64,000 nt of DNA, taken from NCBI RefSeq assembly GCF_018986435.1, contig NZ_JAHMIN010000018.1, forward strand, positions 1 through 64,000, in the 5' to 3' direction. Both the position numbers and the translations under genes were made by a program. Below, piece by piece: positions 1 to 64,000 of this stretch (position 1 is its first letter; each line of letters begins with the position of its first letter). The stretch is from Hahella sp. HN01 (lineage in GTDB: Bacteria > Pseudomonadota > Gammaproteobacteria > Pseudomonadales > Oleiphilaceae). Under the pieces are notes generated by a model. It ran no database searches and was not told where the DNA came from. It was given only the letters and a program-made list of their open reading frames with translations.

Positions 1-80
1 ATCCGCTCCAGAAAGATTTCCCGGCGGGTCTTACGCTTTTTATTCTGGTATTCGGCTTCGGAGAAAGTCATCTGTTCCAT
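1..80 (-). CDS. IS5-family transposase, N-terminal fragment (runs off the window)
   Basis: The reverse strand from the ATG at 80-78 reads MEQMTFSEAEYQNKKRKT and then a basic RREIFLER stretch. This is the typical N terminus of IS5-family DDE transposases, with a short MTF(A/S)EAEY motif followed by a Lys/Arg-rich segment that precedes the DNA-binding region. Only about 26 residues are visible, so whether the rest is intact cannot be judged. It is the transposase of the element whose end lies just to the right. Confidence 0.6.
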   Translation of the reverse strand, partial: MEQMTFSEAEYQNKKRKTRREIFLER

Positions 81-146
81 GAAAAGTGTTCCTGCTGAGT
101 TGGGCTGCCGTATTATGACTGATTCTTGGGGTTATTCAGAGGTTCC
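1..146 (-). mobile_element. Partial IS5-family insertion sequence (one end only)
   Basis: The left window edge cuts an insertion sequence. It contains the start of an IS5-type transposase reading leftwards, followed by about 65 bp of non-coding end sequence. The element probably ends near position 146, because the next four bases are CTAA, which fits the YTAR target preferred by IS5 elements, and because a reading frame without its natural start begins there. The other end and its matching target duplication lie outside the window, so the exact boundary is inferred. Confidence 0.6.
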
Positions 147-530
147 CTAACTCCTGAAAGTTGCATAAGAGTTCAAGATGAACTACGCGATAATTGGCCC
201 GAGTATTTATTAGACACGGCTCACAAAAGAGGAGCCAAACCAGCGATTATTTTTGAGTACGCAACGCCCTATGGCGATATATGCCACTTAAATTCCTGGG
301 TAGTAGATCGAGACAGAAATTATTACGCAATAGAGGTTGTTTATGTACTCGGCGTAGGTAGGGTTCTCTTATATTTAGATGGCGAAAAATACCTCCTAGA
401 AACCGAATATCAGACCCGCACCCTTAAGCCGCTGGCAATCGAGGACAACGAGAAGAATAATTGGGTTAAGACTGAAGCAATTAAAGCCTTAAGTGTGCTT
501 AATCGTGGGAAGTATTATTTCGATGAGTGA
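147..530 (+). pseudogene. Small hypothetical protein, 5' end removed by the IS insertion
   Basis: An open frame of about 127 codons runs to a TGA at 528-530. Its only upstream start (a TTG at 126) lies inside the insertion-sequence end, so the native N terminus is missing and the visible first residues are IS-encoded. The protein is hydrophilic and mixed alpha/beta, with a run of Tyr, Val and Leu (EVVYVLGVGRVLLYLDGEKY) that looks like a beta-meander. I recognise no domain. The base composition is AT-richer than the metabolic genes to the right. It could be a remnant of a small accessory gene of the kind found at 3.9-8.3 kb. The 3' end overlaps the convergent LysR gene by 16 bp. Confidence 0.45.
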
Positions 531-1447
531 CAATCATAAACCAACACACATGGGTGCAAGGGTACTGAATGCATAAGCTCAAAGATCGTCGCCAATAATG
601 CTCGGGATGAAGGTGATAACACTTTGTCCCTGCGCTGCATGAGGAAAACTTTCCTGTTTATCTCTGGCTTAAGTTGGGAGAACTTCATGGATACAGCGTC
701 ATAGTGCGACGCCCCCAAAGCAGACAGTACAGCAACACCGACTCCAGACCGGGCCAATGCCAGCTGTTGCGCCAGGCTCGAAACCTCAATTCCGATACTC
801 ATCCATGCCACCACATCCGAGCCGTTGACGCTAAGCAAATGATGAATACTGGTATCGTTACTTTCTTTAAGCAAAGGCAGGCTCGCCAGGTCACAGACAT
901 CCACGTCAGTCCCAAGCTTGTACTCGGAGGGATCGGCAAGCACCCCCAGTGGAGCGCTTAACAACGGGGTGCACAACAATGCTCCCGTGTTTCCGACAGG
1001 GGAGCCAATACCGAAGTCCACTTCACTATTATCAACCCGTCGGGTAATCCCCTGACTGTTGTCATTGATGATCCTGACACGCACCCTTGGAAAGCTTTGG
1101 GCGAACACCTTAAGCACGGCTGGAAGCACTGTGCAGCCAAATGCCTCACCCACCGCCAGACTAACCGAACCCTGCTGTCCTGTCGCTTCCCCTCGCACCA
1201 TATCTATCGCAGCAGTCATATCGTTGAGAAGCCGCTGGGCGACCGGCAGAAACCTTTCGCCTTCCATGGTCAGATTAATTCTGCGGGTTGAGCGCTGAAA
1301 CAGGGTGACGCCGAGCTGGCTTTCAAGCTCCTTCAGAGCCCGAGTCAACGCCGGCTGGCTGATGTGCAGGATTTCACTTGCCCGAGAGACATTACAATAA
1401 GCGGCAGTGGTAACGAACATCTGGAGATGACGCTGAGATAGATTCAT
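515..1447 (-). CDS. LysR-family transcriptional regulator
   Basis: This is a 310-residue LysR-type regulator of normal family length. Residues 1-60 form the winged helix-turn-helix, with the typical LHISQPALTRALKELE recognition helix and LGVTLFQRSTR wing. Residues 90-295 form the periplasmic-binding-like effector domain. It is transcribed divergently from the exported alpha/beta hydrolase whose start lies about 100 bp away. LysR regulators often control the divergent neighbour, so that hydrolase is the likely target and the shared intergenic region the likely operator site. The effector is unknown. The C-terminal tail (CVLVYDCHSSK) is slightly longer than usual. Confidence 0.88.
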   Translation of the reverse strand: MNLSQRHLQMFVTTAAYCNVSRASEILHISQPALTRALKELESQLGVTLFQRSTRRINLTMEGERFLPVAQRLLNDMTAAIDMVRGEATGQQGSVSLAVGEAFGCTVLPAVLKVFAQSFPRVRVRIINDNSQGITRRVDNSEVDFGIGSPVGNTGALLCTPLLSAPLGVLADPSEYKLGTDVDVCDLASLPLLKESNDTSIHHLLSVNGSDVVAWMSIGIEVSSLAQQLALARSGVGVAVLSALGASHYDAVSMKFSQLKPEINRKVFLMQRRDKVLSPSSRALLATIFELMHSVPLHPCVLVYDCHSSK

Positions 1448-1548
1448 AACTCTTAATTATTAATCAGCTCAATTAATGCATTAGACATCACTCAAACTGA
1501 TTTTTAAAGTGGTGACGTCACTATTGGAGCTTGTATCGGAGCCGCACC

Positions 1549-2388
1549 ATGAAACTATCCCGCTTTCTTTTTGCCATGCTATATGCCTACGCTGTCCTTT
1601 CCCTGCAGGCGGAAGCCAAAACACCACAAGGAGAAGTAAAGGGGCATGCAAGCGCTCACGACGCCGTTTCATCCCGTAAGGCGATAAGCGACGCTCAGAT
1701 AGCGCTGCCTGGCAGCGTCACTGGTGGCGATATCTATCTGGGATTATTAAAAAATGCGCCAAAGCTTTTGGACAAAAAGGTTCCCGTGGTGGTATTCCTG
1801 CATGGTTCCTCAGGGTTGGGTTTGCAAGCTATTGGTCAATGGCAACAGTGGCTGGCTGGCCTGGGAATCGCCAGTCTCGCCCCCGACTCTTTCGCCCTGC
1901 CAGATAGACTGACCTATAAGTCGCCGGTCAGTAAGGATATCTACGAGAAAATCCATGCCCTGCGCAGCTCAGAAATCAATCTGGCCATTCAGGCGTTGAA
2001 AACGATTCCCTGGGCTGACAGTCAACAACTGGTGCTGGCGGGCGCCAGTGAAGGATCGGTTGCGGTAGCCCGTTATAGCGGCGAGGCATTCGCGGGACGA
2101 ATTATCTTTTCGTGGAGTTGCGAGCATAACTACTTTGTGGCTTCTCCCGATACTGCTGTGCTCGACGGGCGTCCCATCATGAACGTCATCAGCGCCAGCG
2201 ACCCTTACTTCTCTTCCGCCAATGAATGGCTCGGAAATGCGTCCGCCAAGGGAAGTTGTATAGAGGCTTTCAAAGGGCGCGCTAACGCCAGCGTCGTATT
2301 AATACCCGATGCGCCCCACACCCTGCTTAACCTGCCTATGGCCAGGCAACCGGTAGCCGCTTTTCTGGAGAATCTTTTCAGGCTCTAA
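1549..2388 (+). CDS. Exported dienelactone hydrolase-like alpha/beta hydrolase
   Basis: A protein of about 279 residues with a Sec signal peptide (MKLSRFLFAMLYAYAVLSLQ, cleaved near AEA). It has an alpha/beta-hydrolase core: oxyanion region VVVFLHGSSGLG, nucleophile elbow GASEGS (Ser between two Gly-type residues) and a late His in PDAPHTLLN that would complete the triad. This pattern resembles the dienelactone hydrolase group, but the substrate cannot be told. The ATG at 1549 is chosen over the in-frame TTG 18 bp upstream because a GGAG ribosome site lies 7 bases before it and the signal peptide begins there. It diverges from the LysR gene and may be its target. Confidence 0.75.
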   Translation: MKLSRFLFAMLYAYAVLSLQAEAKTPQGEVKGHASAHDAVSSRKAISDAQIALPGSVTGGDIYLGLLKNAPKLLDKKVPVVVFLHGSSGLGLQAIGQWQQWLAGLGIASLAPDSFALPDRLTYKSPVSKDIYEKIHALRSSEINLAIQALKTIPWADSQQLVLAGASEGSVAVARYSGEAFAGRIIFSWSCEHNYFVASPDTAVLDGRPIMNVISASDPYFSSANEWLGNASAKGSCIEAFKGRANASVVLIPDAPHTLLNLPMARQPVAAFLENLFRL

Positions 2389-2539
2389 GGCCCGTCACGA
2401 TGGACACGGCTCACGCCAGGTCGATGAACCGATGTCTGGGGTTTCGCTTTGTAATTGTCGGAGTATCCGCTGGCGGACTCATGATTGAATCTTTCTATTG
2501 GCGTACAAAGCCTTCATATGGGGCATTGTCTATGGCGTG

Positions 2540-2569
2540 GCGCTTTGGGGAAATTAGCCCCCAAAGCGC
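2540..2569. terminator. Hairpin between convergent genes, probable bidirectional terminator
   Basis: An 11-bp perfect stem, GCGCTTTGGGG pairing with CCCCAAAGCGC, around an 8-base loop. It lies between the hydrolase and the convergent PEP-CTERM gene. No strong T-run follows on either strand, so intrinsic termination is likely but not certain. Confidence 0.5.
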
Positions 2570-2597
2570 AGTATGTAAAATCCTTATGACTGTCTTG

Positions 2598-3218
2598 TTA
2601 TGCTCTTAGCTTTCGGCCCAGACATAAGCCAAGCCCCATTAACAGGAGGCCAATGGAAGATGGTTCTGGAACAGATACAGGATCTAATGCCCCAATACTA
2701 AAGTCAGTCGCTCTGTACGAGCCTGCAAACGAGGAAACAGTAAGACCTTGTGAAGCTAAATGCTTTACAACTCTACCGTCTCCTGGATAACGGTATGTGA
2801 AGCCTTGATAACTTCCCTCGCCCTCGTATGAATATTCACTGACTGTTGTTGAAGGTAAGAAGCCACTGATCGACTGGTCATGATAGCCGTATAAAATTAT
2901 ATCCGTAATATCAGTGACACCTAAACCAGAAATATTCCAATGTGTCGGTTCATACGAAGATAAAACAAGTGTAGTCGACTTACCATGTTGATCTCCAATT
3001 TCTACATTTGCATTACCCGTGGGGTGATAATCAAAAGAATGATCCCTTCTAGTCTCATATACACCGATAAAATATAGCGAGTAATCGTTATTAACTTCGG
3101 AAGACTCATAATAGCTAGTGCTATAACTTGGATCGTTAATAGTTATTGGGACCGCATGCGCCGCGGTTACAAAAAATACGGAAGATAGTGAAAACACTAA
3201 TTTCTTTACGATACTCAT
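2598..3218 (-). CDS. PEP-CTERM sorting-domain exported protein
   Basis: A 206-residue protein with a Sec signal peptide (MSIVKKLVFSLSSVFFVTAAHA) and a classic PEP-CTERM tail: VPEPSS, then a hydrophobic helix (IGLLLMGLGLCL) and a basic end (GRKLRA). Such proteins are exported, recognised by an exosortase (EpsH/XrtA type) and usually linked to exopolysaccharide matrix. The middle is rich in Tyr, Ser and Thr, with no domain I recognise. No exosortase or polysaccharide locus lies in this window, so the processing machinery must be encoded elsewhere. A second PEP-CTERM protein is found at 13.6 kb. The ATG is followed directly by the signal peptide. Confidence 0.85.
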   Translation of the reverse strand: MSIVKKLVFSLSSVFFVTAAHAVPITINDPSYSTSYYESSEVNNDYSLYFIGVYETRRDHSFDYHPTGNANVEIGDQHGKSTTLVLSSYEPTHWNISGLGVTDITDIILYGYHDQSISGFLPSTTVSEYSYEGEGSYQGFTYRYPGDGRVVKHLASQGLTVSSFAGSYRATDFSIGALDPVSVPEPSSIGLLLMGLGLCLGRKLRA

Positions 3219-3898
3219 TTTCAGTCCTTTTTTTACTGCTTAGTTTCATAAAATTTTGCCTGGCATCCGGCTCTCCAAGCAAAATTCCGGTATAGCCTTT
3301 GTTGAGGAAAATTACGCAAAAAAGCGATATCGGAATGGTATCCAATGCAAGCATGTGGCATATAACTTCCAAGCATTATAATTCAATAAGCTGGCGCTTG
3401 CACTCACCAATACGTTTTTGAAGTTCAGATTTGCCTGTAAAGCCCGTGGACATATAGTAAAAAGAAAGTAAAGTTAAGAACATCTTTTGATAGCGCGCCG
3501 TTCTCTCAAAAAAAACCTTATTTTTGGCCAAATAACCATCAAGACTTGATGATTGTTATTCACCCACGCAAACCGTGGTCTGCAATGTACTTAGCCACAC
3601 ACAAAGAGCCTTGCGAACAAATTAATATGACGCCTAAAAAATAAGCAAGTGATATTTTAGTCAGATACGTTTATTATTTATGGCGCTCGCAATGTATTCA
3701 AGATCATCTTTAAATGTGGGCGTCGATGTTCATCGATTTGGCTACCTATTGTCTGCAAGTAAAATTTATTGTAATTCAACTTGCCAACGTGTAATCCTCA
3801 GTACTTACATAGAAGTTTATCCGCGAGCACAGTACAGTGCTCGCGACAGGTAGACATAGTAGCACCGGAGGTGAATTTGGGCTGATTTTGACATTCTT
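3219..3898. other. AT-rich intergenic stretch, no gene recognised
   Basis: About 680 bp with no convincing coding region. It must hold the promoter of the PEP-CTERM gene (transcribed leftwards) and the end of the small-gene cluster to the right. A 9-bp perfect hairpin lies near its right edge and is listed separately. Short open frames here have no ribosome site and look random. Confidence 0.5.
3822..3845 (-). terminator. Perfect hairpin downstream of the small-gene cluster
   Basis: CGCGAGCAC pairs with GTGCTCGCG around the 6-base loop agtaca. It lies about 55 bp past the stop codon of the leftmost minus-strand gene of the cluster, which suits a terminator. No T-run follows, so this is tentative. 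Confidence 0.4.
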
Positions 3899-4240
3899 CT
3901 ATCTCGAGTCATCATAGTAGAAAGGTAATTTTGGAGAGTCAAACTCGCCTTCTCCATATTTTTCTTCAATGTGTTCTGGGAACATATTTCGCATTTTTTC
4001 GTGGATTGAGGTATGAAGCAACTTAAAAGCGGCCTTATCATTTATAGACCCCATAAAACGATCAATATCTTCCGTTTTTTGGTAGCGTAATGGCTGATGA
4101 AAGAACCGCAGGTATTCCTGTAAAGTAGAAAACACATACATCAGGTCTTTCAAGTTAACCTCTACCTTTTCATCAGGATCGATTGCATCAAAGCCATAGG
4201 TTGCGATTTCTTCCAAATCCTCGGTGTACTCTTTATTCAC
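3899..4240 (-). CDS. Small acidic hypothetical protein (immunity-like)
   Basis: A 113-residue soluble acidic protein with no signal peptide and no domain I recognise. It is predicted mostly helical, with Glu/Asp-rich ends, and ends with FYYDDSR. A GAGG ribosome site lies about 10 bases before the ATG. It is one of several unrelated small soluble proteins packed in the same AT-rich block. That arrangement is seen in immunity-gene arrays linked to contact-dependent or type VI toxins, but no toxin gene is present in the window, so this is only a contextual guess. Confidence 0.6.
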   Translation of the reverse strand: MNKEYTEDLEEIATYGFDAIDPDEKVEVNLKDLMYVFSTLQEYLRFFHQPLRYQKTEDIDRFMGSINDKAAFKLLHTSIHEKMRNMFPEHIEEKYGEGEFDSPKLPFYYDDSR

Positions 4241-4340
4241 TTACCACCTCGTGAAACATGTGACTATTTAGTGCAGTTCGGCTTTACTGTTTACAAAAAG
4301 CTCCGGCGGATACAAATCCGCATGCGGCGCTTTATAGTAA

Positions 4341-4814
4341 TTAGTCACTCTCCCAACAATTTAGCATTCTAACCTTGTTCGCTCCCACTAAGGCCATAAA
4401 AGATTCGTGGCATTCGGGGCATCTGACAATGCTGAAGCTGCAGCCATGTCTGGTTATAGAGCCATGATTTACATAAATAGAACCCCACTCTCCCTGAATA
4501 AAAACCTGCGCCAGCTCCTCAAGACGCTCTTCAGAAATAGATACGCCATTTTCATAACGTAAATGATCGCCAATAAAATGGATGAGATATGGTGCTGCCT
4601 CTGAACTTTCTATCTGCTTATATTTCTCCATACAGAGCTCGAAGGGCCAATCCCATATTTTTAAAGGATTCATTTCATTGAATATTTTTAAAGCAGACTC
4701 TAATGATGCCTCTTTCAGTGAGATATCATAGACCACGAAGCACTCGTAATCGAGGTCTTCAGGATACTCCAGTAAGCTTGCCGTGCTTTTGAAAAAATCT
4801 GCTAGATGCTTCAT
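4341..4814 (-). CDS. Hypothetical protein with a C-terminal CxxC pair
   Basis: A 157-residue acidic soluble protein. The C-terminal third has Cys residues in HGCSFSIVRCPECHESFMAL and a later MLNCWESD. RCPEC is a CxxC knuckle that could bind zinc with another Cys or His. The N-terminal two thirds is helical and Glu-rich. I recognise no family. The ribosome site is weak. It shares orientation and composition with the genes on both sides and may be part of the same immunity-like cluster. Confidence 0.6.
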   Translation of the reverse strand: MKHLADFFKSTASLLEYPEDLDYECFVVYDISLKEASLESALKIFNEMNPLKIWDWPFELCMEKYKQIESSEAAPYLIHFIGDHLRYENGVSISEERLEELAQVFIQGEWGSIYVNHGSITRHGCSFSIVRCPECHESFMALVGANKVRMLNCWESD

Positions 4815-4874
4815 AGCTCATTTCACTTAAAGCTTTGATAGGGAGGGAGGTCCTTTTAAAGAAAATTACTAAAG

Positions 4875-5228
4875 CTACGCAGCAGTAGACCAACATAGCA
4901 TGAAGTAGAGTGATTGCTCTTTCCACATTAAAGCCTTGCTATTCCAGTCGTTGCACACCAGCGTAAACTCTTTGCAGCGGTCTTGCCCCGAAATATCCAG
5001 TTTTTCTCTAAGTGATGCTGAAATATCTTTTACAAATCTCATATAAAAACCATAATCTCTTGGCGTCATTACTCTTTTCCCCCAAGCGTATTCCAAACAT
5101 GCATCGGCAAATTCGTCTCCGGACTTCCAGCGATCCCACCTTGACTTTATTAACACTATTGCTTGCTCCGAACTCGCAGATTCAAAGCAATATTGATTGA
5201 ACTCCTTAACTATCTTTATAGATGGCAT
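4875..5228 (-). CDS. Small hypothetical protein
   Basis: A 117-residue protein, helical and Trp-rich (RWDRWKSG, CNDWNSKALMW), with no signal peptide or membrane segment. I recognise no family. It lies on the minus strand in the same AT-rich group of small genes, 60 bp upstream of its neighbour, so the two may be co-transcribed. Length and style resemble immunity proteins, without direct evidence. Confidence 0.55.
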   Translation of the reverse strand: MPSIKIVKEFNQYCFESASSEQAIVLIKSRWDRWKSGDEFADACLEYAWGKRVMTPRDYGFYMRFVKDISASLREKLDISGQDRCKEFTLVCNDWNSKALMWKEQSLYFMLCWSTAA

Positions 5229-5456
5229 ATAAACTCTAATAGCTACCTTATTAACTCACAGGCGCTTCTCTAAGCGTAAAATACGACAAAACTACAACAG
5301 GTCCCATATCATTTTCAGCAATTCCAAATAGTTGCTATCTTTTTGTTATTATGAACCAGTAACACTCACCGTTCATACAGCCAAACGTCGGCTCCATCTC
5401 CAACTTAAGGGAGCAGCTTAAGCCCCCAGAGAACAAAGCGGACTGCCTGTCAAGCA

Positions 5457-5876
5457 TCACTGCTCGTACTCACCGCTTACTGATGCGGCAAGTTCCAATA
5501 GTTCCTGATAAGCCTCGTGATGATGGTCAGCTGATAGCATATTTTTGTCGAACTTTAAAAGCTGAGCTTGCATCTGAATTAGAGATTCAGGTGATGTAAT
5601 TGAGTCTGCGATAATAGAAAATGCCGTGATAGACACTTCAAAGCTGCCGGTCAAGACTATATCTACAAGAACTTCCATAAAAGCTTCACAGTTGAATGCA
5701 CTTAAGGCGTATACGAGCGTTCCTCGGTGGTTAATATTCTCAGGCTTTGTGATTGCCCGGAAAAGTGGCTCGACTGCACGTTCATCACCAAGATCCATTA
5801 GAGTTAAAGCTGATCTATTTCTAATTGAAGCGTCTGAAGACGCCAAATCGCGGATAAGTGCCTGAACTTCACACAT
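5457..5876 (-). CDS. Small HEAT-like repeat protein
   Basis: A 139-residue protein built of HEAT or PBS-lyase-like helical repeats: SSDASIRNRSALTLMDLGDE, RAVEPLFRAI and then HRGTLVYALSAF are typical repeat signatures. Such scaffolds mediate protein-protein contacts, and many small HEAT proteins in toxin loci act as immunity proteins. The start ATG is followed directly by the first repeat. It is probably cytoplasmic. The partner is unknown. Confidence 0.65.
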   Translation of the reverse strand: MCEVQALIRDLASSDASIRNRSALTLMDLGDERAVEPLFRAITKPENINHRGTLVYALSAFNCEAFMEVLVDIVLTGSFEVSITAFSIIADSITSPESLIQMQAQLLKFDKNMLSADHHHEAYQELLELAASVSGEYEQ

Positions 5877-6221
5877 AACGGATTAATACCTAAAAACTTG
5901 TACATTTCACCTTCTGCCCGTATAGAGTATACCGTAGAATTTCGGGCGGCTTAAATCACGTAAGAACTTACTTAAGCATATGAGCATTTGCGTGGGCCTG
6001 ATTATTACCAGGCCGGGCTATTAAACCGCCATGACTTTTAGAATTCTATTCTCGCAAAAACGTGCTTCCTGGCGCTACAAATAGTGGGGATTCAATATGT
6101 TAAATTCTATCTTTTATCTAATGCAAAAAAATCGCCGCATCGTGGCCTACCTTCAGTCAAACTTTAGCTATAATTTAATCGGCGCCATGTAAAATTGGAT
6201 TAACTGCAAAGGAATATTGCA
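5877..6221. other. Divergent intergenic region
   Basis: 345 bp between the HEAT-like gene (leftward) and the secreted DUF4360 gene (rightward), so it must hold both promoters. A TATAAT at 6169-6174 is a plausible -10 element for the rightward gene, without a convincing -35. A 6-bp stem GGCCTG/CAGGCC sits at 5995-6014. No gene is seen. Confidence 0.4.
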
Positions 6222-6857
6222 ATGAGAAAGATAATTTATATCAGTACTTTATGTCTATTTCTCATCTCATCCGCATCTTGGGCCTATGAGTATCCTGCTG
6301 ATCCCTATTGGACGGTGGAACTTGCCGGTGCGTGGGGCTCTGGTTGCCCACATCCAAACGAGGTTCGCGTAGTACCAACTCCAGACTATAAGACCATCGT
6401 AGCTAGGTTTGATGACTATCATGCTAATACTGACACTTCTCCTGTTGGAGTCGATTTGGCCAGATGCAATATCACTATATGGGTATGGGGGTATCCGGAC
6501 TATCAGTTTTCATGGGTTGGAATGAGGTATAGGGGTTTTCTTTATATGGACGAGGGATCCAAAACCTTATTGGAGGCGGACTATTATTTTAACGACACCC
6601 CGGTTCATCAGCACTTCAAAAGAGAATGGAATCCCGACTATCCTATAGCAGAAACAATGTACATAGAGGACAAATTCTTCCCTCCCTCATACAAGTGGTC
6701 CGAGTGTGGGGAAGGTGCTTTAGTAACACTCGATTCGGCTTTAACCGCTTTTAAACACAATGGAAATTTTGCACAGATAATGCTTACCCATAACGATATC
6801 ACGACAGAAGTTTACTTCCAGCTAGACTGGAGACCATGCACTCCACAAGCTGAGTAA
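6222..6857 (+). CDS. Secreted DUF4360-like protein
   Basis: A 211-residue protein with a Sec signal peptide (MRKIIYISTLCLFLISSASWA). The mature part resembles the DUF4360 family: an early GSGCP motif, then a VARFDDYHA strand, a central Cys (ARCNITIWVW) and the FSWVGMRYRGFLYMDEG strand. These are exported proteins of unknown function known from several bacteria and fungi. Cys residues at GCP, ARC, EC and RPC could form disulfides, fitting an extracellular location. An AAAGGA ribosome site lies about 9 bases before the ATG. Unlike its left-hand neighbours it is exported, so it could be a secreted product rather than an immunity factor. Confidence 0.7.
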   Translation: MRKIIYISTLCLFLISSASWAYEYPADPYWTVELAGAWGSGCPHPNEVRVVPTPDYKTIVARFDDYHANTDTSPVGVDLARCNITIWVWGYPDYQFSWVGMRYRGFLYMDEGSKTLLEADYYFNDTPVHQHFKREWNPDYPIAETMYIEDKFFPPSYKWSECGEGALVTLDSALTAFKHNGNFAQIMLTHNDITTEVYFQLDWRPCTPQAE

Positions 6858-7252
6858 GACACTTGGGCAATGGCGCTGTATTTTTAGTAAGGTCAAGTAT
6901 GTACTCTTTTGGTGAACAGACAGCATTATAATGATTTTTCCTGTTCCTGTTTACCAAGGGAGTACAGCTTCCGAAAAACACTAAAAATTTTCGCACCGCG
7001 ACCTGCCATTCACAAAGCCGACACCATCTGCCGAGATCACAACAAAGATGCGCAACCATTTCTTTACGGGCCAATCTGATACATAACACATTGCTCTGCC
7101 AAGAGAGCCCGATATTTGGCTTTCAAACAGGGCACATTATAGTACTTTCATTTTTTCAATGGAAAAATAGTGCATAGCGATATATATTCAAATCCACGAA
7201 ACCTTAAAACCCACACATCATACAGCAACCAAAATTTCATTTAGGCCATATC
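6858..7252. other. Intergenic stretch, no gene recognised
   Basis: 395 AT-rich bp. A 96-codon minus-strand frame crosses it but overlaps the 3' end of the DUF4360 gene, has no ribosome site and has low-complexity composition, so I do not call it. The promoter of the next rightward gene should lie at the right edge. Confidence 0.4.
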
Positions 7253-7879
7253 ATGGGAATATATGCTAGTTATTACCTTGGAAGGAAAGACGGTATAGAA
7301 AGCATAGTATTTGAAAACCTTCCCAAGTTAATCGAATGCTTGGATAACTGCAAACTGAATTTCCCTGAGGATTACAACGAATCCATTCACAAAATGTCTA
7401 TTCATATGAATAATGTTGGGCCGTCATCACTTGATGTTAGCACTGAGGAAGAAGCGACCCTTATTGATAGGGTTGTATCTGAGCTATTACTTTACGACAC
7501 TCTAGGTTTAATTACTGGCATTGAGGATTCTCTTATTCAATGGATAGAAGTGCCAATAATGAAGAGATACAGATATGCCCATGACTTAAAGTCAATACTT
7601 CCAAACAGTTCAGGATATGCCCGAGAACTTTATAGGAGAATACTATTTGAAGGTATGTCGATGGCAAATCGCGGTGGGAGTGTATATAAGCTTAACAATG
7701 ATTTGGATACCATTTCGTGGCTACTACCTCATGAAATTGAAAGATTCATGCCCGAGCTCTCTACCATTATAGAAAAACCAAACTTCGATAACGACGAGGA
7801 AGTTGGAATTTACATTATCCATAGCGCAATGAGTAAAGCACAGGAAGAAAACTGTGCTTTGATCGTTACAATTGGGTAG
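7253..7879 (+). CDS. Hypothetical protein, about 208 residues (immunity-like)
   Basis: A soluble, acidic, mainly helical protein without signal peptide or transmembrane segment. It begins MGIYASYYLGRKDGIESI and has DNCKLNFPEDY and YDTLGLITGIEDSLIQW regions, but I recognise no family. AT-rich codon use matches the neighbouring orphan genes. It is the only such cytoplasmic-looking gene of the block on the plus strand. It converges on the next gene. Confidence 0.6.
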   Translation: MGIYASYYLGRKDGIESIVFENLPKLIECLDNCKLNFPEDYNESIHKMSIHMNNVGPSSLDVSTEEEATLIDRVVSELLLYDTLGLITGIEDSLIQWIEVPIMKRYRYAHDLKSILPNSSGYARELYRRILFEGMSMANRGGSVYKLNNDLDTISWLLPHEIERFMPELSTIIEKPNFDNDEEVGIYIIHSAMSKAQEENCALIVTIG

Positions 7880-7911
7880 TAACCAAGCACCAGGATGACA
7901 GCCATCCAGTT

Positions 7912-8337
7912 CTAGTCAAACTCCTCCATCAACTCAGTCACACATAACGCTTCAAAATCAATCTGACTGACTATGCGCCGGAGTTTCTCAATAGGTTCTT
8001 CCTCTTCCTGATGCCAGCAAATAGTCAGGGTCTTTTTTTCACGCTTGTAAGCACCGTCTTCCTGGGGTTTGTAGCTTGATACGCCGACTACCGCGCGCCA
8101 GTATTCACCCGGAGGCAAATCGCTGGTATCCCGTGGAAGTTCGGCTATTTCTTTTTCAAGCTCGTCCAGCCCCCAATAGAACATACCAGGGCTTTCGCTT
8201 ATATCACGCTGCGCTCTTTTCATGCGCATTTTCCTTATCATAAATGGAGAGCCTTCAAGGATGTACATGAAAGCGTCAGTTCCCTCTATTTGAGATAGAG
8301 AAACGTCAAATCCGGTTTTATCTGTAAATTTCCGCAC
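7912..8337 (-). CDS. Hypothetical protein, 141 residues
   Basis: An acidic soluble protein with no signal peptide and an unknown domain. The end is rich in Glu and Asp (ALCVTELMEEFD). A central Trp-containing segment (FYWGLDELEKEIAELP) and a Pro-Gly-Glu turn (DLPPGEYWRAVVGV) suggest a compact alpha/beta fold. It ends the AT-rich small-gene block. From here rightward, composition returns to the GC-richer style of the core genes. Confidence 0.55.
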   Translation of the reverse strand: MRKFTDKTGFDVSLSQIEGTDAFMYILEGSPFMIRKMRMKRAQRDISESPGMFYWGLDELEKEIAELPRDTSDLPPGEYWRAVVGVSSYKPQEDGAYKREKKTLTICWHQEEEEPIEKLRRIVSQIDFEALCVTELMEEFD

Positions 8338-8458
8338 ATCATACCTCTAGGTCGCGTTATAAATTCAGATAGAAAGTTAGCCCCTATTTATATTGAACCT
8401 GCGTATTAGAGTTCACTCGAGCACGACGTTCTTAAACTTGCGGCTATGATGTCGTTTT

Positions 8459-9064
8459 TCAGCGCGTCGTCAACCCTGCCGCCGCTCCACATACGAGTAA
8501 AGCGAATCCTGATGATTTATTTAACACGGATTGCGCCTGTGCGCCGGCCAGCCATCGCCGGACACGGTTGGCCGCCATGGCGTATCCCGCCAGGATGAGG
8601 AAGACGATAACAAGGAACAGCGGCCCCAGTGTCATGAGTTGTGGGCCGACAGGTGTGTTGGCGTCGAGGAATTGAGGGAAAAACGCGATGAAAAATCCAA
8701 TGATTTTAGGGTTAAGCAGGGTGACGCCCAAGCCTTGTTTGAATGGATTTTGTTTGGCGACTTCAGTCGCGCCGGACAGATCTTCCGTTGAAGGCTGGCT
8801 GCAAAGCTGGCGTACTCCCAGATATGCGAGATAGGCTACTCCAAACCATTTCAGCAAATTGAACGCCAGTGCAGAAGTCTGCACCAACGCCCCCAAACCT
8901 GAGACAGTCAGGCACAGCAGCATTGCATCAGCGACCACCACGCCCAGACTGGTGAATATCCCCTGCCCCAGACCGCTGCGCAGCGTATTGGCGATGACCA
9001 ATAGCATGGAAGGGCCTGGCGCCAGTGTGATCAGCACTGTTGCGACAATAAAACTCACTAACAT
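8459..9064 (-). CDS. LysE/RhtB-family amino-acid exporter
   Basis: A 201-residue inner-membrane protein of the LysE/RhtB family, which exports amino acids or related small molecules by proton exchange. The hallmark LAPGPSMLLVIANTLRSGLGQG follows the first membrane helix, and NPKIIGFFIAFFPQF marks the central region. About six hydrophobic segments are visible, the usual number. A strong AAAGGAG ribosome site precedes the ATG. It lies 48 bp downstream of the DUF2000 gene on the same strand, so the two probably form an operon controlled by the divergent LysR gene. The exact substrate cannot be read from sequence. Confidence 0.9.
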   Translation of the reverse strand: MLVSFIVATVLITLAPGPSMLLVIANTLRSGLGQGIFTSLGVVVADAMLLCLTVSGLGALVQTSALAFNLLKWFGVAYLAYLGVRQLCSQPSTEDLSGATEVAKQNPFKQGLGVTLLNPKIIGFFIAFFPQFLDANTPVGPQLMTLGPLFLVIVFLILAGYAMAANRVRRWLAGAQAQSVLNKSSGFALLVCGAAAGLTTR

Positions 9065-9112
9065 TTGGTCTCTCCTTTGTTATTCCGCGCCTTTGGATGG
9101 CATTTGCTGGCG

Positions 9113-9541
9113 TCAGCGCAGCAGCCCCAGATTGCCGGTGAATTTATTAACGATCTTTTTGGGTCCGCAAAGGGCGACACCCAGATACTCAAGTTCATCA
9201 ACCGGAGTGGAATGCAACTTTTCCGCGTAGGCTTCATAGCTCTTGGTCGTCATGGTGGCGCTGGTGAGATCGATAACGGTCAATTGCGGCTCGTGCTCCT
9301 TCAATTCTTCCCGCAAGCTGCGCAGGCGAACGCCTTCGGCGCGCAGTATTGGAATGGCTGTGGTGGTAATTCCCGCGCGAAGATGACCGTTATGGTCCGG
9401 CAACGCGTCGCCAATTAATTCGGGAAAGGCTTTACCCAGCGATAACGCTAACACAGCGGAGGTATTGGCGATGGGGCCGATCGGCAGATTGGCGTCGATG
9501 ACTATGACGCACTTCAGGTCAGGAGTTTTATTATCCGTCAT
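9113..9541 (-). CDS. DUF2000-family protein
   Basis: A 142-residue cytoplasmic protein of the DUF2000 type, a small alpha/beta fold related to peptidyl-tRNA hydrolase II. It begins KCVIVIDANLPIGPIANTSAVLALSLG, typical of the family, and ends with the GVALCGPKKIVNKFTGNL motif. The frame extends upstream, but the ATG at 9541 is preferred: a GAGGA ribosome site precedes it and family similarity begins there. In many genomes such genes sit beside LysE exporters and LysR or AsnC regulators, as here, but the biochemical role is unknown. The 109-bp gap to the divergent LysR gene should hold the shared promoters. Confidence 0.75.
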   Translation of the reverse strand: MTDNKTPDLKCVIVIDANLPIGPIANTSAVLALSLGKAFPELIGDALPDHNGHLRAGITTTAIPILRAEGVRLRSLREELKEHEPQLTVIDLTSATMTTKSYEAYAEKLHSTPVDELEYLGVALCGPKKIVNKFTGNLGLLR

Positions 9542-9650
9542 CCGTTGTTTCCTCAGAATAATGTGATCAATGGCTGAGAAAACTATATGCGCACGGAATA
9601 GCGATGATAATATGGGCCAATTCATTTTCACTGATCGATAATATCGAATA

Positions 9651-10550
9651 ATGATTGACGATTTACGCGCTCTGGCGGTTTTCGCCAAAACGGTGGAAGC
9701 CGGCTCTTTTCGCGCCGCGGCGAGTGCGCTGTCATTGTCGCCTTCCGTGGTCAGCCACCATATTTCAGGACTGGAGACACGGCTAGGCGTCGCCCTGCTC
9801 TATCGCTCCACTCGACGACTCTCGCTCACCAGCGAGGGCGAACGTCTGTTCGAACACGCCAAGGCCATGCTGGCGGCAGCGGAGGCCGGTTTGAACGCCA
9901 TCGCCGAACAGGCGGCGGAGCCGACCGGCAAGTTGAGCATCACCGCTCCCGCCGTGTTGGCGCGCGGCCCCTTTACCGAAGACGTCGCCGCTTTTGCGTT
10001 GGCTTATCCCAGGGTTTCGCTGTGTATAAACTACAGCGATATAAGACAGGACCTGATTCGCGACGGCATTGACCTGGCGATACGCATCGGCGCGATGCCC
10101 GACAGCGCCCTGAAATCGAAAAAGCTTTTCGACCTGACCCGACGTCTGGTGGCGTCGCCCCATTATCTTCAATCCAGAGCGACGCCCAGCAAACCGGAAG
10201 ACTTGCTGGACTGGGAATGGATCGGACTGCAGATGCGACCGAACTATAAGTTGCTGTACAACGCCGCAGGAGAGTGTCATCGCGTTGACTATTCACCACG
10301 CATTACCGTGGACAGCATTGATGCGGTTTGCCAGTTGGCCGCAGCGGGACTCGGTTTAGCCACACCACCGGCTTTTCTGGTGGAAGAAGATCTGCGTGTC
10401 GGGCGATTATGCGATCCCCTGCCAGGCTGGAACGTCGACGCCTTGGGCGTCTATGCACTCTGGCCGCCCAACGCCGCGAGAGAAAGCCTGACCTATCGGT
10501 TTATTCAGTTTTTGCAGGAACGCCGCCAAGCCGATGCGAACACCGGCTAA
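9651..10550 (+). CDS. LysR-family transcriptional regulator
   Basis: A 299-residue LysR regulator of the large subgroup with an EAGSFRAAASALSLSPSVVSHHISGLE helix-turn-helix and LGVALLYRSTRRLSLT wing (residues 1-62). The effector-binding domain follows, with GKLSITAPAVLARGP, then IDLAIRIG and a late AAGLGLATPPAFLVEEDL segment typical of the subgroup. It diverges from the DUF2000-LysE pair, which is its likely target. The ligand is unknown. Confidence 0.9.
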   Translation: MIDDLRALAVFAKTVEAGSFRAAASALSLSPSVVSHHISGLETRLGVALLYRSTRRLSLTSEGERLFEHAKAMLAAAEAGLNAIAEQAAEPTGKLSITAPAVLARGPFTEDVAAFALAYPRVSLCINYSDIRQDLIRDGIDLAIRIGAMPDSALKSKKLFDLTRRLVASPHYLQSRATPSKPEDLLDWEWIGLQMRPNYKLLYNAAGECHRVDYSPRITVDSIDAVCQLAAAGLGLATPPAFLVEEDLRVGRLCDPLPGWNVDALGVYALWPPNAARESLTYRFIQFLQERRQADANTG

Positions 10551-10714
10551 ATAGACAAAAGTCTATTTCCGCCAATTACTTATTGTCGCAAATGACCAGC
10601 ACACTAATATCGAGACAAGGCTCTCCCCTTTTTCCATTTCCCTGAGCCTGCTTGCACTTAATAGCGCATTATTTTTTCTCTATATTATTTGATTGTTTGT
10701 TTAAGGAAGCTCCC

Positions 10715-11254
10715 ATGAGGAACCTGTTATTTCTGCTCGTTTGCTTAGTCTTCTCTCATTCCGCCCTCGCCGCAGGCTATGCGGAGACCACGTTCAAGAC
10801 CATCAACGAGCGTTTGAGTTACATGAAGGATGTGGCGCTGTTCAAAGCCCAGAAAGGCGCGCCTATTGAAGACATTGAGCGGGAGCGCGTAGTGTTGGAT
10901 AAAGCCAAAGACGGCGCCGCCGGACATGGGGTCGATCCAGAGTCCGTCAGCGCTTTCTTTACCGCACAGATCTCCGCCGCCAAAGCCATTCAGTTCCGAT
11001 ATCGCGCCGACTGGCTGTCAGATGCTGACGCCCTGAAGCAGCCCGCCCGTGATTTGCAGGCCGAAGTACGCCCGGCGCTGTTAAAGCTGGGTGACGCGAT
11101 CATTATCGCTATCGCCGATAAACTGAAAAACGAAGGTCCCTTCACAGACGCTGAAAGGGACCTGTTCAATGACACGCTGACCATCGAAAACCTGTCTCAA
11201 CGCGACAAAGACATGATCTTCCAAGCGCTGAAACAGATTCGTCTGCAGCAATAA
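10715..11254 (+). CDS. Periplasmic chorismate mutase, AroQ-gamma class
   Basis: This 179-residue protein likely converts chorismate to prephenate outside the cytoplasm. It has a Sec signal peptide (MRNLLFLLVCLVFSHSALAA) followed by an all-helical AroQ fold. Visible family features are RLSYMKDVALFKAQKGAPIED, where the Lys and Asp lie in active-site positions, RERVVLDKA, and a later FFTAQISAAKAIQFRYRADW helix (Gln-Ile-x-Ala-x-Lys). The ATG at 10715 is chosen over an upstream in-frame start because an AAGGA site precedes it and the signal peptide starts there. Periplasmic chorismate mutases are common in some bacteria, but their role is unclear. A hairpin terminator follows directly. Confidence 0.85.
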   Translation: MRNLLFLLVCLVFSHSALAAGYAETTFKTINERLSYMKDVALFKAQKGAPIEDIERERVVLDKAKDGAAGHGVDPESVSAFFTAQISAAKAIQFRYRADWLSDADALKQPARDLQAEVRPALLKLGDAIIIAIADKLKNEGPFTDAERDLFNDTLTIENLSQRDKDMIFQALKQIRLQQ

Positions 11255-11265
11255 ACCTGCGACCA

Positions 11266-11298
11266 GACGCCCCCATGCAATGCGACAACGGGGGCGTC
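11266..11298. terminator. Strong hairpin terminator between convergent genes
   Basis: A 9-bp perfect GC-rich stem, GACGCCCCC with GGGGGCGTC, around a 15-base loop. It sits between the chorismate mutase gene and the convergent GH5 gene and probably terminates both. Confidence 0.65.
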
Positions 11299-11316
11299 AT
11301 ATCAGGCGGCCTTCCC

Positions 11317-13176
11317 TTATTTTTGTCCTTTGGTGATCTTGAACCAGTTCAGGTTCCAGCCACCTGCAGGGGCGTAGATGCCGAAACGCTGCTTACCTGC
11401 TTCAAGCGTCACTTGATGCTTGATGGTTTTCCAGTTCTGCCAGCCACCAGTATTCGGCACATCCACGCTGCCGTAAACGATATCGCCGCCGGCTTTCTCG
11501 AACTGCAGCACGCCGCCGCCATACAGGCTCGCCACACGATATTCCACGGTATACACGCCGCTTTCCGGAATATCGACCTCTGGGTAGGACATCCAGTCAT
11601 TGGCGTCGATGTAGCCCACGTTTTTGCCGCCGCCTGTGTCACTGGTGTTTTCCAGCTCCACACCGCTCATCACCAGATAATCTTCCGCCTGCACGGTAAT
11701 GGCGTTTGGCGCCGGACCACCTTTCTGAGTGACGTCAAACCAGTTGATATTGAACCCGCCGGACACCGCCGCCAGTCCAATTCGTTGTTCACCCGCACTC
11801 AACTGAACGTCGTGTGAAATCGTTTTCCAGCTTTGCCAGCCGCCCGTGGATGGAATATCGATAGAGCCGTACACTGGCGAACCACCGGCCTTCTCCGCTT
11901 GTAAAATACCGCCGCCGTTCAGACTCGCCACCCGATAGGAAAGCGTGTAAACCCCATCGCTGGGCACATTAATCTTATAAGTCATCCAATCGCCGGAATC
12001 GATATAGCCCAGATTCTGACCGCCGCCAGCATCAGAGGTATTTTCCTTTTCGACGCCTTCCATTTCACAGTAGTTTTCCGCCTGCACCTTGCCGGGCACG
12101 GAGACTGATCCGCAATCTGGACCAGGCCCTGGATCATCACCGCCAGGAATGGGATCAGAGCTTTGGATGATGGATTTCACCAGCTTACCGGAAGGCGTCA
12201 GGTTTCCATCATTCCAACCGCCGGTTCCACTAGCCCCGGGCCAGAAGGTTGAAGCGCCTTCAGCTTTGTCATTCAGCGCCCAGTTGGCGTGGCTGATGCC
12301 GTGATTGCGCATGAAGTCAACCCAGGCCCAGGTTTCGCCCTCATTAACGCCGCCATCGCCGCTGGCGTCTACGGTTCCCCATTCCGTCACAAACAGAGCA
12401 ATGCCGTTGTTCATGGCGCTTTGCGCTTTATCCCGCAGCCATTGTTTATGGGTTCCTGCATAAAAGTGCAGCGTATAGGCGATATTGTTCCTGTTAATAG
12501 GGTCCCAGGATGCTTCCTCCACTTCCTGAGACCACTGACGCGTGCCGACGATAATCAGGTTATCTGGGTCAATTTGACGGATGGCGTCAATCACCGACTC
12601 GGCGTAGGGTTTGATAACGCCGCTCCAGGATACGTCCAGCGGTTCGTTATAGACCTCGTAAATAACATTGTTTTTGTCGCCGTAACGGCGCGCCATGTCC
12701 TGGAAAAACTCGATAGCTTCGCTCTTGTACTTATGAGCATGATGTGAGTGCCAGTCGATGATGACATACATATCGTTGGCGATGGCGGCGTCCACCACGG
12801 AGATGACTTTATTGCGATTGCCTTCGCGGTCCTGTATATATCCGCCGCCTTCATCCACGCCCATGGCGGCGCGTACGATGCTGGATTTCCAGTCGTTTTT
12901 GATAGCGCCTACCGCGCCGGAGTTATAAAAGCGCTCCCCTCCCCAGCCGTTGTTGCTCCAAAACAGGCTGTTGCCTCCCAGACTGACTTGATTACCGCCA
13001 CTGACTACTTTATTGCCCTGCACCGATAGCGGCGGCACAGCATGAGCCAACGTCGCGCAGCCGAACAATAAACCGAACATGAAAACGCTTTCATTTCGGC
13101 GCCATTTTTTACCAAGACGTTTTTTCAATGCGCCCTCCAACAGTCTGGAAAGCCTTTTTTCTGATCTCTTGCTCAT
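11317..13176 (-). CDS. Secreted GH5 glycoside hydrolase (endoglucanase-like) with two CBM6 modules
   Basis: A 619-residue modular exported enzyme. A basic N terminus and a hydrophobic stretch (VFMFGLLFGCATLAHA) form a long signal peptide. The GH5 catalytic domain (roughly residues 50-340) shows VIIDWHSHHAH, the acid/base Glu in YEVYNEPL and the nucleophile Glu in LFVTEWGT, which suits beta-1,4-glucan cleavage (GH5_2-like). After a Pro/Gly/Asp linker come two CBM6-type carbohydrate-binding modules, each with QAE(N/D)Y, NTSD(A/T)GGG and a YID(S/A)(G/N)DWM(T/S)Y strand. The modules are strongly similar to each other, which indicates a duplication. The ATG at 13176 is chosen over an upstream frame start because AGGA precedes it. 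A type II secretion substrate is likely. Confidence 0.9.
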   Translation of the reverse strand: MSKRSEKRLSRLLEGALKKRLGKKWRRNESVFMFGLLFGCATLAHAVPPLSVQGNKVVSGGNQVSLGGNSLFWSNNGWGGERFYNSGAVGAIKNDWKSSIVRAAMGVDEGGGYIQDREGNRNKVISVVDAAIANDMYVIIDWHSHHAHKYKSEAIEFFQDMARRYGDKNNVIYEVYNEPLDVSWSGVIKPYAESVIDAIRQIDPDNLIIVGTRQWSQEVEEASWDPINRNNIAYTLHFYAGTHKQWLRDKAQSAMNNGIALFVTEWGTVDASGDGGVNEGETWAWVDFMRNHGISHANWALNDKAEGASTFWPGASGTGGWNDGNLTPSGKLVKSIIQSSDPIPGGDDPGPGPDCGSVSVPGKVQAENYCEMEGVEKENTSDAGGGQNLGYIDSGDWMTYKINVPSDGVYTLSYRVASLNGGGILQAEKAGGSPVYGSIDIPSTGGWQSWKTISHDVQLSAGEQRIGLAAVSGGFNINWFDVTQKGGPAPNAITVQAEDYLVMSGVELENTSDTGGGKNVGYIDANDWMSYPEVDIPESGVYTVEYRVASLYGGGVLQFEKAGGDIVYGSVDVPNTGGWQNWKTIKHQVTLEAGKQRFGIYAPAGGWNLNWFKITKGQK

Positions 13177-13575
13177 AGTGATTTCCTGGATTCTTGTTGC
13201 TGTGGGCCAGAGCCGGCATGCAGGACCCGCCTCCGGTCTCCCTGACGCCTTCTCGAAACACATCCTTTTTCTGAAGACGTTGGAGAATTTTTAAGCGAAT
13301 GCAACAGCGGGGTCAATCCCCCAATTTGCTTATCGTTTTCATCCGAATGGCAAGTGCGTCAGGTTTCTGAATTTGAGAGAAAAACTAGAAGAAATCATTT
13401 TTAATCAGTCACCACGCGCCTCCAAAGGCAGCGTGAAGCCAGCCGCGCCCTGGCTTAAATAACGAAAAAGTTCGGTGTTTTATCTATCTGAAAGGTCGTC
13501 AAAACGACCCATTAATGCGTTTCAAAATGCACAATTTCTACTCTGCTGTTGTGTCATTTTTTGAGAGTTTTTTAA
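13177..13575. other. Divergent intergenic region
   Basis: About 400 bp between the GH5 gene (leftward) and the PEP-CTERM gene (rightward). It should contain both promoters. I see no open frame of note, no strong hairpin and no convincing sigma-54 site. Confidence 0.4.
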
Positions 13576-14367
13576 ATGAAAAGGAATATTTTTCTTACAG
13601 GTAGCGTTCTTTTTGCTTGCGCCGTAAACGCCCAGGCAGGCGTGATCACCCACTACGATGTTGACTTCAACTCCCCCGTCCATACTCCCGGATCAACGCC
13701 AACCACTGGCTCAGGCGCCGACACTCCAACTAAAATTGGCTTCGGTTCACCAACGGTTAAAGAGCAATTCGGCGCTTTGGATGATCAACCTCTGGTGTTT
13801 AATTCAACCGGCAATACAGCTCCATATCTTTACGACCAAATTGGATTTCGGCTGGGTCGTGGCTATGACAATTACAGGTTCGAATACGATATCCTGGCGT
13901 CCAACCTTATTGGCTCCGAGTATGAAATGACGTTATTGTTGGATACGCCGACGGTTCAAAATGTTTACTTGCGACCAAATGGACAGATTGGCCTGACCGG
14001 GCGCATACTCTCCCCTCCTCCGGCCGCCGCCTATTTTGAAGAAGATAGCATCCTTAAATTTGTCATCGACGTAGACCTGGCAGCATCCAGGTGGAACATT
14101 GCAGTAAACGGGTCTCACATAACCAGTTCTACTTTCCAAAGTTCAGGCGGAGACATAGATAACTTCCGGTTTTCGCTTGGGAAGAAAGGGTTCAATTCTC
14201 CAAGAAACGACGATGTATATGTCGCACTGGATAACCTCAAAGTCACCAGCTTTGTTGACGGTCCCGATCCCGTTCCTGTCTCTGAACCTGGCGCGTTTGT
14301 GTTATTCGGGATGGCCTTATTGGGCTTATTTTCCAAAAAGCGACTCAGAACTCGTCAAACAGCTTAA
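13576..14367 (+). CDS. PEP-CTERM-type exported protein (variant SEP motif)
   Basis: A 263-residue exported protein. The signal peptide (MKRNIFLTGSVLFACAVNAQA) is followed by a beta-rich domain with a concanavalin/laminin-G-like flavour (LRPNGQIGLTGRIL, VIDVDLAASRWNIAVNG), which is only a suggestion. The tail is PEP-CTERM-like: VSEPGAFVLFGMALLGLF followed by basic SKKRLRTR. The motif reads SEP in place of PEP, a known variant. It should be sorted by an exosortase encoded elsewhere. It is the second such protein in this window. Confidence 0.8.
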   Translation: MKRNIFLTGSVLFACAVNAQAGVITHYDVDFNSPVHTPGSTPTTGSGADTPTKIGFGSPTVKEQFGALDDQPLVFNSTGNTAPYLYDQIGFRLGRGYDNYRFEYDILASNLIGSEYEMTLLLDTPTVQNVYLRPNGQIGLTGRILSPPPAAAYFEEDSILKFVIDVDLAASRWNIAVNGSHITSSTFQSSGGDIDNFRFSLGKKGFNSPRNDDVYVALDNLKVTSFVDGPDPVPVSEPGAFVLFGMALLGLFSKKRLRTRQTA

Positions 14368-14460
14368 TTAGACAATCGAAGAGTGGACCCCGTTTTTCAC
14401 ATCAGGGTTCACTCCTTGGAGGCATCGGGTTCAGATCTGCGCCAGACGAACGATTGAAAA

Positions 14461-14484
14461 CGAACGCCGCCGTCAGGGCGTTCG
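14461..14484. terminator. Hairpin between convergent genes
   Basis: CGAACGCC pairs with GGCGTTCG around an 8-base loop, between the PEP-CTERM gene and the convergent small gene. It is probably a bidirectional terminator. No clear T-run is seen. Confidence 0.45.
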
Positions 14485-14509
14485 TGAGGGGAGAGAAAAG
14501 AGTGGTAAA

Positions 14510-14785
14510 TCAGGCGTTGAGGCTTTTAAACAGCCGACGCGCCTCGGTGTAGGCGGAGCCCTGGCCGTCCACCAGCACCTTGTCCGAGCGCAGTAAGGTT
14601 AAAACCTGCTCCGGTATATTGTCCTGCCCTATTTCCGCAATCAGATTATCGATTGCTTTTCTGAATCCGTCGCGCACTTGCGCCGCCTTTTCCGGCGAGG
14701 CGTCCGTCCAGTGTATTCCCTTATCGTTATACATCGCCATTGATCCTAACAGACCGATGATTTTTTCCTGTTCTTCAATATTCAT
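14510..14785 (-). CDS. Small hypothetical protein
   Basis: A 91-residue soluble helical protein beginning MNIEEQEKIIGLLGSMAMYN. The ATG at 14785 is preferred to a TTG one codon earlier, with an AGGA ribosome site about 9 bases upstream. I recognise no family. It is followed on the same strand by two further genes with short gaps upstream, but there is no functional link that I can name. Confidence 0.6.
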   Translation of the reverse strand: MNIEEQEKIIGLLGSMAMYNDKGIHWTDASPEKAAQVRDGFRKAIDNLIAEIGQDNIPEQVLTLLRSDKVLVDGQGSAYTEARRLFKSLNA

Positions 14786-14908
14786 CAAACAAATCCTGGT
14801 GTCGTACTAATCAAAAAACAACCTGAACTACGATAAGCGTCCGTCGCCGGAAATCTCCGTAACAATTCTCGGAAGAACGGCATTGCAGCGGAGATAAACG
14901 GACGGCTT

Positions 14909-15229
14909 TCATTCGTGGTCGGGCACAATATGCACTATGCTCTCTTCCTGCAAGACGCCCAACACGGTTTCCGCTAAAAAACGGGCCCTCAGTTTGGTGA
15001 TTTCTTTCAGAAGCGGCTCCTGCAGCGCTTCGTCGATTCCTTTCACTTCCGTCGCGGCGGTTTTGACGTAAACCTCCGCAAGACTTTTCAACGCGGCAAG
15101 ATGTGGTTTGATACGAGGATCGGTCAGGCTCAATTCCAAGCCGTGAGCCTCATTGATCTCATGGAAGAAATAGCGCAGGACGTCTTCCGGAGAAATGTTG
15201 TCCTTGCGAAAGCTGATTACTACCCCCAT
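14909..15229 (-). CDS. Small hypothetical protein
   Basis: A 106-residue soluble, mostly helical protein starting MGVVISFRKDNISPEDVLRY, with an AAGGAG ribosome site. I recognise no domain. The sequence is acidic with a His-containing C terminus (IVHIVPDHE). It lies between the S1/P1 nuclease and another small gene on the same strand. Confidence 0.65.
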   Translation of the reverse strand: MGVVISFRKDNISPEDVLRYFFHEINEAHGLELSLTDPRIKPHLAALKSLAEVYVKTAATEVKGIDEALQEPLLKEITKLRARFLAETVLGVLQEESIVHIVPDHE

Positions 15230-15331
15230 CGATACATCTCCTTACGGGTTGCGCCGTTGCTTACTTCCATTCTATGCAGATTCGCAAGCGGCTGGGAACC
15301 ATGCTGACTAGCTGCGCACTCGTCTTTTGGT

Positions 15332-16246
15332 CTAATCCGCCGGAGTCTGGTCTTGATTGGGCGCTAACAGTTGGTTTAGAACCGCGCCTAAGCGTACGCC
15401 TGCCTGATAGAGACGCATTTCAGCAACAGGGTATTCCCGCGCCAGCTCTTTTTTACTCCATTCGGAGCCTTGTTTCGGCAGCGATGCATAGACTTTTCGG
15501 GTAATGGCGAGCGACTCATTCGCCCAACTCTCCGCATCCTGCAGCGTCAGCGCGGTCACCGCCTCGCCACGATGCTTGCCGCGCACTTTCTTGCCCGCCT
15601 TGCGCCAATCCCGGGGCAAGCCTGACTCAGGGATATTCACATCCCATAAGCGGTGTAAATTGGTTTCTTCACCGGCGACGTTATAGACAACCTTGTTGCC
15701 GCCGCGGTCATCGCCATAGGACACATGCAGGGGCTGATGAATATCGCCGATAAAATGCCCGATGAACATCAACGCCTGCGCAGGAGTGGCCTGATAATCC
15801 GGATGCGGCTTGCCTATCAGGGCGTCCGCGTAGGCGTTGAGCGCCGTCAGCACGCAGCCTTTGCTTTGACAATCCTTAGCGGTGGATACTTCAGTGGCCG
15901 CGCGCTCGACATTCACATAGTGATAGGAGCCTGTGTGCTTGAACTCTTTCTCGGACCTGACTTGATCCGGCCACAGGCAGGCCTCCGCGAAAGTGCGCTT
16001 GCCCGCCTGCTGCAACAGCTTCTGCACCTGATCACGCGCCGCCGGGGACAATTCCTTCCAAGCGACATCACACACTACACGGTGTCCCAGTTCGCCCCAC
16101 GCCCAGGCGGAGGTTGGCGAAAGCGCCAGCGCCGCCATGACAACCATCACCCGCCAGTTGAACCTGCGCCCGCCGATCAACCTCAACACGGACAACATTT
16201 GTTCTCTTTTCACCGCTAATTTCGCATTCATAAAACTGTTCATCAT
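15332..16246 (-). CDS. S1/P1-type zinc nuclease, secreted
   Basis: This secreted zinc-dependent nuclease likely cleaves single-stranded nucleic acids and 3'-phosphates of nucleotides. The signal segment (VMVVMAALALSPTSAWA) would be cut to leave Trp as the mature first residue (WGELGHRVV), and the S1/P1 family uses that N-terminal Trp as a zinc ligand. Other family ligands are visible in LWPDQVR, GSYHYVNV, FIGHFIGDIHQPLHVSYGDD and NLHRLWD. The frame allows several starts (residues 1, 2, 6, 17 and 34) and none has a strong ribosome site, so the true N terminus is uncertain. It is divergent from a small membrane protein gene 23 bp away. Confidence 0.88.
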   Translation of the reverse strand: MMNSFMNAKLAVKREQMLSVLRLIGGRRFNWRVMVVMAALALSPTSAWAWGELGHRVVCDVAWKELSPAARDQVQKLLQQAGKRTFAEACLWPDQVRSEKEFKHTGSYHYVNVERAATEVSTAKDCQSKGCVLTALNAYADALIGKPHPDYQATPAQALMFIGHFIGDIHQPLHVSYGDDRGGNKVVYNVAGEETNLHRLWDVNIPESGLPRDWRKAGKKVRGKHRGEAVTALTLQDAESWANESLAITRKVYASLPKQGSEWSKKELAREYPVAEMRLYQAGVRLGAVLNQLLAPNQDQTPAD

Positions 16247-16269
16247 CCTGTCATAAACGGCGGATTAAG

Positions 16270-16530
16270 ATGCCGCGATTTCCGCCTATCTGTGCGTCAT
16301 CTATGAAAGTGGTACATTGGACTTACATTATTCTCGCATCCGCATTGCTGATTGTTGGCGCAGTGCTTCTTCCTTTGCCAATTCCTCTGGGCCTGCCGCT
16401 GATTTTTATCGCGCTGACCGTTCTCGCGCGTTATTCGCCCAAGTTCAGGGCGCGGCTGCGCAAGCTCTCGCGGAAACATGCCTTTTTGCGCCGTTTTGTA
16501 CGGCGAGGGAGACTTGATCACAAGCCCTGA
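16270..16530 (+). CDS. Small basic membrane protein (PGPGW-like)
   Basis: An 86-residue protein (or 75 residues from the ATG at 16303). Two adjacent hydrophobic segments (YIILASALLIVGAVLL and LPLIFIALTVLA) are joined by PLPIPLG and followed by a very basic tail (RARLRKLSRKHAFLRRFVRRGR). This layout recalls the small PGPGW-type inner-membrane proteins of unknown function. Positive charges on the tail suggest a cytoplasmic C terminus. Neither start has a clear ribosome site. Confidence 0.55.
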   Translation: MPRFPPICASSMKVVHWTYIILASALLIVGAVLLPLPIPLGLPLIFIALTVLARYSPKFRARLRKLSRKHAFLRRFVRRGRLDHKP

Positions 16531-16657
16531 CGCTTCCATAAGTTACCGTAAAACAATACATTAGCCTAGGGTCTGTTGTGGTTTCCACGTTATAGACAGG
16601 CCAAGAATACGCTTCGCGCCGGTTGCGTATGAATTTCACTGCTGACACTATTTGGAT

Positions 16658-17776
16658 ATGCGTAGCTTTAGAATTACTCTCGTCATTCGTTTTATTGCAT
16701 TGGTCCTGCTGACGTCTCTTTCACCAGTAAGAAGCGCCGTCGCGGACGCCCAACTGGAGCGTTGGACGGAAGCCGTCAGGCAGACGCCTTACCGATACAG
16801 CCTCAACTTTTACCGCAATCTGAGCATCATCCGCACCTGGGTTTTGTTATCCACCGGATTTTGCGAAAAGCCTGACCGGCACATCCTGTTCGACAACCAG
16901 GGCATCTTCAAAGGCTATCTCAACAATCGGGATGATGAAGCCGACACCCAGCAGGCCATCAACCAGCTGCGTAAAAAGCTGGCGGCCAAACAGAAGGAGC
17001 CTTTCTGGGCGGAAGGTTCATTAAACGACGCCGGTTATCCTTTCGCGCTCGCCTGCGATCAACCCCACGTAGATCTGCAGGAGTCCGCGATGCGCATGTT
17101 GGGGCCGGATAAAGACGTATTAATCTGGGGCTCCTGGGACGGCTTAAAAGTCGGCGACAAGGATAAGCCTGTGCCGCTATACAAAGCCTTCATCGACATT
17201 TACGAAACACGCAAAGCCCAGGGACGCTATAGTTTCCCGGACTCCATCATGCGGGAAATCCTCGGCCAGGTTTTGATCGAAAGCGGCGGATTGAAAAACA
17301 GCCGCTCCGTCGCCAACGCCAATGGCATCATGCAATTGCGCACCACTGTGCTGAAGGATTGCGGCGTGCCCAAGCAGTATTACCTGCATCGTATGGCGCA
17401 GATTGACTGCGCGCTGAAGCTGTATCAACAGAATCATCGCAATCTGGAAGAGCCTTTTAACGCCTTGTTCGGCAAGCTGCCGGAGAAGAAACGCAACGCC
17501 TTGTACGGCCTGTTACTGATTCAGGCTTACCACGGCGGCGTCGGCCGTATTACACGCTTACTGAATGACGAGGAGCTGAACCAGAGCGCCCTGTATTTCA
17601 GCAGCCACCACCAAAGCTATAGCGCGGAAGATATTGCGCTGGGCATGGTGTATCACAATATGGGCAGGGATCATTTCGGGCTGGCGTCTCTGTTTTATCT
17701 GGTGGACGTCGCCATCGCGTCGGACAAACTTTGTGCGCATAAGGCGCTAAAAAACCTTAAATATTGCGCCGGATGA
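16658..17776 (+). CDS. Lytic transglycosylase-like exported protein
   Basis: A 372-residue exported protein (signal peptide around FRITLVIRFIALVLLTSLSPV). The centre carries an SLT-like signature: LIESGGLKNSRSVANANGIMQL, where the Glu in ESGG corresponds to the catalytic acid (residue 208) and GIMQL to the conserved G-x-MQL. A later YHNMG segment also fits. It may therefore cleave the glycan strand of peptidoglycan. The N-terminal 170 residues are not a domain I recognise. It stands alone, with the sensory operon 170 bp downstream. The ATG at 16658 follows an in-frame TTG at 16652; the ribosome site is weak. Confidence 0.65.
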   Translation: MRSFRITLVIRFIALVLLTSLSPVRSAVADAQLERWTEAVRQTPYRYSLNFYRNLSIIRTWVLLSTGFCEKPDRHILFDNQGIFKGYLNNRDDEADTQQAINQLRKKLAAKQKEPFWAEGSLNDAGYPFALACDQPHVDLQESAMRMLGPDKDVLIWGSWDGLKVGDKDKPVPLYKAFIDIYETRKAQGRYSFPDSIMREILGQVLIESGGLKNSRSVANANGIMQLRTTVLKDCGVPKQYYLHRMAQIDCALKLYQQNHRNLEEPFNALFGKLPEKKRNALYGLLLIQAYHGGVGRITRLLNDEELNQSALYFSSHHQSYSAEDIALGMVYHNMGRDHFGLASLFYLVDVAIASDKLCAHKALKNLKYCAG

Positions 17777-17943
17777 CTTTCTAAGGTAAAAGTCAGCTTT
17801 GTCAGCAGCGATTCCTCCTCACCGACAACCCGAGGGGCGATGGAAACGCAGAGCCGGAAGCGACGCCGGCTGATCTTGCAGGGAGCGGACGAATAAGAAC
17901 AAGACACCGGGAAACCTCATACCACACAACTAGACGCTATCAT

Positions 17944-20193
17944 ATGCGGTTGATAACTGTCCGAGCGACCAAAGAGCGACGCGGTCTGTCTGCGCTTGTT
18001 TTAGCTTGCGCCAGCTCTCTCGCCCATGCCGTCGAAAGCTCTTCGAACGATATGCTGGCGGCGGCCGACATCTCCATGACGGACTGGCAGTCCGCCGAGA
18101 TTCCGGTGGTGCTGACCCCGGCCCGACTCAAACAGCCCCGTTCGGAAACTCCCGCGACCGTAACAGTTCTAGATGCAGAGTTGCTGCATCGACTTGGCGT
18201 ACGTAATCTGCACGACGCCTTTCGTCTGGTTCCCGGCATGACTGTCGGGTCCGTGTCCTCCAACCTTCCTTCCGTCAGCTACCATGGCACTAACGCCAAC
18301 GAGCAGCGCCGCCTGCAGGTGCTGGTGGATGGGCGATCCGTCTACAACCCCAATCTGGCGGATGTGGACTGGCTCAATATTCCGGTCGCCCTGGAAGACA
18401 TCGCACGCATAGAAATTACCCGCGGCCCTAACGCCGCTGCTTACGGCGCCAATTCGTTCCTGGCTATCGTCAATATCATCACCAAACATCCCTATGACAC
18501 GCACGGGACCTCCCTTAGCTACTGGGACGGCAGCAATGGCTATAACCGCTATCACGCCAGCTATGGCGGAGGCGGCGACACCCTCAACTACCGTATTTCC
18601 GTGAACGGCAAGCAGGACGATGGTTTTGATCGTCGCGCCAATGGCGATCCCTTTATCGACAGCTACGATCTGGACGGATTTAACCTTTCCGCCAATGTGC
18701 AACTGGGACCCAGAGATAACCTGCAAGTGCAAGCAGGTCTGTTGAACGGCGACCATGACTATCACCCTGATACCGGCGACGGCCAGACCAGCGTCCCTGA
18801 GTCCGACGAACGGGACCGTTTCGCCTCGGTGAACTGGCGCCGGGAAGTGAACGCCAATCACTTTTTCCAGGTGCAAGCCTATGCGCATCGACGCATCCGG
18901 CGGCAGGACTGGACCAACTGTAATCACCCCATTCTATTCAGCGACAACCTGTCCGCCCTGTATGCAGCCAATCAACGTTTCGGCTCCATCCTGATCGGCG
19001 CCAACGGCGCAACCCTGGCTGAGATCTACGCCAACATTGTCTCCGGGCCGGGCTCGGGGCTTGGCTCTGCGGAAGACGACGCGATCGCCCGCACGCTTAT
19101 TGAAGAAATGTCCGCCAGCGATCCCGACGCCATCGTCTGCGGCAGAATTAACCTGGACATCGCCGAAACCCGTCAGGACATCGAACTGCAGGACACTTAC
19201 ACCTTTTCCGATGAAGTCAGGCTGGTGTCCGGTTTGAGCTTTCGTAAAGACAGTTTTTACTCAGAAACTTACTTCAACGGCGGCGATGATAACTATCTGC
19301 AACGGGCGTTTTTCAATCTGGAATACCGCCCTCAGCCGGACCTCGGCTTCAACCTGGGCGGCATGGCGGAACATGATCAGGCTAACGGCGGTTATTTCTC
19401 CCCCCGGGGCGCCATGTTCTACCACCTGACGCCCAACCAGACATTGCGTCTGGTGGTGTCCCATGCCGTGCGCACACCTGACACCTATGAGCAGTCCGTC
19501 GCCTGGAGTTTTGTCGCCAGGGATCTGGACCCGCCGCTGGATGGCGAGACCGAAGCCCGCAGTTTTCTGATCCGGTCGCCGGGAGGGCTGGATAACGAAA
19601 AAATCGTCTCCCGCGAAATCGGCTACTATCTCAACTATCCGGAATGGGGGCTGGAAGCGGACATCAAGGTGTTTCGCGATAACATGTGGGACCTTATCAG
19701 CGCGCCATTGCAGTACTTTTCCTTCGAGCCCGAAAACAACCTCAAAATCGAGCAAACCGGCTTCGAGGTCGAAACCACCTACTCTCCTTCCTTGCGCGAC
19801 ACCCTCAGAGCAACCTACGCTTATCTGGATCAGGATGAGGAATACACCGGCTCTGTGACGGACTTTTACACCGCCTACACCAGTTTCGACGTCAGTCGTT
19901 TGTTCCAGATTGAGTCCCGCATGTCCGCCCGCCATAGCGGCAGTTTCGCCTGGCTGCGACGGATCAGCGACCGATTTGATGCGGCGGCGGCTTACTATCT
20001 GGCCGACGCCATTGGCGACTACGTCTACGAACGCGCCGACCTGACCGTCAGCTATCATCGCCGCCTGGGTCGCGGCCAAATGGAACTATCCGCAAAACTG
20101 GAGCATTACCTGAACGATGACCCGATCATGTATCGCGACAACGTCCTGGACGACCGCACCCATCTGTTCTTGTCCGCGAACCTGAAGTTTTGA
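17944..20193 (+). CDS. TonB-dependent outer-membrane receptor
   Basis: A 749-residue outer-membrane receptor. After a signal peptide (LSALVLACASSLAHA) it has the plug domain (VLTPARLKQPRSETPATVTVLDAELL, then VLVDGRSVY, IEITRGPNAAAYGANSFLAIVNIIT) and a 22-strand-type barrel that ends in Phe (LFLSANLKF). It imports or senses a bulky ligand, energised by TonB. It overlaps or nearly abuts the next two genes: a periplasmic binding-like protein and a hybrid histidine kinase. That arrangement suggests sensing of the ligand rather than just import. The ligand is not evident, and no siderophore genes are nearby. Confidence 0.92.
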   Translation: MRLITVRATKERRGLSALVLACASSLAHAVESSSNDMLAAADISMTDWQSAEIPVVLTPARLKQPRSETPATVTVLDAELLHRLGVRNLHDAFRLVPGMTVGSVSSNLPSVSYHGTNANEQRRLQVLVDGRSVYNPNLADVDWLNIPVALEDIARIEITRGPNAAAYGANSFLAIVNIITKHPYDTHGTSLSYWDGSNGYNRYHASYGGGGDTLNYRISVNGKQDDGFDRRANGDPFIDSYDLDGFNLSANVQLGPRDNLQVQAGLLNGDHDYHPDTGDGQTSVPESDERDRFASVNWRREVNANHFFQVQAYAHRRIRRQDWTNCNHPILFSDNLSALYAANQRFGSILIGANGATLAEIYANIVSGPGSGLGSAEDDAIARTLIEEMSASDPDAIVCGRINLDIAETRQDIELQDTYTFSDEVRLVSGLSFRKDSFYSETYFNGGDDNYLQRAFFNLEYRPQPDLGFNLGGMAEHDQANGGYFSPRGAMFYHLTPNQTLRLVVSHAVRTPDTYEQSVAWSFVARDLDPPLDGETEARSFLIRSPGGLDNEKIVSREIGYYLNYPEWGLEADIKVFRDNMWDLISAPLQYFSFEPENNLKIEQTGFEVETTYSPSLRDTLRATYAYLDQDEEYTGSVTDFYTAYTSFDVSRLFQIESRMSARHSGSFAWLRRISDRFDAAAAYYLADAIGDYVYERADLTVSYHRRLGRGQMELSAKLEHYLNDDPIMYRDNVLDDRTHLFLSANLKF

Positions 20194-20207
20194 GGCGGGG
20201 ACCAGGG

Positions 20208-21155
20208 ATGGCCGGTATTATTTCATCGTTAGTCCTCTCTCTCACCGCCTCCCGGCGTTACGTGGTCTGGGCCGCCTTGATGCTGGCGCTGTCTCTCGCC
20301 ACCGCCGCAGGCGCCCAGGAGTTCAGTCTGAAAGTCTATGTGGCCGGGCCGGAAAGAACGCCAATCGCCGCCAAGTTCCTGGAGGAATTCAAAGCGCTGT
20401 CTCCCGCTCCCTGGCGCGCGGAGTTCATCAGCGACGCCAACATTCACTTCTCCACACTGGAGAACAACGCCGTCATTCTGGCGTTGGGCGAGCGGGCATT
20501 GCAGCAAAGTCTGGCGGGGGCTAAAGGACAACTGGTGATCAGTCTGTTTGTCAGTCGCAGCGACTATCTGAGATTAACCCGGGAATATCCCGGCGCAACG
20601 CCGCACACCGCTATCTTTTTGGATGCGCCGTTGCAGCGACAGGCGCGACTGGCGGGCTTGATACTGCCCACCGCCCGGACGGCGGGGGTACTCAGCGCCC
20701 AGCCATTGACAGACTTGCCCGCCACGCCGGTGGCCGAACAACTACTCAGCAATTATCCCTTATCCCAATATGAAAGCGCGCAACGCATGCTCAGCGCCGC
20801 GCTGGACAATACCGACTATCTGTTGGGCATTCTGGACACTGATGTTTTCAACGGCTCGCAGATCAAACACATATTGCTCACCGCCTACCGTCACAATCGC
20901 TTTTTGATCGGCCCCTCTCTCGCTTTCGTCAAAGCCGGGGCGCTCGCCACTACTTATTCAACCAGCGCCGACTTCGCCCGTCAGACGACGGAAATAGTCC
21001 AGCGCTATCTTACTGACAAAAAGCCAGCTCCAGCGGAGCATTCCCGCTACTTTTCCGTCGCCGTCAATATCCAGGTGGCGCGCTCGCTGAATTTAATCAT
21101 TCCCGATGCCTACGAGTTGCAGCATCGCCTGGAAATGTCAGAGGCTGAACAATGA
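20208..21155 (+). CDS. Periplasmic ABC-type substrate-binding-like protein, sensory partner
   Basis: A protein of about 315 residues. It has a signal peptide ending AAGAQ and a two-lobed fold resembling the ABC substrate-binding proteins of the YrzO/TrpX type (DUF534-like), with ALGERALQQSLAG, then VLSAQPLTD and YLLGILDTDVFNGSQIKHILLTAYRHN. The ATG at 20208 is preferred to a TTG at 20190 because the GGGG-rich site precedes it. It overlaps the start of the kinase gene by 4 bp (ATGA) and follows the receptor gene directly. No ABC permease or ATPase is present, so it probably passes a ligand signal to the kinase periplasmic domain (inference). Confidence 0.75.
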   Translation: MAGIISSLVLSLTASRRYVVWAALMLALSLATAAGAQEFSLKVYVAGPERTPIAAKFLEEFKALSPAPWRAEFISDANIHFSTLENNAVILALGERALQQSLAGAKGQLVISLFVSRSDYLRLTREYPGATPHTAIFLDAPLQRQARLAGLILPTARTAGVLSAQPLTDLPATPVAEQLLSNYPLSQYESAQRMLSAALDNTDYLLGILDTDVFNGSQIKHILLTAYRHNRFLIGPSLAFVKAGALATTYSTSADFARQTTEIVQRYLTDKKPAPAEHSRYFSVAVNIQVARSLNLIIPDAYELQHRLEMSEAEQ

Positions 21156-23131
21156 AACGCGGTTTTCAAGACTGGAGCGTTTACAAAAAGTCGTTACTGC
21201 TCGGCCTGTTGCCCAGCGGTTTGATGTTTGCGTGCCTGGTTTTCTTCTTCACCACCGTGCGGCTGAGCGAAGCCCGCACTGACCTGATCGCGCGGGGACA
21301 ACTGATCGCCGACCAGCTCGCTCCGGCGGTGGAATATGACGTCATCTCCGGCAATACCGGCGCACTCGAGAAGCTGCTTGGCAAAGTCGCTCAGTCACCG
21401 CTGGTGCACCACATCACCATTCATGACTCCTTTGGCAACTTGATGGCGGAGATCGACGGCGCGGGACGCAAACTGGCTGACGCCGATGAAACGCCCATCG
21501 TGCTGTCTGCGGATATTCTGCAGTCGCAGATCGAATTGGAGAACGACGCCTTCGCCAGTTTCGCCAGCGAGTTCCAGTTCACAACCGGTCCTTCGCGGAT
21601 CGGCAAGGTGGAAGTCGCTATTACTGAAAGCGTCATCATTGAGGGCCAGCATCGGATTATCTACAGCTCCTTCACTGTGGCCGCTCTACTCATGTTTCTC
21701 ACCTATCTGCTAATCCGGAATATGGCCCGCTCCATCGCCAATCCCATTGAGCAGCTCACCGCCGGTGTGGAGTTAATTAAAAACGGCGACTACCGCACCC
21801 GGGCGCCGGACATCAGAGGTCTGGAACTGAGCCGATTACGGGACAGCATCAATCAGTTAGCTGTTGCGCTGGAAAAAGCCAGCCTGGAGCAGACGGAACA
21901 CCTGGGAATGATCGAAACCGCGCGCAACGAGGCAGAGAGCGCCAGCAAGGCCAAGAGCGAGTTTCTGGCCATTATGAGCCATGAGTTACGCACCCCCATG
22001 AACGGCGTGTTGGGCATGTTGCAGTTATTGCAGGAAACCCAGCAGGACGAGGAACAGAAGGAATATACCCATGTCGCCATGCGCTCCACGGAACACTTGA
22101 TCGCTATCATCGACGATATTCTGGATTTCTCCAAAATTGAGCGCGGACGTCTTTCCATCGACCCCATTGAATTTAACCTGCGCTCCCTGGTGGAGGAAAC
22201 GCTCAACGCCTTCCGCCCTCAGGTCGAAGAAAAAGGCCTGTTATTGCATCAGGAGTACGAAGGCGAGCTTCAGGACGCGCTAGTCACCGCCGACCCCGCC
22301 CGTATTCGCCAAGTGCTCGCTAACCTGATTAACAACGCCATCAAGTTTACCGCGGAGGGCTATATCCGCGTGCACGCCAATTGGGAAGAAATCGGCGCAG
22401 ACAAAGTCTGCTTCACCTGCGAAGTGGAGGACAGCGGTATCGGCATCGCTCCCGAACAGCAGCGCCGCATGTTCAGCTCGTTCCAACAGGCGGACCAGTC
22501 CAATTCGCGGCGCTACGGAGGAACCGGCCTCGGTCTGGCGATCGCCAAGCGACTGCTGGAGTTGATGGAAGGGGAGATTTTCGTTGAAAGTGAATCCGGT
22601 AAAGGCAGCTGCTTCAAATTCGCGCTAACGCTGCACTACCGGCGCTCACCGGACGGCGCCAGTTGGAGCGCTCCGGCGGCCGGACCGATTCCTCAGTTCC
22701 AGGGCCGGGTTTTGATCGTGGAGGATAATCAGGTCAACCAGAAAGTCACCTGCGGCATCCTCAACAAGCTGGGCGTGGAGACTGAAAATGCCGACAACGG
22801 CGAAGAAGCCCTGCAAAAAGTACGCGGGAGCAAATACGACCTGATCTTCATGGACTGTCAGATGCCAATCATGGACGGGTATCAGGCCACCGCCAAGATC
22901 CGGCAGATGGAAACCCGCGCAGGCGTCAAACCTACTCCCATTGTCGCGTTGACGGCCAACGCCCTGGAAGGCGCCGCCGACGCCTGTCGTAAGGCCGGTA
23001 TGGATGATTACCTGAGCAAACCCATCAAGAAGCAACAGCTGGTGGATTGCCTGCAGACCTGGCTGGGCGAATCCGACGCGGAAAATCCCACGCCGGAGAA
23101 CGCCGCCGCTCACGGCGATGAAGATCGCTAA
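21152..23131 (+). CDS. Hybrid sensor histidine kinase with receiver domain
   Basis: A 659-residue membrane kinase. Two transmembrane helices (near residues 14-37 and 175-192) flank a periplasmic sensor of about 140 residues. A HAMP segment follows (NPIEQLTAGVELIKNGDYRTR), then HisKA with the phospho-acceptor His277 in SHELRTP. The ATPase domain shows NLINNAIKFT, DSGIGI and GGTGLGLAI. A receiver domain has Asp568 in FMDCQMP and Lys in YLSKPI. There is no Hpt domain or DNA-binding output, so a separate phosphotransferase and regulator must complete the relay. It is translationally coupled (4-bp overlap) to the binding protein gene. Confidence 0.93.
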   Translation: MKRGFQDWSVYKKSLLLGLLPSGLMFACLVFFFTTVRLSEARTDLIARGQLIADQLAPAVEYDVISGNTGALEKLLGKVAQSPLVHHITIHDSFGNLMAEIDGAGRKLADADETPIVLSADILQSQIELENDAFASFASEFQFTTGPSRIGKVEVAITESVIIEGQHRIIYSSFTVAALLMFLTYLLIRNMARSIANPIEQLTAGVELIKNGDYRTRAPDIRGLELSRLRDSINQLAVALEKASLEQTEHLGMIETARNEAESASKAKSEFLAIMSHELRTPMNGVLGMLQLLQETQQDEEQKEYTHVAMRSTEHLIAIIDDILDFSKIERGRLSIDPIEFNLRSLVEETLNAFRPQVEEKGLLLHQEYEGELQDALVTADPARIRQVLANLINNAIKFTAEGYIRVHANWEEIGADKVCFTCEVEDSGIGIAPEQQRRMFSSFQQADQSNSRRYGGTGLGLAIAKRLLELMEGEIFVESESGKGSCFKFALTLHYRRSPDGASWSAPAAGPIPQFQGRVLIVEDNQVNQKVTCGILNKLGVETENADNGEEALQKVRGSKYDLIFMDCQMPIMDGYQATAKIRQMETRAGVKPTPIVALTANALEGAADACRKAGMDDYLSKPIKKQQLVDCLQTWLGESDAENPTPENAAAHGDEDR

Positions 23132-23152
23132 AAGAAGCGTTCGACGCGGCCC

Positions 23153-24499
23153 CTAAACAGGCTGCCGCATAGTGACGAACTCTTCCGCACTGGAAGGATG
23201 GATACCGATGGTGGTGTCAAATATCGCCTTGGTGGCGCCAGCTCGAATCGCCACCGCCAATCCCTGAATAATCTCCGCCGCTTCCGGGCCGACCATGTGC
23301 GCGCCAAGAACCACATCCGTATCCCCGTCCACAATCAGTTTCATCATGGTGCGCTCCTGATTGCCGCTGAGAGTGTTTTTCAAAGCGCGGAAGCTGGAGC
23401 GGAAAACTTTGATATGACTGTGCCTCGCCCTCGCCTCTTCCTCAGTTGGGCCTATCGTAGCGACGCTGGGCTGGGAGAACACCGCCGTGGGGATGCGTTC
23501 ATAATCCACCGACACCGGATTCTCGCCAAACAAGTAGTTAGCAACGTACATGCCTTCTGACAGCGCCACCGGCGTGAGCTGATAACGGTCAATCACATCA
23601 CCGACGGCGAATATGCCAGGCACATTGGTCTGGTAATCGTCATCCACCAGCACCTCGCCTCTGGCGCCTAGCTTGACGCCGCTTTCCTCCAATCCCAGTC
23701 CGGCTGTATTTGGCGTTCTACCCGTCGCATGAAGCGTTAGTCCTACCTGCAGCGTGTCGCCGGATTTGAGCTTCACCAAATAAGGCGCAACGTCGTCGCT
23801 AGTCTTTTCGATGGCGACGACATCCTCTTCCAAGTGAAGATGAATGCCTTTCTTGACGATCTCATCGTGCAAGAAGTCGCGAATATCCCCGTCGAACTTC
23901 TTCAACAGACGCGGACCGCGATAAACCAGGTGAGTCTCTACGCCAAGGCCCGCGAGTATTCCGGCGAACTCCACGGCGATATAACCGCCGCCCACCACAA
24001 TCGCCTTATTCGGCAGACGCTCCAGGTAGAACATAGCGTCGGAATCCAGACTATGTTCGCAACCTGGGAACTCCGGCATGAACGACTTGCTGCCGGTAGC
24101 CACCAGAATATGTTTTGTTTGCAGCACCTCGCCGTTTACTTCAACTTGGCCGGGGGCTTTAATCGTCCCGCGCCCGTCAATAATTTCCACGCCGGCGTTT
24201 TTGAGAAGATTCTCATAAATGCCGTTCAAGCGTTTGATTTCATTATCTTTGTTTTCCACCAGCCGACGCCAGTTGAAGGTTGGTGATCCTGTATCCCAAC
24301 CGAAGCCCTGGGCGTCGTGGAAGTCTTCACCGTAGTGGGAAGCGTAGACAAACAGCTTTTTCGGCACGCAACCTACGTTAACGCAGGTGCCGCCGTAGAA
24401 ACGCTCTTCGATAATGGCGACTTTCGCCCCTGACTGAGCCGCGACGCGAGCCGCCCTCACGCCTCCAGAACCGGCCCCAATAACAACTAAATCATACAT
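23153..24499 (-). CDS. gor: Glutathione-disulfide reductase
   Basis: A 448-residue flavoprotein that reduces oxidised glutathione with NADPH in the cytoplasm. The FAD-binding GAGSGGVRAAR, the redox pair C39VNVGC44 in GGTCVNVGCVPKKL, the NADPH-binding GGGYIAVEFAGI, and ATGRTPNT are all visible. The C-terminal HPSSAEE holds the catalytic His and Glu. Size and spacing match Gor, and a trypanothione-type reductase is less likely. It converges on the sensor-kinase gene and stands as a single gene. Confidence 0.92.
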   Translation of the reverse strand: MYDLVVIGAGSGGVRAARVAAQSGAKVAIIEERFYGGTCVNVGCVPKKLFVYASHYGEDFHDAQGFGWDTGSPTFNWRRLVENKDNEIKRLNGIYENLLKNAGVEIIDGRGTIKAPGQVEVNGEVLQTKHILVATGSKSFMPEFPGCEHSLDSDAMFYLERLPNKAIVVGGGYIAVEFAGILAGLGVETHLVYRGPRLLKKFDGDIRDFLHDEIVKKGIHLHLEEDVVAIEKTSDDVAPYLVKLKSGDTLQVGLTLHATGRTPNTAGLGLEESGVKLGARGEVLVDDDYQTNVPGIFAVGDVIDRYQLTPVALSEGMYVANYLFGENPVSVDYERIPTAVFSQPSVATIGPTEEEARARHSHIKVFRSSFRALKNTLSGNQERTMMKLIVDGDTDVVLGAHMVGPEAAEIIQGLAVAIRAGATKAIFDTTIGIHPSSAEEFVTMRQPV

Positions 24500-24557
24500 T
24501 TAAAGCGCCTTATTAAGCTTTTACGTTAGGCAAATTAATAAATCGGCGGACAGCGCT

Positions 24558-25184
24558 TCAGTGGCAAGGTTTGAACAACACCGTTTCGGTGACGTTGCCC
24601 AAACGCACCTCGCCTACTTTTTCATAGCCCAGCCCGAGATAAAAGCGCAGGTAACGCGCATTGCCAGTATCCAGCCCAATGCCGGAGGACAGAGGACTCT
24701 CCCGGCAGATGCCTTCAATCACCTGCATCAGCATACGTCCGTATCCCTTACTCTGGTATTTGGGGTGCACACCGATAAAAGGCAAGTGGTGATGGGTGTC
24801 TTTCGGCAAACAGGCGTGCACCTGCTCGTGGTAATCAATGTAACGTTTGGTGGAGGACAAACCCGCGGTCAGCATCATTCTGATGCGCCAGTTCAGTTGA
24901 TCGGCGAGACTGAACCTGGCTTCCGGGCTGCCAATAAATGCAACCGCCACCAGCGTATCCTCATCCACCAACCCCAGCGCATCCTGATTGTGCGCAAAGT
25001 GCAGCTCCAACCCTTCACGGATGGTGGCGCGAACTCTTTGGTCATAACCGGGGCGGGAAGAATCAAATAAATACTGAAAGGTGGGTTCATGGCGGTAGGC
25101 ATGAAACAGAATGGACTTTGCTTCAGACAACGCGCTTCTGTCCAAGCGCACTAAAGCAGTGTCAGCGACGAGGTCCCCAGTCAT
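24558..25184 (-). CDS. GNAT-family N-acetyltransferase
   Basis: A 208-residue acetyltransferase of the GNAT superfamily. The acetyl-CoA-binding motif appears as PFIGVHPKYQSKGYGRMLMQVI, followed by GIGLDTGNARYLRFYLGLGYEKVGEV, which is a typical motif B. The N-terminal part (residues 15-110) is the variable substrate-recognition half. The substrate is not recognisable. It is followed at 58 bp by gor on the same strand, but a functional link is not obvious. Confidence 0.82.
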   Translation of the reverse strand: MTGDLVADTALVRLDRSALSEAKSILFHAYRHEPTFQYLFDSSRPGYDQRVRATIREGLELHFAHNQDALGLVDEDTLVAVAFIGSPEARFSLADQLNWRIRMMLTAGLSSTKRYIDYHEQVHACLPKDTHHHLPFIGVHPKYQSKGYGRMLMQVIEGICRESPLSSGIGLDTGNARYLRFYLGLGYEKVGEVRLGNVTETVLFKPCH

Positions 25185-25561
25185 TTTATGGTCTCCTGAG
25201 AGCTAGAAAGTATCATTATTTTTATATTTGTACTTCCAAGCGCGCTGAACAGGCGTTCTACAGGCCCAAGCCGGTTAATACCGGCCAGACGCACCGTTAC
25301 CCGCAGGGGTCTCTCCAGGCGCTTGCCGACTGTATTACTGCTGTCGTTCCTTTTACTGCTTCAGCATTAAAAACCGCTTCCCTAGTCGTTTTAACGCATG
25401 CCCAAAGAGGAAAGTTCCCGCCCCTGGGCTTCGGGTTATACAACCCGCTGACGCGTCCTTGCGCCAGTCAATAAAATGGGTCCGTTATCTGAATTCTGAC
25501 GAATTTTCCGGATAGCGTCAGCGGCTGATGAAAACAGCCGCATCCACTGATAATAAAGGGA
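25185..25561. other. Hairpin-rich intergenic region, possible small RNA
   Basis: 377 bp without a convincing gene, between the end of the secretion cluster and the start of the GNAT gene. Three perfect hairpins are visible: GCCGGT/ACCGGC at 25270-25285, CGGGTT/AACCCG at 25432-25447, and GCGGCTG/CAGCCGC at 25521-25541. The last may end the gsp transcript. The others have no assigned role and could be part of a small RNA or leader. Confidence 0.4.
25521..25541 (-). terminator. Hairpin after the gsp cluster
   Basis: GCGGCTG pairs with CAGCCGC around a 7-base loop, about 20 bp past the gspM stop codon. The expected T-run is missing, so termination may be Rho-assisted. Confidence 0.4.
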
Positions 25562-26086
25562 TTAAATGCTTAAGGAAAGCCTGGAGCTGACAACTCCGGG
25601 CGCATCGGCTTTATCTACGGTGATCTGCTCAACCGCGACGCCATAGTTCTTCTCAAGCTCGCCCAGCCACAGCATCAGTTGGTTGAACGAGACTTTATCC
25701 AGCCACACATTGACCTTGTCTTCACCGCGCGGCTCGAAACGCTGTAGCTCCAGTCCAAACTTACGCGCGCTGCTGCCCACGGTGGACAACAATGACTGGC
25801 CGCCGGAGATCGAACCTTTACCAGAACCGCTTTGACGCGATGATGCACGGGCGCGGGCTTCATTCTCTTTCATCCAGGTCAAAGACTCGTGCGATGCTTC
25901 CGCACTGTTCTTTGAACTCTCGACAAAGTCCTGCACCGGAGCCCATACAAACATGTAAACACTGAACGCCGCCACGACCAGAATCATCCACTTCAGAGCG
26001 GTCTGATCACGCTGCGATAGGCCGTAAAACCAGCTCAGGCCCTTGCCCACGGCGGGGATCTTTTTAAGTTGCTGCATGCTTCCCAT
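25562..26086 (-). CDS. gspM: Type II secretion protein GspM
   Basis: A 174-residue inner-membrane protein of the type II secretion platform, where GspM pairs with GspL. A short cytoplasmic tail is followed by one transmembrane helix (WMILVVAAFSVYMFVWAPV) and a periplasmic ferredoxin-like domain (LLSTVGSSARKFGLELQRFEP, FNQLMLWLGELEKNYGVAVEQI). Both features and length match the family. It is the last gene of the minus-strand cluster, directly after gspL, with a GGAG site. gspN, often the next gene, is absent. Confidence 0.88.
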   Translation of the reverse strand: MGSMQQLKKIPAVGKGLSWFYGLSQRDQTALKWMILVVAAFSVYMFVWAPVQDFVESSKNSAEASHESLTWMKENEARARASSRQSGSGKGSISGGQSLLSTVGSSARKFGLELQRFEPRGEDKVNVWLDKVSFNQLMLWLGELEKNYGVAVEQITVDKADAPGVVSSRLSLSI

Positions 26087-26089
26087 TGC

Positions 26090-27379
26090 TTAGCTCCCCT
26101 TAATGGTAATCTTGCCGCGGACGCCACTGGGCTCTTTGATTGCAGAGCCGATGTCCACCTGATAACCCGACTGCACCAGCGCCTGCTTGTAACGATCCAG
26201 CTGATCCAAGGAGGGGGCTTTCACTTCCACCGCGAGCTCGCCGCGCTGGTTGCTGAACTGGAGGTTGTTGAAGCCCATATTCTGCTTGCCGGGCTGCACG
26301 GAGAGTTGATAACCCGCCTCCCCCAATAGCAGCAAAAAGCCTCCGCCGCCCGTGTTGCTGGCGTTACGCAGTTTGCCTTCCATTTGTCGCTTGGGGCTGC
26401 TCACGTTTTTCTCATTGGGATACAGCGAACGGTATAGCTTGACCATTTGCTGGTCGTATTCATCCGCCTGCTTCTGGTACATGAACCCTTGCGTCAAGTC
26501 CAGGCCGACCTGAATGGCGAACCATCCCGCCGCGACCGCCGCAACTGGCCACCATTTGCCGATGCCGGATGAACCGCTGCTTTCTTTAATCGCATAGGGG
26601 CCCTGACATAGGTTGGCGGCATAGCTGGTGTTGAAAAAAGATTCGCACAGCAAGTCGAAGGACGGTACGGAGAAAGTCTCCATTTGTACGATCGCGCCGT
26701 CAACGTGCTCAATTTGCGCCAACAGAACGCCCAGACTTTCTTTCTGATCTTCCGGCGTCAGCACGCGAATATTCCACGCCGGCGCCTCGTCGTCCTCAGA
26801 AGAAGCACGGCTGCGCGCGCAAATTTCCAGGTAGGGCAACAGGTTTTCATGATGGGTGCGCATACACACCAGACCAGGCTGAAACAGCAACACTTCATCG
26901 CCGTCAAACAGCACCGTTAATGCGCCCTCTTCGCCCGGGCACATTTGCGCGTCCACATACATGCCATGTAGTGGAAACTCCAGCGCGCTCGCGGCTTCAA
27001 ACCAGCGGTCCATCCGTTCCCGACGAATGACCAGCACCGGATATTCTTCCTTGCCGATACGTTCGCCAGTCACCAAGTGCATGGACTCAACGTCTTCCGC
27101 GATGGCTTCTTCTATGGCGAAGGGCAACGCCTGCTGCACATAGCGCGCCTGTTTGGCGGCCACGTGGGCGACCGTAAAGGTAAAATGAGAGGCTGGCAGC
27201 ACATACTGCACCCAGACATCCTGCAGATCGTGCTGAGCCACCAACTGCATCAGCTCTTCGGCGTCGTCAGCCCTTCCGGAGCCAATCCGCTCGCCTGTAT
27301 AACTATACAACGCCCATTCCAGCGCTGTGGCGGCGGCTTGGGTGACCGGAATCGGTCTAACAAATAACTTGATGGTCAT
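26090..27379 (-). CDS. gspL: Type II secretion protein GspL
   Basis: A 429-residue bitopic protein that anchors the GspE ATPase to the inner-membrane platform. Residues 1-270 form the cytoplasmic actin-like domain, with VWVQYVLPASHFTFTVAHVAAKQARYVQQALPFAIEE as the typical start. One transmembrane segment follows (WWPVAAVAAGWFAIQVGL), then a periplasmic ferredoxin-like domain that ends with ITIKGS. The gene stops just before gspM (3 bp gap) and starts 67 bp after gspK. Confidence 0.88.
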   Translation of the reverse strand: MTIKLFVRPIPVTQAAATALEWALYSYTGERIGSGRADDAEELMQLVAQHDLQDVWVQYVLPASHFTFTVAHVAAKQARYVQQALPFAIEEAIAEDVESMHLVTGERIGKEEYPVLVIRRERMDRWFEAASALEFPLHGMYVDAQMCPGEEGALTVLFDGDEVLLFQPGLVCMRTHHENLLPYLEICARSRASSEDDEAPAWNIRVLTPEDQKESLGVLLAQIEHVDGAIVQMETFSVPSFDLLCESFFNTSYAANLCQGPYAIKESSGSSGIGKWWPVAAVAAGWFAIQVGLDLTQGFMYQKQADEYDQQMVKLYRSLYPNEKNVSSPKRQMEGKLRNASNTGGGGFLLLLGEAGYQLSVQPGKQNMGFNNLQFSNQRGELAVEVKAPSLDQLDRYKQALVQSGYQVDIGSAIKEPSGVRGKITIKGS

Positions 27380-27446
27380 AATTCACACATTTAATTATTT
27401 TCTTCCGAACAGTCCCGCGACGGAAAGCCAGAAACTGATCCTGTCC

Positions 27447-28484
27447 TTATTTGGGAACATACACTTCCTTGGTAATGTCTTCTTTCTTACCAAAATCCCG
27501 TCGCAAAACGCTGGTGTTACCTTCTTCAGCGTCACGATGAATTATAGATATTAACCGCGTTGTCCGTTCATTAAAAATAGCGCGCAACGTCGCTTGAAAA
27601 TACTCGCTATTCACTCTAAACAATTTCTTGGGTATTTCCTTCTTGCCCGCTAACTCGGCCAGAGAAAGAAACTGATTCACGTCAGCGAAATGCCCTTCCT
27701 CTTTGCGAATGTCGACAATCTTATCCGCAGTCTGTTTATCCAGCCCGGGAATATACGCCATCAACACTTCCGCCGGCGCGGTGTTCACATTGAGCATGCC
27801 GGAGCTGTTGGGCAGGATCGCCACAAACTTTTTAAGCTCTTTATAAGTCGCCGCGTCCATGCCGTCGATCAGCCAAAATTCCGATATATCATTGAAATAC
27901 GAGTTTGCGGCGCGATATGGCGGCTTTTTGAGCAGATAGGTTTCTTCTTCCGCGCCTTTGAGCTGATAGATCTGATCGTCCACGTCAATCCAGTCTACGA
28001 ACTTCTCCGCCGTCACATCCGGATTGATGTCTTTTAGTGAACTCAACAAACGCTCAAACTGCTGGACCGCTTCTTTATTGACTGCGCTGGCGCCGTTTTT
28101 ATTGGTGACCAGACTGTTAATATTGAAGCGCCCCATGAGATCGTCGATTTGCCCCTGAATACCGACATTGGTGTCAATGGGAATCTGAATCGCGTACTGC
28201 CCCCAGGGCTCATCGGTGTTATCGACCTCGTGGTCCACCATTTTGTTGGCTTTCTTATCCTGGGCGAAGTCCTCACGCAATATGGTCCTAGCGTAGGTTT
28301 CCGCCGCCAGGGCGTACATCTTCGCCTGATCTTGCTCCAGAATATTAGAGGTGCGTCGAATATCCAGGTAATGAATATTAAAGAGGCCGGCCACCAGCAC
28401 CATCACCAGCGCGACGATGAAGATAACGATAAGCGCCGCTATGCCGGACTGCTTGCGCAGCCCGCGATTTCCGCCACTAACCAC
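27447..28484 (-). CDS. gspK: Type II secretion minor pseudopilin GspK
   Basis: The minor pseudopilin that caps the pseudopilus with GspI and GspJ. The N-terminal helix is KQSGIAALIVIFIVALVMV, without the Glu5 seen in other pseudopilins, as usual for GspK. The large alpha-domain follows, with WIDVDDQIY and the NVNTAPAEVLMAYIPGLDKQTADKIVDIRKEEG helix-hairpin region. I choose the GTG at 28484, which gives 345 residues. It overlaps the gspJ stop codon (coupled), AGGTAG precedes it, and the longer upstream frame contains no pilin sequence. Length is normal for the family. Confidence 0.85.
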   Translation of the reverse strand: MVSGGNRGLRKQSGIAALIVIFIVALVMVLVAGLFNIHYLDIRRTSNILEQDQAKMYALAAETYARTILREDFAQDKKANKMVDHEVDNTDEPWGQYAIQIPIDTNVGIQGQIDDLMGRFNINSLVTNKNGASAVNKEAVQQFERLLSSLKDINPDVTAEKFVDWIDVDDQIYQLKGAEEETYLLKKPPYRAANSYFNDISEFWLIDGMDAATYKELKKFVAILPNSSGMLNVNTAPAEVLMAYIPGLDKQTADKIVDIRKEEGHFADVNQFLSLAELAGKKEIPKKLFRVNSEYFQATLRAIFNERTTRLISIIHRDAEEGNTSVLRRDFGKKEDITKEVYVPK

Positions 28485-29301
28485 GACCGCTACCTGAGTC
28501 GCCGCCACCATTGGGATCGGGTTTATCGCCACCGGAATTGTTACCGCCGCTACCACCACCTGAAGTGCCGCCATTACCACCGCCATTGGCGGAATCCTTA
28601 ATCTCAGCCCAACCCGCCACTTGATATATGCGACGGATGCTGCCGAACTTTTCATGGTCCAGGGTAATTTCCAGCGCCTTAGGCACTTTCAAATAGGCGG
28701 GCTCGTTCTGATTGGTCAACATGTCTTCCGTTGGCCATTCGTTATGCCACTGGTTATCTTTGTCCATAAATCTGAACTTCACGGATTTGACGTGCGTCAG
28801 CAGACGCTGCTTCAGCGGCTGAGAGTCCTGCGCCCGGTCCATGACCTCCCAGTACTCCCGATACAACGTATTCTCCTCCAGCTCATAGGAAACCCGCTGC
28901 AGATTACTGCGGCGACTGATTTCCTCTTCATCATCCGCGATCAGCTCCAGCAGATCGTTGGTGTCGCGCCAACCCGTACGGGAAAACTCAATCAGCTTCA
29001 GCGCATTCAGATTGGTGACGGAATAAAACTCATCTCCATATTCCCCGCGTACGCTACGGGCGACAATTTGACCGAGGTCCCCTTCCAGCACGCGCTGCGC
29101 CTTTTGAATTTCTTCCAGAGACTCGCTCTTGGTTTCCAGATTTTTTTTGTTGCGTATCCCCTGCCCCAAAAACTGAAACGCGGCCGTGCCAATAATCGCC
29201 GTGATGGTGACGGCGATCAGCACCTCCAGCAAGGTAAAGCCTCGCTCCCGGGAGCGGGATGTTACGGCGGCGGGTTTTGACGACATGACTGCGGGAGACA
29301 T
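28477..29301 (-). CDS. gspJ: Type II secretion minor pseudopilin GspJ with a Gly-rich tail
   Basis: A 274-residue minor pseudopilin. The prepilin-peptidase site is RGFTLLEVLIAVTITAIIG. The globular part (DLGQIVARSVRGEYGDEFYSV, LIEFSRTGWRDTND) matches GspJ. Odd: after the domain the protein has a tail of about 35 residues made almost only of Gly, Ser, Asn and Asp, which is uncommon in GspJ and may be a flexible or secreted-surface extension. The gene overlaps the gspI stop codon at its start and the gspK start at its end. Confidence 0.87.
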   Translation of the reverse strand: MSPAVMSSKPAAVTSRSRERGFTLLEVLIAVTITAIIGTAAFQFLGQGIRNKKNLETKSESLEEIQKAQRVLEGDLGQIVARSVRGEYGDEFYSVTNLNALKLIEFSRTGWRDTNDLLELIADDEEEISRRSNLQRVSYELEENTLYREYWEVMDRAQDSQPLKQRLLTHVKSVKFRFMDKDNQWHNEWPTEDMLTNQNEPAYLKVPKALEITLDHEKFGSIRRIYQVAGWAEIKDSANGGGNGGTSGGGSGGNNSGGDKPDPNGGGDSGSGRG

Positions 29302-29714
29302 CAGGAGTTATTACCTATAAACGAGGTGACCGAGATAACCTGCCTTTCCGACAAGTTCGCCGTATCGGCGATCAGGACCTGAATTTCCACTTTTCTCATC
29401 TGGGGGTTCGGCGTCGCGATGACTTTTTCGACAACACGCCAAGTACGGCTGGCGTACTCTATCGTTTTCTTCTTCTCGCCAACGGCGGGGAAGTTTTCCG
29501 CGATGGCGAGCTCGGTGTATTCATTGTCCGCAATCCAGGCGGCGAAGGTTTTTAGCTCCAACTGCTCCGTCTGCTTCACAATCTGCGTCATACCACGCAC
29601 CAAAGCGGCGACGCTGATGGAAAAAATGAGCAACGCCACCAGCACTTCCAGTAGCGTAAAGCCTTCTGCTCGGCTTCGCGGCGACCGCCGCAACGGTTTA
29701 AGCATCTTCATCAT
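29301..29714 (-). CDS. gspI: Type II secretion minor pseudopilin GspI
   Basis: A 137-residue minor pseudopilin with an EGFTLLEVLVALLIFSISV prepilin motif and a short globular domain (AWIADNEYTELAIAE). It acts at the tip of the pseudopilus with GspJ and GspK. The start overlaps the gspH 3' end by 17 bp. The two starting Met codons and Met4 are all possible. Confidence 0.85.
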   Translation of the reverse strand: MMKMLKPLRRSPRSRAEGFTLLEVLVALLIFSISVAALVRGMTQIVKQTEQLELKTFAAWIADNEYTELAIAENFPAVGEKKKTIEYASRTWRVVEKVIATPNPQMRKVEIQVLIADTANLSERQVISVTSFIGNNS

Positions 29715-30252
29715 CCGCCAGCCCTTTCAACTCAAATCCGTTCAACCCATCGGACTTGATGATGAACTTAATGTCTTCATTACTTTTCAGCTTCAGCTCG
29801 ATGTTGACCGGGGTATTTTCCCCACTGGACAAAAACAGAATTTGAGGGAGGAACTTCTTGTCTTTGTCGTCCTTCTTGTCTTTCTTGCCTTCGTCCTTGT
29901 TTTTCAGCTCAATTTCTTTGTTCTTTTTGTCAAAGTCCAAAACCACCCACTCAGGCAGTTCTCTTTCTTTCAGAAATTCCTGCGGCAATTCAATCCAGGC
30001 AAGCGCCGTATCGTCAAATCCCATGAACGCATAGCCGTGGTCGTCCAGGCGCAATCCAATGTCCACATTCTGAAAGATGGCTTCGTCGGATGTCATCTGC
30101 ATGATGGCCAGAAGTTTTCTGGCCTCATTTTCCAACTCTCGGCGCTCACGATTACCACTGACCACCAACGTGACCATGCCGACCATTACCGAGATAATGA
30201 CCAGCACGACCAGTATTTCAATCAGCGTAAAACCTTTGTGAGCGCGCTTCAT
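29698..30252 (-). CDS. gspH: Type II secretion minor pseudopilin GspH
   Basis: A 184-residue pseudopilin that joins tip and shaft. It has a clear prepilin signal (KRAHKGFTLIEILVVLVII). The C-terminal half includes a highly charged Lys/Asp stretch (KKNKEIELKNKDEGKKDKKD), which is an unusual low-complexity insertion for GspH. The ATG at 30252 is preferred to one 15 bp upstream because the prepilin leader starts there. The remaining domain is not distinctive. Confidence 0.83.
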   Translation of the reverse strand: MKRAHKGFTLIEILVVLVIISVMVGMVTLVVSGNRERRELENEARKLLAIMQMTSDEAIFQNVDIGLRLDDHGYAFMGFDDTALAWIELPQEFLKERELPEWVVLDFDKKNKEIELKNKDEGKKDKKDDKDKKFLPQILFLSSGENTPVNIELKLKSNEDIKFIIKSDGLNGFELKGLADDEDA

Positions 30253-30299
30253 AATGTCTCTATCCAATCGCCGCCCCTGACACAGAGACGGCGCATCGG

Positions 30300-30749
30300 T
30301 TATTTATCCCAGCTGGTGATGTCGGCGTCGTAACCTTCGCCGCCTTCTTTACCATCAGCGCCTAATGAATACAGGTCAAAAGCGCCATGGGTGCCGGGAG
30401 CAATGTAAACGAATTCTCTCTGCCAGCCGTCGACAGGCAGTTTGTCGATATAGCCTTCTGGGTTCCAGTTTTTCGCTTCTGGGAAACCGGACGGCTTGTT
30501 CACCAGCGCTTCGATGCCCTGCTCACTGCTGGGATAATTGTAGTTATCCAGCTTGTACATATTCAGAGCATTGCTGATGGTTTTGATGTTGGTTTGCGTG
30601 GTCGTCACTTTCGCCTGGTCAGCGCGCCCCAAAATCTTGGGCGCTACAGCAGCCACCAGCAATCCAAGGATAACCAATACAACCATGATTTCGATCAGGG
30701 TGAAGCCCTGTACGGATTTCCTGGTTTTGAATGACGCTTTAGGTTTCAT
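30300..30749 (-). CDS. gspG: Type II secretion major pseudopilin GspG
   Basis: A 149-residue major pseudopilin that builds the periplasmic pseudopilus. The prepilin site is VQGFTLIEIMVVLVILGLL. The mature part matches GspG almost throughout: KILGRADQAKVTTTQTNIKT, then YKLDNYNYPSSEQGIEALV and the C-terminal FDLYSLGADGKEGGEGYDADI loop that binds calcium. The ATG at 30749 is chosen because GAGGGA lies 6 bases before it. An upstream frame extension runs into gspF and is not coding. It follows gspF by 41 bp. Confidence 0.93.
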   Translation of the reverse strand: MKPKASFKTRKSVQGFTLIEIMVVLVILGLLVAAVAPKILGRADQAKVTTTQTNIKTISNALNMYKLDNYNYPSSEQGIEALVNKPSGFPEAKNWNPEGYIDKLPVDGWQREFVYIAPGTHGAFDLYSLGADGKEGGEGYDADITSWDK

Positions 30750-30790
30750 TTTTTCCCTCTGTAACATTACTTCTTTTATTGATGTGTATT

Positions 30791-32014
30791 TTAACCAACC
30801 AGGTCGCTCATGCTCAAAATCGGCAACATGATCGCCATAACGATGATCAGTACGACGCCGCCCATGACCAAAAGCATCAAGGGCTCGAACAGTCCAACCA
30901 TCGTTGCGATGCGGCTTTGCAGATCGTTTTCCTGGCTGCTGGCGGTCCTTTCCAGCATTTCCCCCAACTCGCCGCTGGCCTCGCCGCTGGCGATCATATG
31001 AATCATCATCGGCGGAAAATAACCGGTCTGCTCCAGGCACTTGTACAGACTGCCGCCTTCCCGCACTTTCTGCGCCGCTTCGGCGACCCGTAGTTTCAGC
31101 CATTGATTACTCAACACCTCGCCAGCGATGCGCATGGCGTCCACCAGCGGCACGCCGCTGCTGTTGAGTATGCTGAGAGTACTGGCGAAACGGGCGGTAT
31201 TAACTCCCCGCGACATCTTCGCGGTGAAGGGAAGGTGCAGCAATTGCCGATGCACCTGAAGTCGGAAGCCTTCTTTTTTCATCGCATAAGTGAAGGAAAA
31301 GAAGGCGATGATCAAAGCGGCCACAATAAACAGCGCATAGCTGGCGACGAAGTCGCTCAACGCCAGAATCACCTGGGTCAACGCAGGCAGCTCCTGCCCT
31401 TTGCTGACGAACACTTTGATGATGTCAGGTACGACATAGCCCAGCAAAAAGCCGACGATACCGAACGCCACGAAGGTAAGAATGACCGGGTAGATGGCGG
31501 CCAGCTGAATTTTTTGCCGACTCATCTGCCGTTGCTCAGTGTAGTCAGCCAGACGATTCAATACCAAGTCCAAATGACCTGCGTGCTCACCCGCCGCTAC
31601 CGTTGAACGGTAAAGCTCCGGAAACGCGCTGGGGAATTCGCTAAGGCTGTCCGCCAGCGAATACCCCTCCAGCACCTTCGCACGCACGGCCAGCATCATA
31701 CTTCTGACTTTGGCTTTTTCGCTTTGCGAAGCCACGGCGCTCAGCGTTTCCTCTACTGGAATGCCGGACTGAATCAGTGTGGCGATCTGACGGGTCAGCA
31801 GCGCCAAATCAGAGGCGCTAAGCCGACTGCCGCGAGGACGAAAGGCGCCTCCGCCATTTTTGTTGCTCTGCTTGTCAGACGCCTGGGTGACTTCCAGCGG
31901 CGTCCAGCCTTTATCTCGAATCTGCTGCCTGACCTGACGGGCGCTATCCGCTTCAAGAACGCCTTTTTGCGGACGCCCCTTTTGGTCCAGGGCTTTAAAA
32001 TCAAATGCTGCCAT
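30791..32014 (-). CDS. gspF: Type II secretion inner-membrane protein GspF
   Basis: A 407-residue polytopic protein of the secretion platform. Cytoplasmic helical repeats (ALLTRQIATLIQSGIPVEETLSAVA and its second copy, TARFASTLSILNSSGVPLVDAMR) are separated by transmembrane segments near residues 175, 225 and 380, typical of GspF and PilC. The C-terminal helix (LMLLVMGGVVLIIVMAIMLPILSM) is present. It lies between gspE and gspG, 84 bp downstream of gspE. Confidence 0.92.
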   Translation of the reverse strand: MAAFDFKALDQKGRPQKGVLEADSARQVRQQIRDKGWTPLEVTQASDKQSNKNGGGAFRPRGSRLSASDLALLTRQIATLIQSGIPVEETLSAVASQSEKAKVRSMMLAVRAKVLEGYSLADSLSEFPSAFPELYRSTVAAGEHAGHLDLVLNRLADYTEQRQMSRQKIQLAAIYPVILTFVAFGIVGFLLGYVVPDIIKVFVSKGQELPALTQVILALSDFVASYALFIVAALIIAFFSFTYAMKKEGFRLQVHRQLLHLPFTAKMSRGVNTARFASTLSILNSSGVPLVDAMRIAGEVLSNQWLKLRVAEAAQKVREGGSLYKCLEQTGYFPPMMIHMIASGEASGELGEMLERTASSQENDLQSRIATMVGLFEPLMLLVMGGVVLIIVMAIMLPILSMSDLVG

Positions 32015-32098
32015 ATGCGGTAATACTATGAAATTTAGACTGCCGTTCTGAAGTAAGCGCCCGCCGTCGAACCTTCTTCAATAATCGCCCTTTGCGCT

Positions 32099-33655
32099 TT
32101 ACTCCCGGTGAGTTACCCGCACCACCTCTTCCACAGAGGTCAGGCCCTTCAACACCTTGGCGATGCCGTCCGCATGAATGCTGGGGCCACGCTTGCGCGC
32201 GCAGGCTTCCAGCTCCATTTCGCCGGCTTGTTTATGCACCAGGTGACGCAATTCCTCATCGACCTCAATCACCTCATAGATCCCCAAACGTCCGCGATAG
32301 CCGAGGTGGTTACATTCAGCGCAGCCTTTCGCGTGGTAGATATGCTGAGGATTTTGCGGATCAATGCCGAGGAACTCGCAAACTTCGTCGTCCGGCGCGT
32401 AAGCCTCTTTGCAGTGCTCGCATAATACGCGCACCAGACGCTGAGCTATTACGCCGATCAAACTGGAAGATATCAAAAATGGCTCCACGCCCATATCCAT
32501 CAAACGGGTTACTGCCCCCACCGCACTGTTGGTGTGAAGGGTGGACAACACCAAGTGTCCGGTCAAACTCGCCTGTACTGCGATTTCGGCCGTTTCCAAG
32601 TCCCGGATCTCACCAATCATCACCACGTCCGGGTCCTGACGCAGAATGGCGCGCAGACCTCGTGCAAAGGTCATATCGACTTTGGTGTTGACCTGAGTCT
32701 GACCGATGCCGGGCAGGTTGTACTCGATAGGGTCTTCAACCGTCAGGATATTGCGGCTGCGGTCATTGATTTCAGACAGTCCCGCGTACAAGCTGGTGGT
32801 TTTACCGGAGCCCGTAGGACCCGTCACCAAAATAATGCCGTGGGGACGATGGATCAGTTTCTTGATCAGATTGAAGTCACGATCAGCCATACCAAGCTTT
32901 TCAAGCTTCAACCTGCCCGCCTGTTTATCCAACAAACGCAGTACGATACGTTCGCCGTTGGCGGAAGGCATGGTGGACACCCGGATATCTACTTCTTTAC
33001 CTGCAACGCGCAGGGAAATCCGGCCGTCCTGTGGAATTCTTTTTTCCGCGATGTCCAATCTGGACATAACCTTGATACGAGACACCAACAGCGGCGCCAA
33101 AGCCCGCTTCGGTTTGACCATTTCCCGTAATACGCCGTCCACGCGGAAGCGCACGACGAGGTCTTTTTCAAAGGTTTCTATGTGAATATCCGAAGCGTTG
33201 GTTTTTACCGCTTCTGTCAGGATGGCGTTGATCAGGCGAATGATAGGCGCGTCGTCCTCCTGCTCCAGCAGGTCTTCCGTTTCTGGAACGGAATCCGCCA
33301 GACTGGCCAGGTCCATGTCGTCACCCAGCCCCTCCACCATTTGCATCGCTTCGGTGGAGTCATTCTGATAAGCCTTCGCCAGACCATCCTCGAAGACGCC
33401 GTCTTCTATCACTTCAAAGCGGCATTTACCTTCGACATATCGATTTACTTCCGCAAATATTTGCGGCTTCAGCGATTCTTTGTAATAAACAATTTGACCA
33501 TGATTCTCATCCGGCTGACCGACGAACACGCCGTGACGCTTGGCGAATGAAAACGGCAGGCGGTAATAGGACCGCGGCTGATCCTCCTGATCTTCGGAAT
33601 CGTCCGTCAATACTGGAATCGCGTCTTCAGTTGCTTCGAGTTGGCGCTCGTCCAT
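32099..33655 (-). CDS. gspE: Type II secretion ATPase GspE
   Basis: A 518-residue cytoplasmic ATPase that powers pseudopilus assembly. The N-terminal part contacts GspL. The ATPase core has Walker A GPTGSGKTT, Asp box VEDPIEYNLPGIGQTQVN, Walker B DPDVVMIGEIRD, and His box LVLSTLHTNSAVGA. The zinc-binding tetracysteine is visible as CEHC and CAEC. First gene of the minus-strand cluster, with the divergent gspC about 300 bp away. Confidence 0.94.
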   Translation of the reverse strand: MDERQLEATEDAIPVLTDDSEDQEDQPRSYYRLPFSFAKRHGVFVGQPDENHGQIVYYKESLKPQIFAEVNRYVEGKCRFEVIEDGVFEDGLAKAYQNDSTEAMQMVEGLGDDMDLASLADSVPETEDLLEQEDDAPIIRLINAILTEAVKTNASDIHIETFEKDLVVRFRVDGVLREMVKPKRALAPLLVSRIKVMSRLDIAEKRIPQDGRISLRVAGKEVDIRVSTMPSANGERIVLRLLDKQAGRLKLEKLGMADRDFNLIKKLIHRPHGIILVTGPTGSGKTTSLYAGLSEINDRSRNILTVEDPIEYNLPGIGQTQVNTKVDMTFARGLRAILRQDPDVVMIGEIRDLETAEIAVQASLTGHLVLSTLHTNSAVGAVTRLMDMGVEPFLISSSLIGVIAQRLVRVLCEHCKEAYAPDDEVCEFLGIDPQNPQHIYHAKGCAECNHLGYRGRLGIYEVIEVDEELRHLVHKQAGEMELEACARKRGPSIHADGIAKVLKGLTSVEEVVRVTHRE

Positions 33656-33962
33656 ATCTAACCTTTAGTCTATTGTAAACATTGTCATTCCGGCTTACGC
33701 TCAGGCCATACATGGAAGCCGGGAAGGTTTGAGAATCTACTTTATCTTTTCAAGAGATTCCAGACTACCTGGTCTCATTTCATTTATAGTTAATTATATG
33801 TAATAAAGGCCATTAAATACCCGTTTTTAGTATATTTTTGAGAATTCCGGACTTTTCTTTTAGAGCTGCTACAGCAAAAATACCGGGCACAGAATTACTT
33901 AACCGGGACAATGGTCGCACATAATAAAAAGCGAGCCATTAGAACACCGAGACAGATTCATC
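33656..33962. other. Divergent promoter region of the gsp genes
   Basis: 307 AT-rich bp between gspE (leftward) and gspC (rightward). It must hold both promoters. I see no strong palindrome, and no -10/-35 pair that I would trust. Confidence 0.4.
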
Positions 33963-34838
33963 GTGAACAAAGACAAACTACTCAATTCCGCCCCCTCCAT
34001 TACGGCGTCGCTACTGTTGATCGCCGCTACCGCAACGGTTGGTTGGCGCGGTTATCAGTTCTGGCTCGACTACAACACCAAGAAGGAAATTGTAGTCAAG
34101 GCAGCGCCAGCAACCCAGGTCAAACAGGAACGCACCGTACAACAGTTGGCGCCCCTCAATCTGTTCGGCAAAAATGAACCTATCGCCCAGAAGAAAGAAA
34201 CGGAAGATCTCCCCTCCACCAATCTGCGCCTGACTTTGCGGGGCGTGGCCGCCACCAACCTTGAAAAAGGCGAGTCCGGCGGCGCATTGATTGAGGGACC
34301 GGATCGCAATACCGATTTCTTCCGTGTGGGCGAAAACATGCCCGGCAACGCAACGCTACACTCTGTCTACGCCAACCGCGTGGTCATTGATCGCCGGGGC
34401 AGCCTTGAAAATCTGTTCTTCCCGGAAGAGTCCAGTTCCGGCGCCAGTATAGAAAGCTACGCCAGCGTCTCTCGCGACGACGCCCCCGACTATACTGAGC
34501 CCGCCTACGAGGAACCCGTCTACGAAGAGACCCAGTATCAAGAGCCGGAATATCCGGAGCCTCAGTACGAAGAACCCAAGTATGAGCAGCCTGACAGCGG
34601 CGGCGAGCCGGTTCCCGTCGTAGATGCGCCTCATGACGACGGCTCTCAGCAGGCGATTTCAGAACCCGCCTATCAGGAAGAACCGACTTATGCTATCGAT
34701 CAGCCGCCGGAAGAGCTTTCCGAGCCCTCCAACGATAACAGTTCAGAGCTGAGCGAAATGGACGAACAACGTCGTCAGGAAATTCGTGATCGACTGCAAA
34801 AATTGCGCGAACAAATCCGTCAAAAGAACAACGGTTAG
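33963..34838 (+). CDS. gspC: GspC-like inner-membrane protein without PDZ, with repeats
   Basis: A 291-residue protein resembling GspC, which links the inner platform to the secretin. A GTG start gives a short cytoplasmic tail, one membrane helix (SITASLLLIAATATVGWRGYQFW) and the homology region (residues 60-155: NLFGK, LRLTLRGVAATNLEKGESGGALIEG, and FRVGENMPGNATLHSVYANRVVI). Instead of the usual PDZ or coiled-coil domain it ends in an acidic tail of about 130 residues. That tail contains tandem Glu-Pro-x-Tyr-Glu repeats (residues 178-210) and a final basic helix (RQEIRDRLQKLREQIRQK). It diverges from gspE-M. The secretin gene gspD does not follow. Confidence 0.8.
   Translation: MNKDKLLNSAPSITASLLLIAATATVGWRGYQFWLDYNTKKEIVVKAAPATQVKQERTVQQLAPLNLFGKNEPIAQKKETEDLPSTNLRLTLRGVAATNLEKGESGGALIEGPDRNTDFFRVGENMPGNATLHSVYANRVVIDRRGSLENLFFPEESSSGASIESYASVSRDDAPDYTEPAYEEPVYEETQYQEPEYPEPQYEEPKYEQPDSGGEPVPVVDAPHDDGSQQAISEPAYQEEPTYAIDQPPEELSEPSNDNSSELSEMDEQRRQEIRDRLQKLREQIRQKNNG
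34500..34605 (+). repeat. Degenerate Glu-Pro-x-Tyr tandem repeat inside gspC
   Basis: Imperfect repeats of 15-18 bp encode EPAYEEPVYEETQYQEPEY and then PEPQYEEPKYEQP. Spacing of the Tyr residues is about 5. They make a flexible, acidic, Tyr-rich segment in the periplasm. Confidence 0.65.
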
Positions 34839-35147
34839 TCGCGCCCGATTTTAAGCGCCGAAACGTCAATATCGTTCCGGCGCCCCATCTCCCCTCCCTA
34901 AATTAACGATTTCTAATCCTTGTCTTTTCAAACCCTGGCCATTCCAGCGCAATTCACTTTATTTCCCTTGTATTTAAGCCACTTAGGGCTAGTCTTAAGA
35001 TTCACCTTTCCTTACACAGTTTTACAAAACTCATCCAGTCATATTTCCGATTAATTCCTATACTTAAACTCATAAACATAACTACGACTCCGGTCCAACA
35101 GCCGGCATTAACCACACCAACGATATCGACGACGGGACGCCCCACCT
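34839..35147. other. Intergenic region between gspC and lapG
   Basis: 309 bp, AT-rich in its right half. A hairpin at 34855-34883 follows gspC; the rest should contain the lapG promoter. No gene is seen. Confidence 0.4.
34855..34883 (+). terminator. Hairpin after gspC
   Basis: GCGCCG-A-AACG pairs with CGTT-C-CGGCGC with one internal mismatch. It lies 17 bp after the gspC stop. No T-run follows. Confidence 0.4.
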
Positions 35148-35813
35148 ATGCAGTGGACAAGAAAATTGCGTGTCAAAACAGCCATTACCCTGTTTTCATG
35201 CTGGGCTCTTGTTGCGTCTGCGGCCTTCGAAATCAGTCAACAGATTCTGACTCATGTGGAGCGTGAATACGGCGGCTCCGCCCGCGAGCGCCTGGAGCGC
35301 TGGCAAAAACTGCTCAACACCCCCAAAGACATCCCTGACGAACGTAAGTTAATGATGGTCAACGCCTTCTTTAACGAAACTCAGTTCGTTCCGGACATCA
35401 AACACTGGGGACAGGAAGATTACTGGGCCACGCCCGTTGAGCTGCTGGTCACCAATGGCGGCGACTGTGAAGACTACTCCATCGCCAAATATTTCGCCTT
35501 GCGCGAAATGGGCGTGCCGGACGACAAATTACGCATCACCTACGTTAAGGCGCTAAAGCTCAATCAGGCGCATATGGTGCTTGCGTACTACCCGGACCAG
35601 GACAAAGAGCCGCTGATACTGGACAATCTGATTCAGGAAATCCGCTCAGGCTCCGAACGCGATGACCTCTATCCCATCTACAGCTTCAATGGCGATGGGT
35701 TATGGCTGTCCAAGCAACGAGGATTGGGCAAGCGTGTAGGCCAGGCCAATCGACTGGATCAGTGGAACGATTTAAACACGCGCATGCTGCAACAATTGCA
35801 GACCCGCCTCTGA
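35148..35813 (+). CDS. lapG: LapG-type periplasmic cysteine protease
   Basis: A 221-residue protein with a signal peptide or anchor (TAITLFSCWALVASAAF) and the bacterial transglutaminase-like cysteine protease domain. The catalytic triad is visible as Cys107 in NGGDCEDYSIAKY, His142 in NQAHMVL and Asp159 in LILDNL. LapG cuts large surface adhesins in the periplasm and is held in check by the c-di-GMP receptor LapD. The lapD gene that often follows is missing here. A hairpin terminator directly after the stop shows it is transcribed alone. Confidence 0.85.
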   Translation: MQWTRKLRVKTAITLFSCWALVASAAFEISQQILTHVEREYGGSARERLERWQKLLNTPKDIPDERKLMMVNAFFNETQFVPDIKHWGQEDYWATPVELLVTNGGDCEDYSIAKYFALREMGVPDDKLRITYVKALKLNQAHMVLAYYPDQDKEPLILDNLIQEIRSGSERDDLYPIYSFNGDGLWLSKQRGLGKRVGQANRLDQWNDLNTRMLQQLQTRL

Positions 35814-35828
35814 TCTCATACCTCATTC

Positions 35829-35857
35829 AAGCAGGCGCGATTAACCGCGCCTGCTTT
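35829..35857 (+). terminator. Rho-independent terminator after lapG
   Basis: AGCAGGCGCG pairs with CGCGCCTGCT around a 6-base loop, followed by TTTCTGACTTCTTTGTG, a T-rich stretch. It lies 16 bp after the lapG stop. Confidence 0.7.
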
Positions 35858-36015
35858 CTGACTTCTTTGTGTTTTTCTTTTCCAATCAAACACTTTTCCG
35901 CTGTCGCTTTATTATTTTGCTTCAGCGCACCTTATAGCCGCCGACCTATTTTCTTTTTATCCGCTTACTCAGGCATCACCTACTTCTCGTCTATTCATGG
36001 CGGCGCATTATAACG

Positions 36016-36031
36016 TTGACGTAAACGTAAA
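36016..36031 (+). promoter_or_regulatory. LiuR-type operator over the liu promoter
   Basis: An imperfect palindrome TTGACGT-AA-ACGTAAA about 40 bp upstream of liuR. MerR-family LiuR sites of this kind (TT-ACGT-n2-ACGT-AA) are known upstream of liu operons in proteobacteria. Its left arm also serves as the -35 (TTGACG), and AATAAT 18 bp further would be the -10, a MerR-like layout in which the regulator sits between the promoter elements. Confidence 0.65.
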
Positions 36032-36072
36032 CTTGCTGCAATAATTTTGCTCAATTCAGACAGAGAACGCCC

Positions 36073-36456
36073 ATGACAAAAAACTACAGCATCAGTGACC
36101 TAGCGAAGGAGTTCGACGTTACCACAAGGACAATCAGGTTTTACGAAGCGGAAGGGCTGCTCAGCCCGGAACGGCAGGGACAGACCCGCATCTACTCCGA
36201 AAAAGACCGCGTCTACCTCAAACTTATTTTGCGAGGCAAACGACTCGGCTTCTCCCTGGCGGAATCCAAACAAATTATCTGCATGTACGACCCGGACAGC
36301 GGCAACCGGGTGCAGCTACAACTGATGCTGAACAAGATTGCGGAAAAAAGAGACATCCTGAAGCAGCAGCTTTCTGATATCCGCCTCATGCAGGAAGAAT
36401 TGGATGAAGCGGAAGAGCGCTGTCAACAGGCGCTGGCGGACTTTGAAAAAGGCTGA
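36073..36456 (+). CDS. liuR: MerR-family regulator of leucine/isovalerate catabolism
   Basis: A 127-residue MerR regulator. The winged helix-turn-helix is YSISDLAKEFDVTTRTIRFYEAEGLLSP, followed by the GQTRIYSEKDR wing, a LILRGKRLGFSL helix and a C-terminal coiled coil. The coiled coil lacks the Cys metal ligands of metal-sensing MerR proteins. As first gene of the liu operon, with a matching palindrome in its promoter, it fits LiuR, which controls branched-chain amino acid degradation. It starts with the ATG at the ordinary position. Confidence 0.87.
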   Translation: MTKNYSISDLAKEFDVTTRTIRFYEAEGLLSPERQGQTRIYSEKDRVYLKLILRGKRLGFSLAESKQIICMYDPDSGNRVQLQLMLNKIAEKRDILKQQLSDIRLMQEELDEAEERCQQALADFEKG

Positions 36457-36549
36457 CTAAGCGTGCGCGCGGCGAGCGTGCGCAACAAATCGCAGCAGGC
36501 CTTCTTCTGATGACATTGATTCAACGTTAAAAATAACAAAGGAACCATT

Positions 36550-37719
36550 ATGGCCAATCACTATCACTCCCTGAACTTCGGACTGGGCGAAACCCTGAAT
36601 ATGCTGCGTGAACAGGTGGCGGGATTCGCGCAAAAAGAGATCGCGCCCATCGCCGCGCAGGTGGACAAAGACAACGCGTTCCCCAACCAATTGTGGCCTC
36701 GCCTGGGAGAAATGGGTCTGTTGGGTGTCACCGTCAGCGAAGAGTTCGGCGGCGCTGAACTGGGATATCTGGCTCATGTCCTCGTCATGGAAGAGATAAG
36801 CCGCGCATCCGCATCTGTCGCGCTCAGTTACGGCGCCCACTCCAACCTGTGCGTTAACCAGATTTACCGTAACGGCACGCCAGAGCAAAGACAGAAATAT
36901 CTGCCAAAACTGATCTCCGGCGAACATATCGGCGCTCTCGCCATGAGCGAGCCCAACGCCGGCAGCGATGTGGTCAGCATGAAATTGCAGGCGGTAAAAA
37001 AAGGCGACAAATATGTGCTTAACGGCGCCAAAATGTGGATCACCAACGGCCCTGACGCGCACACTTACGTCATCTACGCCAAGACTGACGTTCAGGCCGG
37101 CCCCAGAGGCATCACCGCATTCATCGTGGAGCGCGATTATCCCGGCTTCTCCCGCTCACCCAAACTCGACAAACTGGGCATGCGCGGCTCCAACACCTGC
37201 GAGCTGGTGTTCGATAACTGCGAAGTTCCAGAAGAAAATATTCTCGGCGGTCTCAACCAGGGCGTGAAAGTCCTGATGAGCGGCCTGGACTACGAGCGCG
37301 TCGTACTGGCAGCCGGCCCTATCGGCATCATGCAGGCCTGTATGGATGTCGTCGTTCCCTATATCCATGAGCGTGAGCAATTCGGCCAGGCTATCGGCCA
37401 GTTCCAGCTCATTCAAGGCAAAGTGGCGGACATGTACACCACCCTGAACGCCTGCCGCGCCTACCTTTATGCAGTCGCCGCCGCCTGTGATCGTGGCGAA
37501 ACCACACGCAAGGACGCCGCTGGCGTGATTCTATACTGCGCAGAAAAAGCCACCCAGATGGCCCTCGACGCCATTCAGATTCTGGGAGGCAACGGCTACA
37601 TCAACGAATTCTCCACCGGCAGACTGCTGCGCGACGCTAAGCTATATGAAATCGGCGCCGGCACCTCTGAGATCCGCAGAATGCTGATCGGCCGCGAACT
37701 GTTCGAGGAGTCCCGGTAG
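36550..37719 (+). CDS. liuA: Isovaleryl-CoA dehydrogenase
   Basis: A 389-residue FAD acyl-CoA dehydrogenase that turns isovaleryl-CoA into 3-methylcrotonyl-CoA and gives electrons to ETF. Visible family regions: [59 protein letters not shown] and the C-terminal [41 protein letters not shown]. The AAAGGA site precedes the ATG. The substrate is inferred from the operon: the carboxylase, hydratase and lyase of leucine breakdown follow. Confidence 0.93.
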
Positions 37720-37780
37720 CTTTCGGCCGCCGTTCTCCACAAGGAATCCAAACAACCACCCAGCAAGACAGGACGAAGCT

Positions 37781-39388
<1,608 letters not shown>

Positions 39389-39453
39389 GCGCGACAAGGA
39401 CTTCACATGACGCCAACTCAGCCGACCACCAGACCAACAAGAGAGGTTACGCC

Positions 39454-40260
39454 GTGTCAGAACCCGTTTTATACCGCGTAAATCAGGGCGTTGCGGAAAT
39501 AGTTTTAAACCGGCCCGAAAAGCATAACGCGTTTAACGCCGATGTTATTCAGTCCCTGAACGAAATGATCGAGGAGACCGCCAACGACAGCGCCGTACGC
39601 ATCGTCGTCCTGCGTAGCGAAGGCAAGCACTTCTCCGCCGGCGCGGACCTGGAATGGATGCGCGCCAACGCCAATGCAGACCATCAAGCCAACCTGGATG
39701 ACGCCGCCGAACTGGCCAGACTCATGCGCGGCCTCTTTGAGCTGCCCAAACCAACTATCGCCCGAGTTCAAGGTAGCGCCTTCGGCGGAGCCCTGGGCCT
39801 GATCAGCTGCTGCGACATCGCCATCGCCAGCGCGCGCAGCAAGTTCTGTCTGAGCGAAGTGAAGCTGGGCATCCTGCCCGCGGTGATCAGCCCCTATGTA
39901 CTCCGAGCCATCGGGCCTCGCGCCATGCAGCGCTACACCCTGACCGCCGAGCTGTTCGACGCCAAAGAGGCGCTACGCCTTGGCCTGATCCACGAAATCG
40001 TCGAAGAGACCAACCTGGATGCGGAAGTGGAGCTTTTCACCCGCCTGTTCAAACAGAACGGCCCCAATGCCCTGTCCCGCGCCAAAGAGTTGCTGCGCCG
40101 GGTCGAAGCAAGCCCCATTGACGATGCGCTGGTCGAACACACCACTCGCGCCATCGCCGACGTGCGCGTTTCTTCCGAAGGACAGGAAGGGCTCAGCGCA
40201 TTTTTGGAAAAACGACCCGCCGCCTGGACCCTTGTCGATGGAGCCGCCGAGCATGATTGA
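39454..40260 (+). CDS. liuC: Methylglutaconyl-CoA hydratase (enoyl-CoA hydratase family)
   Basis: A 268-residue crotonase-fold enzyme that hydrates 3-methylglutaconyl-CoA to HMG-CoA. The GTG start gives SEPVLYRVNQGVAEIVLNRPEKHNAF; oxyanion-hole regions are HFSAGADLEWM and VQGSAFGGALGLISCCDIAIA. The catalytic Glu of FCLSEVKLGILPAVISPYV is present. Position between the two MCC subunits is the standard liu order. Its stop overlaps the start of liuD by 8 bp, so the two are translationally coupled. Confidence 0.92.
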   Translation: MSEPVLYRVNQGVAEIVLNRPEKHNAFNADVIQSLNEMIEETANDSAVRIVVLRSEGKHFSAGADLEWMRANANADHQANLDDAAELARLMRGLFELPKPTIARVQGSAFGGALGLISCCDIAIASARSKFCLSEVKLGILPAVISPYVLRAIGPRAMQRYTLTAELFDAKEALRLGLIHEIVEETNLDAEVELFTRLFKQNGPNALSRAKELLRRVEASPIDDALVEHTTRAIADVRVSSEGQEGLSAFLEKRPAAWTLVDGAAEHD

Positions 40261-42247
40261 GACGTTATTGATCGCCAATCGCGGCGAGATCGCCAGCCGC
40301 ATTATCCGCACCGCCAGTCGCATGGGTGTGCGTACGATCGCCGTATATGCGGATGTGGACCGTAACATGCCGTTCGTGCAAGAAGCCGACGAGGCTTACC
40401 CCCTGCATGGCGTGACCGCGACAGAAACTTACCTGAATCAGGATAAAATCATCGCCGTCGCGAAAAAGTGCCGCGCTGACGCTATCCACCCCGGATACGG
40501 CTTCCTGTCGGAGAACGCGAGTTTCGCCGCGCTGTGCGCCAAGGAGTCTTTGATATTCATTGGCCCTCCCGCCAAAGCTATTGACGCTATGGGCGATAAA
40601 GCCCGCGCCAAGCATCTGATGGAACAGGCCAATGTTCCCCTGATCCCCGGCTATCACGGCGAAGACCAAAGCGTTGACGTCCTGCGCGCCCAGGCCGAGG
40701 TAGTCGGCTACCCGGTCCTGCTTAAAGCCAGCGCGGGCGGCGGCGGCAAAGGCATGCGCGCCGTGCGCGCGCCCTCTGAATTTGATGAACAGCTGGCGTC
40801 CGCGCAGCGTGAGGCGAAAAACGCCTTCGGTGACCAAACCATGCTGATCGAAAAGCTGATCGAACAGCCTCGTCACGTCGAAGTGCAAATCTTCTTCGAC
40901 GCTCACGGCGAAGGCGTCTATCTGTTTGACCGCGACTGCTCCATCCAGCGTCGCCATCAGAAGATCATCGAAGAAGCGCCCGCCCCTCATCTCGCCGACG
41001 CGACCCGTCGCAATATGGGAGAAACGGCGGTCGCCTGCGGCAAGGCGATTGGCTATGTCGGCGCCGGCACGGTGGAATTCCTGGTCGATAAAAATGATAA
41101 CTTCTATTTCATGGAAATGAACACCCGCCTGCAGGTGGAACACCCGGTGACGGAAATGATCACGGGTCTCGACCTGGTGGAGTGGCAGATCAAAGTCGCT
41201 GGCGGCGAGCCTTTACCGGCGACCCAGGACCGCATTCGCAGCAATGGCTGCGCCATTGAAGCGCGCATCTATGCGGAAGACCCGGAGAATGGCTTTCTGC
41301 CCAGCGCCGGCGCGTTGCATTTTCTCTCCGCTCCCGCGAGGGGCGAACATACTCGCATTGATTGCGGCGTCGCAGCGGGCTGCGAGATTTCCCCCTTCTA
41401 CGACCCGATGATCGCCAAGGTCATCGGCTGGGGGACCTCCCGCGAGATGGCGCGGCGACGCCTGAAAGACGCGCTGGCGGATTTCCTGGTGACCGGAGTC
41501 ACCACCAACACCGGCTATCTGTGTCGCATCATCAACAGCGATGACTTCATACAGGCGCGTTTGACGACGGGCTTCCTGGAAGCCAACCCAGGGTTGGAAA
41601 AAGCGGATCGGGAAATTCCTTTTAACGCCAAGTGCGCGCTGGCGGCGCTGTATTGGTCCAACCTCAAGGGCGCGCCCATCGCCGCCGATCAGGACCCGTT
41701 TTCACCCTGGGCGCAGATCAACAACTGGCGCCTGAATCTGGTGGAGGCGTCCGAGTATGAGTTCTGGCTCAATGGCGAATCATTCTCCCTGCTGCTTGAA
41801 CAGCATCATGACAAGCTAAAAATCGGCGACGGCCAGCACTGGGCGGATGTCAGCTTCAACCGCAATCACTCTCATGTGGATGTGTGGGTGGATGGCGTAA
41901 AAAGCGGCTTCCGTTTCGCAATTTCGGAGAGCTGCATCGACCTGTTCAAAGACGGCGCACACTGGCGCTTCGAGACTCCGGATGACAATACGCTGACCGA
42001 GCACCATGTGCAGGATGGCGGCTCCCTCAACGCGCCCATGGGCGGCACTATCGTCAAAACCGCCGTGCAAGCGGGCCAGGAAGTGGTCAAAGGCGACATT
42101 CTGGTAGTAATGGAAGCCATGAAAATGGAGCACAGCATACGCGCTCCCGGCGCCGGCACCGTCACGGAAGTGCTGTGCAAAGAAGGCGAGGTCGTCACCG
42201 CCAACCAGATTCTGGTGGCGTTTGAAGCCAGCGGCGAAGGAGCCTGA
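40253..42247 (+). CDS. liuD: Methylcrotonoyl-CoA carboxylase, biotin carboxylase (alpha) subunit
   Basis: A 664-residue biotin enzyme. The biotin carboxylase domain (residues 1-450) shows LIANRGEIASRIIRTA, ATP-grasp KASAGGGGKGMRAVR and MEMNTRLQVEHPVTEMITGLDLVEWQI. The C-terminal biotinyl domain has the acceptor Lys in VVMEAMKMEHSI. The ATG at 40253 overlaps the liuC stop and starts exactly at the family's MIETLLIANRGE, while a longer in-frame extension is only liuC antisense-frame sequence. Confidence 0.95.
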   Translation: MIETLLIANRGEIASRIIRTASRMGVRTIAVYADVDRNMPFVQEADEAYPLHGVTATETYLNQDKIIAVAKKCRADAIHPGYGFLSENASFAALCAKESLIFIGPPAKAIDAMGDKARAKHLMEQANVPLIPGYHGEDQSVDVLRAQAEVVGYPVLLKASAGGGGKGMRAVRAPSEFDEQLASAQREAKNAFGDQTMLIEKLIEQPRHVEVQIFFDAHGEGVYLFDRDCSIQRRHQKIIEEAPAPHLADATRRNMGETAVACGKAIGYVGAGTVEFLVDKNDNFYFMEMNTRLQVEHPVTEMITGLDLVEWQIKVAGGEPLPATQDRIRSNGCAIEARIYAEDPENGFLPSAGALHFLSAPARGEHTRIDCGVAAGCEISPFYDPMIAKVIGWGTSREMARRRLKDALADFLVTGVTTNTGYLCRIINSDDFIQARLTTGFLEANPGLEKADREIPFNAKCALAALYWSNLKGAPIAADQDPFSPWAQINNWRLNLVEASEYEFWLNGESFSLLLEQHHDKLKIGDGQHWADVSFNRNHSHVDVWVDGVKSGFRFAISESCIDLFKDGAHWRFETPDDNTLTEHHVQDGGSLNAPMGGTIVKTAVQAGQEVVKGDILVVMEAMKMEHSIRAPGAGTVTEVLCKEGEVVTANQILVAFEASGEGA

Positions 42248-42248
42248 T

Positions 42249-43190
42249 ATGTCCTCTGAAGTGAACGCCACGCATATCACCGGCGATCCGGATTTTGTCC
42301 GCATTGTAGAGGTGGGCCCTCGCGACGGCTTGCAGAACGAAAGCAAGCTGCTGAGCGTTGAAGAGAAAGTCCACCTCATCAAAGGGCTGATCGACGCAGG
42401 CGTCAGTTATATTGAGGCGGGAAGTTTCGTTTCCCCGAAATGGGTGCCGCAAATGGCCAGCTCCGCCGAAGTGATCCAGCAGCTGCCGGAACGCAAAGAT
42501 GTAGTCTACGCCGCCCTGACGCCAAACCTGAAAGGCATGGAAGCGGCGCTCCAGACCCAGGTCAACGAAGTGGCGGTGTTCACCGCCGCTTCCGAGGCGT
42601 TCAACCAGCGCAACATCAACTGCTCCATCCAAGAGAGCATTGAGCGCTTTCAACCGGTATTCGCATTGGCGCTGGAGCGCAACATCCCTGTTCGCGGCTA
42701 TGTCAGCTGCGTGCTGGGCTGTCCCTACGAGGGACGCATCGAGATAGCCCAGGTTCTGAAAACCACTAAACTGCTGCTGGAAGCAGGCTGTTACGAAGTG
42801 TCTCTGGGAGACACCATCGGCGTCGGCTCCACCCATCAAGTGGCCAACCTGCTCAAAGCCCTGCTGTCCGAAATACAGAGCGACCGGCTGGCGGTGCATT
42901 TCCATGACACCTACGGGCAGGCTCTGGCCAACATCGACACAGCCCTTAACCTTGGAATTCGCACGGTCGACGCTTCTGTCGCCGGATTGGGCGGCTGCCC
43001 CTACGCAAAAGGCGCCTCCGGCAACGTCGCAACAGAAGACGTGGTGTACATGCTGCACGGCAACGGCTTGAAAACAAACATTGATTTGACTCGCCTCGCC
43101 ATGGTAGGTAATGAGATTTCCACCCTGCTGGCGCGCAACAACGGCTCCAAAGCCGGTCTGGCGTTGTCGCAGGCGCATTCTTCACAATAA
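42249..43190 (+). CDS. liuE: Hydroxymethylglutaryl-CoA lyase
   Basis: A 313-residue TIM-barrel lyase that splits HMG-CoA into acetyl-CoA and acetoacetate, the final liu step. Signatures: VEVGPRDGLQNE (metal- and substrate-binding Arg-Asp), EAGSFVSPKWVPQM, VHFHDTYGQALAN (metal-binding His-x-His) and GLGGCPYAKGASGNVATED with the catalytic Cys. The ATG at 42249 sits directly after the liuD stop. An in-frame TTG upstream lies inside liuD and is less likely. Confidence 0.95.
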   Translation: MSSEVNATHITGDPDFVRIVEVGPRDGLQNESKLLSVEEKVHLIKGLIDAGVSYIEAGSFVSPKWVPQMASSAEVIQQLPERKDVVYAALTPNLKGMEAALQTQVNEVAVFTAASEAFNQRNINCSIQESIERFQPVFALALERNIPVRGYVSCVLGCPYEGRIEIAQVLKTTKLLLEAGCYEVSLGDTIGVGSTHQVANLLKALLSEIQSDRLAVHFHDTYGQALANIDTALNLGIRTVDASVAGLGGCPYAKGASGNVATEDVVYMLHGNGLKTNIDLTRLAMVGNEISTLLARNNGSKAGLALSQAHSSQ

Positions 43191-43209
43191 GGATAATATT
43201 GGAGTCTTT

Positions 43210-45210
<2,001 letters not shown>

Positions 45211-45229
45211 AACAGTCTGAAGAAGAGAT

Positions 45230-45250
45230 CCCTCCCCGGATTGGGGAGGG
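45230..45250. terminator. GC-rich hairpin between convergent aacS and etfA
   Basis: An 8-bp perfect stem, CCCTCCCC with GGGGAGGG, around ggatt. It is flanked on the minus strand by a T/C-rich run (atctcttcttc) and probably ends both operons. Confidence 0.65.
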
Positions 45251-45267
45251 AGTATTCGTAAACTGGC

Positions 45268-46209
45268 TTAGAGAACTTTATCCAGTTCAGCTTCCAGTTG
45301 CGGAACCGCTTCGAACAAGTCCGCCACCAGACCGTAATCGGCTACCTGGAAGATTGGCGCTTCTTCGTCTTTGTTGATCGCAACGATTACTTTACTGTCG
45401 GACATACCCGCCAAGTGCTGGATCGCGCCGGAGATACCAACGGCGATATACAGTTGCGGAGCCACGATTTTACCAGTTTGACCGACCTGCATATCGTTGG
45501 GAACGAAGCCTGCGTCAACCGCCGCGCGAGATGCGCCAACCGCTGCGCCCAACTTGTCAGCCACTTTGTACAGCATTTCGAAGTTGTCGCCGTTCTGCAT
45601 GCCGCGACCACCGGAAACAACAATGTTCGCACTGGTCAGTTCAGGACGGTCGGACTTGGCCAGCTCTTCTTTCACGAAAGAAGAAATGCCTGCGTCGTGA
45701 GCCGCGCCAACGGATTCCACTGCAGCAGAGCCGCCTTCCGCCGCAACCGGGTCGAAACCGGTGGGACGTACGGTGATGACTTTGATTGCATCAGAGGATT
45801 GCACTGTGGCGATCGCGTTGCCCGCGTAGATAGGACGCACGAAGGTGTCAGCGGAATCAACGCGGATGATGTCGGAAATCTGAGCCACGTCCAGCAACGC
45901 TGCAACGCGGGGCATGAAGTCCTTACCGGTGGTGCCGGCGGAAGTCAGCACATGGCTGTAGCCTTTACCCAGTTCAGCGACCAGCAAGCCCAGGTTTTCA
46001 GCCAGAAAGTGGCCGTAGGCGGCGTTGTCGGCGTGCAGCACTTTCGCTACGCCAGACACTTTGGAAGCCGCTTCAGCAACCGCGCCGCAATCAGCGCCGG
46101 CAACCAGAACGTGAACGTCTCCGCCGATTTTCTGAGCGGCTGCGACAACGTTCAACGTAGCGGGTTTCAGAACCTTGTTATCGTGATCTGCAATTACCAG
46201 AATGCTCAT
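45268..46209 (-). CDS. etfA: Electron transfer flavoprotein, alpha subunit
   Basis: A 313-residue ETF alpha subunit that, with EtfB, carries electrons from acyl-CoA dehydrogenases such as LiuA to ETF-QO. The N-terminal domain is [23 protein letters not shown]. The FAD-binding C-terminal domain has the [70 protein letters not shown] region. One base separates it from etfB, so the pair is coupled. Confidence 0.95.
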
Positions 46210-46210
46210 C

Positions 46211-46960
46211 TTAAATCACCTTCGCTTCGTTCTTCAGCTTGTCCACCAGCTCAGCTACGCTGCCCACTTTAATGCCCGCCTGACGTTGCGCAGGGGCTTC
46301 CACTTTCAAGGTGGTCAGTCTGGGAGCGATTTCCGCGCCAAGATCCGCAGGGGAAACAGTGTCCAGCGGCTTCTTCTTGGCTTTCATGATGTTGGGAAGA
46401 GAAGCGTAACGGGGTTCGTTCAGACGCAGGTCGGTGGTCACGATAGCAGGCAGATTCAACGCCACGGTCAGCAGACCGCCGTCGATTTCGCGAGTCACGT
46501 TGACTTTATCGCCCTCAACAACCACTTCGGATGCGAAGGTGCCCTGCGCGTAACCGCACAACGCCGCCAGCATCTGGCCAGTTTGGTTGTTGTCGGTGTC
46601 GATGGACTGTTTGCCCAGAATCACCAGCTTGGGTTGCTCTTTTTCTACAACCGCTTTCAGCAGCTTGGCGGCCGCCAGAGATTGAATCTCTTCGTCGGTC
46701 TCCACGTGAATGCCGCGGTCAGCGCCCAGCGCCAATGCGGTGCGGATTTGTTCCTGAGCGGCTTTAGGGCCGATGGATACAACGACGACTTCGGTAGCGA
46801 CGCCTTTCTCTTTCAGGCGTACGGCTTCTTCCACTGCGATTTCGCAGAATGGATTCATGGCCATTTTTACGTTTGTCAGGTCTACACCGGTATTATCCGG
46901 TTTTACTCGTACTTTAACGTTGTAATCAATTACTCGTTTTACAGCGACCAGAACCTTCAT
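46211..46960 (-). CDS. etfB: Electron transfer flavoprotein, beta subunit
   Basis: A 249-residue ETF beta subunit. It starts [20 protein letters not shown], has [17 protein letters not shown] and the AMP-binding [28 protein letters not shown] stretch, plus the recognition-loop region [21 protein letters not shown] choose the ATG at 46960: a GAGGAAT site precedes it and the family begins there. The frame continues upstream without support. Confidence 0.95.
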
Positions 46961-47590
46961 AGATTCCTCGTTTGTGTTGTGATGTGTAATTAACGAAGCA
47001 TATCCTCGCGGCTCTGGATTTTTATCCCGATAACCACCCTGTCGAAAACCGGGTTCTCGGCCAAAAACTTCAGCCGAAACGCCAGGATATGGTCCAAACA
47101 AAGCAGGCTAATACTGAACGCTTATCCCACTCAGGTCAATATTCAGGGACGCGCTTGACGCGTCCGAAAAGGACCTGCGATCAAAGGACGATCGATTTAT
47201 TGTTAACGCCGAAAAAGATTCGGGTTTACTCCGTCCCGGAATTCAGGAAGCGGCCTCGCAGGCGACGCCTGAGACCCCGACGCTCAACGCCGGAAACGCT
47301 CTTCTTAACTGCGTGCCGCTTATTAAAGGCGATTTTCCGCAAAAATTCAAACAAACGTTTGTTTGAGTGGGCGAATGATATATGCTACCTGGACTTAATC
47401 CATTATACTTCTGACGATTTTTAATAACTGCAGCACAGCGTAGTCGGAAAAATAAGACAGGATAAAATCAGTCAGGGACGCAGCTCGACCGCTTCCGCGG
47501 GACAGCATCGTCGCAGCTTTTCGCGACCCCCAAAAGCCGTGTTGCCTATAAACTTTTTAGACTGAGAGTTGTGAAGCTAAAAGGAGATCA
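46961..47590. other. Divergent regulatory region of the etf genes
   Basis: 630 bp between etfBA and the ETF-QO gene. It holds a perfect 20-bp palindrome at 47347-47366 (separate entry) and presumably two promoters. A 111-codon frame inside has no ribosome site and reads as low-complexity Arg/Thr-rich sequence, so I do not call it. Confidence 0.45.
47347..47366. promoter_or_regulatory. Perfect 20-bp palindrome, PsrA-like operator
   Basis: TCAAACAAAC followed by GTTTGTTTGA is a perfect inverted repeat. The PsrA/TetR-type fatty acid regulators bind CAAAC-n(2-4)-GTTTG motifs, and two such overlapping motifs can be read here. PsrA control of etf genes is known in related bacteria. It lies 225 bp upstream of the ETF-QO start and about 390 bp upstream of etfB. 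Confidence 0.6.
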
Positions 47591-49249
47591 ATGGTGGAAC
47601 GCGAATCGATGGAGTTTGACGTACTAATCGTGGGCGCAGGACCGGCGGGCTTGTCAGCCGCCTGCAAAATTCTCCAGTTGGCCAAGGATAAAGGGCAGGA
47701 ACTGACCGTATGCGTCGTGGAGAAAGGATCGGAAGTCGGCGCGCATATTCTGGCCGGCACCGTTTTCGAGCCCACCGCTCTGAACGAGCTCTTCCCTAAT
47801 TGGAAAGAAGAAGGCGCTCCCCTCAATACTCCCGTCACCCGAGACGACATTTTCGTATTACGCAGCCAGGAAAACGCCATCAAGGTGCCCAATGCGTTCG
47901 TGCCCCGCAATATGCACAACGAAGGCAACTTCATCATCAGCCTGGGCAACCTGTGCCGCTGGCTGGCGGAGCAGGCGGAAGGCCTTGGCGCGGAAATCTA
48001 CCCCGGCTTCCCCGCCGCCGAGATTCTGTATCATGAAGACGGCAGCGTAAAAGGCATCGTTACCGGCGACATGGGCGTCGGCCACAATGGCGAGCATAAA
48101 GATTCCTACACTCCCGGCATGGAATTGCACGCCAAGTACACCCTGTTCTGCGAAGGCTGCCGCGGTCATCTGGGCAAACAGCTGATCGAAAAATTCAAGC
48201 TGGACGAAGGCAAAGACCCGCAACATTACGGTATCGGCATTAAAGAGCTGTGGGATATCGATCCCGCCAAGCACGAGCCTGGCCTGGTCGTTCACACGAC
48301 GGGTTGGCCATTAGCCGAAAGCAGTTCTACCGGCGGTTCTTTCCTTTACCACCTGGAGAACAATCAGGTTTACGTCGGTCTGATCACCGACCTGGGTTAC
48401 AGCAACCCGCACGTTTCTCCATTCGAAGAATTTCAGCGCCTGAAGCTGCATCCGGAAATCAGTAAATATCTGGAAGGCGGCAAGCGCGTATCCTACGGCG
48501 CGCGCGCCATCACCAAAGGCGGCTTCAATTCTCTGCCCAAGCAGTCCTTCCCTGGCGGTCTACTGCTGGGTTGCGACGCTGGCACCTTGAACTTCTCCAA
48601 GATCAAGGGCTCTCATACCGCCATGAAGTCCGGCATGCTGGGCGCGGAAGCGGTGTTTGAAGCGCTCCAGCAAGGCTCTGAAGGCAAAGAAGACCTCACC
48701 GCTTTTACGGATAAGTTCAAAACGTCCTGGCTCTACAAAGAGCTGTACGAAGAGAGAAACTTCGGACCGGGCATGCACAAGTTCGGCAACATCCTGGGCG
48801 GCGCTCTGGCGTTCTTCGAGCAGAACATTCTGCGTGGAAGCCTGCCGATCACTCTGCGTGATCTGAAGAAAGACCACGAGGCTCTAAAGCCCGCCAGCGA
48901 GTGTCCGAAAATCAGCTATCCGAAGCCGGACAACAAGCTGACGTTCGACCGTCTGACATCGGTGTTCCTGTCGAACACCAACCATGAAGAAGATCAGCCC
49001 TGTCATTTGACCCTCAAGGACAAAGACGTGCCGATCAACTACAACCTGCCCAAGTATGACGAGCCCGCGCAGCGCTACTGCCCTGCTGGCGTTTACGAAG
49101 TGGTGGAGAATGACGACGGCGGCAAGCGCTTCCAGATCAACGCGCAAAACTGCGTACACTGCAAAACCTGCGATATCAAAGACCCCACCCAGAACATCAT
49201 CTGGGTCACCCCGGAAGGCGGCGGCGGTCCCAACTATCCAAACATGTAG
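47591..49249 (+). CDS. Electron transfer flavoprotein-ubiquinone oxidoreductase
   Basis: A 552-residue membrane-associated enzyme that passes electrons from ETF to ubiquinone. It has the N-terminal FAD motif DVLIVGAGPAGLSAA, a second FAD-binding region LLLGCDAGTLNFSKIKGSHTAMKSG, and the 4Fe-4S cluster Cys residues near the C terminus: the first in RYCPAGVYEV and three in NCVHCKTCDIKDPTQNI. AAGGAG directly before the ATG fixes the start. A clear terminator follows. Together with EtfBA it serves LiuA and beta-oxidation. Confidence 0.95.
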   Translation: MVERESMEFDVLIVGAGPAGLSAACKILQLAKDKGQELTVCVVEKGSEVGAHILAGTVFEPTALNELFPNWKEEGAPLNTPVTRDDIFVLRSQENAIKVPNAFVPRNMHNEGNFIISLGNLCRWLAEQAEGLGAEIYPGFPAAEILYHEDGSVKGIVTGDMGVGHNGEHKDSYTPGMELHAKYTLFCEGCRGHLGKQLIEKFKLDEGKDPQHYGIGIKELWDIDPAKHEPGLVVHTTGWPLAESSSTGGSFLYHLENNQVYVGLITDLGYSNPHVSPFEEFQRLKLHPEISKYLEGGKRVSYGARAITKGGFNSLPKQSFPGGLLLGCDAGTLNFSKIKGSHTAMKSGMLGAEAVFEALQQGSEGKEDLTAFTDKFKTSWLYKELYEERNFGPGMHKFGNILGGALAFFEQNILRGSLPITLRDLKKDHEALKPASECPKISYPKPDNKLTFDRLTSVFLSNTNHEEDQPCHLTLKDKDVPINYNLPKYDEPAQRYCPAGVYEVVENDDGGKRFQINAQNCVHCKTCDIKDPTQNIIWVTPEGGGGPNYPNM

Positions 49250-49252
49250 TGC

Positions 49253-49280
49253 AAAAAAGCCGGCTTACGCCGGCTTTTTT
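49253..49280 (+). terminator. Rho-independent terminator after ETF-QO
   Basis: AAAAAAGCCGGC-ttac-GCCGGCTTTTTT forms a strong GC stem with flanking A and T runs 3 bp after the stop codon. It could act on both strands. Confidence 0.9.
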
Positions 49281-49322
49281 ATTTCTGCTGTTTATCAGTA
49301 GATAAGCGACATTATTTCTCGA

Positions 49323-50381
49323 TCAATCCACCTGCAACCGCACTCTGACCTTCATGGTGTTTTTCCTATCGGGTCTGGCGGCCAGGGCTTCCAGGCTGGG
49401 CCAATAGGGCATTTGCTTGTCGCCGCTGTATTCGTAGGTCAGGGTCAGACTGTCCTTGCTTTGCTCAGTGATCAGGCCAGTGCGGATTTCGCCTAACACC
49501 GGAGCGTCAGGCAGTTGTTGCAGGGATTGCCAGACTTCCTGCTCAAACTTCTTCATCCCTTCTTTGATTTCTGCCGGATCATCACTGCTCGCCAAGGGAT
49601 AGTCATTGATGCCGTCCGCATTGAGTGTGGGATATAAGCGCAGCTTGATAGGTTCATTGCTGGAGCCGCTTTCGTCCAGCACCTGATCAGCGCCTTTACG
49701 ATCAGTCAGCGTGGCGATATCCCTGACATTCAAGGATGGCTCCCATTCCGCATAGAGTTCGTAGCCCTGCCCGTACAGCGAGGGCTGCAGGGTTTTGATG
49801 GTCAAACCGGTGACCTTCCCCGACGCCGATACTTCCCGCCTGGTGCGCACATAATCCGACGCATCCGGCGTTTGCGAGTCGAAGTACAGACTGACTTTCA
49901 CGTCGCCCTGCACGACCAGTTCGCTGTCGTCATTCAACGGCATATAGGGTTCTGATTCCCAGCTGCCGCGACCGTATTCAGGGGCCATTTCCGGGATCAG
50001 TTTATCCAGATCCGGCCGAATCCAGACCGCCTGATCGGCGTTGGCGACCAAGCTGTATGTCCAATCAATTTGTGTGGTTTCCGGGCCGCTCAAGCCCTGA
50101 TGCACCTTGTGCTCGACTTTGGAAGCCTCCTGCTCAATCTTCAGCTCCACGAACAATCGCCCTTTGCGCCAGCCATCATCGGCGGGATTCCAGTCGAGGG
50201 CGTCGTCCTGACTATCCATATCGCCGTCAACCCGATACTCCGGCGGCGCATCTACACCATCATCACTCGGAGATCCCACGTCGGGAGAGGAGTCAGAGCA
50301 GGCGCTCAGGAACGTGACGCCCGCCAGCGTCAAGCAACGGAACAGTAACGGAAAGGCTGCGACTATTTTCTTATTTTTCAT
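49323..50381 (-). CDS. Hypothetical lipoprotein
   Basis: A 352-residue lipoprotein: basic start (MKNKK), hydrophobic region and lipobox LTLAGVTFLSAC, with Cys28 as the acylated residue and Ser-Asp at +2/+3 (Asp at +3, so the destination is not certain). An acidic linker follows (DGVDAPPEYRVDGDMDSQDD). The rest is beta-rich with no domain I recognise. It is convergent with the ETF-QO gene. Confidence 0.75.
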   Translation of the reverse strand: MKNKKIVAAFPLLFRCLTLAGVTFLSACSDSSPDVGSPSDDGVDAPPEYRVDGDMDSQDDALDWNPADDGWRKGRLFVELKIEQEASKVEHKVHQGLSGPETTQIDWTYSLVANADQAVWIRPDLDKLIPEMAPEYGRGSWESEPYMPLNDDSELVVQGDVKVSLYFDSQTPDASDYVRTRREVSASGKVTGLTIKTLQPSLYGQGYELYAEWEPSLNVRDIATLTDRKGADQVLDESGSSNEPIKLRLYPTLNADGINDYPLASSDDPAEIKEGMKKFEQEVWQSLQQLPDAPVLGEIRTGLITEQSKDSLTLTYEYSGDKQMPYWPSLEALAARPDRKNTMKVRVRLQVD

Positions 50382-50493
50382 AAGGGTGGACGACTTCCTG
50401 AAAATGAGGTGGACGTCATCGCATGCTATCAGGGAGCGATTAAATTAGAAATGTGGAGAGATCACATCTTGTAGGATCATTGACGTCGGAGCG

Positions 50494-51186
50494 TCACGCT
50501 CGCAGCGCTTCCATCAGCGCGGCCCGAGCCAGCAAACGAGTGGAGTCCAACGTCGGCAGCGGACAGTCATCAGGATCGACGAGCAGCGGAATCTCAGTGC
50601 AACCCAGCACCACCGCATCGCAACCGCGGTCTTGCAGTCGCTGGATCGCCGCATTGAAACGTAATCTGGATTCTTCCTTAAACACCCCATTCACCAGCTC
50701 ATTGAAAATCACCTGATCAATGATTTCGCGATCCGCCTCATCCGGAATCAGACTGTCGATATTAAACCTGCTCAAGGCTTGAGGATAGACCGGCCCGGTC
50801 ATCAGAAAGCGCGTACCGGTGATTCCCAACTTGCGATAGCCTTGCGTTTGCGCCGCCTGCGCCACGGTTTCCGCGATATGCAGCCAAGGAATGGGCGATT
50901 CGGCCTGCACCATCTGAAACGCCTGATGAATAGTGTTATCCGGACAGATGGCGAAGTCCGCGCCCATCATCGCCAATTTTCGAGCGGACGACAGCATCAA
51001 ATCAGCCACTCCGCGCCAATCGCCCTCATTCAGATAAGGCATGTAATCCGCCACGGGATGCGTATGCAGCGATACTTCCGGATGCCGATGCTCTCCCATC
51101 AACGCGGGCGCTTCCGCGCAGATAGTGCGATAACAGAGCGCAGCGCCCTCAGCGCTACATGCAACAATGCCGATGTGTCTGGACAT
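50494..51186 (-). CDS. Aspartate/glutamate racemase family protein
   Basis: A 230-residue protein of the PLP-independent Asp/Glu racemase superfamily. Two active-site Cys regions are visible: ADFAICPDNTIHQAF and AVVLGCTEIPLLVD. The first reads C-P-D-N-T instead of the common C-N-T, so the first site may be altered; the substrate is not certain. Start chosen at the ATG (51186) with an AAGGAA site; the upstream frame overlaps the RT tail antisense region. It lies 71 bp after the retron RT stop on the same strand, and may be transcribed with it by read-through but is not an obvious retron component. Confidence 0.8.
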   Translation of the reverse strand: MSRHIGIVACSAEGAALCYRTICAEAPALMGEHRHPEVSLHTHPVADYMPYLNEGDWRGVADLMLSSARKLAMMGADFAICPDNTIHQAFQMVQAESPIPWLHIAETVAQAAQTQGYRKLGITGTRFLMTGPVYPQALSRFNIDSLIPDEADREIIDQVIFNELVNGVFKEESRLRFNAAIQRLQDRGCDAVVLGCTEIPLLVDPDDCPLPTLDSTRLLARAALMEALRA

Positions 51187-51257
51187 TTTCCTTACTCCGT
51201 TGCTTGCGGTTAGCACTTCGGGACATGAACCGCGCCCAAAAGTGCTTTGCTCTTTCC

Positions 51258-53021
51258 TTACGCCAGCATCTTCATCACAAGATAGATGAGTATGCCGATA
51301 GCCAGCATGATCCACCCTGTTTTTGCGTGAGATTCGCCCTCAGGACCTGGCGCGGGAGGTTGCGCTTGCTGTTGCGGGCGTGTCGGCGCAGGCGCTTGCG
51401 CTGGCTCAGCGTCTACAGACGATGGGACAGGAGTCGCCTGCGCCTTCTGCGCCGCTTTCTCCGCCTTGCGCTCTTCCTTCACCTGCTCCGCTGTCTTCTC
51501 CCGTTCCGGCGCGGCGGCCGCTTGCGCCTGCCACCAGTCTTCGCGGGGCGCTTCGCCTTTCGCCGCCTTCAGACGCATGCGTTTTTTATTCAACGCCAAT
51601 ACCCGGGACGGCTTCACTTTCACGCCGTATTTGAGCTTCAGCTGCGCCACTTTCTGCTGTAGCGGCACGCCTTTTTCAGGGTTCACCATCGCCACATAGT
51701 TAGCGAATCCGTCAATGACGGCGAACAGCTCTCCCCGCCCCCAGGTTTTACCAGCGGGACCGTCTCTATCGATTTGAAACAACAGCGCACGAAACCGCTT
51801 CAGCTGTTTTCTTTCCACCGAAGCCTTGTCATTTACGACGACGCCGGTGACTTCCTGTCTGCGATGTTTGCGCATAATCCGAGTTTTATCCGGGTGCACC
51901 ACAAAACCTTCATCCTTGATGATGCTACGGCAGCGCCACAACAGACGCTTGACGTCATCGTCCGACTTGCCGTCGGCGGAGAAGGTCACGTCATCCGCGT
52001 AACGGGTATAGGTGAATCCAAGTTTGGCTGCCATGCTTTGCAGACGGCGATCGAGCTTTCGGCAAATGACATTACTGATCGCCGGACTGGTGGGCGCGCC
52101 TTGAGGCAGAAAGCGTTCACCTTCGCTGACAAACCATTTCTGGCCGTCCATTTCCACTTCCTGCACTTTCTGCTGCGAACACAGCAGCCCCAGAATAGTG
52201 GCGATTTGCTCGCTGTAGCCAAGATGGCGAAACGCGCCTTTGATGCGCGCATAGGAAACTGTTGGGAAGAAGTCCTTCAAGTCCAGGTTAATAACCACGT
52301 CTTTGCCCACGTGAGGCTGCGCATTAGACACAATGGAGCGCTCGACGACAAAGCCATGCGCGGCCTCATGCAGAGAAAGCGGCGCCAATATGTTGTCCAG
52401 AATCCAATACTGCGCTCTCTTCATACGCGGCATGGGAGCGGAAATTTCGCGCACGCCGCCGGTTTTCTTGGCGATAGCGAATTGCTGATAGTGACTGAGC
52501 TTGGACACCTCTTTGTTGTAGGCGAGGAAACGCAATTCGTTCAACGTCACGCCCATCGCCGTCGCCAACTCTTCGGCGGCGTTTATGACCGGCAGATTCT
52601 GACTTCGTAGACGCGCGTCATCTGAGGCTGCATCGCCCAATCCCCCTGACACGTTTTCACCAAGGTAGGTGATCTGTTGCGCCTGCACTTCGCGCCAGTG
52701 TTGCGCCCGCTGGAATCGCTCTTCGTTGCGCTTGCGACGCGTCTCTTCCCGCTTGGCCAGCGCCGCCTTCTTGCGCTGTTTGTGCATTTCCTTCAGCGCG
52801 TCCTCTGGATCGGAGTACAGCATCTGTTGCCGCCCCAATTCCCGCAATGCGGCCTGTAACTCAGCGCGTTTTTTGATAAACGCTTCCGACAAAGAAGGCT
52901 TTTCCGAGTTGTCCGGCCAAAAGCCCAAGCGCACCATTTCGGAGAGAATGTACTCGTCCTTGCTGGTTTCACGGATGCGTTGGTAGATTTCCTGACGGGT
53001 CAGTTTTTTCTCTTCGCTCAT
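51258..53021 (-). CDS. Retron reverse transcriptase with N-terminal extension and C-terminal membrane anchor
   Basis: A 587-residue protein. The RT core (about residues 150-470) has retron hallmarks: NAQPH (233-237, the NAxxH motif), catalytic Asp residues in LDLKDFF (246-252), PQGAPTSPAISN (306-317), YADD (341-344) and VTG (391-393). This type of RT copies part of a partner ncRNA into msDNA. Before the core is a charged, helical extension of about 140 residues, Arg/Lys/Glu-rich (residues 80-106). After it is an Ala/Pro/Gln linker (500-566) and a hydrophobic C-terminal helix (GWIMLAIGILIYLVMKMLA). That suggests a tail-anchored RT, which is rare. GAGGAGG precedes the ATG. The ncRNA lies just upstream. 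Confidence 0.93.
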   Translation of the reverse strand: MSEEKKLTRQEIYQRIRETSKDEYILSEMVRLGFWPDNSEKPSLSEAFIKKRAELQAALRELGRQQMLYSDPEDALKEMHKQRKKAALAKREETRRKRNEERFQRAQHWREVQAQQITYLGENVSGGLGDAASDDARLRSQNLPVINAAEELATAMGVTLNELRFLAYNKEVSKLSHYQQFAIAKKTGGVREISAPMPRMKRAQYWILDNILAPLSLHEAAHGFVVERSIVSNAQPHVGKDVVINLDLKDFFPTVSYARIKGAFRHLGYSEQIATILGLLCSQQKVQEVEMDGQKWFVSEGERFLPQGAPTSPAISNVICRKLDRRLQSMAAKLGFTYTRYADDVTFSADGKSDDDVKRLLWRCRSIIKDEGFVVHPDKTRIMRKHRRQEVTGVVVNDKASVERKQLKRFRALLFQIDRDGPAGKTWGRGELFAVIDGFANYVAMVNPEKGVPLQQKVAQLKLKYGVKVKPSRVLALNKKRMRLKAAKGEAPREDWWQAQAAAAPEREKTAEQVKEERKAEKAAQKAQATPVPSSVDAEPAQAPAPTRPQQQAQPPAPGPEGESHAKTGWIMLAIGILIYLVMKMLA

Positions 53022-53176
53022 CTCAACGCCCTCCTCTCAATGCCGGTGACAACCGCGTACTGCAGCGACCAACGCGCACGGCGGCGGACCGACTTGCAAC
53101 AGTGACGGATAACGATTTGAGTGCGGGGAATGATAATGAGGACGCATAGGAGCGCGCCGAGACGGCGCAAAAAGAA

Positions 53177-53191
53177 GGCGGTAGCGCGACA
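53177..53191 (-). repeat. Retron a2 repeat arm
   Basis: On the transcribed strand it reads TGTCGCGCTACCGCC and pairs with a1 over 15 bp. It lies 155 bp before the RT start codon. Confidence 0.85.
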
Positions 53192-53237
53192 TGGTTTCCC
53201 TTCGTAGAATTCTCAGAACTGGACTGATCAACTCGAC

Positions 53238-53311
53238 GCCGTACGCACCACCTATCGCTCATTGGTTTCGTAGAAACCAAACCGCAATAGCGATAGGTGG
53301 TGCAGTACGGC
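53238..53311 (-). repeat. msd long hairpin
   Basis: The arms (CCGTAC-GCACCACCTATCGCT and its partner) pair perfectly except for one bulged base. The tip is closed by an 8-bp TTGGTTTC/GAAACCAA stem with a 3-base loop. This is the part expected in msDNA. Confidence 0.85.
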
Positions 53312-53391
53312 CCAGTAAAGATCTGGCCAGTGAAGCGTGATAAGTCTAATAGCAAGAACGGCGATCCACCGCTCGGATTGCAAGGTAGTTT

Positions 53392-53406
53392 TGTCGCGCT
53401 ACCGCC
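53392..53406 (-). repeat. Retron a1 repeat arm
   Basis: On the transcribed strand it reads GGCGGTAGCGCGACA, perfectly complementary to the a2 arm. It forms the closing helix of the ncRNA. Confidence 0.85.
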
Positions 53407-53474
53407 GTCGAGCAGTATAACAACCTGGGCGGAGCAAGCAAACCCCGCCGTTGATTTAACAGGAAAAATTGCGT

Positions 53475-55148
53475 TCATCGCCCTGCCTCCTCTGCGCCAG
53501 CGAGCACATAAGGATGCTGTATCTGATGTTGCTTACGCAGCGCCAGCATGTGTTCACAGGGGCCTTTGCGCAGACGATTGTGCACATAGAAGTGACACTG
53601 GCATTCACCCTGACGCAGTCGTTGATCGGCGTCTATCGACACTTTGGGTCGGTAAGCGACGGCGTTGTCGGTCACCTCTCCCTGCAATGACAGTACGCCG
53701 TCGTTGACGTCCACCGCGCTCAGTTTCACCAGATTGGCTTTGTTGAAATTCTCCGCCATCTCCTCACGCTCATTGGCGTAACGCAACTGCGTCATCGGCA
53801 ACGGCTCGCGACTCAACTCGCGGATACGGTAAACCCCTTCCGCCAGATCGAACAGAACCTGCCCCTGCTGGCTATAAATGGACAGCGCGGATTGCACCAC
53901 GGTGTCGTCCAGCCCCAAGCGGGCGGCCAGACTACCGGCGCTTTCCAGCCAGTTTTCCTGTAGTCCGTGATAGACGCGGCGCAGTGTGATCTCATCTACC
54001 TCCGCTCGCGGCGCCATCAGGTCAAAGTTACCCATACGCGACCAATCGTTGGCGCTCCAGCCGGACAGACCCAAGGTAAAGGTCAGATCTCCCATTTCCG
54101 CCACATAGAAACTGGGCAGGCCATCTCCCATGAGGTGCACGACGAATTTGTCCGCTACCGGAATCAAGCGCTCCAGAATATGCAGACGACGACGTCCCCA
54201 CACACGAATGCTTCGCGCTTCATGGCCCTGATAGATTGAGCGACTGCATACCACCTCTTCGCCCCAGGGTTCGAATATCACCCGCACCGGCTTGCCGGGC
54301 TCCAGCTCGTAACGCATCGCCCGCGGTCCGACCCGCTCTTTCTTGCGACGCAGCACATAACACAGGTTATGCACGTCCATGGGCTGCAATTCCACCTTCA
54401 CCATCGGCAACGTCATCGCCGAACTGACTTGTAGAAAACCGCGCACCCAGCTTTCCGGCAGATCGATTTTCTTCTCATCGAACTGATCGTCATCGCCGGT
54501 CTGCACGCTAAAGCCGCCGGGGTCTACCTGCAACAGCGTTTCCCGATAATCGCGGATTTTCTGGAACTCGTTATACAGCCCCTGGGAGTAATCAATGTTC
54601 GTGGTGCCGCAGGCGGTGTCGCTGATGGTTTCAAACACCTCGTAACCGCAGCTCAATTTGCCGTAACTGGATTCATCTTCGGAAAAACATTCGAAGAATA
54701 CCTGGTCCGGATGCACTGTGATCACCGGGTCCAGCACATACCAGGCGTCCAGGTCATGCTTGTATAGATAGTTAAAGTAATTGCGCTGTGCGTCGTAATA
54801 CGGCTTGAGCACTTTGTCGCTCTGCTTGTTCAGATCGTCCAGCTCGCTGCGTAGAGAGCGAATCTCCGTCTGCAGCGACTCTTTGCGGGACATGAATTCC
54901 GCCAGCATGTTCTGCTCTTCCTGAGCCAGCCAGCGTTTGTATTCTTCTTTGTCTTTGGGCTGAAAACGCATGTCGGAAATGACTACGTTATGCAGCGCGG
55001 ATATCGCTTCGCGAAAGGCGATATGTTTTCTCAGTTTGCCGACGAAATGGGTCGGCGGCCGCAGGCTGTCCGGGGCGAAGGACAGATCCGTCTTGCCCGC
55101 ATTGCTGTCCACGCGGCTGTGTCCGTGATAACGGTAACGAAACTCCAT
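53475..55148 (-). CDS. Winged-helix and SWIM zinc-finger protein, retron partner
   Basis: A 557-residue cytoplasmic protein. The N-terminal 160 residues are charged with a coiled-coil segment (SLQTEIRSLRSELDDLNKQSD). A central region includes QPMDVHNLCYVLRRKKERVG. A winged-helix-like segment (residues about 395-450) reads SLAARLGLDDTVVQSALSIY, then GQVLFDLAEGVYRIREL. A SWIM zinc finger follows near the end (QCHFYVHNRLRKGPCEHMLA with CxC...CxH). Retron classifications include a group with a WH-SWIM (WHSWIM) partner, which I recall as type XIII (not verified). AAGGAG precedes the ATG at 55148. It follows the WGR gene by 10 bp and precedes the ncRNA by 68 bp. Confidence 0.85.
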   Translation of the reverse strand: MEFRYRYHGHSRVDSNAGKTDLSFAPDSLRPPTHFVGKLRKHIAFREAISALHNVVISDMRFQPKDKEEYKRWLAQEEQNMLAEFMSRKESLQTEIRSLRSELDDLNKQSDKVLKPYYDAQRNYFNYLYKHDLDAWYVLDPVITVHPDQVFFECFSEDESSYGKLSCGYEVFETISDTACGTTNIDYSQGLYNEFQKIRDYRETLLQVDPGGFSVQTGDDDQFDEKKIDLPESWVRGFLQVSSAMTLPMVKVELQPMDVHNLCYVLRRKKERVGPRAMRYELEPGKPVRVIFEPWGEEVVCSRSIYQGHEARSIRVWGRRRLHILERLIPVADKFVVHLMGDGLPSFYVAEMGDLTFTLGLSGWSANDWSRMGNFDLMAPRAEVDEITLRRVYHGLQENWLESAGSLAARLGLDDTVVQSALSIYSQQGQVLFDLAEGVYRIRELSREPLPMTQLRYANEREEMAENFNKANLVKLSAVDVNDGVLSLQGEVTDNAVAYRPKVSIDADQRLRQGECQCHFYVHNRLRKGPCEHMLALRKQHQIQHPYVLAGAEEAGR

Positions 55149-55158
55149 CAACGGCTCC

Positions 55159-58100
55159 TTAATATTCTCTTACTTCGGCGGGCTTGACGCTGAGCGGCGT
55201 TCCCAGTTGCGGATAGTGGCGACGCAGGTCCAACAGGGCCTTGATCAACGCAGCTTTGTCTTTGTGCACGACGGTCAGGGAAATGCGGGTGAACAAATCC
55301 GCCGCCATATTAGCCACCTGCTCATTGAGCAGCGACTGTTCAGATAAAAACGCCAGAATGCGATCCTTACAGACGCGACTGCGATTCACCTGCGACAGCA
55401 CCGTGGTGAAGTAGCCTTGCAGACTGAGAATGCGCTCTGGGTATCCGGCGGCGTATTCATTGAGGAAGTTGCTCACGAAAAACTGCACATTAGCCGAAGG
55501 GTGCTGACTGAGCTTCAACAGATACTCGACGCCATTCTGTTCCTGGAAGAAGCGCTGCAGCAGCTCCATGCCATAGCGCTGCACGTCCGGCCGCACGCTG
55601 TCGCACAGGTAGACCACCAGCTCAGGCGTCCACAGGGTTTCGCCCGCTTCCTCATAATGGCTGCGGAAGAAGGCGAAGCCGAACTCGCGGCAGTCATCCC
55701 AGTCTGAGTCCAGAATGCGCAATGCGTCGCGAATCTCCGCCAGAATACGATCCGGGTTGGCTTCATAGGCGTCATAGGCGTACTGACGCACCGCCACGTC
55801 TGGATGCTTGGCCAACTGCGCCCACTGACGGACGCTAAACTGCAATGGACTGCGCGCCTGCAACAACAGCGCGCCTATCTGCTGCGCGCCGGTGGATTGC
55901 GCCTGCAGCAGGCGCCAGCAAGTACTATCGTCCACAGCGTCGAACGCGGCGCTGAGCGCGTCTTTGAAGAACACCAGCCATTCTTCCCGCTGACCGTCCT
56001 GCTTTTCGCTGCGGAATGTATACGGCAACAAATGATGCAGAATCGCCTCCGCCCATCCCCGTTGCGCCAGCGCCAAACGTTTCAGAATAGCGGCGGCGGC
56101 ATTGCGATCATCCGCTTCGCCTTCAAAGAATTGCAGGGCGAGCACGCCCGCCTGTTTGACCAGTTCGGCATCCGGCTGTTTGCCCAGCAACAAGGTCTGG
56201 CATGCGCGCACCGCCGACGAGTCCGACTGCATGATGTGTTGCAACAGGCGTTCGGGAATATCGCCAAAACCGACGCCATGAGCCACCAGCAAACGCGCGC
56301 CGAATAATTGCAATGCCGTATTGCGCTCCGCCAGCAGACGGTCGATCAAGTGCAGGGACAATTCCCGGCAGGCGTCGGCGAAGCGGGCGATACAGAAGTC
56401 CGCCAACCAGACGGCATGGGATTCCTGGGACAGTGCTGGCGGCAATTCAGGGGTCGTGTGCAACGCCTGCTCAATCAGGGTGTGCAGGCACTGCGCCTGA
56501 TCCGACGCCGTCCAGGGATATTGCGCAGTCTTGTCCGCCGCAAACCGGCGCACTTCTTCGTATTGCGCTAGCAATAACGCCGCCAGTAACGGCGCTTCGA
56601 CCAGGGTCGCCGGCGGCATTTGCGCAAGAATTTCCATCCCTAACGCCCGCGCTTCATCCAGACCGCTGTTCAACAGCGCCAGCAACAAGCCATGTTCGAT
56701 ATGGCCGTCCAGGCGGGTCCGCGCCAACTGCAAGGCAAATCGCTGAGTCGCTTCATAGCGGCTGCGCAGCAGACGCTCAATATCAGAGACAGCAATGTCC
56801 GCGCAAAAAGACGTGTTCGCAGCCAATACCTTGCTTGCAAACTCATGCACCGGCTCACACTGGCTCTCCAACATTAAGCGCAAAGCGCAGTCAGGACGCT
56901 GATCCCACAAATGAGAGAAGGCTTCCTCACGGGCGTCCGCCGCGCGCTCATCGGAGACTTTCAACCAGGCTCGCCCACTGGGGGCCAATTTATACTGCGC
57001 GCTATCGCCTCGTAGAATGTGATTGAACGCAATCAGGCCCGCGTAATGATCATAGAAATTACGCGCGACCAGCTTGTGCTCATAACGTCGACCATTACGC
57101 TCCCAGCGATAGATATCCGCTTTGCGGGTTTCTCCCGCGTCCGCATCCGACACGGTAAGCAGCATTTCCGTGGCCATGTCGACATAGCGTAAATCGCCCA
57201 CCTGCCCGATGCGCTTGATGCTGCGCCAGCTGCGACGACGCAGGTAATTGCGGGTCTTATTGGAGTAGGCGACTTTGGGATCGGGCTTTTTCAGCTCGCT
57301 TTTCGGTTTGAAGCTGCCCACGCCCGGCAACCAGGCCCAGTCCCATTGGTATTGGAAGAATTCACGACTGGTTTCAAAACGACGCGCCAGCAGGGCGAAC
57401 ATCGGGGCGTCCAGACGGAACTCGGCGGCTTTGTAGATATAACGTACGCCACTGAATACGCCAGGCGCCAGTTTGCACTGACTGAGCCAGCCGTACAGCG
57501 CCTGATAGAGCGCAGGATAATACAGCGCCAGCAGATAAGCGTTTTTCAATAGATCATTGGCGCCGGCGGGCGCGGCGTTCAAACCGTTTTCCAGTTGCAG
57601 ACGCACGCCCACGTCGTCGCCGGAAGTCAGCGCCTGTTGCAAGGGCGACGGCATCTGATTCCATTGCGTTTGCAACAGCGTCATTCTTTGCGAGGGGTCA
57701 GTCAGGGCCAGGATCGACTCAAAGGCCATGGCGCTGACGGTGCTGTTTTTCGAGTTCTGCAAACGATGCAGATCTTCCATGTAATCTGTCGCGCGAATGC
57801 GGCCCAGCGCCCAGGCCACCGCGAAGTCCTGTAGCCAGTCCCCTTTGCCGACGCACGCCGCCAATTCTTGCCCGGCTTCAGGGCGCCCCAATTCTCCCAA
57901 ACGCCATATCAGACGGGCGCGCTTGCCGTTATCCCACTCCTGACGCAGCTTTTCCAGTAACTTCACCAACAGACTGGTCGGCCCTTCCGGCATGGCGGGT
58001 TTGACCTGGGCGTCGTTCGTTGAGGCCGCTGGCGCGCCGCGATTGACGTCGTAATAGCCTTTGTTGGTTTTGGAGACAACGACACTGTCGAACAGCCGTT

Positions 58101-58290
58101 CCGCCTCTTCCAGCGTCACCGGCGCAGGCGTTTTGGTGCCTTCGCGCAGCGCGCCGCCCTGGCGGCCATAACGGAAATTGACGAGGAAGCGGTCGTCCTT
58201 GCGGCTGGCGACTTCACTCAGCTCAACCTCGTAAACTTTGTTGGAGTTTCCTTCCTGAAAATGCAGGCTGGCCTTTTTTATCAGCTTCAT
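55159..58290 (-). CDS. Large WGR-domain, HEAT-like repeat protein, retron partner
   Basis: A 1043-residue protein. Residues 1-85 match a WGR domain (KLIKKASLHFQEGNSNKVYEVEL, then NFRYGRQGGALREGTK; WGR reads YGR here), which in PARPs binds nucleic acid ends. The rest is built of many helical repeats of HEAT or armadillo type (ALGRIRATDYMEDLHRLQ, FASKVLAANTSF, AVRQYAYDAYEANPDRILAE). No ATPase or nuclease motif is seen. It is the first gene of the inferred retron operon, 10 bp upstream of the SWIM gene; an AAGGAT site precedes the ATG. It may be the sensor or the effector scaffold. Confidence 0.85.
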   Translation of the reverse strand: MKLIKKASLHFQEGNSNKVYEVELSEVASRKDDRFLVNFRYGRQGGALREGTKTPAPVTLEEAERLFDSVVVSKTNKGYYDVNRGAPAASTNDAQVKPAMPEGPTSLLVKLLEKLRQEWDNGKRARLIWRLGELGRPEAGQELAACVGKGDWLQDFAVAWALGRIRATDYMEDLHRLQNSKNSTVSAMAFESILALTDPSQRMTLLQTQWNQMPSPLQQALTSGDDVGVRLQLENGLNAAPAGANDLLKNAYLLALYYPALYQALYGWLSQCKLAPGVFSGVRYIYKAAEFRLDAPMFALLARRFETSREFFQYQWDWAWLPGVGSFKPKSELKKPDPKVAYSNKTRNYLRRRSWRSIKRIGQVGDLRYVDMATEMLLTVSDADAGETRKADIYRWERNGRRYEHKLVARNFYDHYAGLIAFNHILRGDSAQYKLAPSGRAWLKVSDERAADAREEAFSHLWDQRPDCALRLMLESQCEPVHEFASKVLAANTSFCADIAVSDIERLLRSRYEATQRFALQLARTRLDGHIEHGLLLALLNSGLDEARALGMEILAQMPPATLVEAPLLAALLLAQYEEVRRFAADKTAQYPWTASDQAQCLHTLIEQALHTTPELPPALSQESHAVWLADFCIARFADACRELSLHLIDRLLAERNTALQLFGARLLVAHGVGFGDIPERLLQHIMQSDSSAVRACQTLLLGKQPDAELVKQAGVLALQFFEGEADDRNAAAAILKRLALAQRGWAEAILHHLLPYTFRSEKQDGQREEWLVFFKDALSAAFDAVDDSTCWRLLQAQSTGAQQIGALLLQARSPLQFSVRQWAQLAKHPDVAVRQYAYDAYEANPDRILAEIRDALRILDSDWDDCREFGFAFFRSHYEEAGETLWTPELVVYLCDSVRPDVQRYGMELLQRFFQEQNGVEYLLKLSQHPSANVQFFVSNFLNEYAAGYPERILSLQGYFTTVLSQVNRSRVCKDRILAFLSEQSLLNEQVANMAADLFTRISLTVVHKDKAALIKALLDLRRHYPQLGTPLSVKPAEVREY

Positions 58291-58599
58291 ATCGGCTTTA
58301 TCCTTACGGGATAACGGGATGCGTCGCTCCGAATTAGTATCGCGGCCCTCACTGGCGAAGCCTTGCGCTGATCAAAACGAGCGTCCCATCTCGCTTTCGA
58401 GAGTCACCCGGACATCGCCATGATTCACACGCGATGAACGGAAATTTCAGCCGCAGGCGCTTAGGAGCGGAGAATGAAAGGGACTAAGAATAACATAGCG
58501 AAACGAAAAGTTTAGACGTTTTTTATCCTTTGGCGACAAAGGGTTGCGCCCTGTTATTAACAGGGCGAATGAGGTCGCTGGCGGAACTTCAAGACAGGC
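58291..58599. other. Promoter region of the retron operon
   Basis: 309 bp between the WGR gene and the end of the glycosyltransferase gene on the same strand. It holds the GT terminator hairpin (58547-58567) and presumably the promoter of the retron operon. No gene is seen. Confidence 0.45.
58547..58567 (-). terminator. Hairpin after the glycosyltransferase operon
   Basis: CGCCCTGTTA and TAACAGGGCG form a perfect 10-bp stem with almost no loop, 33 bp after the glycosyltransferase stop codon. No T-run follows at once. Confidence 0.5.
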
Positions 58600-59901
58600 T
58601 CAGCCTCTGTCCTGCTCGCACTCCTGGGAACTCACGCCGCCGCCGGCAATGGCCGCGCCAGCGGCGCCCGCCATGCCTTTGACGATATTCCATTCCGCTT
58701 TGATGAGATTAAGCACGCGCTCCCATTGTTCTTCGGTCTCCGGCTCGGAGATATGGGACAGCCGCTGCAAACTCTCATAATGCCGTAAAGCGGCCTCGGC
58801 GGTGGCGCTCAGAGAGAAGCTCTCCGCCGTCAGCCGCGCGCATTCCTGCATACGCCGACGCTCCACCCGGCTCTGCGCGCCGAAGTGTTGCAACGCGCCA
58901 ATAAAGTCGACGATAGAGGGCTCTTTAATCAGATAGCCGTTTTCCTGGTCTATCACCACCTCCCGCACCCCTGCGCCGTCGAGGGCGACCACCGGAACCC
59001 CCGCCGCCATCGCCTCAGTAAGCACCATGCCCTGGGTTTCACTTTGCGAGCTGAACGCAAACACATCCATGGCGTGATAGGCGTCAGCCAGATCAGGCAG
59101 TTGTAGCTGACCGGCGAAATGCAGTCGATCGGCGAGACCATAGCGCTGAAAAACATCGCGCATCTCGGCTTCCGAGGGCCCTTCTCCCACCACCAGAAAG
59201 TGCGCATAGCGGTTGAGCAACATAAAGGCCGCTACCGCTTCCGCCAGGAACTTCAAATTCTTCTCCGGCGCCAGCCGCCCCACGTGGCCAATGACATAGG
59301 CCTCCTGAGAGACGCCCACGGAATGCCGAAACAGACCGCCCTCGCCCCGTTGGAAATCCAGCAATTTCACACCCGTGGGAACGATACTGATGGGCATGCG
59401 CACGCCGCGCTCCCGAATCAGGCTGGCGACACTGTCGCTGGGGGCGAACACACGGTCGGTCATGTTGGCGTAGATGGTGGCCAGCTCGACCACGAAACGT
59501 TTGAACAGCGGCCTGTCCGCGGGCACGTAATGGGTGTACTCCTCATACAGCGTGTGATGAGTGAACACCAGCGGCGTCTCCCGATACCGGGCGACTCGTA
59601 GCGCGGTCATCCCCAGCAGATAGGGATGGTGCGAATGCACGATATCCGGCTGAAAGGCGTCCAGAGCTTCCCCCAGCAGGCCGGGAATGGGCAGCACCAT
59701 GGAAAAGTCACTGCCATTGAAGTTCTGAATGGCGGGCACTCTGATAACGCCCTCTTCTTCCTGAGGCTGATTGGGAAACTCCGGCGCGATCACCAACACC
59801 TTATGACCGCGTCGCCGATATTCCCGCGTAAAGCTCTCCACCGACCGGGCCACGCCGCCCACATGAGGCAGATACGTGTTGGTGACCATGACGATATTCA
59901 T
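58600..59901 (-). CDS. GT4-family glycosyltransferase
   Basis: A 433-residue GT-B fold glycosyltransferase that would transfer a sugar from a nucleotide sugar. N-terminal NTYLPHVGGVARSVESFTREY and VHSHHPYLLG; C-terminal IGHVGRLAPEKNLKFLAEAV, FLVVGEGPSEAEM and the EX7E-type SSQSETQGMVLTEAMAAGVPVVALDGAGVREVV motif. Retaining family 4 is likely; substrate unknown. It is the last gene of the operon and overlaps the glycosidase gene by 4 bp (ATGA), so the products probably act together. The final 35 residues are a Gly/Ala-rich tail not typical of the family. Confidence 0.9.
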   Translation of the reverse strand: MNIVMVTNTYLPHVGGVARSVESFTREYRRRGHKVLVIAPEFPNQPQEEEGVIRVPAIQNFNGSDFSMVLPIPGLLGEALDAFQPDIVHSHHPYLLGMTALRVARYRETPLVFTHHTLYEEYTHYVPADRPLFKRFVVELATIYANMTDRVFAPSDSVASLIRERGVRMPISIVPTGVKLLDFQRGEGGLFRHSVGVSQEAYVIGHVGRLAPEKNLKFLAEAVAAFMLLNRYAHFLVVGEGPSEAEMRDVFQRYGLADRLHFAGQLQLPDLADAYHAMDVFAFSSQSETQGMVLTEAMAAGVPVVALDGAGVREVVIDQENGYLIKEPSIVDFIGALQHFGAQSRVERRRMQECARLTAESFSLSATAEAALRHYESLQRLSHISEPETEEQWERVLNLIKAEWNIVKGMAGAAGAAIAGGGVSSQECEQDRG

Positions 59902-62147
59902 CGAGAATCCTCCAAATTGATATCAACGAAATTACGTTCCTGAGGCGCTTCAATAGTTGAAACGCCCGGAAGTCTCACTTCCATCAGCGGCGCTGCGTCA
60001 AACCACTCCGCCTCCCAACTGACCCGCACCATGCCCGCGCCGCCGCTGACGCCCTCGCCGATCAGATTGAGACTGATCGGGCCAAACCGGGTCGGCGTAG
60101 GCCCGAAGGTGACGGGTTGATCGTCCTCCAGCCAGCGCAGAGGCACGCCGGACACCAAAATCAGCCTGTCCTCTTCTTCCCGCACGAAACAGTTGCGCAG
60201 CAACAAAATCCATTCCACCGCCGCCCAGGCGTGTTGTCCGTCCCCCATGCAACCTCCGCCGGTGGACGGGTGCACGGCCTCCGGCCATTGTCCGGTGGGC
60301 GAGGTCAGGTCCGCCGCCGCCTGCATCAGCGCCTCGTAGCGGGAATCTCCAGCGCGCAGCAACACCTGCGCCACATGCAGGGTCAGGTAAATATTCACGC
60401 CGGAGTGAATCACGTCCTGAAAGAACCCGCCCTTGTAAAAACAGTTGGCCAGCAGGAACTCCACCGTATCCAGCAGGCGGGGATCGTCCGCCGCGCAAAG
60501 CTGTAATGGATACCCAGCGGCTACCGATCCAATAGCCCCCGCGTCCAAACGTCGATACGGCGACGCCGGCATGCCCGGTCGACCCAGTCGCTCCGAGGCG
60601 CGATGCAGACTGATGTCGATGGCCTGCCGAAAGACTTCCGCCTCACGTTCGAATTCTTCCGCCGCCAATTTGTCATAGCCATCCATCATGCGCGCTGCGG
60701 CGCGTAAACCAGCCACGCCCCAAAAGTCATCCCAATAATAATAGTCATTGGGTCCCAGATGTTCCGCGCTGAATCCGGCTGGCAATAGTCCAGCGTGAGG
60801 CGCGCCGTCGTTGGGTTCGCGTTTGCGCAGAATCCAGCGCGCGCCAGAGCGGGCGGCGTCGCGCCAGGTGTTTTTTGGTTGGGTTCCGGTCAGCTCGCAG
60901 AAGCGCTGCATGATCCAGATCGCTTCGCCATTGGAATCCCACTCTCCCGCCTGGGAATGAAAATAGCCGTTGAGATCCTGCAGTTTGGGGAAACGATCTA
61001 TTGCCCGCTCCGCTCGCTGGGTCAGCCCCAGGCTCAGCAGGCCGTGAATGATGAACGCCGCATCCCGGAACCAGAAACGCTTGTAGGTATAGGGGCCGGC
61101 GTACACTTCCCCGGGAGACAACAGAGTCAGGGTCCGCACAGCGGCGTCGTAGAGAAACTGCACCTGTTCATCCGAGGTTTGCAGCTGGCAGCATTCGCTC
61201 AGACTTTCCCGCCAGTCGCCCGGTTTCTCATCTCCCGATTCCGGCAGCAAAATCCGCGCCTGCATATTGCGGGCGCCGCCTGCGGGAATCGCGAACATGG
61301 CGGCGGCGGTGACCATGCCAATATCGCATTCCCCGGACTCCTGGTCTTTGGCGTCGCGCAGATGAATATAGACATCTCCTTGCCGATAGTCGGAGACGTG
61401 ATGGCGATCGACGGGTTCGCTGAACGCCACCTGGCGCTCATTATCCACCGTCCAGCCATTGCGCTGCGGGTTCAACGTCACTTCATGAATAAAGCGCACG
61501 CCTTCCGGGTTGTACGGACGCAACGCCAACACCAGCCAGGCGTCGCGACCGGCATTCCCGGTCATGTCCAACAGGCACACCGGGGCGCCGTCGCGCATGA
61601 CCACTTGCGCCTCGACGCGCAAGCGCATGTCCAGTTCTTTCGTTTCGGTCACCACGCTTAAGCCTTCGGTGTGCAGCGCCTGACGGGTCTCTGTCGAGCG
61701 TGAGGGCGCCAGAATGTCGCCATCGGCGGTGACAATCCAGGCGTCCAGTGACCAGCCGTCCCACAGCGGCGTCAACAACCCGCGGGGATCGACCAGCGGC
61801 GTTTCCTGCAAATCCGGCAGCCCCACGGCGGTCCAGTTGCGGTGGGTCAGGTTAACGTGAGTGAGACTGAAAGCGCGGGGCACGAAAGACGGGTCCGCCG
61901 GGTCAAACTGACGGGTGATCCAATACGGCCACACCCAGTCCAGGTTATGCTGAATAACCCGGCTGTTAATGAATCCCCGGGCATGAAAAACCGCTCCCGC
62001 CCGCAGCAGTTCAATTGGCTCCGTCACCTCCGAGGGTTGGGAGAACCTGTGTAAATGCGACAGCACCGCCACCGGGTCCAGGAACCCGTGTGCGCGGGCG
62101 AAGCGGCTAATGATGTAACGCCAGGGTAACCATTTCATCCACGGCAT
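59898..62147 (-). CDS. Six-hairpin glycosidase-like protein (amylo-1,6-glucosidase-type)
   Basis: A 749-residue protein with no signal peptide. The C-terminal half is an (alpha/alpha)6 barrel of the amylo-alpha-1,6-glucosidase/GH15/GH63 kind: SPGEVYAGPYTYKRFWFRDAAFIIHGLLSLG, then GEWDSNGEAIWIMQRFCELTG, YYYWDDFWGVAGLRAA and HPSTGGGCMGDGQHAWAAVEWILLLRN. The N-terminal half is beta-rich. The Asp and Glu in FRDA and EWDSNGE are candidate catalytic residues. It is coupled with the glycosyltransferase (4-bp overlap) and overlaps the membrane-protein gene by 13 bp. Probable role in glucan trimming, with the substrate unknown. Confidence 0.75.
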   Translation of the reverse strand: MPWMKWLPWRYIISRFARAHGFLDPVAVLSHLHRFSQPSEVTEPIELLRAGAVFHARGFINSRVIQHNLDWVWPYWITRQFDPADPSFVPRAFSLTHVNLTHRNWTAVGLPDLQETPLVDPRGLLTPLWDGWSLDAWIVTADGDILAPSRSTETRQALHTEGLSVVTETKELDMRLRVEAQVVMRDGAPVCLLDMTGNAGRDAWLVLALRPYNPEGVRFIHEVTLNPQRNGWTVDNERQVAFSEPVDRHHVSDYRQGDVYIHLRDAKDQESGECDIGMVTAAAMFAIPAGGARNMQARILLPESGDEKPGDWRESLSECCQLQTSDEQVQFLYDAAVRTLTLLSPGEVYAGPYTYKRFWFRDAAFIIHGLLSLGLTQRAERAIDRFPKLQDLNGYFHSQAGEWDSNGEAIWIMQRFCELTGTQPKNTWRDAARSGARWILRKREPNDGAPHAGLLPAGFSAEHLGPNDYYYWDDFWGVAGLRAAARMMDGYDKLAAEEFEREAEVFRQAIDISLHRASERLGRPGMPASPYRRLDAGAIGSVAAGYPLQLCAADDPRLLDTVEFLLANCFYKGGFFQDVIHSGVNIYLTLHVAQVLLRAGDSRYEALMQAAADLTSPTGQWPEAVHPSTGGGCMGDGQHAWAAVEWILLLRNCFVREEEDRLILVSGVPLRWLEDDQPVTFGPTPTRFGPISLNLIGEGVSGGAGMVRVSWEAEWFDAAPLMEVRLPGVSTIEAPQERNFVDINLEDSR

Positions 62148-62911
62148 CGTTCTTCTCCTTCATTCACAGGCGACTCCTGCGCTGCGCGCGGGAGGTGCGG
62201 CGCATCCCGCTGCTGCAACTCATAGGTCGCCAGAATCCGTTTGGCCATGCGATTCAGATAGACAAGAAACACCGCCAACGCCGCGAAACCGCCTAGATAT
62301 ATCGCCCACTGCCAGGGACTGCGCTGCGCGGCGCCCACGGAGACACTGAGCGCGTCCGCCGCAAGCGAGCCGACATACACGTTATGCACGGAGTACGGGA
62401 TGATTCCGATGGTGTTGCCGATGGCGAAGTCCCTGAGGGAGAACCGGCTGAGGCCGAACAGATAATTGGACACTTTGAAAGGAAAGAGAGGCACAAGCCG
62501 GGTCAACATCACCAGTTTCCAGCCCTGGTGGCTGACTTCCGCGTCGACCAGTCTGATTTTGGCGTGGGAGCGCACATAGGCCGTCGCCTTTTCACCGAAG
62601 CCGCGCCGAGCGATGACAAACGCGGCGATGGAGCCCAACGCCGTGCCGACGATCACGTAAATGGAGCCGGTAACGACTCCGAAAACGAATCCCGCGCCGG
62701 TAGTGAAAAATACGCCAGGAGCCAACAGCACTACCGCAGCGGCCATCAGCGCGACGAAGATCGCTCCCGCCGCCGGACCCTGTCGGTTCATCCACTCCAA
62801 TAAGCGCACGATATCGCGGTGTACGTCGAAGGCGTACAGCAACGCTACGATCACGGTAACCCCGACAATTCCCAGAATTATCGAAGCTTTTAAAGACAAT
62901 CCGCGCGTCAT
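62135..62911 (-). CDS. TVP38/TMEM64-family (SNARE-associated type) membrane protein
   Basis: A 258-residue inner-membrane protein with about five hydrophobic segments. Family features: FVALMAAAVVLLAPGVFFTTGAGFVFGVVTGSIYVIVGTALGSIAAFVIARRGFG and LVMLTRLVPLFPFKVSNYLFGLSRFSLRDFAIGNTIGIIPYSVHNVYVG (the typical R-x-x-P-x-F-P). Family members may move lipids across the membrane. It is the first gene of the operon with the glycosidase and GT. The ATG at 62911 is preferred over the GTG at 62926. Confidence 0.85.
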   Translation of the reverse strand: MTRGLSLKASIILGIVGVTVIVALLYAFDVHRDIVRLLEWMNRQGPAAGAIFVALMAAAVVLLAPGVFFTTGAGFVFGVVTGSIYVIVGTALGSIAAFVIARRGFGEKATAYVRSHAKIRLVDAEVSHQGWKLVMLTRLVPLFPFKVSNYLFGLSRFSLRDFAIGNTIGIIPYSVHNVYVGSLAADALSVSVGAAQRSPWQWAIYLGGFAALAVFLVYLNRMAKRILATYELQQRDAPHLPRAAQESPVNEGEERCRG

Positions 62912-62926
62912 TGCGGTCCCAGTCAC

Positions 62927-63259
62927 ATCAGATTGGGTTTGACGCGCCGTTCCACAGCAGACGCTCGCACGCCCGACATCCTGCAGTTTGGTTGCTTTGT
63001 ACGGTTATCGTCTGATACCGCGCCATTGCAATCCTCCCTTTTCCATAAGGCGTCGCGTCGGTTATTTATCGCCTGAAAACCTCATTGTCGATAAAGACGA
63101 AGAGCCAAACCGGCTCCTCCCGAACACGCGACACCCTTTGCATGTTTAACCGGCGCCTGGCGCCGATCATTTATTGACCATACTTACTTTAACCATCAGT
63201 CACAAGGGCGGAAGTCCTCGCCACGCCCTGGATTACCCTTTGGTCATCTCGCCGTAAGC
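62927..63259. other. Intergenic region, no gene recognised
   Basis: 333 bp between the operon head and the nucleotidyltransferase-fold gene. It should hold the operon promoter. A small GC inverted repeat CGGCGCC-T-GGCGCCG lies at 63151-63165. Otherwise nothing notable. Confidence 0.4.
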
Positions 63260-63916
63260 TCAGTCCGCAAGCGCCTCAACGCCCCCGCCGCCATATATCA
63301 ACGCCTCCCATTGCTCAGGATGTTCATGCATGATCAGCGCCCGCAAACGTCCCACGGAAAGGCGGTCAATAGGCTTGCCGTCAGTGCTGCTGCGCCCCCT
63401 TACCCGCAAGTCCTGCGTGGGGTACACCGATAACTCCACGGGAAATTCCATATCCAGATAGACATGAGTGAACTCCATAAAACGGCCCTCTTTGCGTATG
63501 CAAATGCTCTTGGTTTCATAGGGCCACCCCATGTCATCAAGGTAGACAAACAACGTCTCCGGCATATCGACGAAAACATGCAGATCGATATCGCTGCTGG
63601 CGCGAATGCGACCGCTGCTGACTGAGCCGATCAGTCGCGGATTAAACGGCGTCAGCTGCTCCATCACATCCATCGCCAGTACCCGCATATCAAATAAGCG
63701 CTGTGTCACCGCATCCGGTTCCTCAAAACGCGCCATGCGGTATATTTCCTCGGATATTTCCCCATTGGAGGGCAAATGCAGCGTATAGCCGCCCACCAGC
63801 CGCTTCGCCGCCTTACGCTTGGCGTCCAGGTATTGGTCCACGCCTTCTTCATACATCAGGCGCGCCGCCTCAATCACCAACAGGCGGCGAATACGGTTAT
63901 TACGTTTACTTTTCAT
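63260..63916 (-). CDS. Nucleotidyltransferase-fold protein
   Basis: A 218-residue protein with a Pol-beta-like nucleotidyltransferase motif: LIGSVSSGRIRASSDIDLHVFVD, in which Gly-Ser and the Asp-x-Asp pair (DIDL) are the nucleotide and metal ligands. A further Asp or Glu in VYLDMEFPVELSVY could be the third carboxylate. The N-terminal 70 residues are basic and helical. It could act on tRNA, protein or small molecules; the sequence does not say. The start ATG lies near the right end of the window. Confidence 0.75.
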   Translation of the reverse strand: MKSKRNNRIRRLLVIEAARLMYEEGVDQYLDAKRKAAKRLVGGYTLHLPSNGEISEEIYRMARFEEPDAVTQRLFDMRVLAMDVMEQLTPFNPRLIGSVSSGRIRASSDIDLHVFVDMPETLFVYLDDMGWPYETKSICIRKEGRFMEFTHVYLDMEFPVELSVYPTQDLRVRGRSSTDGKPIDRLSVGRLRALIMHEHPEQWEALIYGGGGVEALAD

Positions 63917-64000
63917 AAATGGACCGGCGCGGATCTGCGCCGTGAAAGTCTGATTGATATCTAAATAAATCGGCGCATCAAAGCGCCTGCGCGGCGATGC

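Follow-up and report, generated by a model that had tools for sequence, protein, structure and literature searches.

A type XIII retron in Hahella sp. HN01, with a probable membrane anchor on its reverse transcriptase and a partner modelled with a clamp-like fold

What kind of system is encoded where a reverse transcriptase (RT) gene lies beside a structured RNA and the genes of two putative DNA-binding proteins, and how might its parts act together? Retrons are RNA-to-DNA copying systems, of a kind used against viruses. The window analysed here, a stretch of 64,000 nucleotides from Hahella sp. HN01 (contig NZ_JAHMIN010000018.1, positions 1 to 64,000), carries such a locus on its minus strand. 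The order is WGR-HEAT, WH-SWIM, ncRNA and RT, spanning 58290 down to 51258 (Table 1).

Table 1. Features of the retron locus, in window positions
Feature	Positions	Strand	Remarks
WGR-HEAT protein, type XIII component	55159..58290	-	1043 aa; PADLOC WGR_XIII E 0 over 1-1040
WH-SWIM protein	53475..55148	-	PADLOC SWIM_XIII 1.4e-238
Possible ncRNA promoter	53414..53441	-	TTGCTT, 16 nt, TATACT; weak
Retron ncRNA, a1 to a2	53172..53410	-	239 nt; fold, covariation, inverted repeat
a1 arm	53392..53409	-	18-nt inverted repeat, 94% complementary to a2
msr stem-loop (helix 2)	53356..53374	-	8 pairs, 99.3% of cells paired
msd	53218..53331	-	helices 3-6 of covariation alignment
msd base helix 3	53320-53331 with 53218-53229	-	covariation alignment
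msd long hairpin	53239-53310	-	covariation alignment
a2 arm	53174..53191	-	18-nt inverted-repeat partner of a1
Retron reverse transcriptase	51258..53021	-	587 aa; PADLOC RT_XIII 1.5e-196; Pfam RVT_1 3e-25
RT C-terminal hydrophobic segment GWIMLAIGILIYLVMKMLA	51261..51317	-	residues 569-587; predicted transmembrane anchor

An earlier, sequence-only reading had described three genes on the same strand, and the open reading frames bear this out (55159-58290, 53475-55151 and 51258-53021). The 10-nt gap that it placed between the WGR-HEAT and SWIM genes is correct if SWIM starts at the alternative ATG at 55148; read from a TTG, the SWIM frame runs from 53475 to 55151 and encodes 558 aa. The RT has the retron motifs claimed for it (NAQPH at 233, QGAP at 307, YADD at 341 and VTG at 391). 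NAxxH, YADD and VTG are all present in this RT and in 58/58 relatives with complete RT genes, NAxxH and VTG being motifs of retron-type RTs. PADLOC type XIII models match all three proteins over most of their length, and thus the locus is a fresh member of a catalogued type. Two of the checks that had been suggested for it, an HMM search against retron RT clades and a comparison of neighbourhoods, point the same way: RT_XIII is the top PADLOC match of the RT (652 bits vs 336 for the next), and the gene trio, its type XIII order and the ncRNA are kept across relatives. A group II intron or DGR RT was rejected, as group_II_RT_mat scores only 65 bits against a cut-off of 300, with RT_XIII far higher.

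Type XIII retrons in PADLOC-DB comprise RT_XIII, SWIM_XIII, WGR_XIII and HEAT-ARM_XIII. The window RT, SWIM and WGR proteins match the type's own models, HEAT-ARM_XIII also matches among the partner proteins of the window (E 4e-33), and no feature departing from PADLOC type XIII was found in the locus. The WGR protein had been called an unusual extra component, a description that has to be given up; since PADLOC lists WGR_XIII for the type, it is a regular part. Judged by family models and synteny, with the RT placed by profile score, the locus is almost certainly a complete type XIII retron. The type is catalogued yet hardly studied: no mechanism for it was found in the literature searched, nor any paper that connects retrons with a sliding clamp, with SWIM or with the membrane.

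A Pfam scan of seven neighbouring proteins gave a family for four and none for three, and no known defence gene was among them. A neighbouring glycosyltransferase also scores above the threshold set for GT4-conflict, whose name refers to conflict systems, though less strongly than against general glycosyltransferase models.

WGR, winged-helix and SWIM domains are DNA-binding domain types. In the WGR-HEAT protein, Pfam detects WGR (3.8e-05) and HEAT_2 (1.4e-11), and an AlphaFold2 model (mean pLDDT 89.3) places an N-terminal beta domain before a long helical solenoid. The SWIM model consists, in order, of a sliding-clamp-like fold, a winged-helix-like part and a SWIM zinc finger, the latter of the form CxC...CxH at residue 517; 56/60 aligned members match Pfam SWIM when E values as high as 5 are allowed. 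When the model was compared with the PDB using Foldseek, the best 50 rows were all sliding-clamp entries (top E 3.0e-7), with TM by query length of just 0.25-0.32 and rmsd mostly 7-10 Å among the matches listed. Against BFVD, 24 of the best 50 rows bore the name PCNA or beta clamp; the remaining rows listed were unnamed, uncharacterised or otherwise named. Viral and phage clamps are present among the listed BFVD rows. No clamp came up for SWIM in a profile search of the PDB (E up to 1), and no clamp family is among the 25 Pfam families listed for 60 SWIM members. The match of the modelled SWIM core to sliding clamps, seen in two libraries, is one of fold only. The likeness to PCNA and DnaN extends to part of the model, is not accompanied by any sequence likeness that was found and, unlike those clamps, SWIM adds a coiled-coil insertion, the winged-helix-like part and the SWIM part. 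No enzyme domain scored above cut-off in SWIM or WGR-HEAT (Pfam, NCBIfam, PADLOC). Strong hydrophobic segments were absent from SWIM proteins (maximum 1.53 across 84 proteins), and only 1/65 WGR proteins reached a maximum of 2 or more.

The closest solved RT to that of the window is Ec86 (Eco1), with E 1.5e-44 over residues 136-418. Unlike Ec86, the window RT has an N-terminal extension (about residues 1-135), a linker and a hydrophobic C-terminus. The tail segment has a 17-residue hydropathy of 2.42 and is kept in two relatives (L136 and L137). From these sequence features, the RT is probably fixed to the membrane by its tail. Among 59 RTs, the tails were classed as transmembrane in 13, the window RT included, amphipathic in 5, Trp-rich in 27, unclear in 2 and none in 12. 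On the RT tree the classes jointly show clustering (8 changes vs a shuffled mean of 28.6); the amphipathic class by itself does not (55/500 shuffles as low). The 12 tail-less RTs are cyanobacterial, and thus membrane anchoring is not essential. A shared membrane gene standing in for the tail in cyanobacteria was sought by eye among ORFs of at least 60 aa in the SWIM-to-RT gaps of 12 cyanobacterial loci and 1 planctomycete locus, and none was seen to recur as a membrane gene.

The tail might instead be a protein-docking motif that binds a clamp, whether SWIM or the host beta clamp. The candidate is a Trp-rich, WWxLF-like tip at the extreme C-terminus, beyond a Pro/Ala-rich linker, which presumably resembles clamp-binding pentapeptides (QL[SD]LF). 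A Trp or hydrophobic tip ends 27/59 RTs, some tips are acidic (WWDVM, WWDVL) and so fit membranes more poorly, and the SWIM model supplies a clamp fold. However, transmembrane or amphipathic helices occupy the same place in the proteobacterial clade, and an amphipathic tail (L094) is sister to a Trp-rich one (L097), a swap more natural for membrane binders. Docking is thus an unlikely account of the tail, and a membrane anchor is preferred.

The locus is patchy, occurring in 4/7 genomes of the genus and 7/274 genomes of the class sample. In all 13 of the cyanobacterial genomes searched in which the SWIM locus lacks the RT, an RT was found elsewhere. The four parts co-occur in the same 5/146 cyanobacterial genomes, and in three of these five the RT is 1.19 Mb distant or on a separate contig. 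One locus (L014) keeps SWIM and WGR, the latter in two pieces, with no RT within 15 kb; at another (L019) a SWIM-like gene, with no RT at the locus, adjoins a large gene of unknown family that has no PADLOC match. These two loci indicate that the partners can exist without a linked RT.

By analogy with other retrons, the locus may serve in phage defence. WGR-HEAT and SWIM could, alternatively, be transcription or repair regulators with msDNA as their ligand, controlling host genes rather than killing the cell. Their DNA-binding domain types, the SWIM-like gene without a linked RT and the frequent dispersal of the genes in cyanobacteria would all suit such a role. Not all tested retron RTs defend, one operon's RT and RT-DNA reportedly having no involvement against the tested phage (PMC12548924), and msDNA has been tied to intestinal colonization (PMC4569332). 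Against this, the literature treats retrons in general as anti-phage systems (PMC12548924, PMC13405049), and the patchy distribution fits defence. Regulation is accordingly judged improbable and defence the better reading.

The sequence-only reading had also proposed an ncRNA with a1/a2 and msd layout between SWIM and RT, and the inverted repeat, fold and covariation agree. This structured RNA lies in a SWIM-to-RT gap of 453 nt and is present as one copy in the genome. Its a1 and a2 arms are 200 nt apart and share a 15-bp perfect run; a1/a2 exceeds 100/100 shuffles in 60/80 RNAs examined, including that of the window. A 251-nt piece folds at an MFE of -116 kcal/mol, whereas its shuffled versions average -73 (z -8.8, 0/200 shuffles). 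Both sides change in 43/51 pairs among 37 sequences, and 0/500 shuffles match on each of five measures. In other phyla, too, the same RNA adjoins genes related to these, which, together with the covarying pairs, argues against chance. Compared with three relatives of the same genus, the block from a1 to a2 (53174-53409) differs by 0, 1 and 0 nt, a single variable position over four congeneric genomes; across the remaining 217 nt of the gap the differences number 26, 32 and 26. Rfam offered three miRNA families only, all below gathering score and on the palindrome, and no identity was taken from them. A script found candidate promoter boxes in the window and in L105-L107, with TATACT equally spaced in L038; the candidate ncRNA promoter scores under the promoter-scan threshold.

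We infer that the msd is the reverse-transcribed part. If it is under selection as complementary DNA, an excess of A-C over G-U pairs is expected there. Among 78 distinct RNAs, the non-Watson-Crick pairs of the msr stem are G-U in 110 cases and A-C in 0, whereas the msd helices have 66 A-C vs 10 G-U. The polarity stays with rows under 75% identity (msr G-U 43, A-C 0; msd G-U 5, A-C 30). Thus the copied part of the ncRNA appears to bear marks of folding as DNA. The asymmetry could also be artificial, arising from the alignment or from biased mutation, or reflect an antisense RNA instead of msDNA. The main counts come from an alignment of related sequences fitted to a model, the polarity was measured on this ncRNA family alone, and in a separate MAFFT alignment the excess is modest in helices 4-6 (GU 18, AC 28). 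In base helix 3, however, that alignment has the same sign (GU 0, AC 15), transitions alone should give GU equal to AC, and in these very RNAs the sign is reversed in the msr stem. An artefact or an antisense RNA is therefore distinctly unlikely, and selection on the msd as DNA is the reading carried forward.

A mechanism can be proposed on this basis. The RT would use the msd of the 239-nt ncRNA as template for a branched msDNA that carries a long DNA hairpin; the retron motifs, the a1/a2 arms and the reversed wobble signature of the msd speak for this step. The C-terminal helix of the RT would hold the RT-msDNA particle at the inner membrane. SWIM would bind the msDNA hairpin and, with a WGR-HEAT scaffold, form a restrained complex. 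A phage that displaced, cut or modified the msDNA would free the clamp-like SWIM/WGR-HEAT pair, which would then load onto DNA and obstruct replication or transcription. The outcome would be abortive infection via DNA occlusion, not via a recognised nuclease, since a known catalytic domain was found in neither partner. The mechanism as a whole is tentative, and rather more probably wrong than right; blended with the type XIII identity, the proposition falls a little short of evenly balanced. That the clamp-like domain is instead a sensor, a replication-clamp mimic bound by the clamp-binding motifs of phage polymerases and so triggering the system, would suit the modelled clamp fold and the viral and phage clamps among the listed BFVD rows, and is quite improbable.

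The type IX retron Kva2 provides an analogy for the proposed DNA-occlusion mechanism: there, a phage protein mirroring the winged-helix partner is reported to bind the msDNA sensor (PMC13405049). Kva2 comprises RT, ncRNA, HEPN and a winged-helix protein, and it likewise encodes a winged-helix second partner with the RT and ncRNA. In contrast to Kva2, neither HEPN nor any other known toxin domain was found in the window locus; WGR-HEAT occupies the place of HEPN, and SWIM has the clamp-like model and a zinc finger.

A more speculative extension, which we regard as doubtful, is that type XIII retrons act as membrane-tethered msDNA sentinels, the effector or sensor being a bacterial protein with a PCNA-like clamp fold. 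The clamp would be restrained by the hairpin and, once released, loaded by WGR-HEAT. In filamentous cyanobacteria, the parts would form a dispersed, co-inherited cellular system, not a mobile cassette.

The wobble-polarity test maps the DNA-selected part of a retron RNA from sequences alone, and could be used on further families of retrons. Where RT genes lie apart from the ncRNA and partners, they offer a natural test of which parts are needed jointly. Membrane anchoring of a retron RT, if true, would be new to our knowledge, and a clamp-like partner, if true, would be a novel mode of retron action, with testable predictions on sensing and killing.

The sequence-only reading had called this locus a retron operon, and its three proteins bear this out, as each has its best PADLOC-DB match in a type XIII model (WGR-HEAT to WGR_XIII, E 0; WH-SWIM to SWIM_XIII, E 1.4e-238; the reverse transcriptase, RT, to RT_XIII, 1.5e-196). 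The profile search proposed there against retron RT models gave 652 bits for RT_XIII and 336 bits for the next match, RT_other; among solved RTs, Ec86 is nearest in sequence (1.5e-44). These matches identify the locus as a retron of type XIII, a known type. In the relevant passages of two papers, retrons are sorted into 13 types (PMC12548924) and sixteen retron subtypes are mentioned (PMC13405049).

Features of the locus and of related loci (L, fetched locus; G, genome; G000, own genome)
Feature	Location	Strand	Remarks
WGR-HEAT	58290-55159	minus	1043 aa; first in transcription order
R283, K287, E290, D294 of WGR-HEAT	57409-57444	minus	invariant, polar; on or just after helix 279-292 of the model
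WH-SWIM	55148-53475	minus	second in order; frame also opened by upstream TTG at 55151
SWIM-to-RT gap	453 nt	minus	between WH-SWIM and RT
RT	53021-51258	minus	587 aa; last in order
RT-Toprim type I-C, retron-like RT	G000:C60 ~28919-30757 (L023)		6.4e-227
RT_other, retron-like RT	G000:C69 ~106857-108218 (L022)		7.3e-128
WGR (two pieces) + SWIM	L014 (G117) 5064-10102		no RT in 15 kb
Shorter SWIM_XIII-like protein	L019 6580-10772		457 aa; 1.1e-54; no RT within 15 kb
Two type XIII ncRNAs	L045 3874-4056, 9697-9884
Two type XIII ncRNAs	L082 9687-9870, 9942-10125
Two type XIII ncRNAs	L083 5522-5757, 6003-6190
RNase III genes	L028 11475-12248; L029 9455-10168; L109 2948-3721		Pfam Ribonuclease_3 + dsrm in all three

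The three-gene neighbourhood, which the earlier reading had singled out for comparison, recurs in other genomes. An alignment of the SWIM protein was scanned against contigs of one genome per species (84,980 species). Of the 312 stretches confirmed, the best 80 were kept, and among these a WGR match is present in 72, an RT match in 56 and both in 55. In 43 of these 80 loci the RT lies downstream of SWIM, no more than 700 nt away, and in 5 it lies upstream. Within the genus, four of seven genomes carry the SWIM gene, and the same four carry the flanking glycosyltransferase, which also scores above the GT4-conflict cut-off. Seven neighbouring proteins were scanned; four have a Pfam family (Asp/Glu racemase, glycosyltransferase, VTT-domain protein, ETF-QO) and three have none. 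In L014, the gene after SWIM begins at the SWIM stop and has a lipoyl ligase domain; judged from its 15 kb alone, this locus is a decayed or RT-less version.

The RT is absent from 24 of the best 80 of 312 loci, and several such contigs simply end. Fourteen cyanobacterial genomes of RT-less loci were chosen and, with that of L040 left out, all 13 searched contain an RT_XIII match (E ≤2.8e-189) outside the fetched SWIM locus. Seven of these matches are stop-free and six span one or two stop codons; among these six, the open frame is 474-499 aa in five but just 407 aa in L116. RT and SWIM lie 1.19 Mb apart on one contig in the genome of L045; draft genomes cannot give a distance. Of the 13 genomes, 10 have the ncRNA at the SWIM locus, one (L114) has it beside the RT and two (L057, L059) have it at neither locus. 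An even sample of 146 cyanobacterial genomes, centred on that of L045, which was thus chosen, gave the RT in 9 (E 1e-100), SWIM in 8 (1e-40), the ncRNA in 6 (1e-8) and WGR in 5 (1e-60). All four parts occur together in the same five genomes (G284, G300, G310, G330, G415), and in three of these the RT is remote: on another contig in G300 and G415, and at a distance of 1.19 Mb in G284. This supports a joint function of type XIII parts that need not be linked. Elsewhere in the sample, G332, G336 and G360 have the RT but no SWIM (G332 also gives a weak ncRNA match), G400 has both of these genes but neither WGR nor ncRNA, and G296 and G302 have nothing but a short SWIM. An RNase III gene lies near the type XIII RT in 6 of 25 cyanobacterial RT loci examined, those in L118, L119 and L120 being tblastn matches with ~50% identity to the L028 protein; this enzyme may process the ncRNA.

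The ncRNA of the window, present in one copy in its genome, has a1/a2 arms and a hairpin, with a folding z of -8.8. R1, our ncRNA model, matches 73 of the best 80 of 312 SWIM loci (71 from the alignment count, plus L040 and L100) and is without a match in L047, L051, L053, L057, L059, L088 and L093; 37 sequences match by construction, since R1 was built from them. In these 37 (<86% similarity), two-sided changes occur at 43 of 51 pairs, 92.6% of cells are paired, and none of 500 shuffles attains any of five covariation measures. Core length among pattern-found copies from several phyla is 184-192 nt, nearly always 185-188. Three loci (L045, L082, L083) each hold two type XIII ncRNAs, one copy in L083 being a model match of 236 nt, and thus possibly specify two msDNAs per system. 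Compared with three congeneric genomes, block 53174-53409 shows 0, 1 and 0 differences and the other 217 nt of the SWIM-RT gap 26, 32 and 26; when all four genomes are compared, a single position varies in the 239 nt of 53172-53410. SWIM differs from the same three at 37/252, 62/251 and 58/242 four-fold sites and at 5, 9 and 16 of 559 amino acids. The a1/a2 arms outpair all 100 shuffles in 60 of the 80 RNAs (of 82) with sufficient flank, including that of the window, which has a 15-bp perfect run. Pairing is at chance level in four (shuffles as good: L103, 61; L058, 48; L080, 32; L072, 28).

A transition in a Watson-Crick pair gives G-U or A-C with equal frequency; RNA folding tolerates G-U, while folding of the complementary DNA reads an RNA-letter A-C as a G-T pair. 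To our knowledge, this wobble-polarity test has no published use. Counted over 78 distinct RNAs, G-U occurs 110 times in the msr stem, where it is confined to four of the eight pairs, and A-C 0 times; msd helices 3-6 have 10 G-U, 66 A-C and 83 other mismatches. In the 31 rows below 75% identity, G-U:A-C is 43:0 in msr versus 5:30 in msd, although the counts come from related sequences and the p-values are not literal. When 37 sequences were aligned separately with MAFFT, helix 3 showed 0 G-U and 15 A-C, against 18 and 28 in helices 4-6 together, so that helix 3 has the strongest effect.

C-terminal tails were classified by eye plus a hydropathy threshold in 59 RTs, that of the window and 58 relatives with complete RT genes: 13 end in a TM segment, 27 in a Trp-rich tip (for example KPWWKFW, KKWWKLW, WWDVM) and 5 in an amphipathic tail (for example GLVAWLRSLLR), while 12, all the cyanobacterial RTs of the set, have none and 2 are unclear (L031, beside N, and L062). 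These classes need 8 changes on the RT tree (IQ-TREE, first 470-480 residues); shuffling gives a mean of 28.6, and none of 200 shuffles needs as few. Taken alone, the amphipathic class does not cluster. By eye, the 13 unlinked cyanobacterial RTs lack such a tail, though the C-terminus of L117 is longer. Nor do the two further RTs encoded in the own genome have one. Membrane attachment is favoured by the fact that TM, amphipathic and Trp-rich ends replace one another at the same position. Docking of the tail on a clamp is a rival reading; membrane anchoring, probable from these tail sequences, is one of two main mechanism leads.

By fold, the WGR-HEAT model (mean pLDDT 89.3, pTM 0.67) matches HEAT proteins of a general kind, among them CAND1, karyopherins and PP2A A. 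Its four invariant polar residues, found in all 47 aligned sequences at 33% mean column identity, could form a binding or active site.

The other main lead is a putative clamp-like partner. Foldseek with the AlphaFold2 model of SWIM (60 sequences; mean pLDDT 82.8, pTM 0.80) gave 382 PDB matches at E ≤0.001, and all 50 listed are sliding-clamp entries (PCNA, 9-1-1, ASFV clamp), the matched chain of clamp-loader complexes being assumed to be the clamp. The best has E 3.0e-7 and probability 1.00; TM among those listed is ≤0.66 by target length but only 0.25-0.32 by query, with rmsd mostly 7-10 Å. Against viral models, 24 of 50 listed matches carry the name PCNA or beta clamp, the top match is an uncharacterised archaeal-virus protein, and the others are unnamed or otherwise named. 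A sequence profile of SWIM against the PDB found no clamp. With E values of up to 5 allowed, 56 of 60 members match Pfam SWIM; the window protein falls under the Pfam cut-off (17 versus 19.6 bits). From secondary structure, we read the clamp-like part as extending from about residue 35 to 362, interrupted at 69-132 by a coiled-coil insertion. A shorter SWIM-like protein also occurs in L019, where the adjoining large protein has no PADLOC match; the clamp-like module may thus be wider than retrons.
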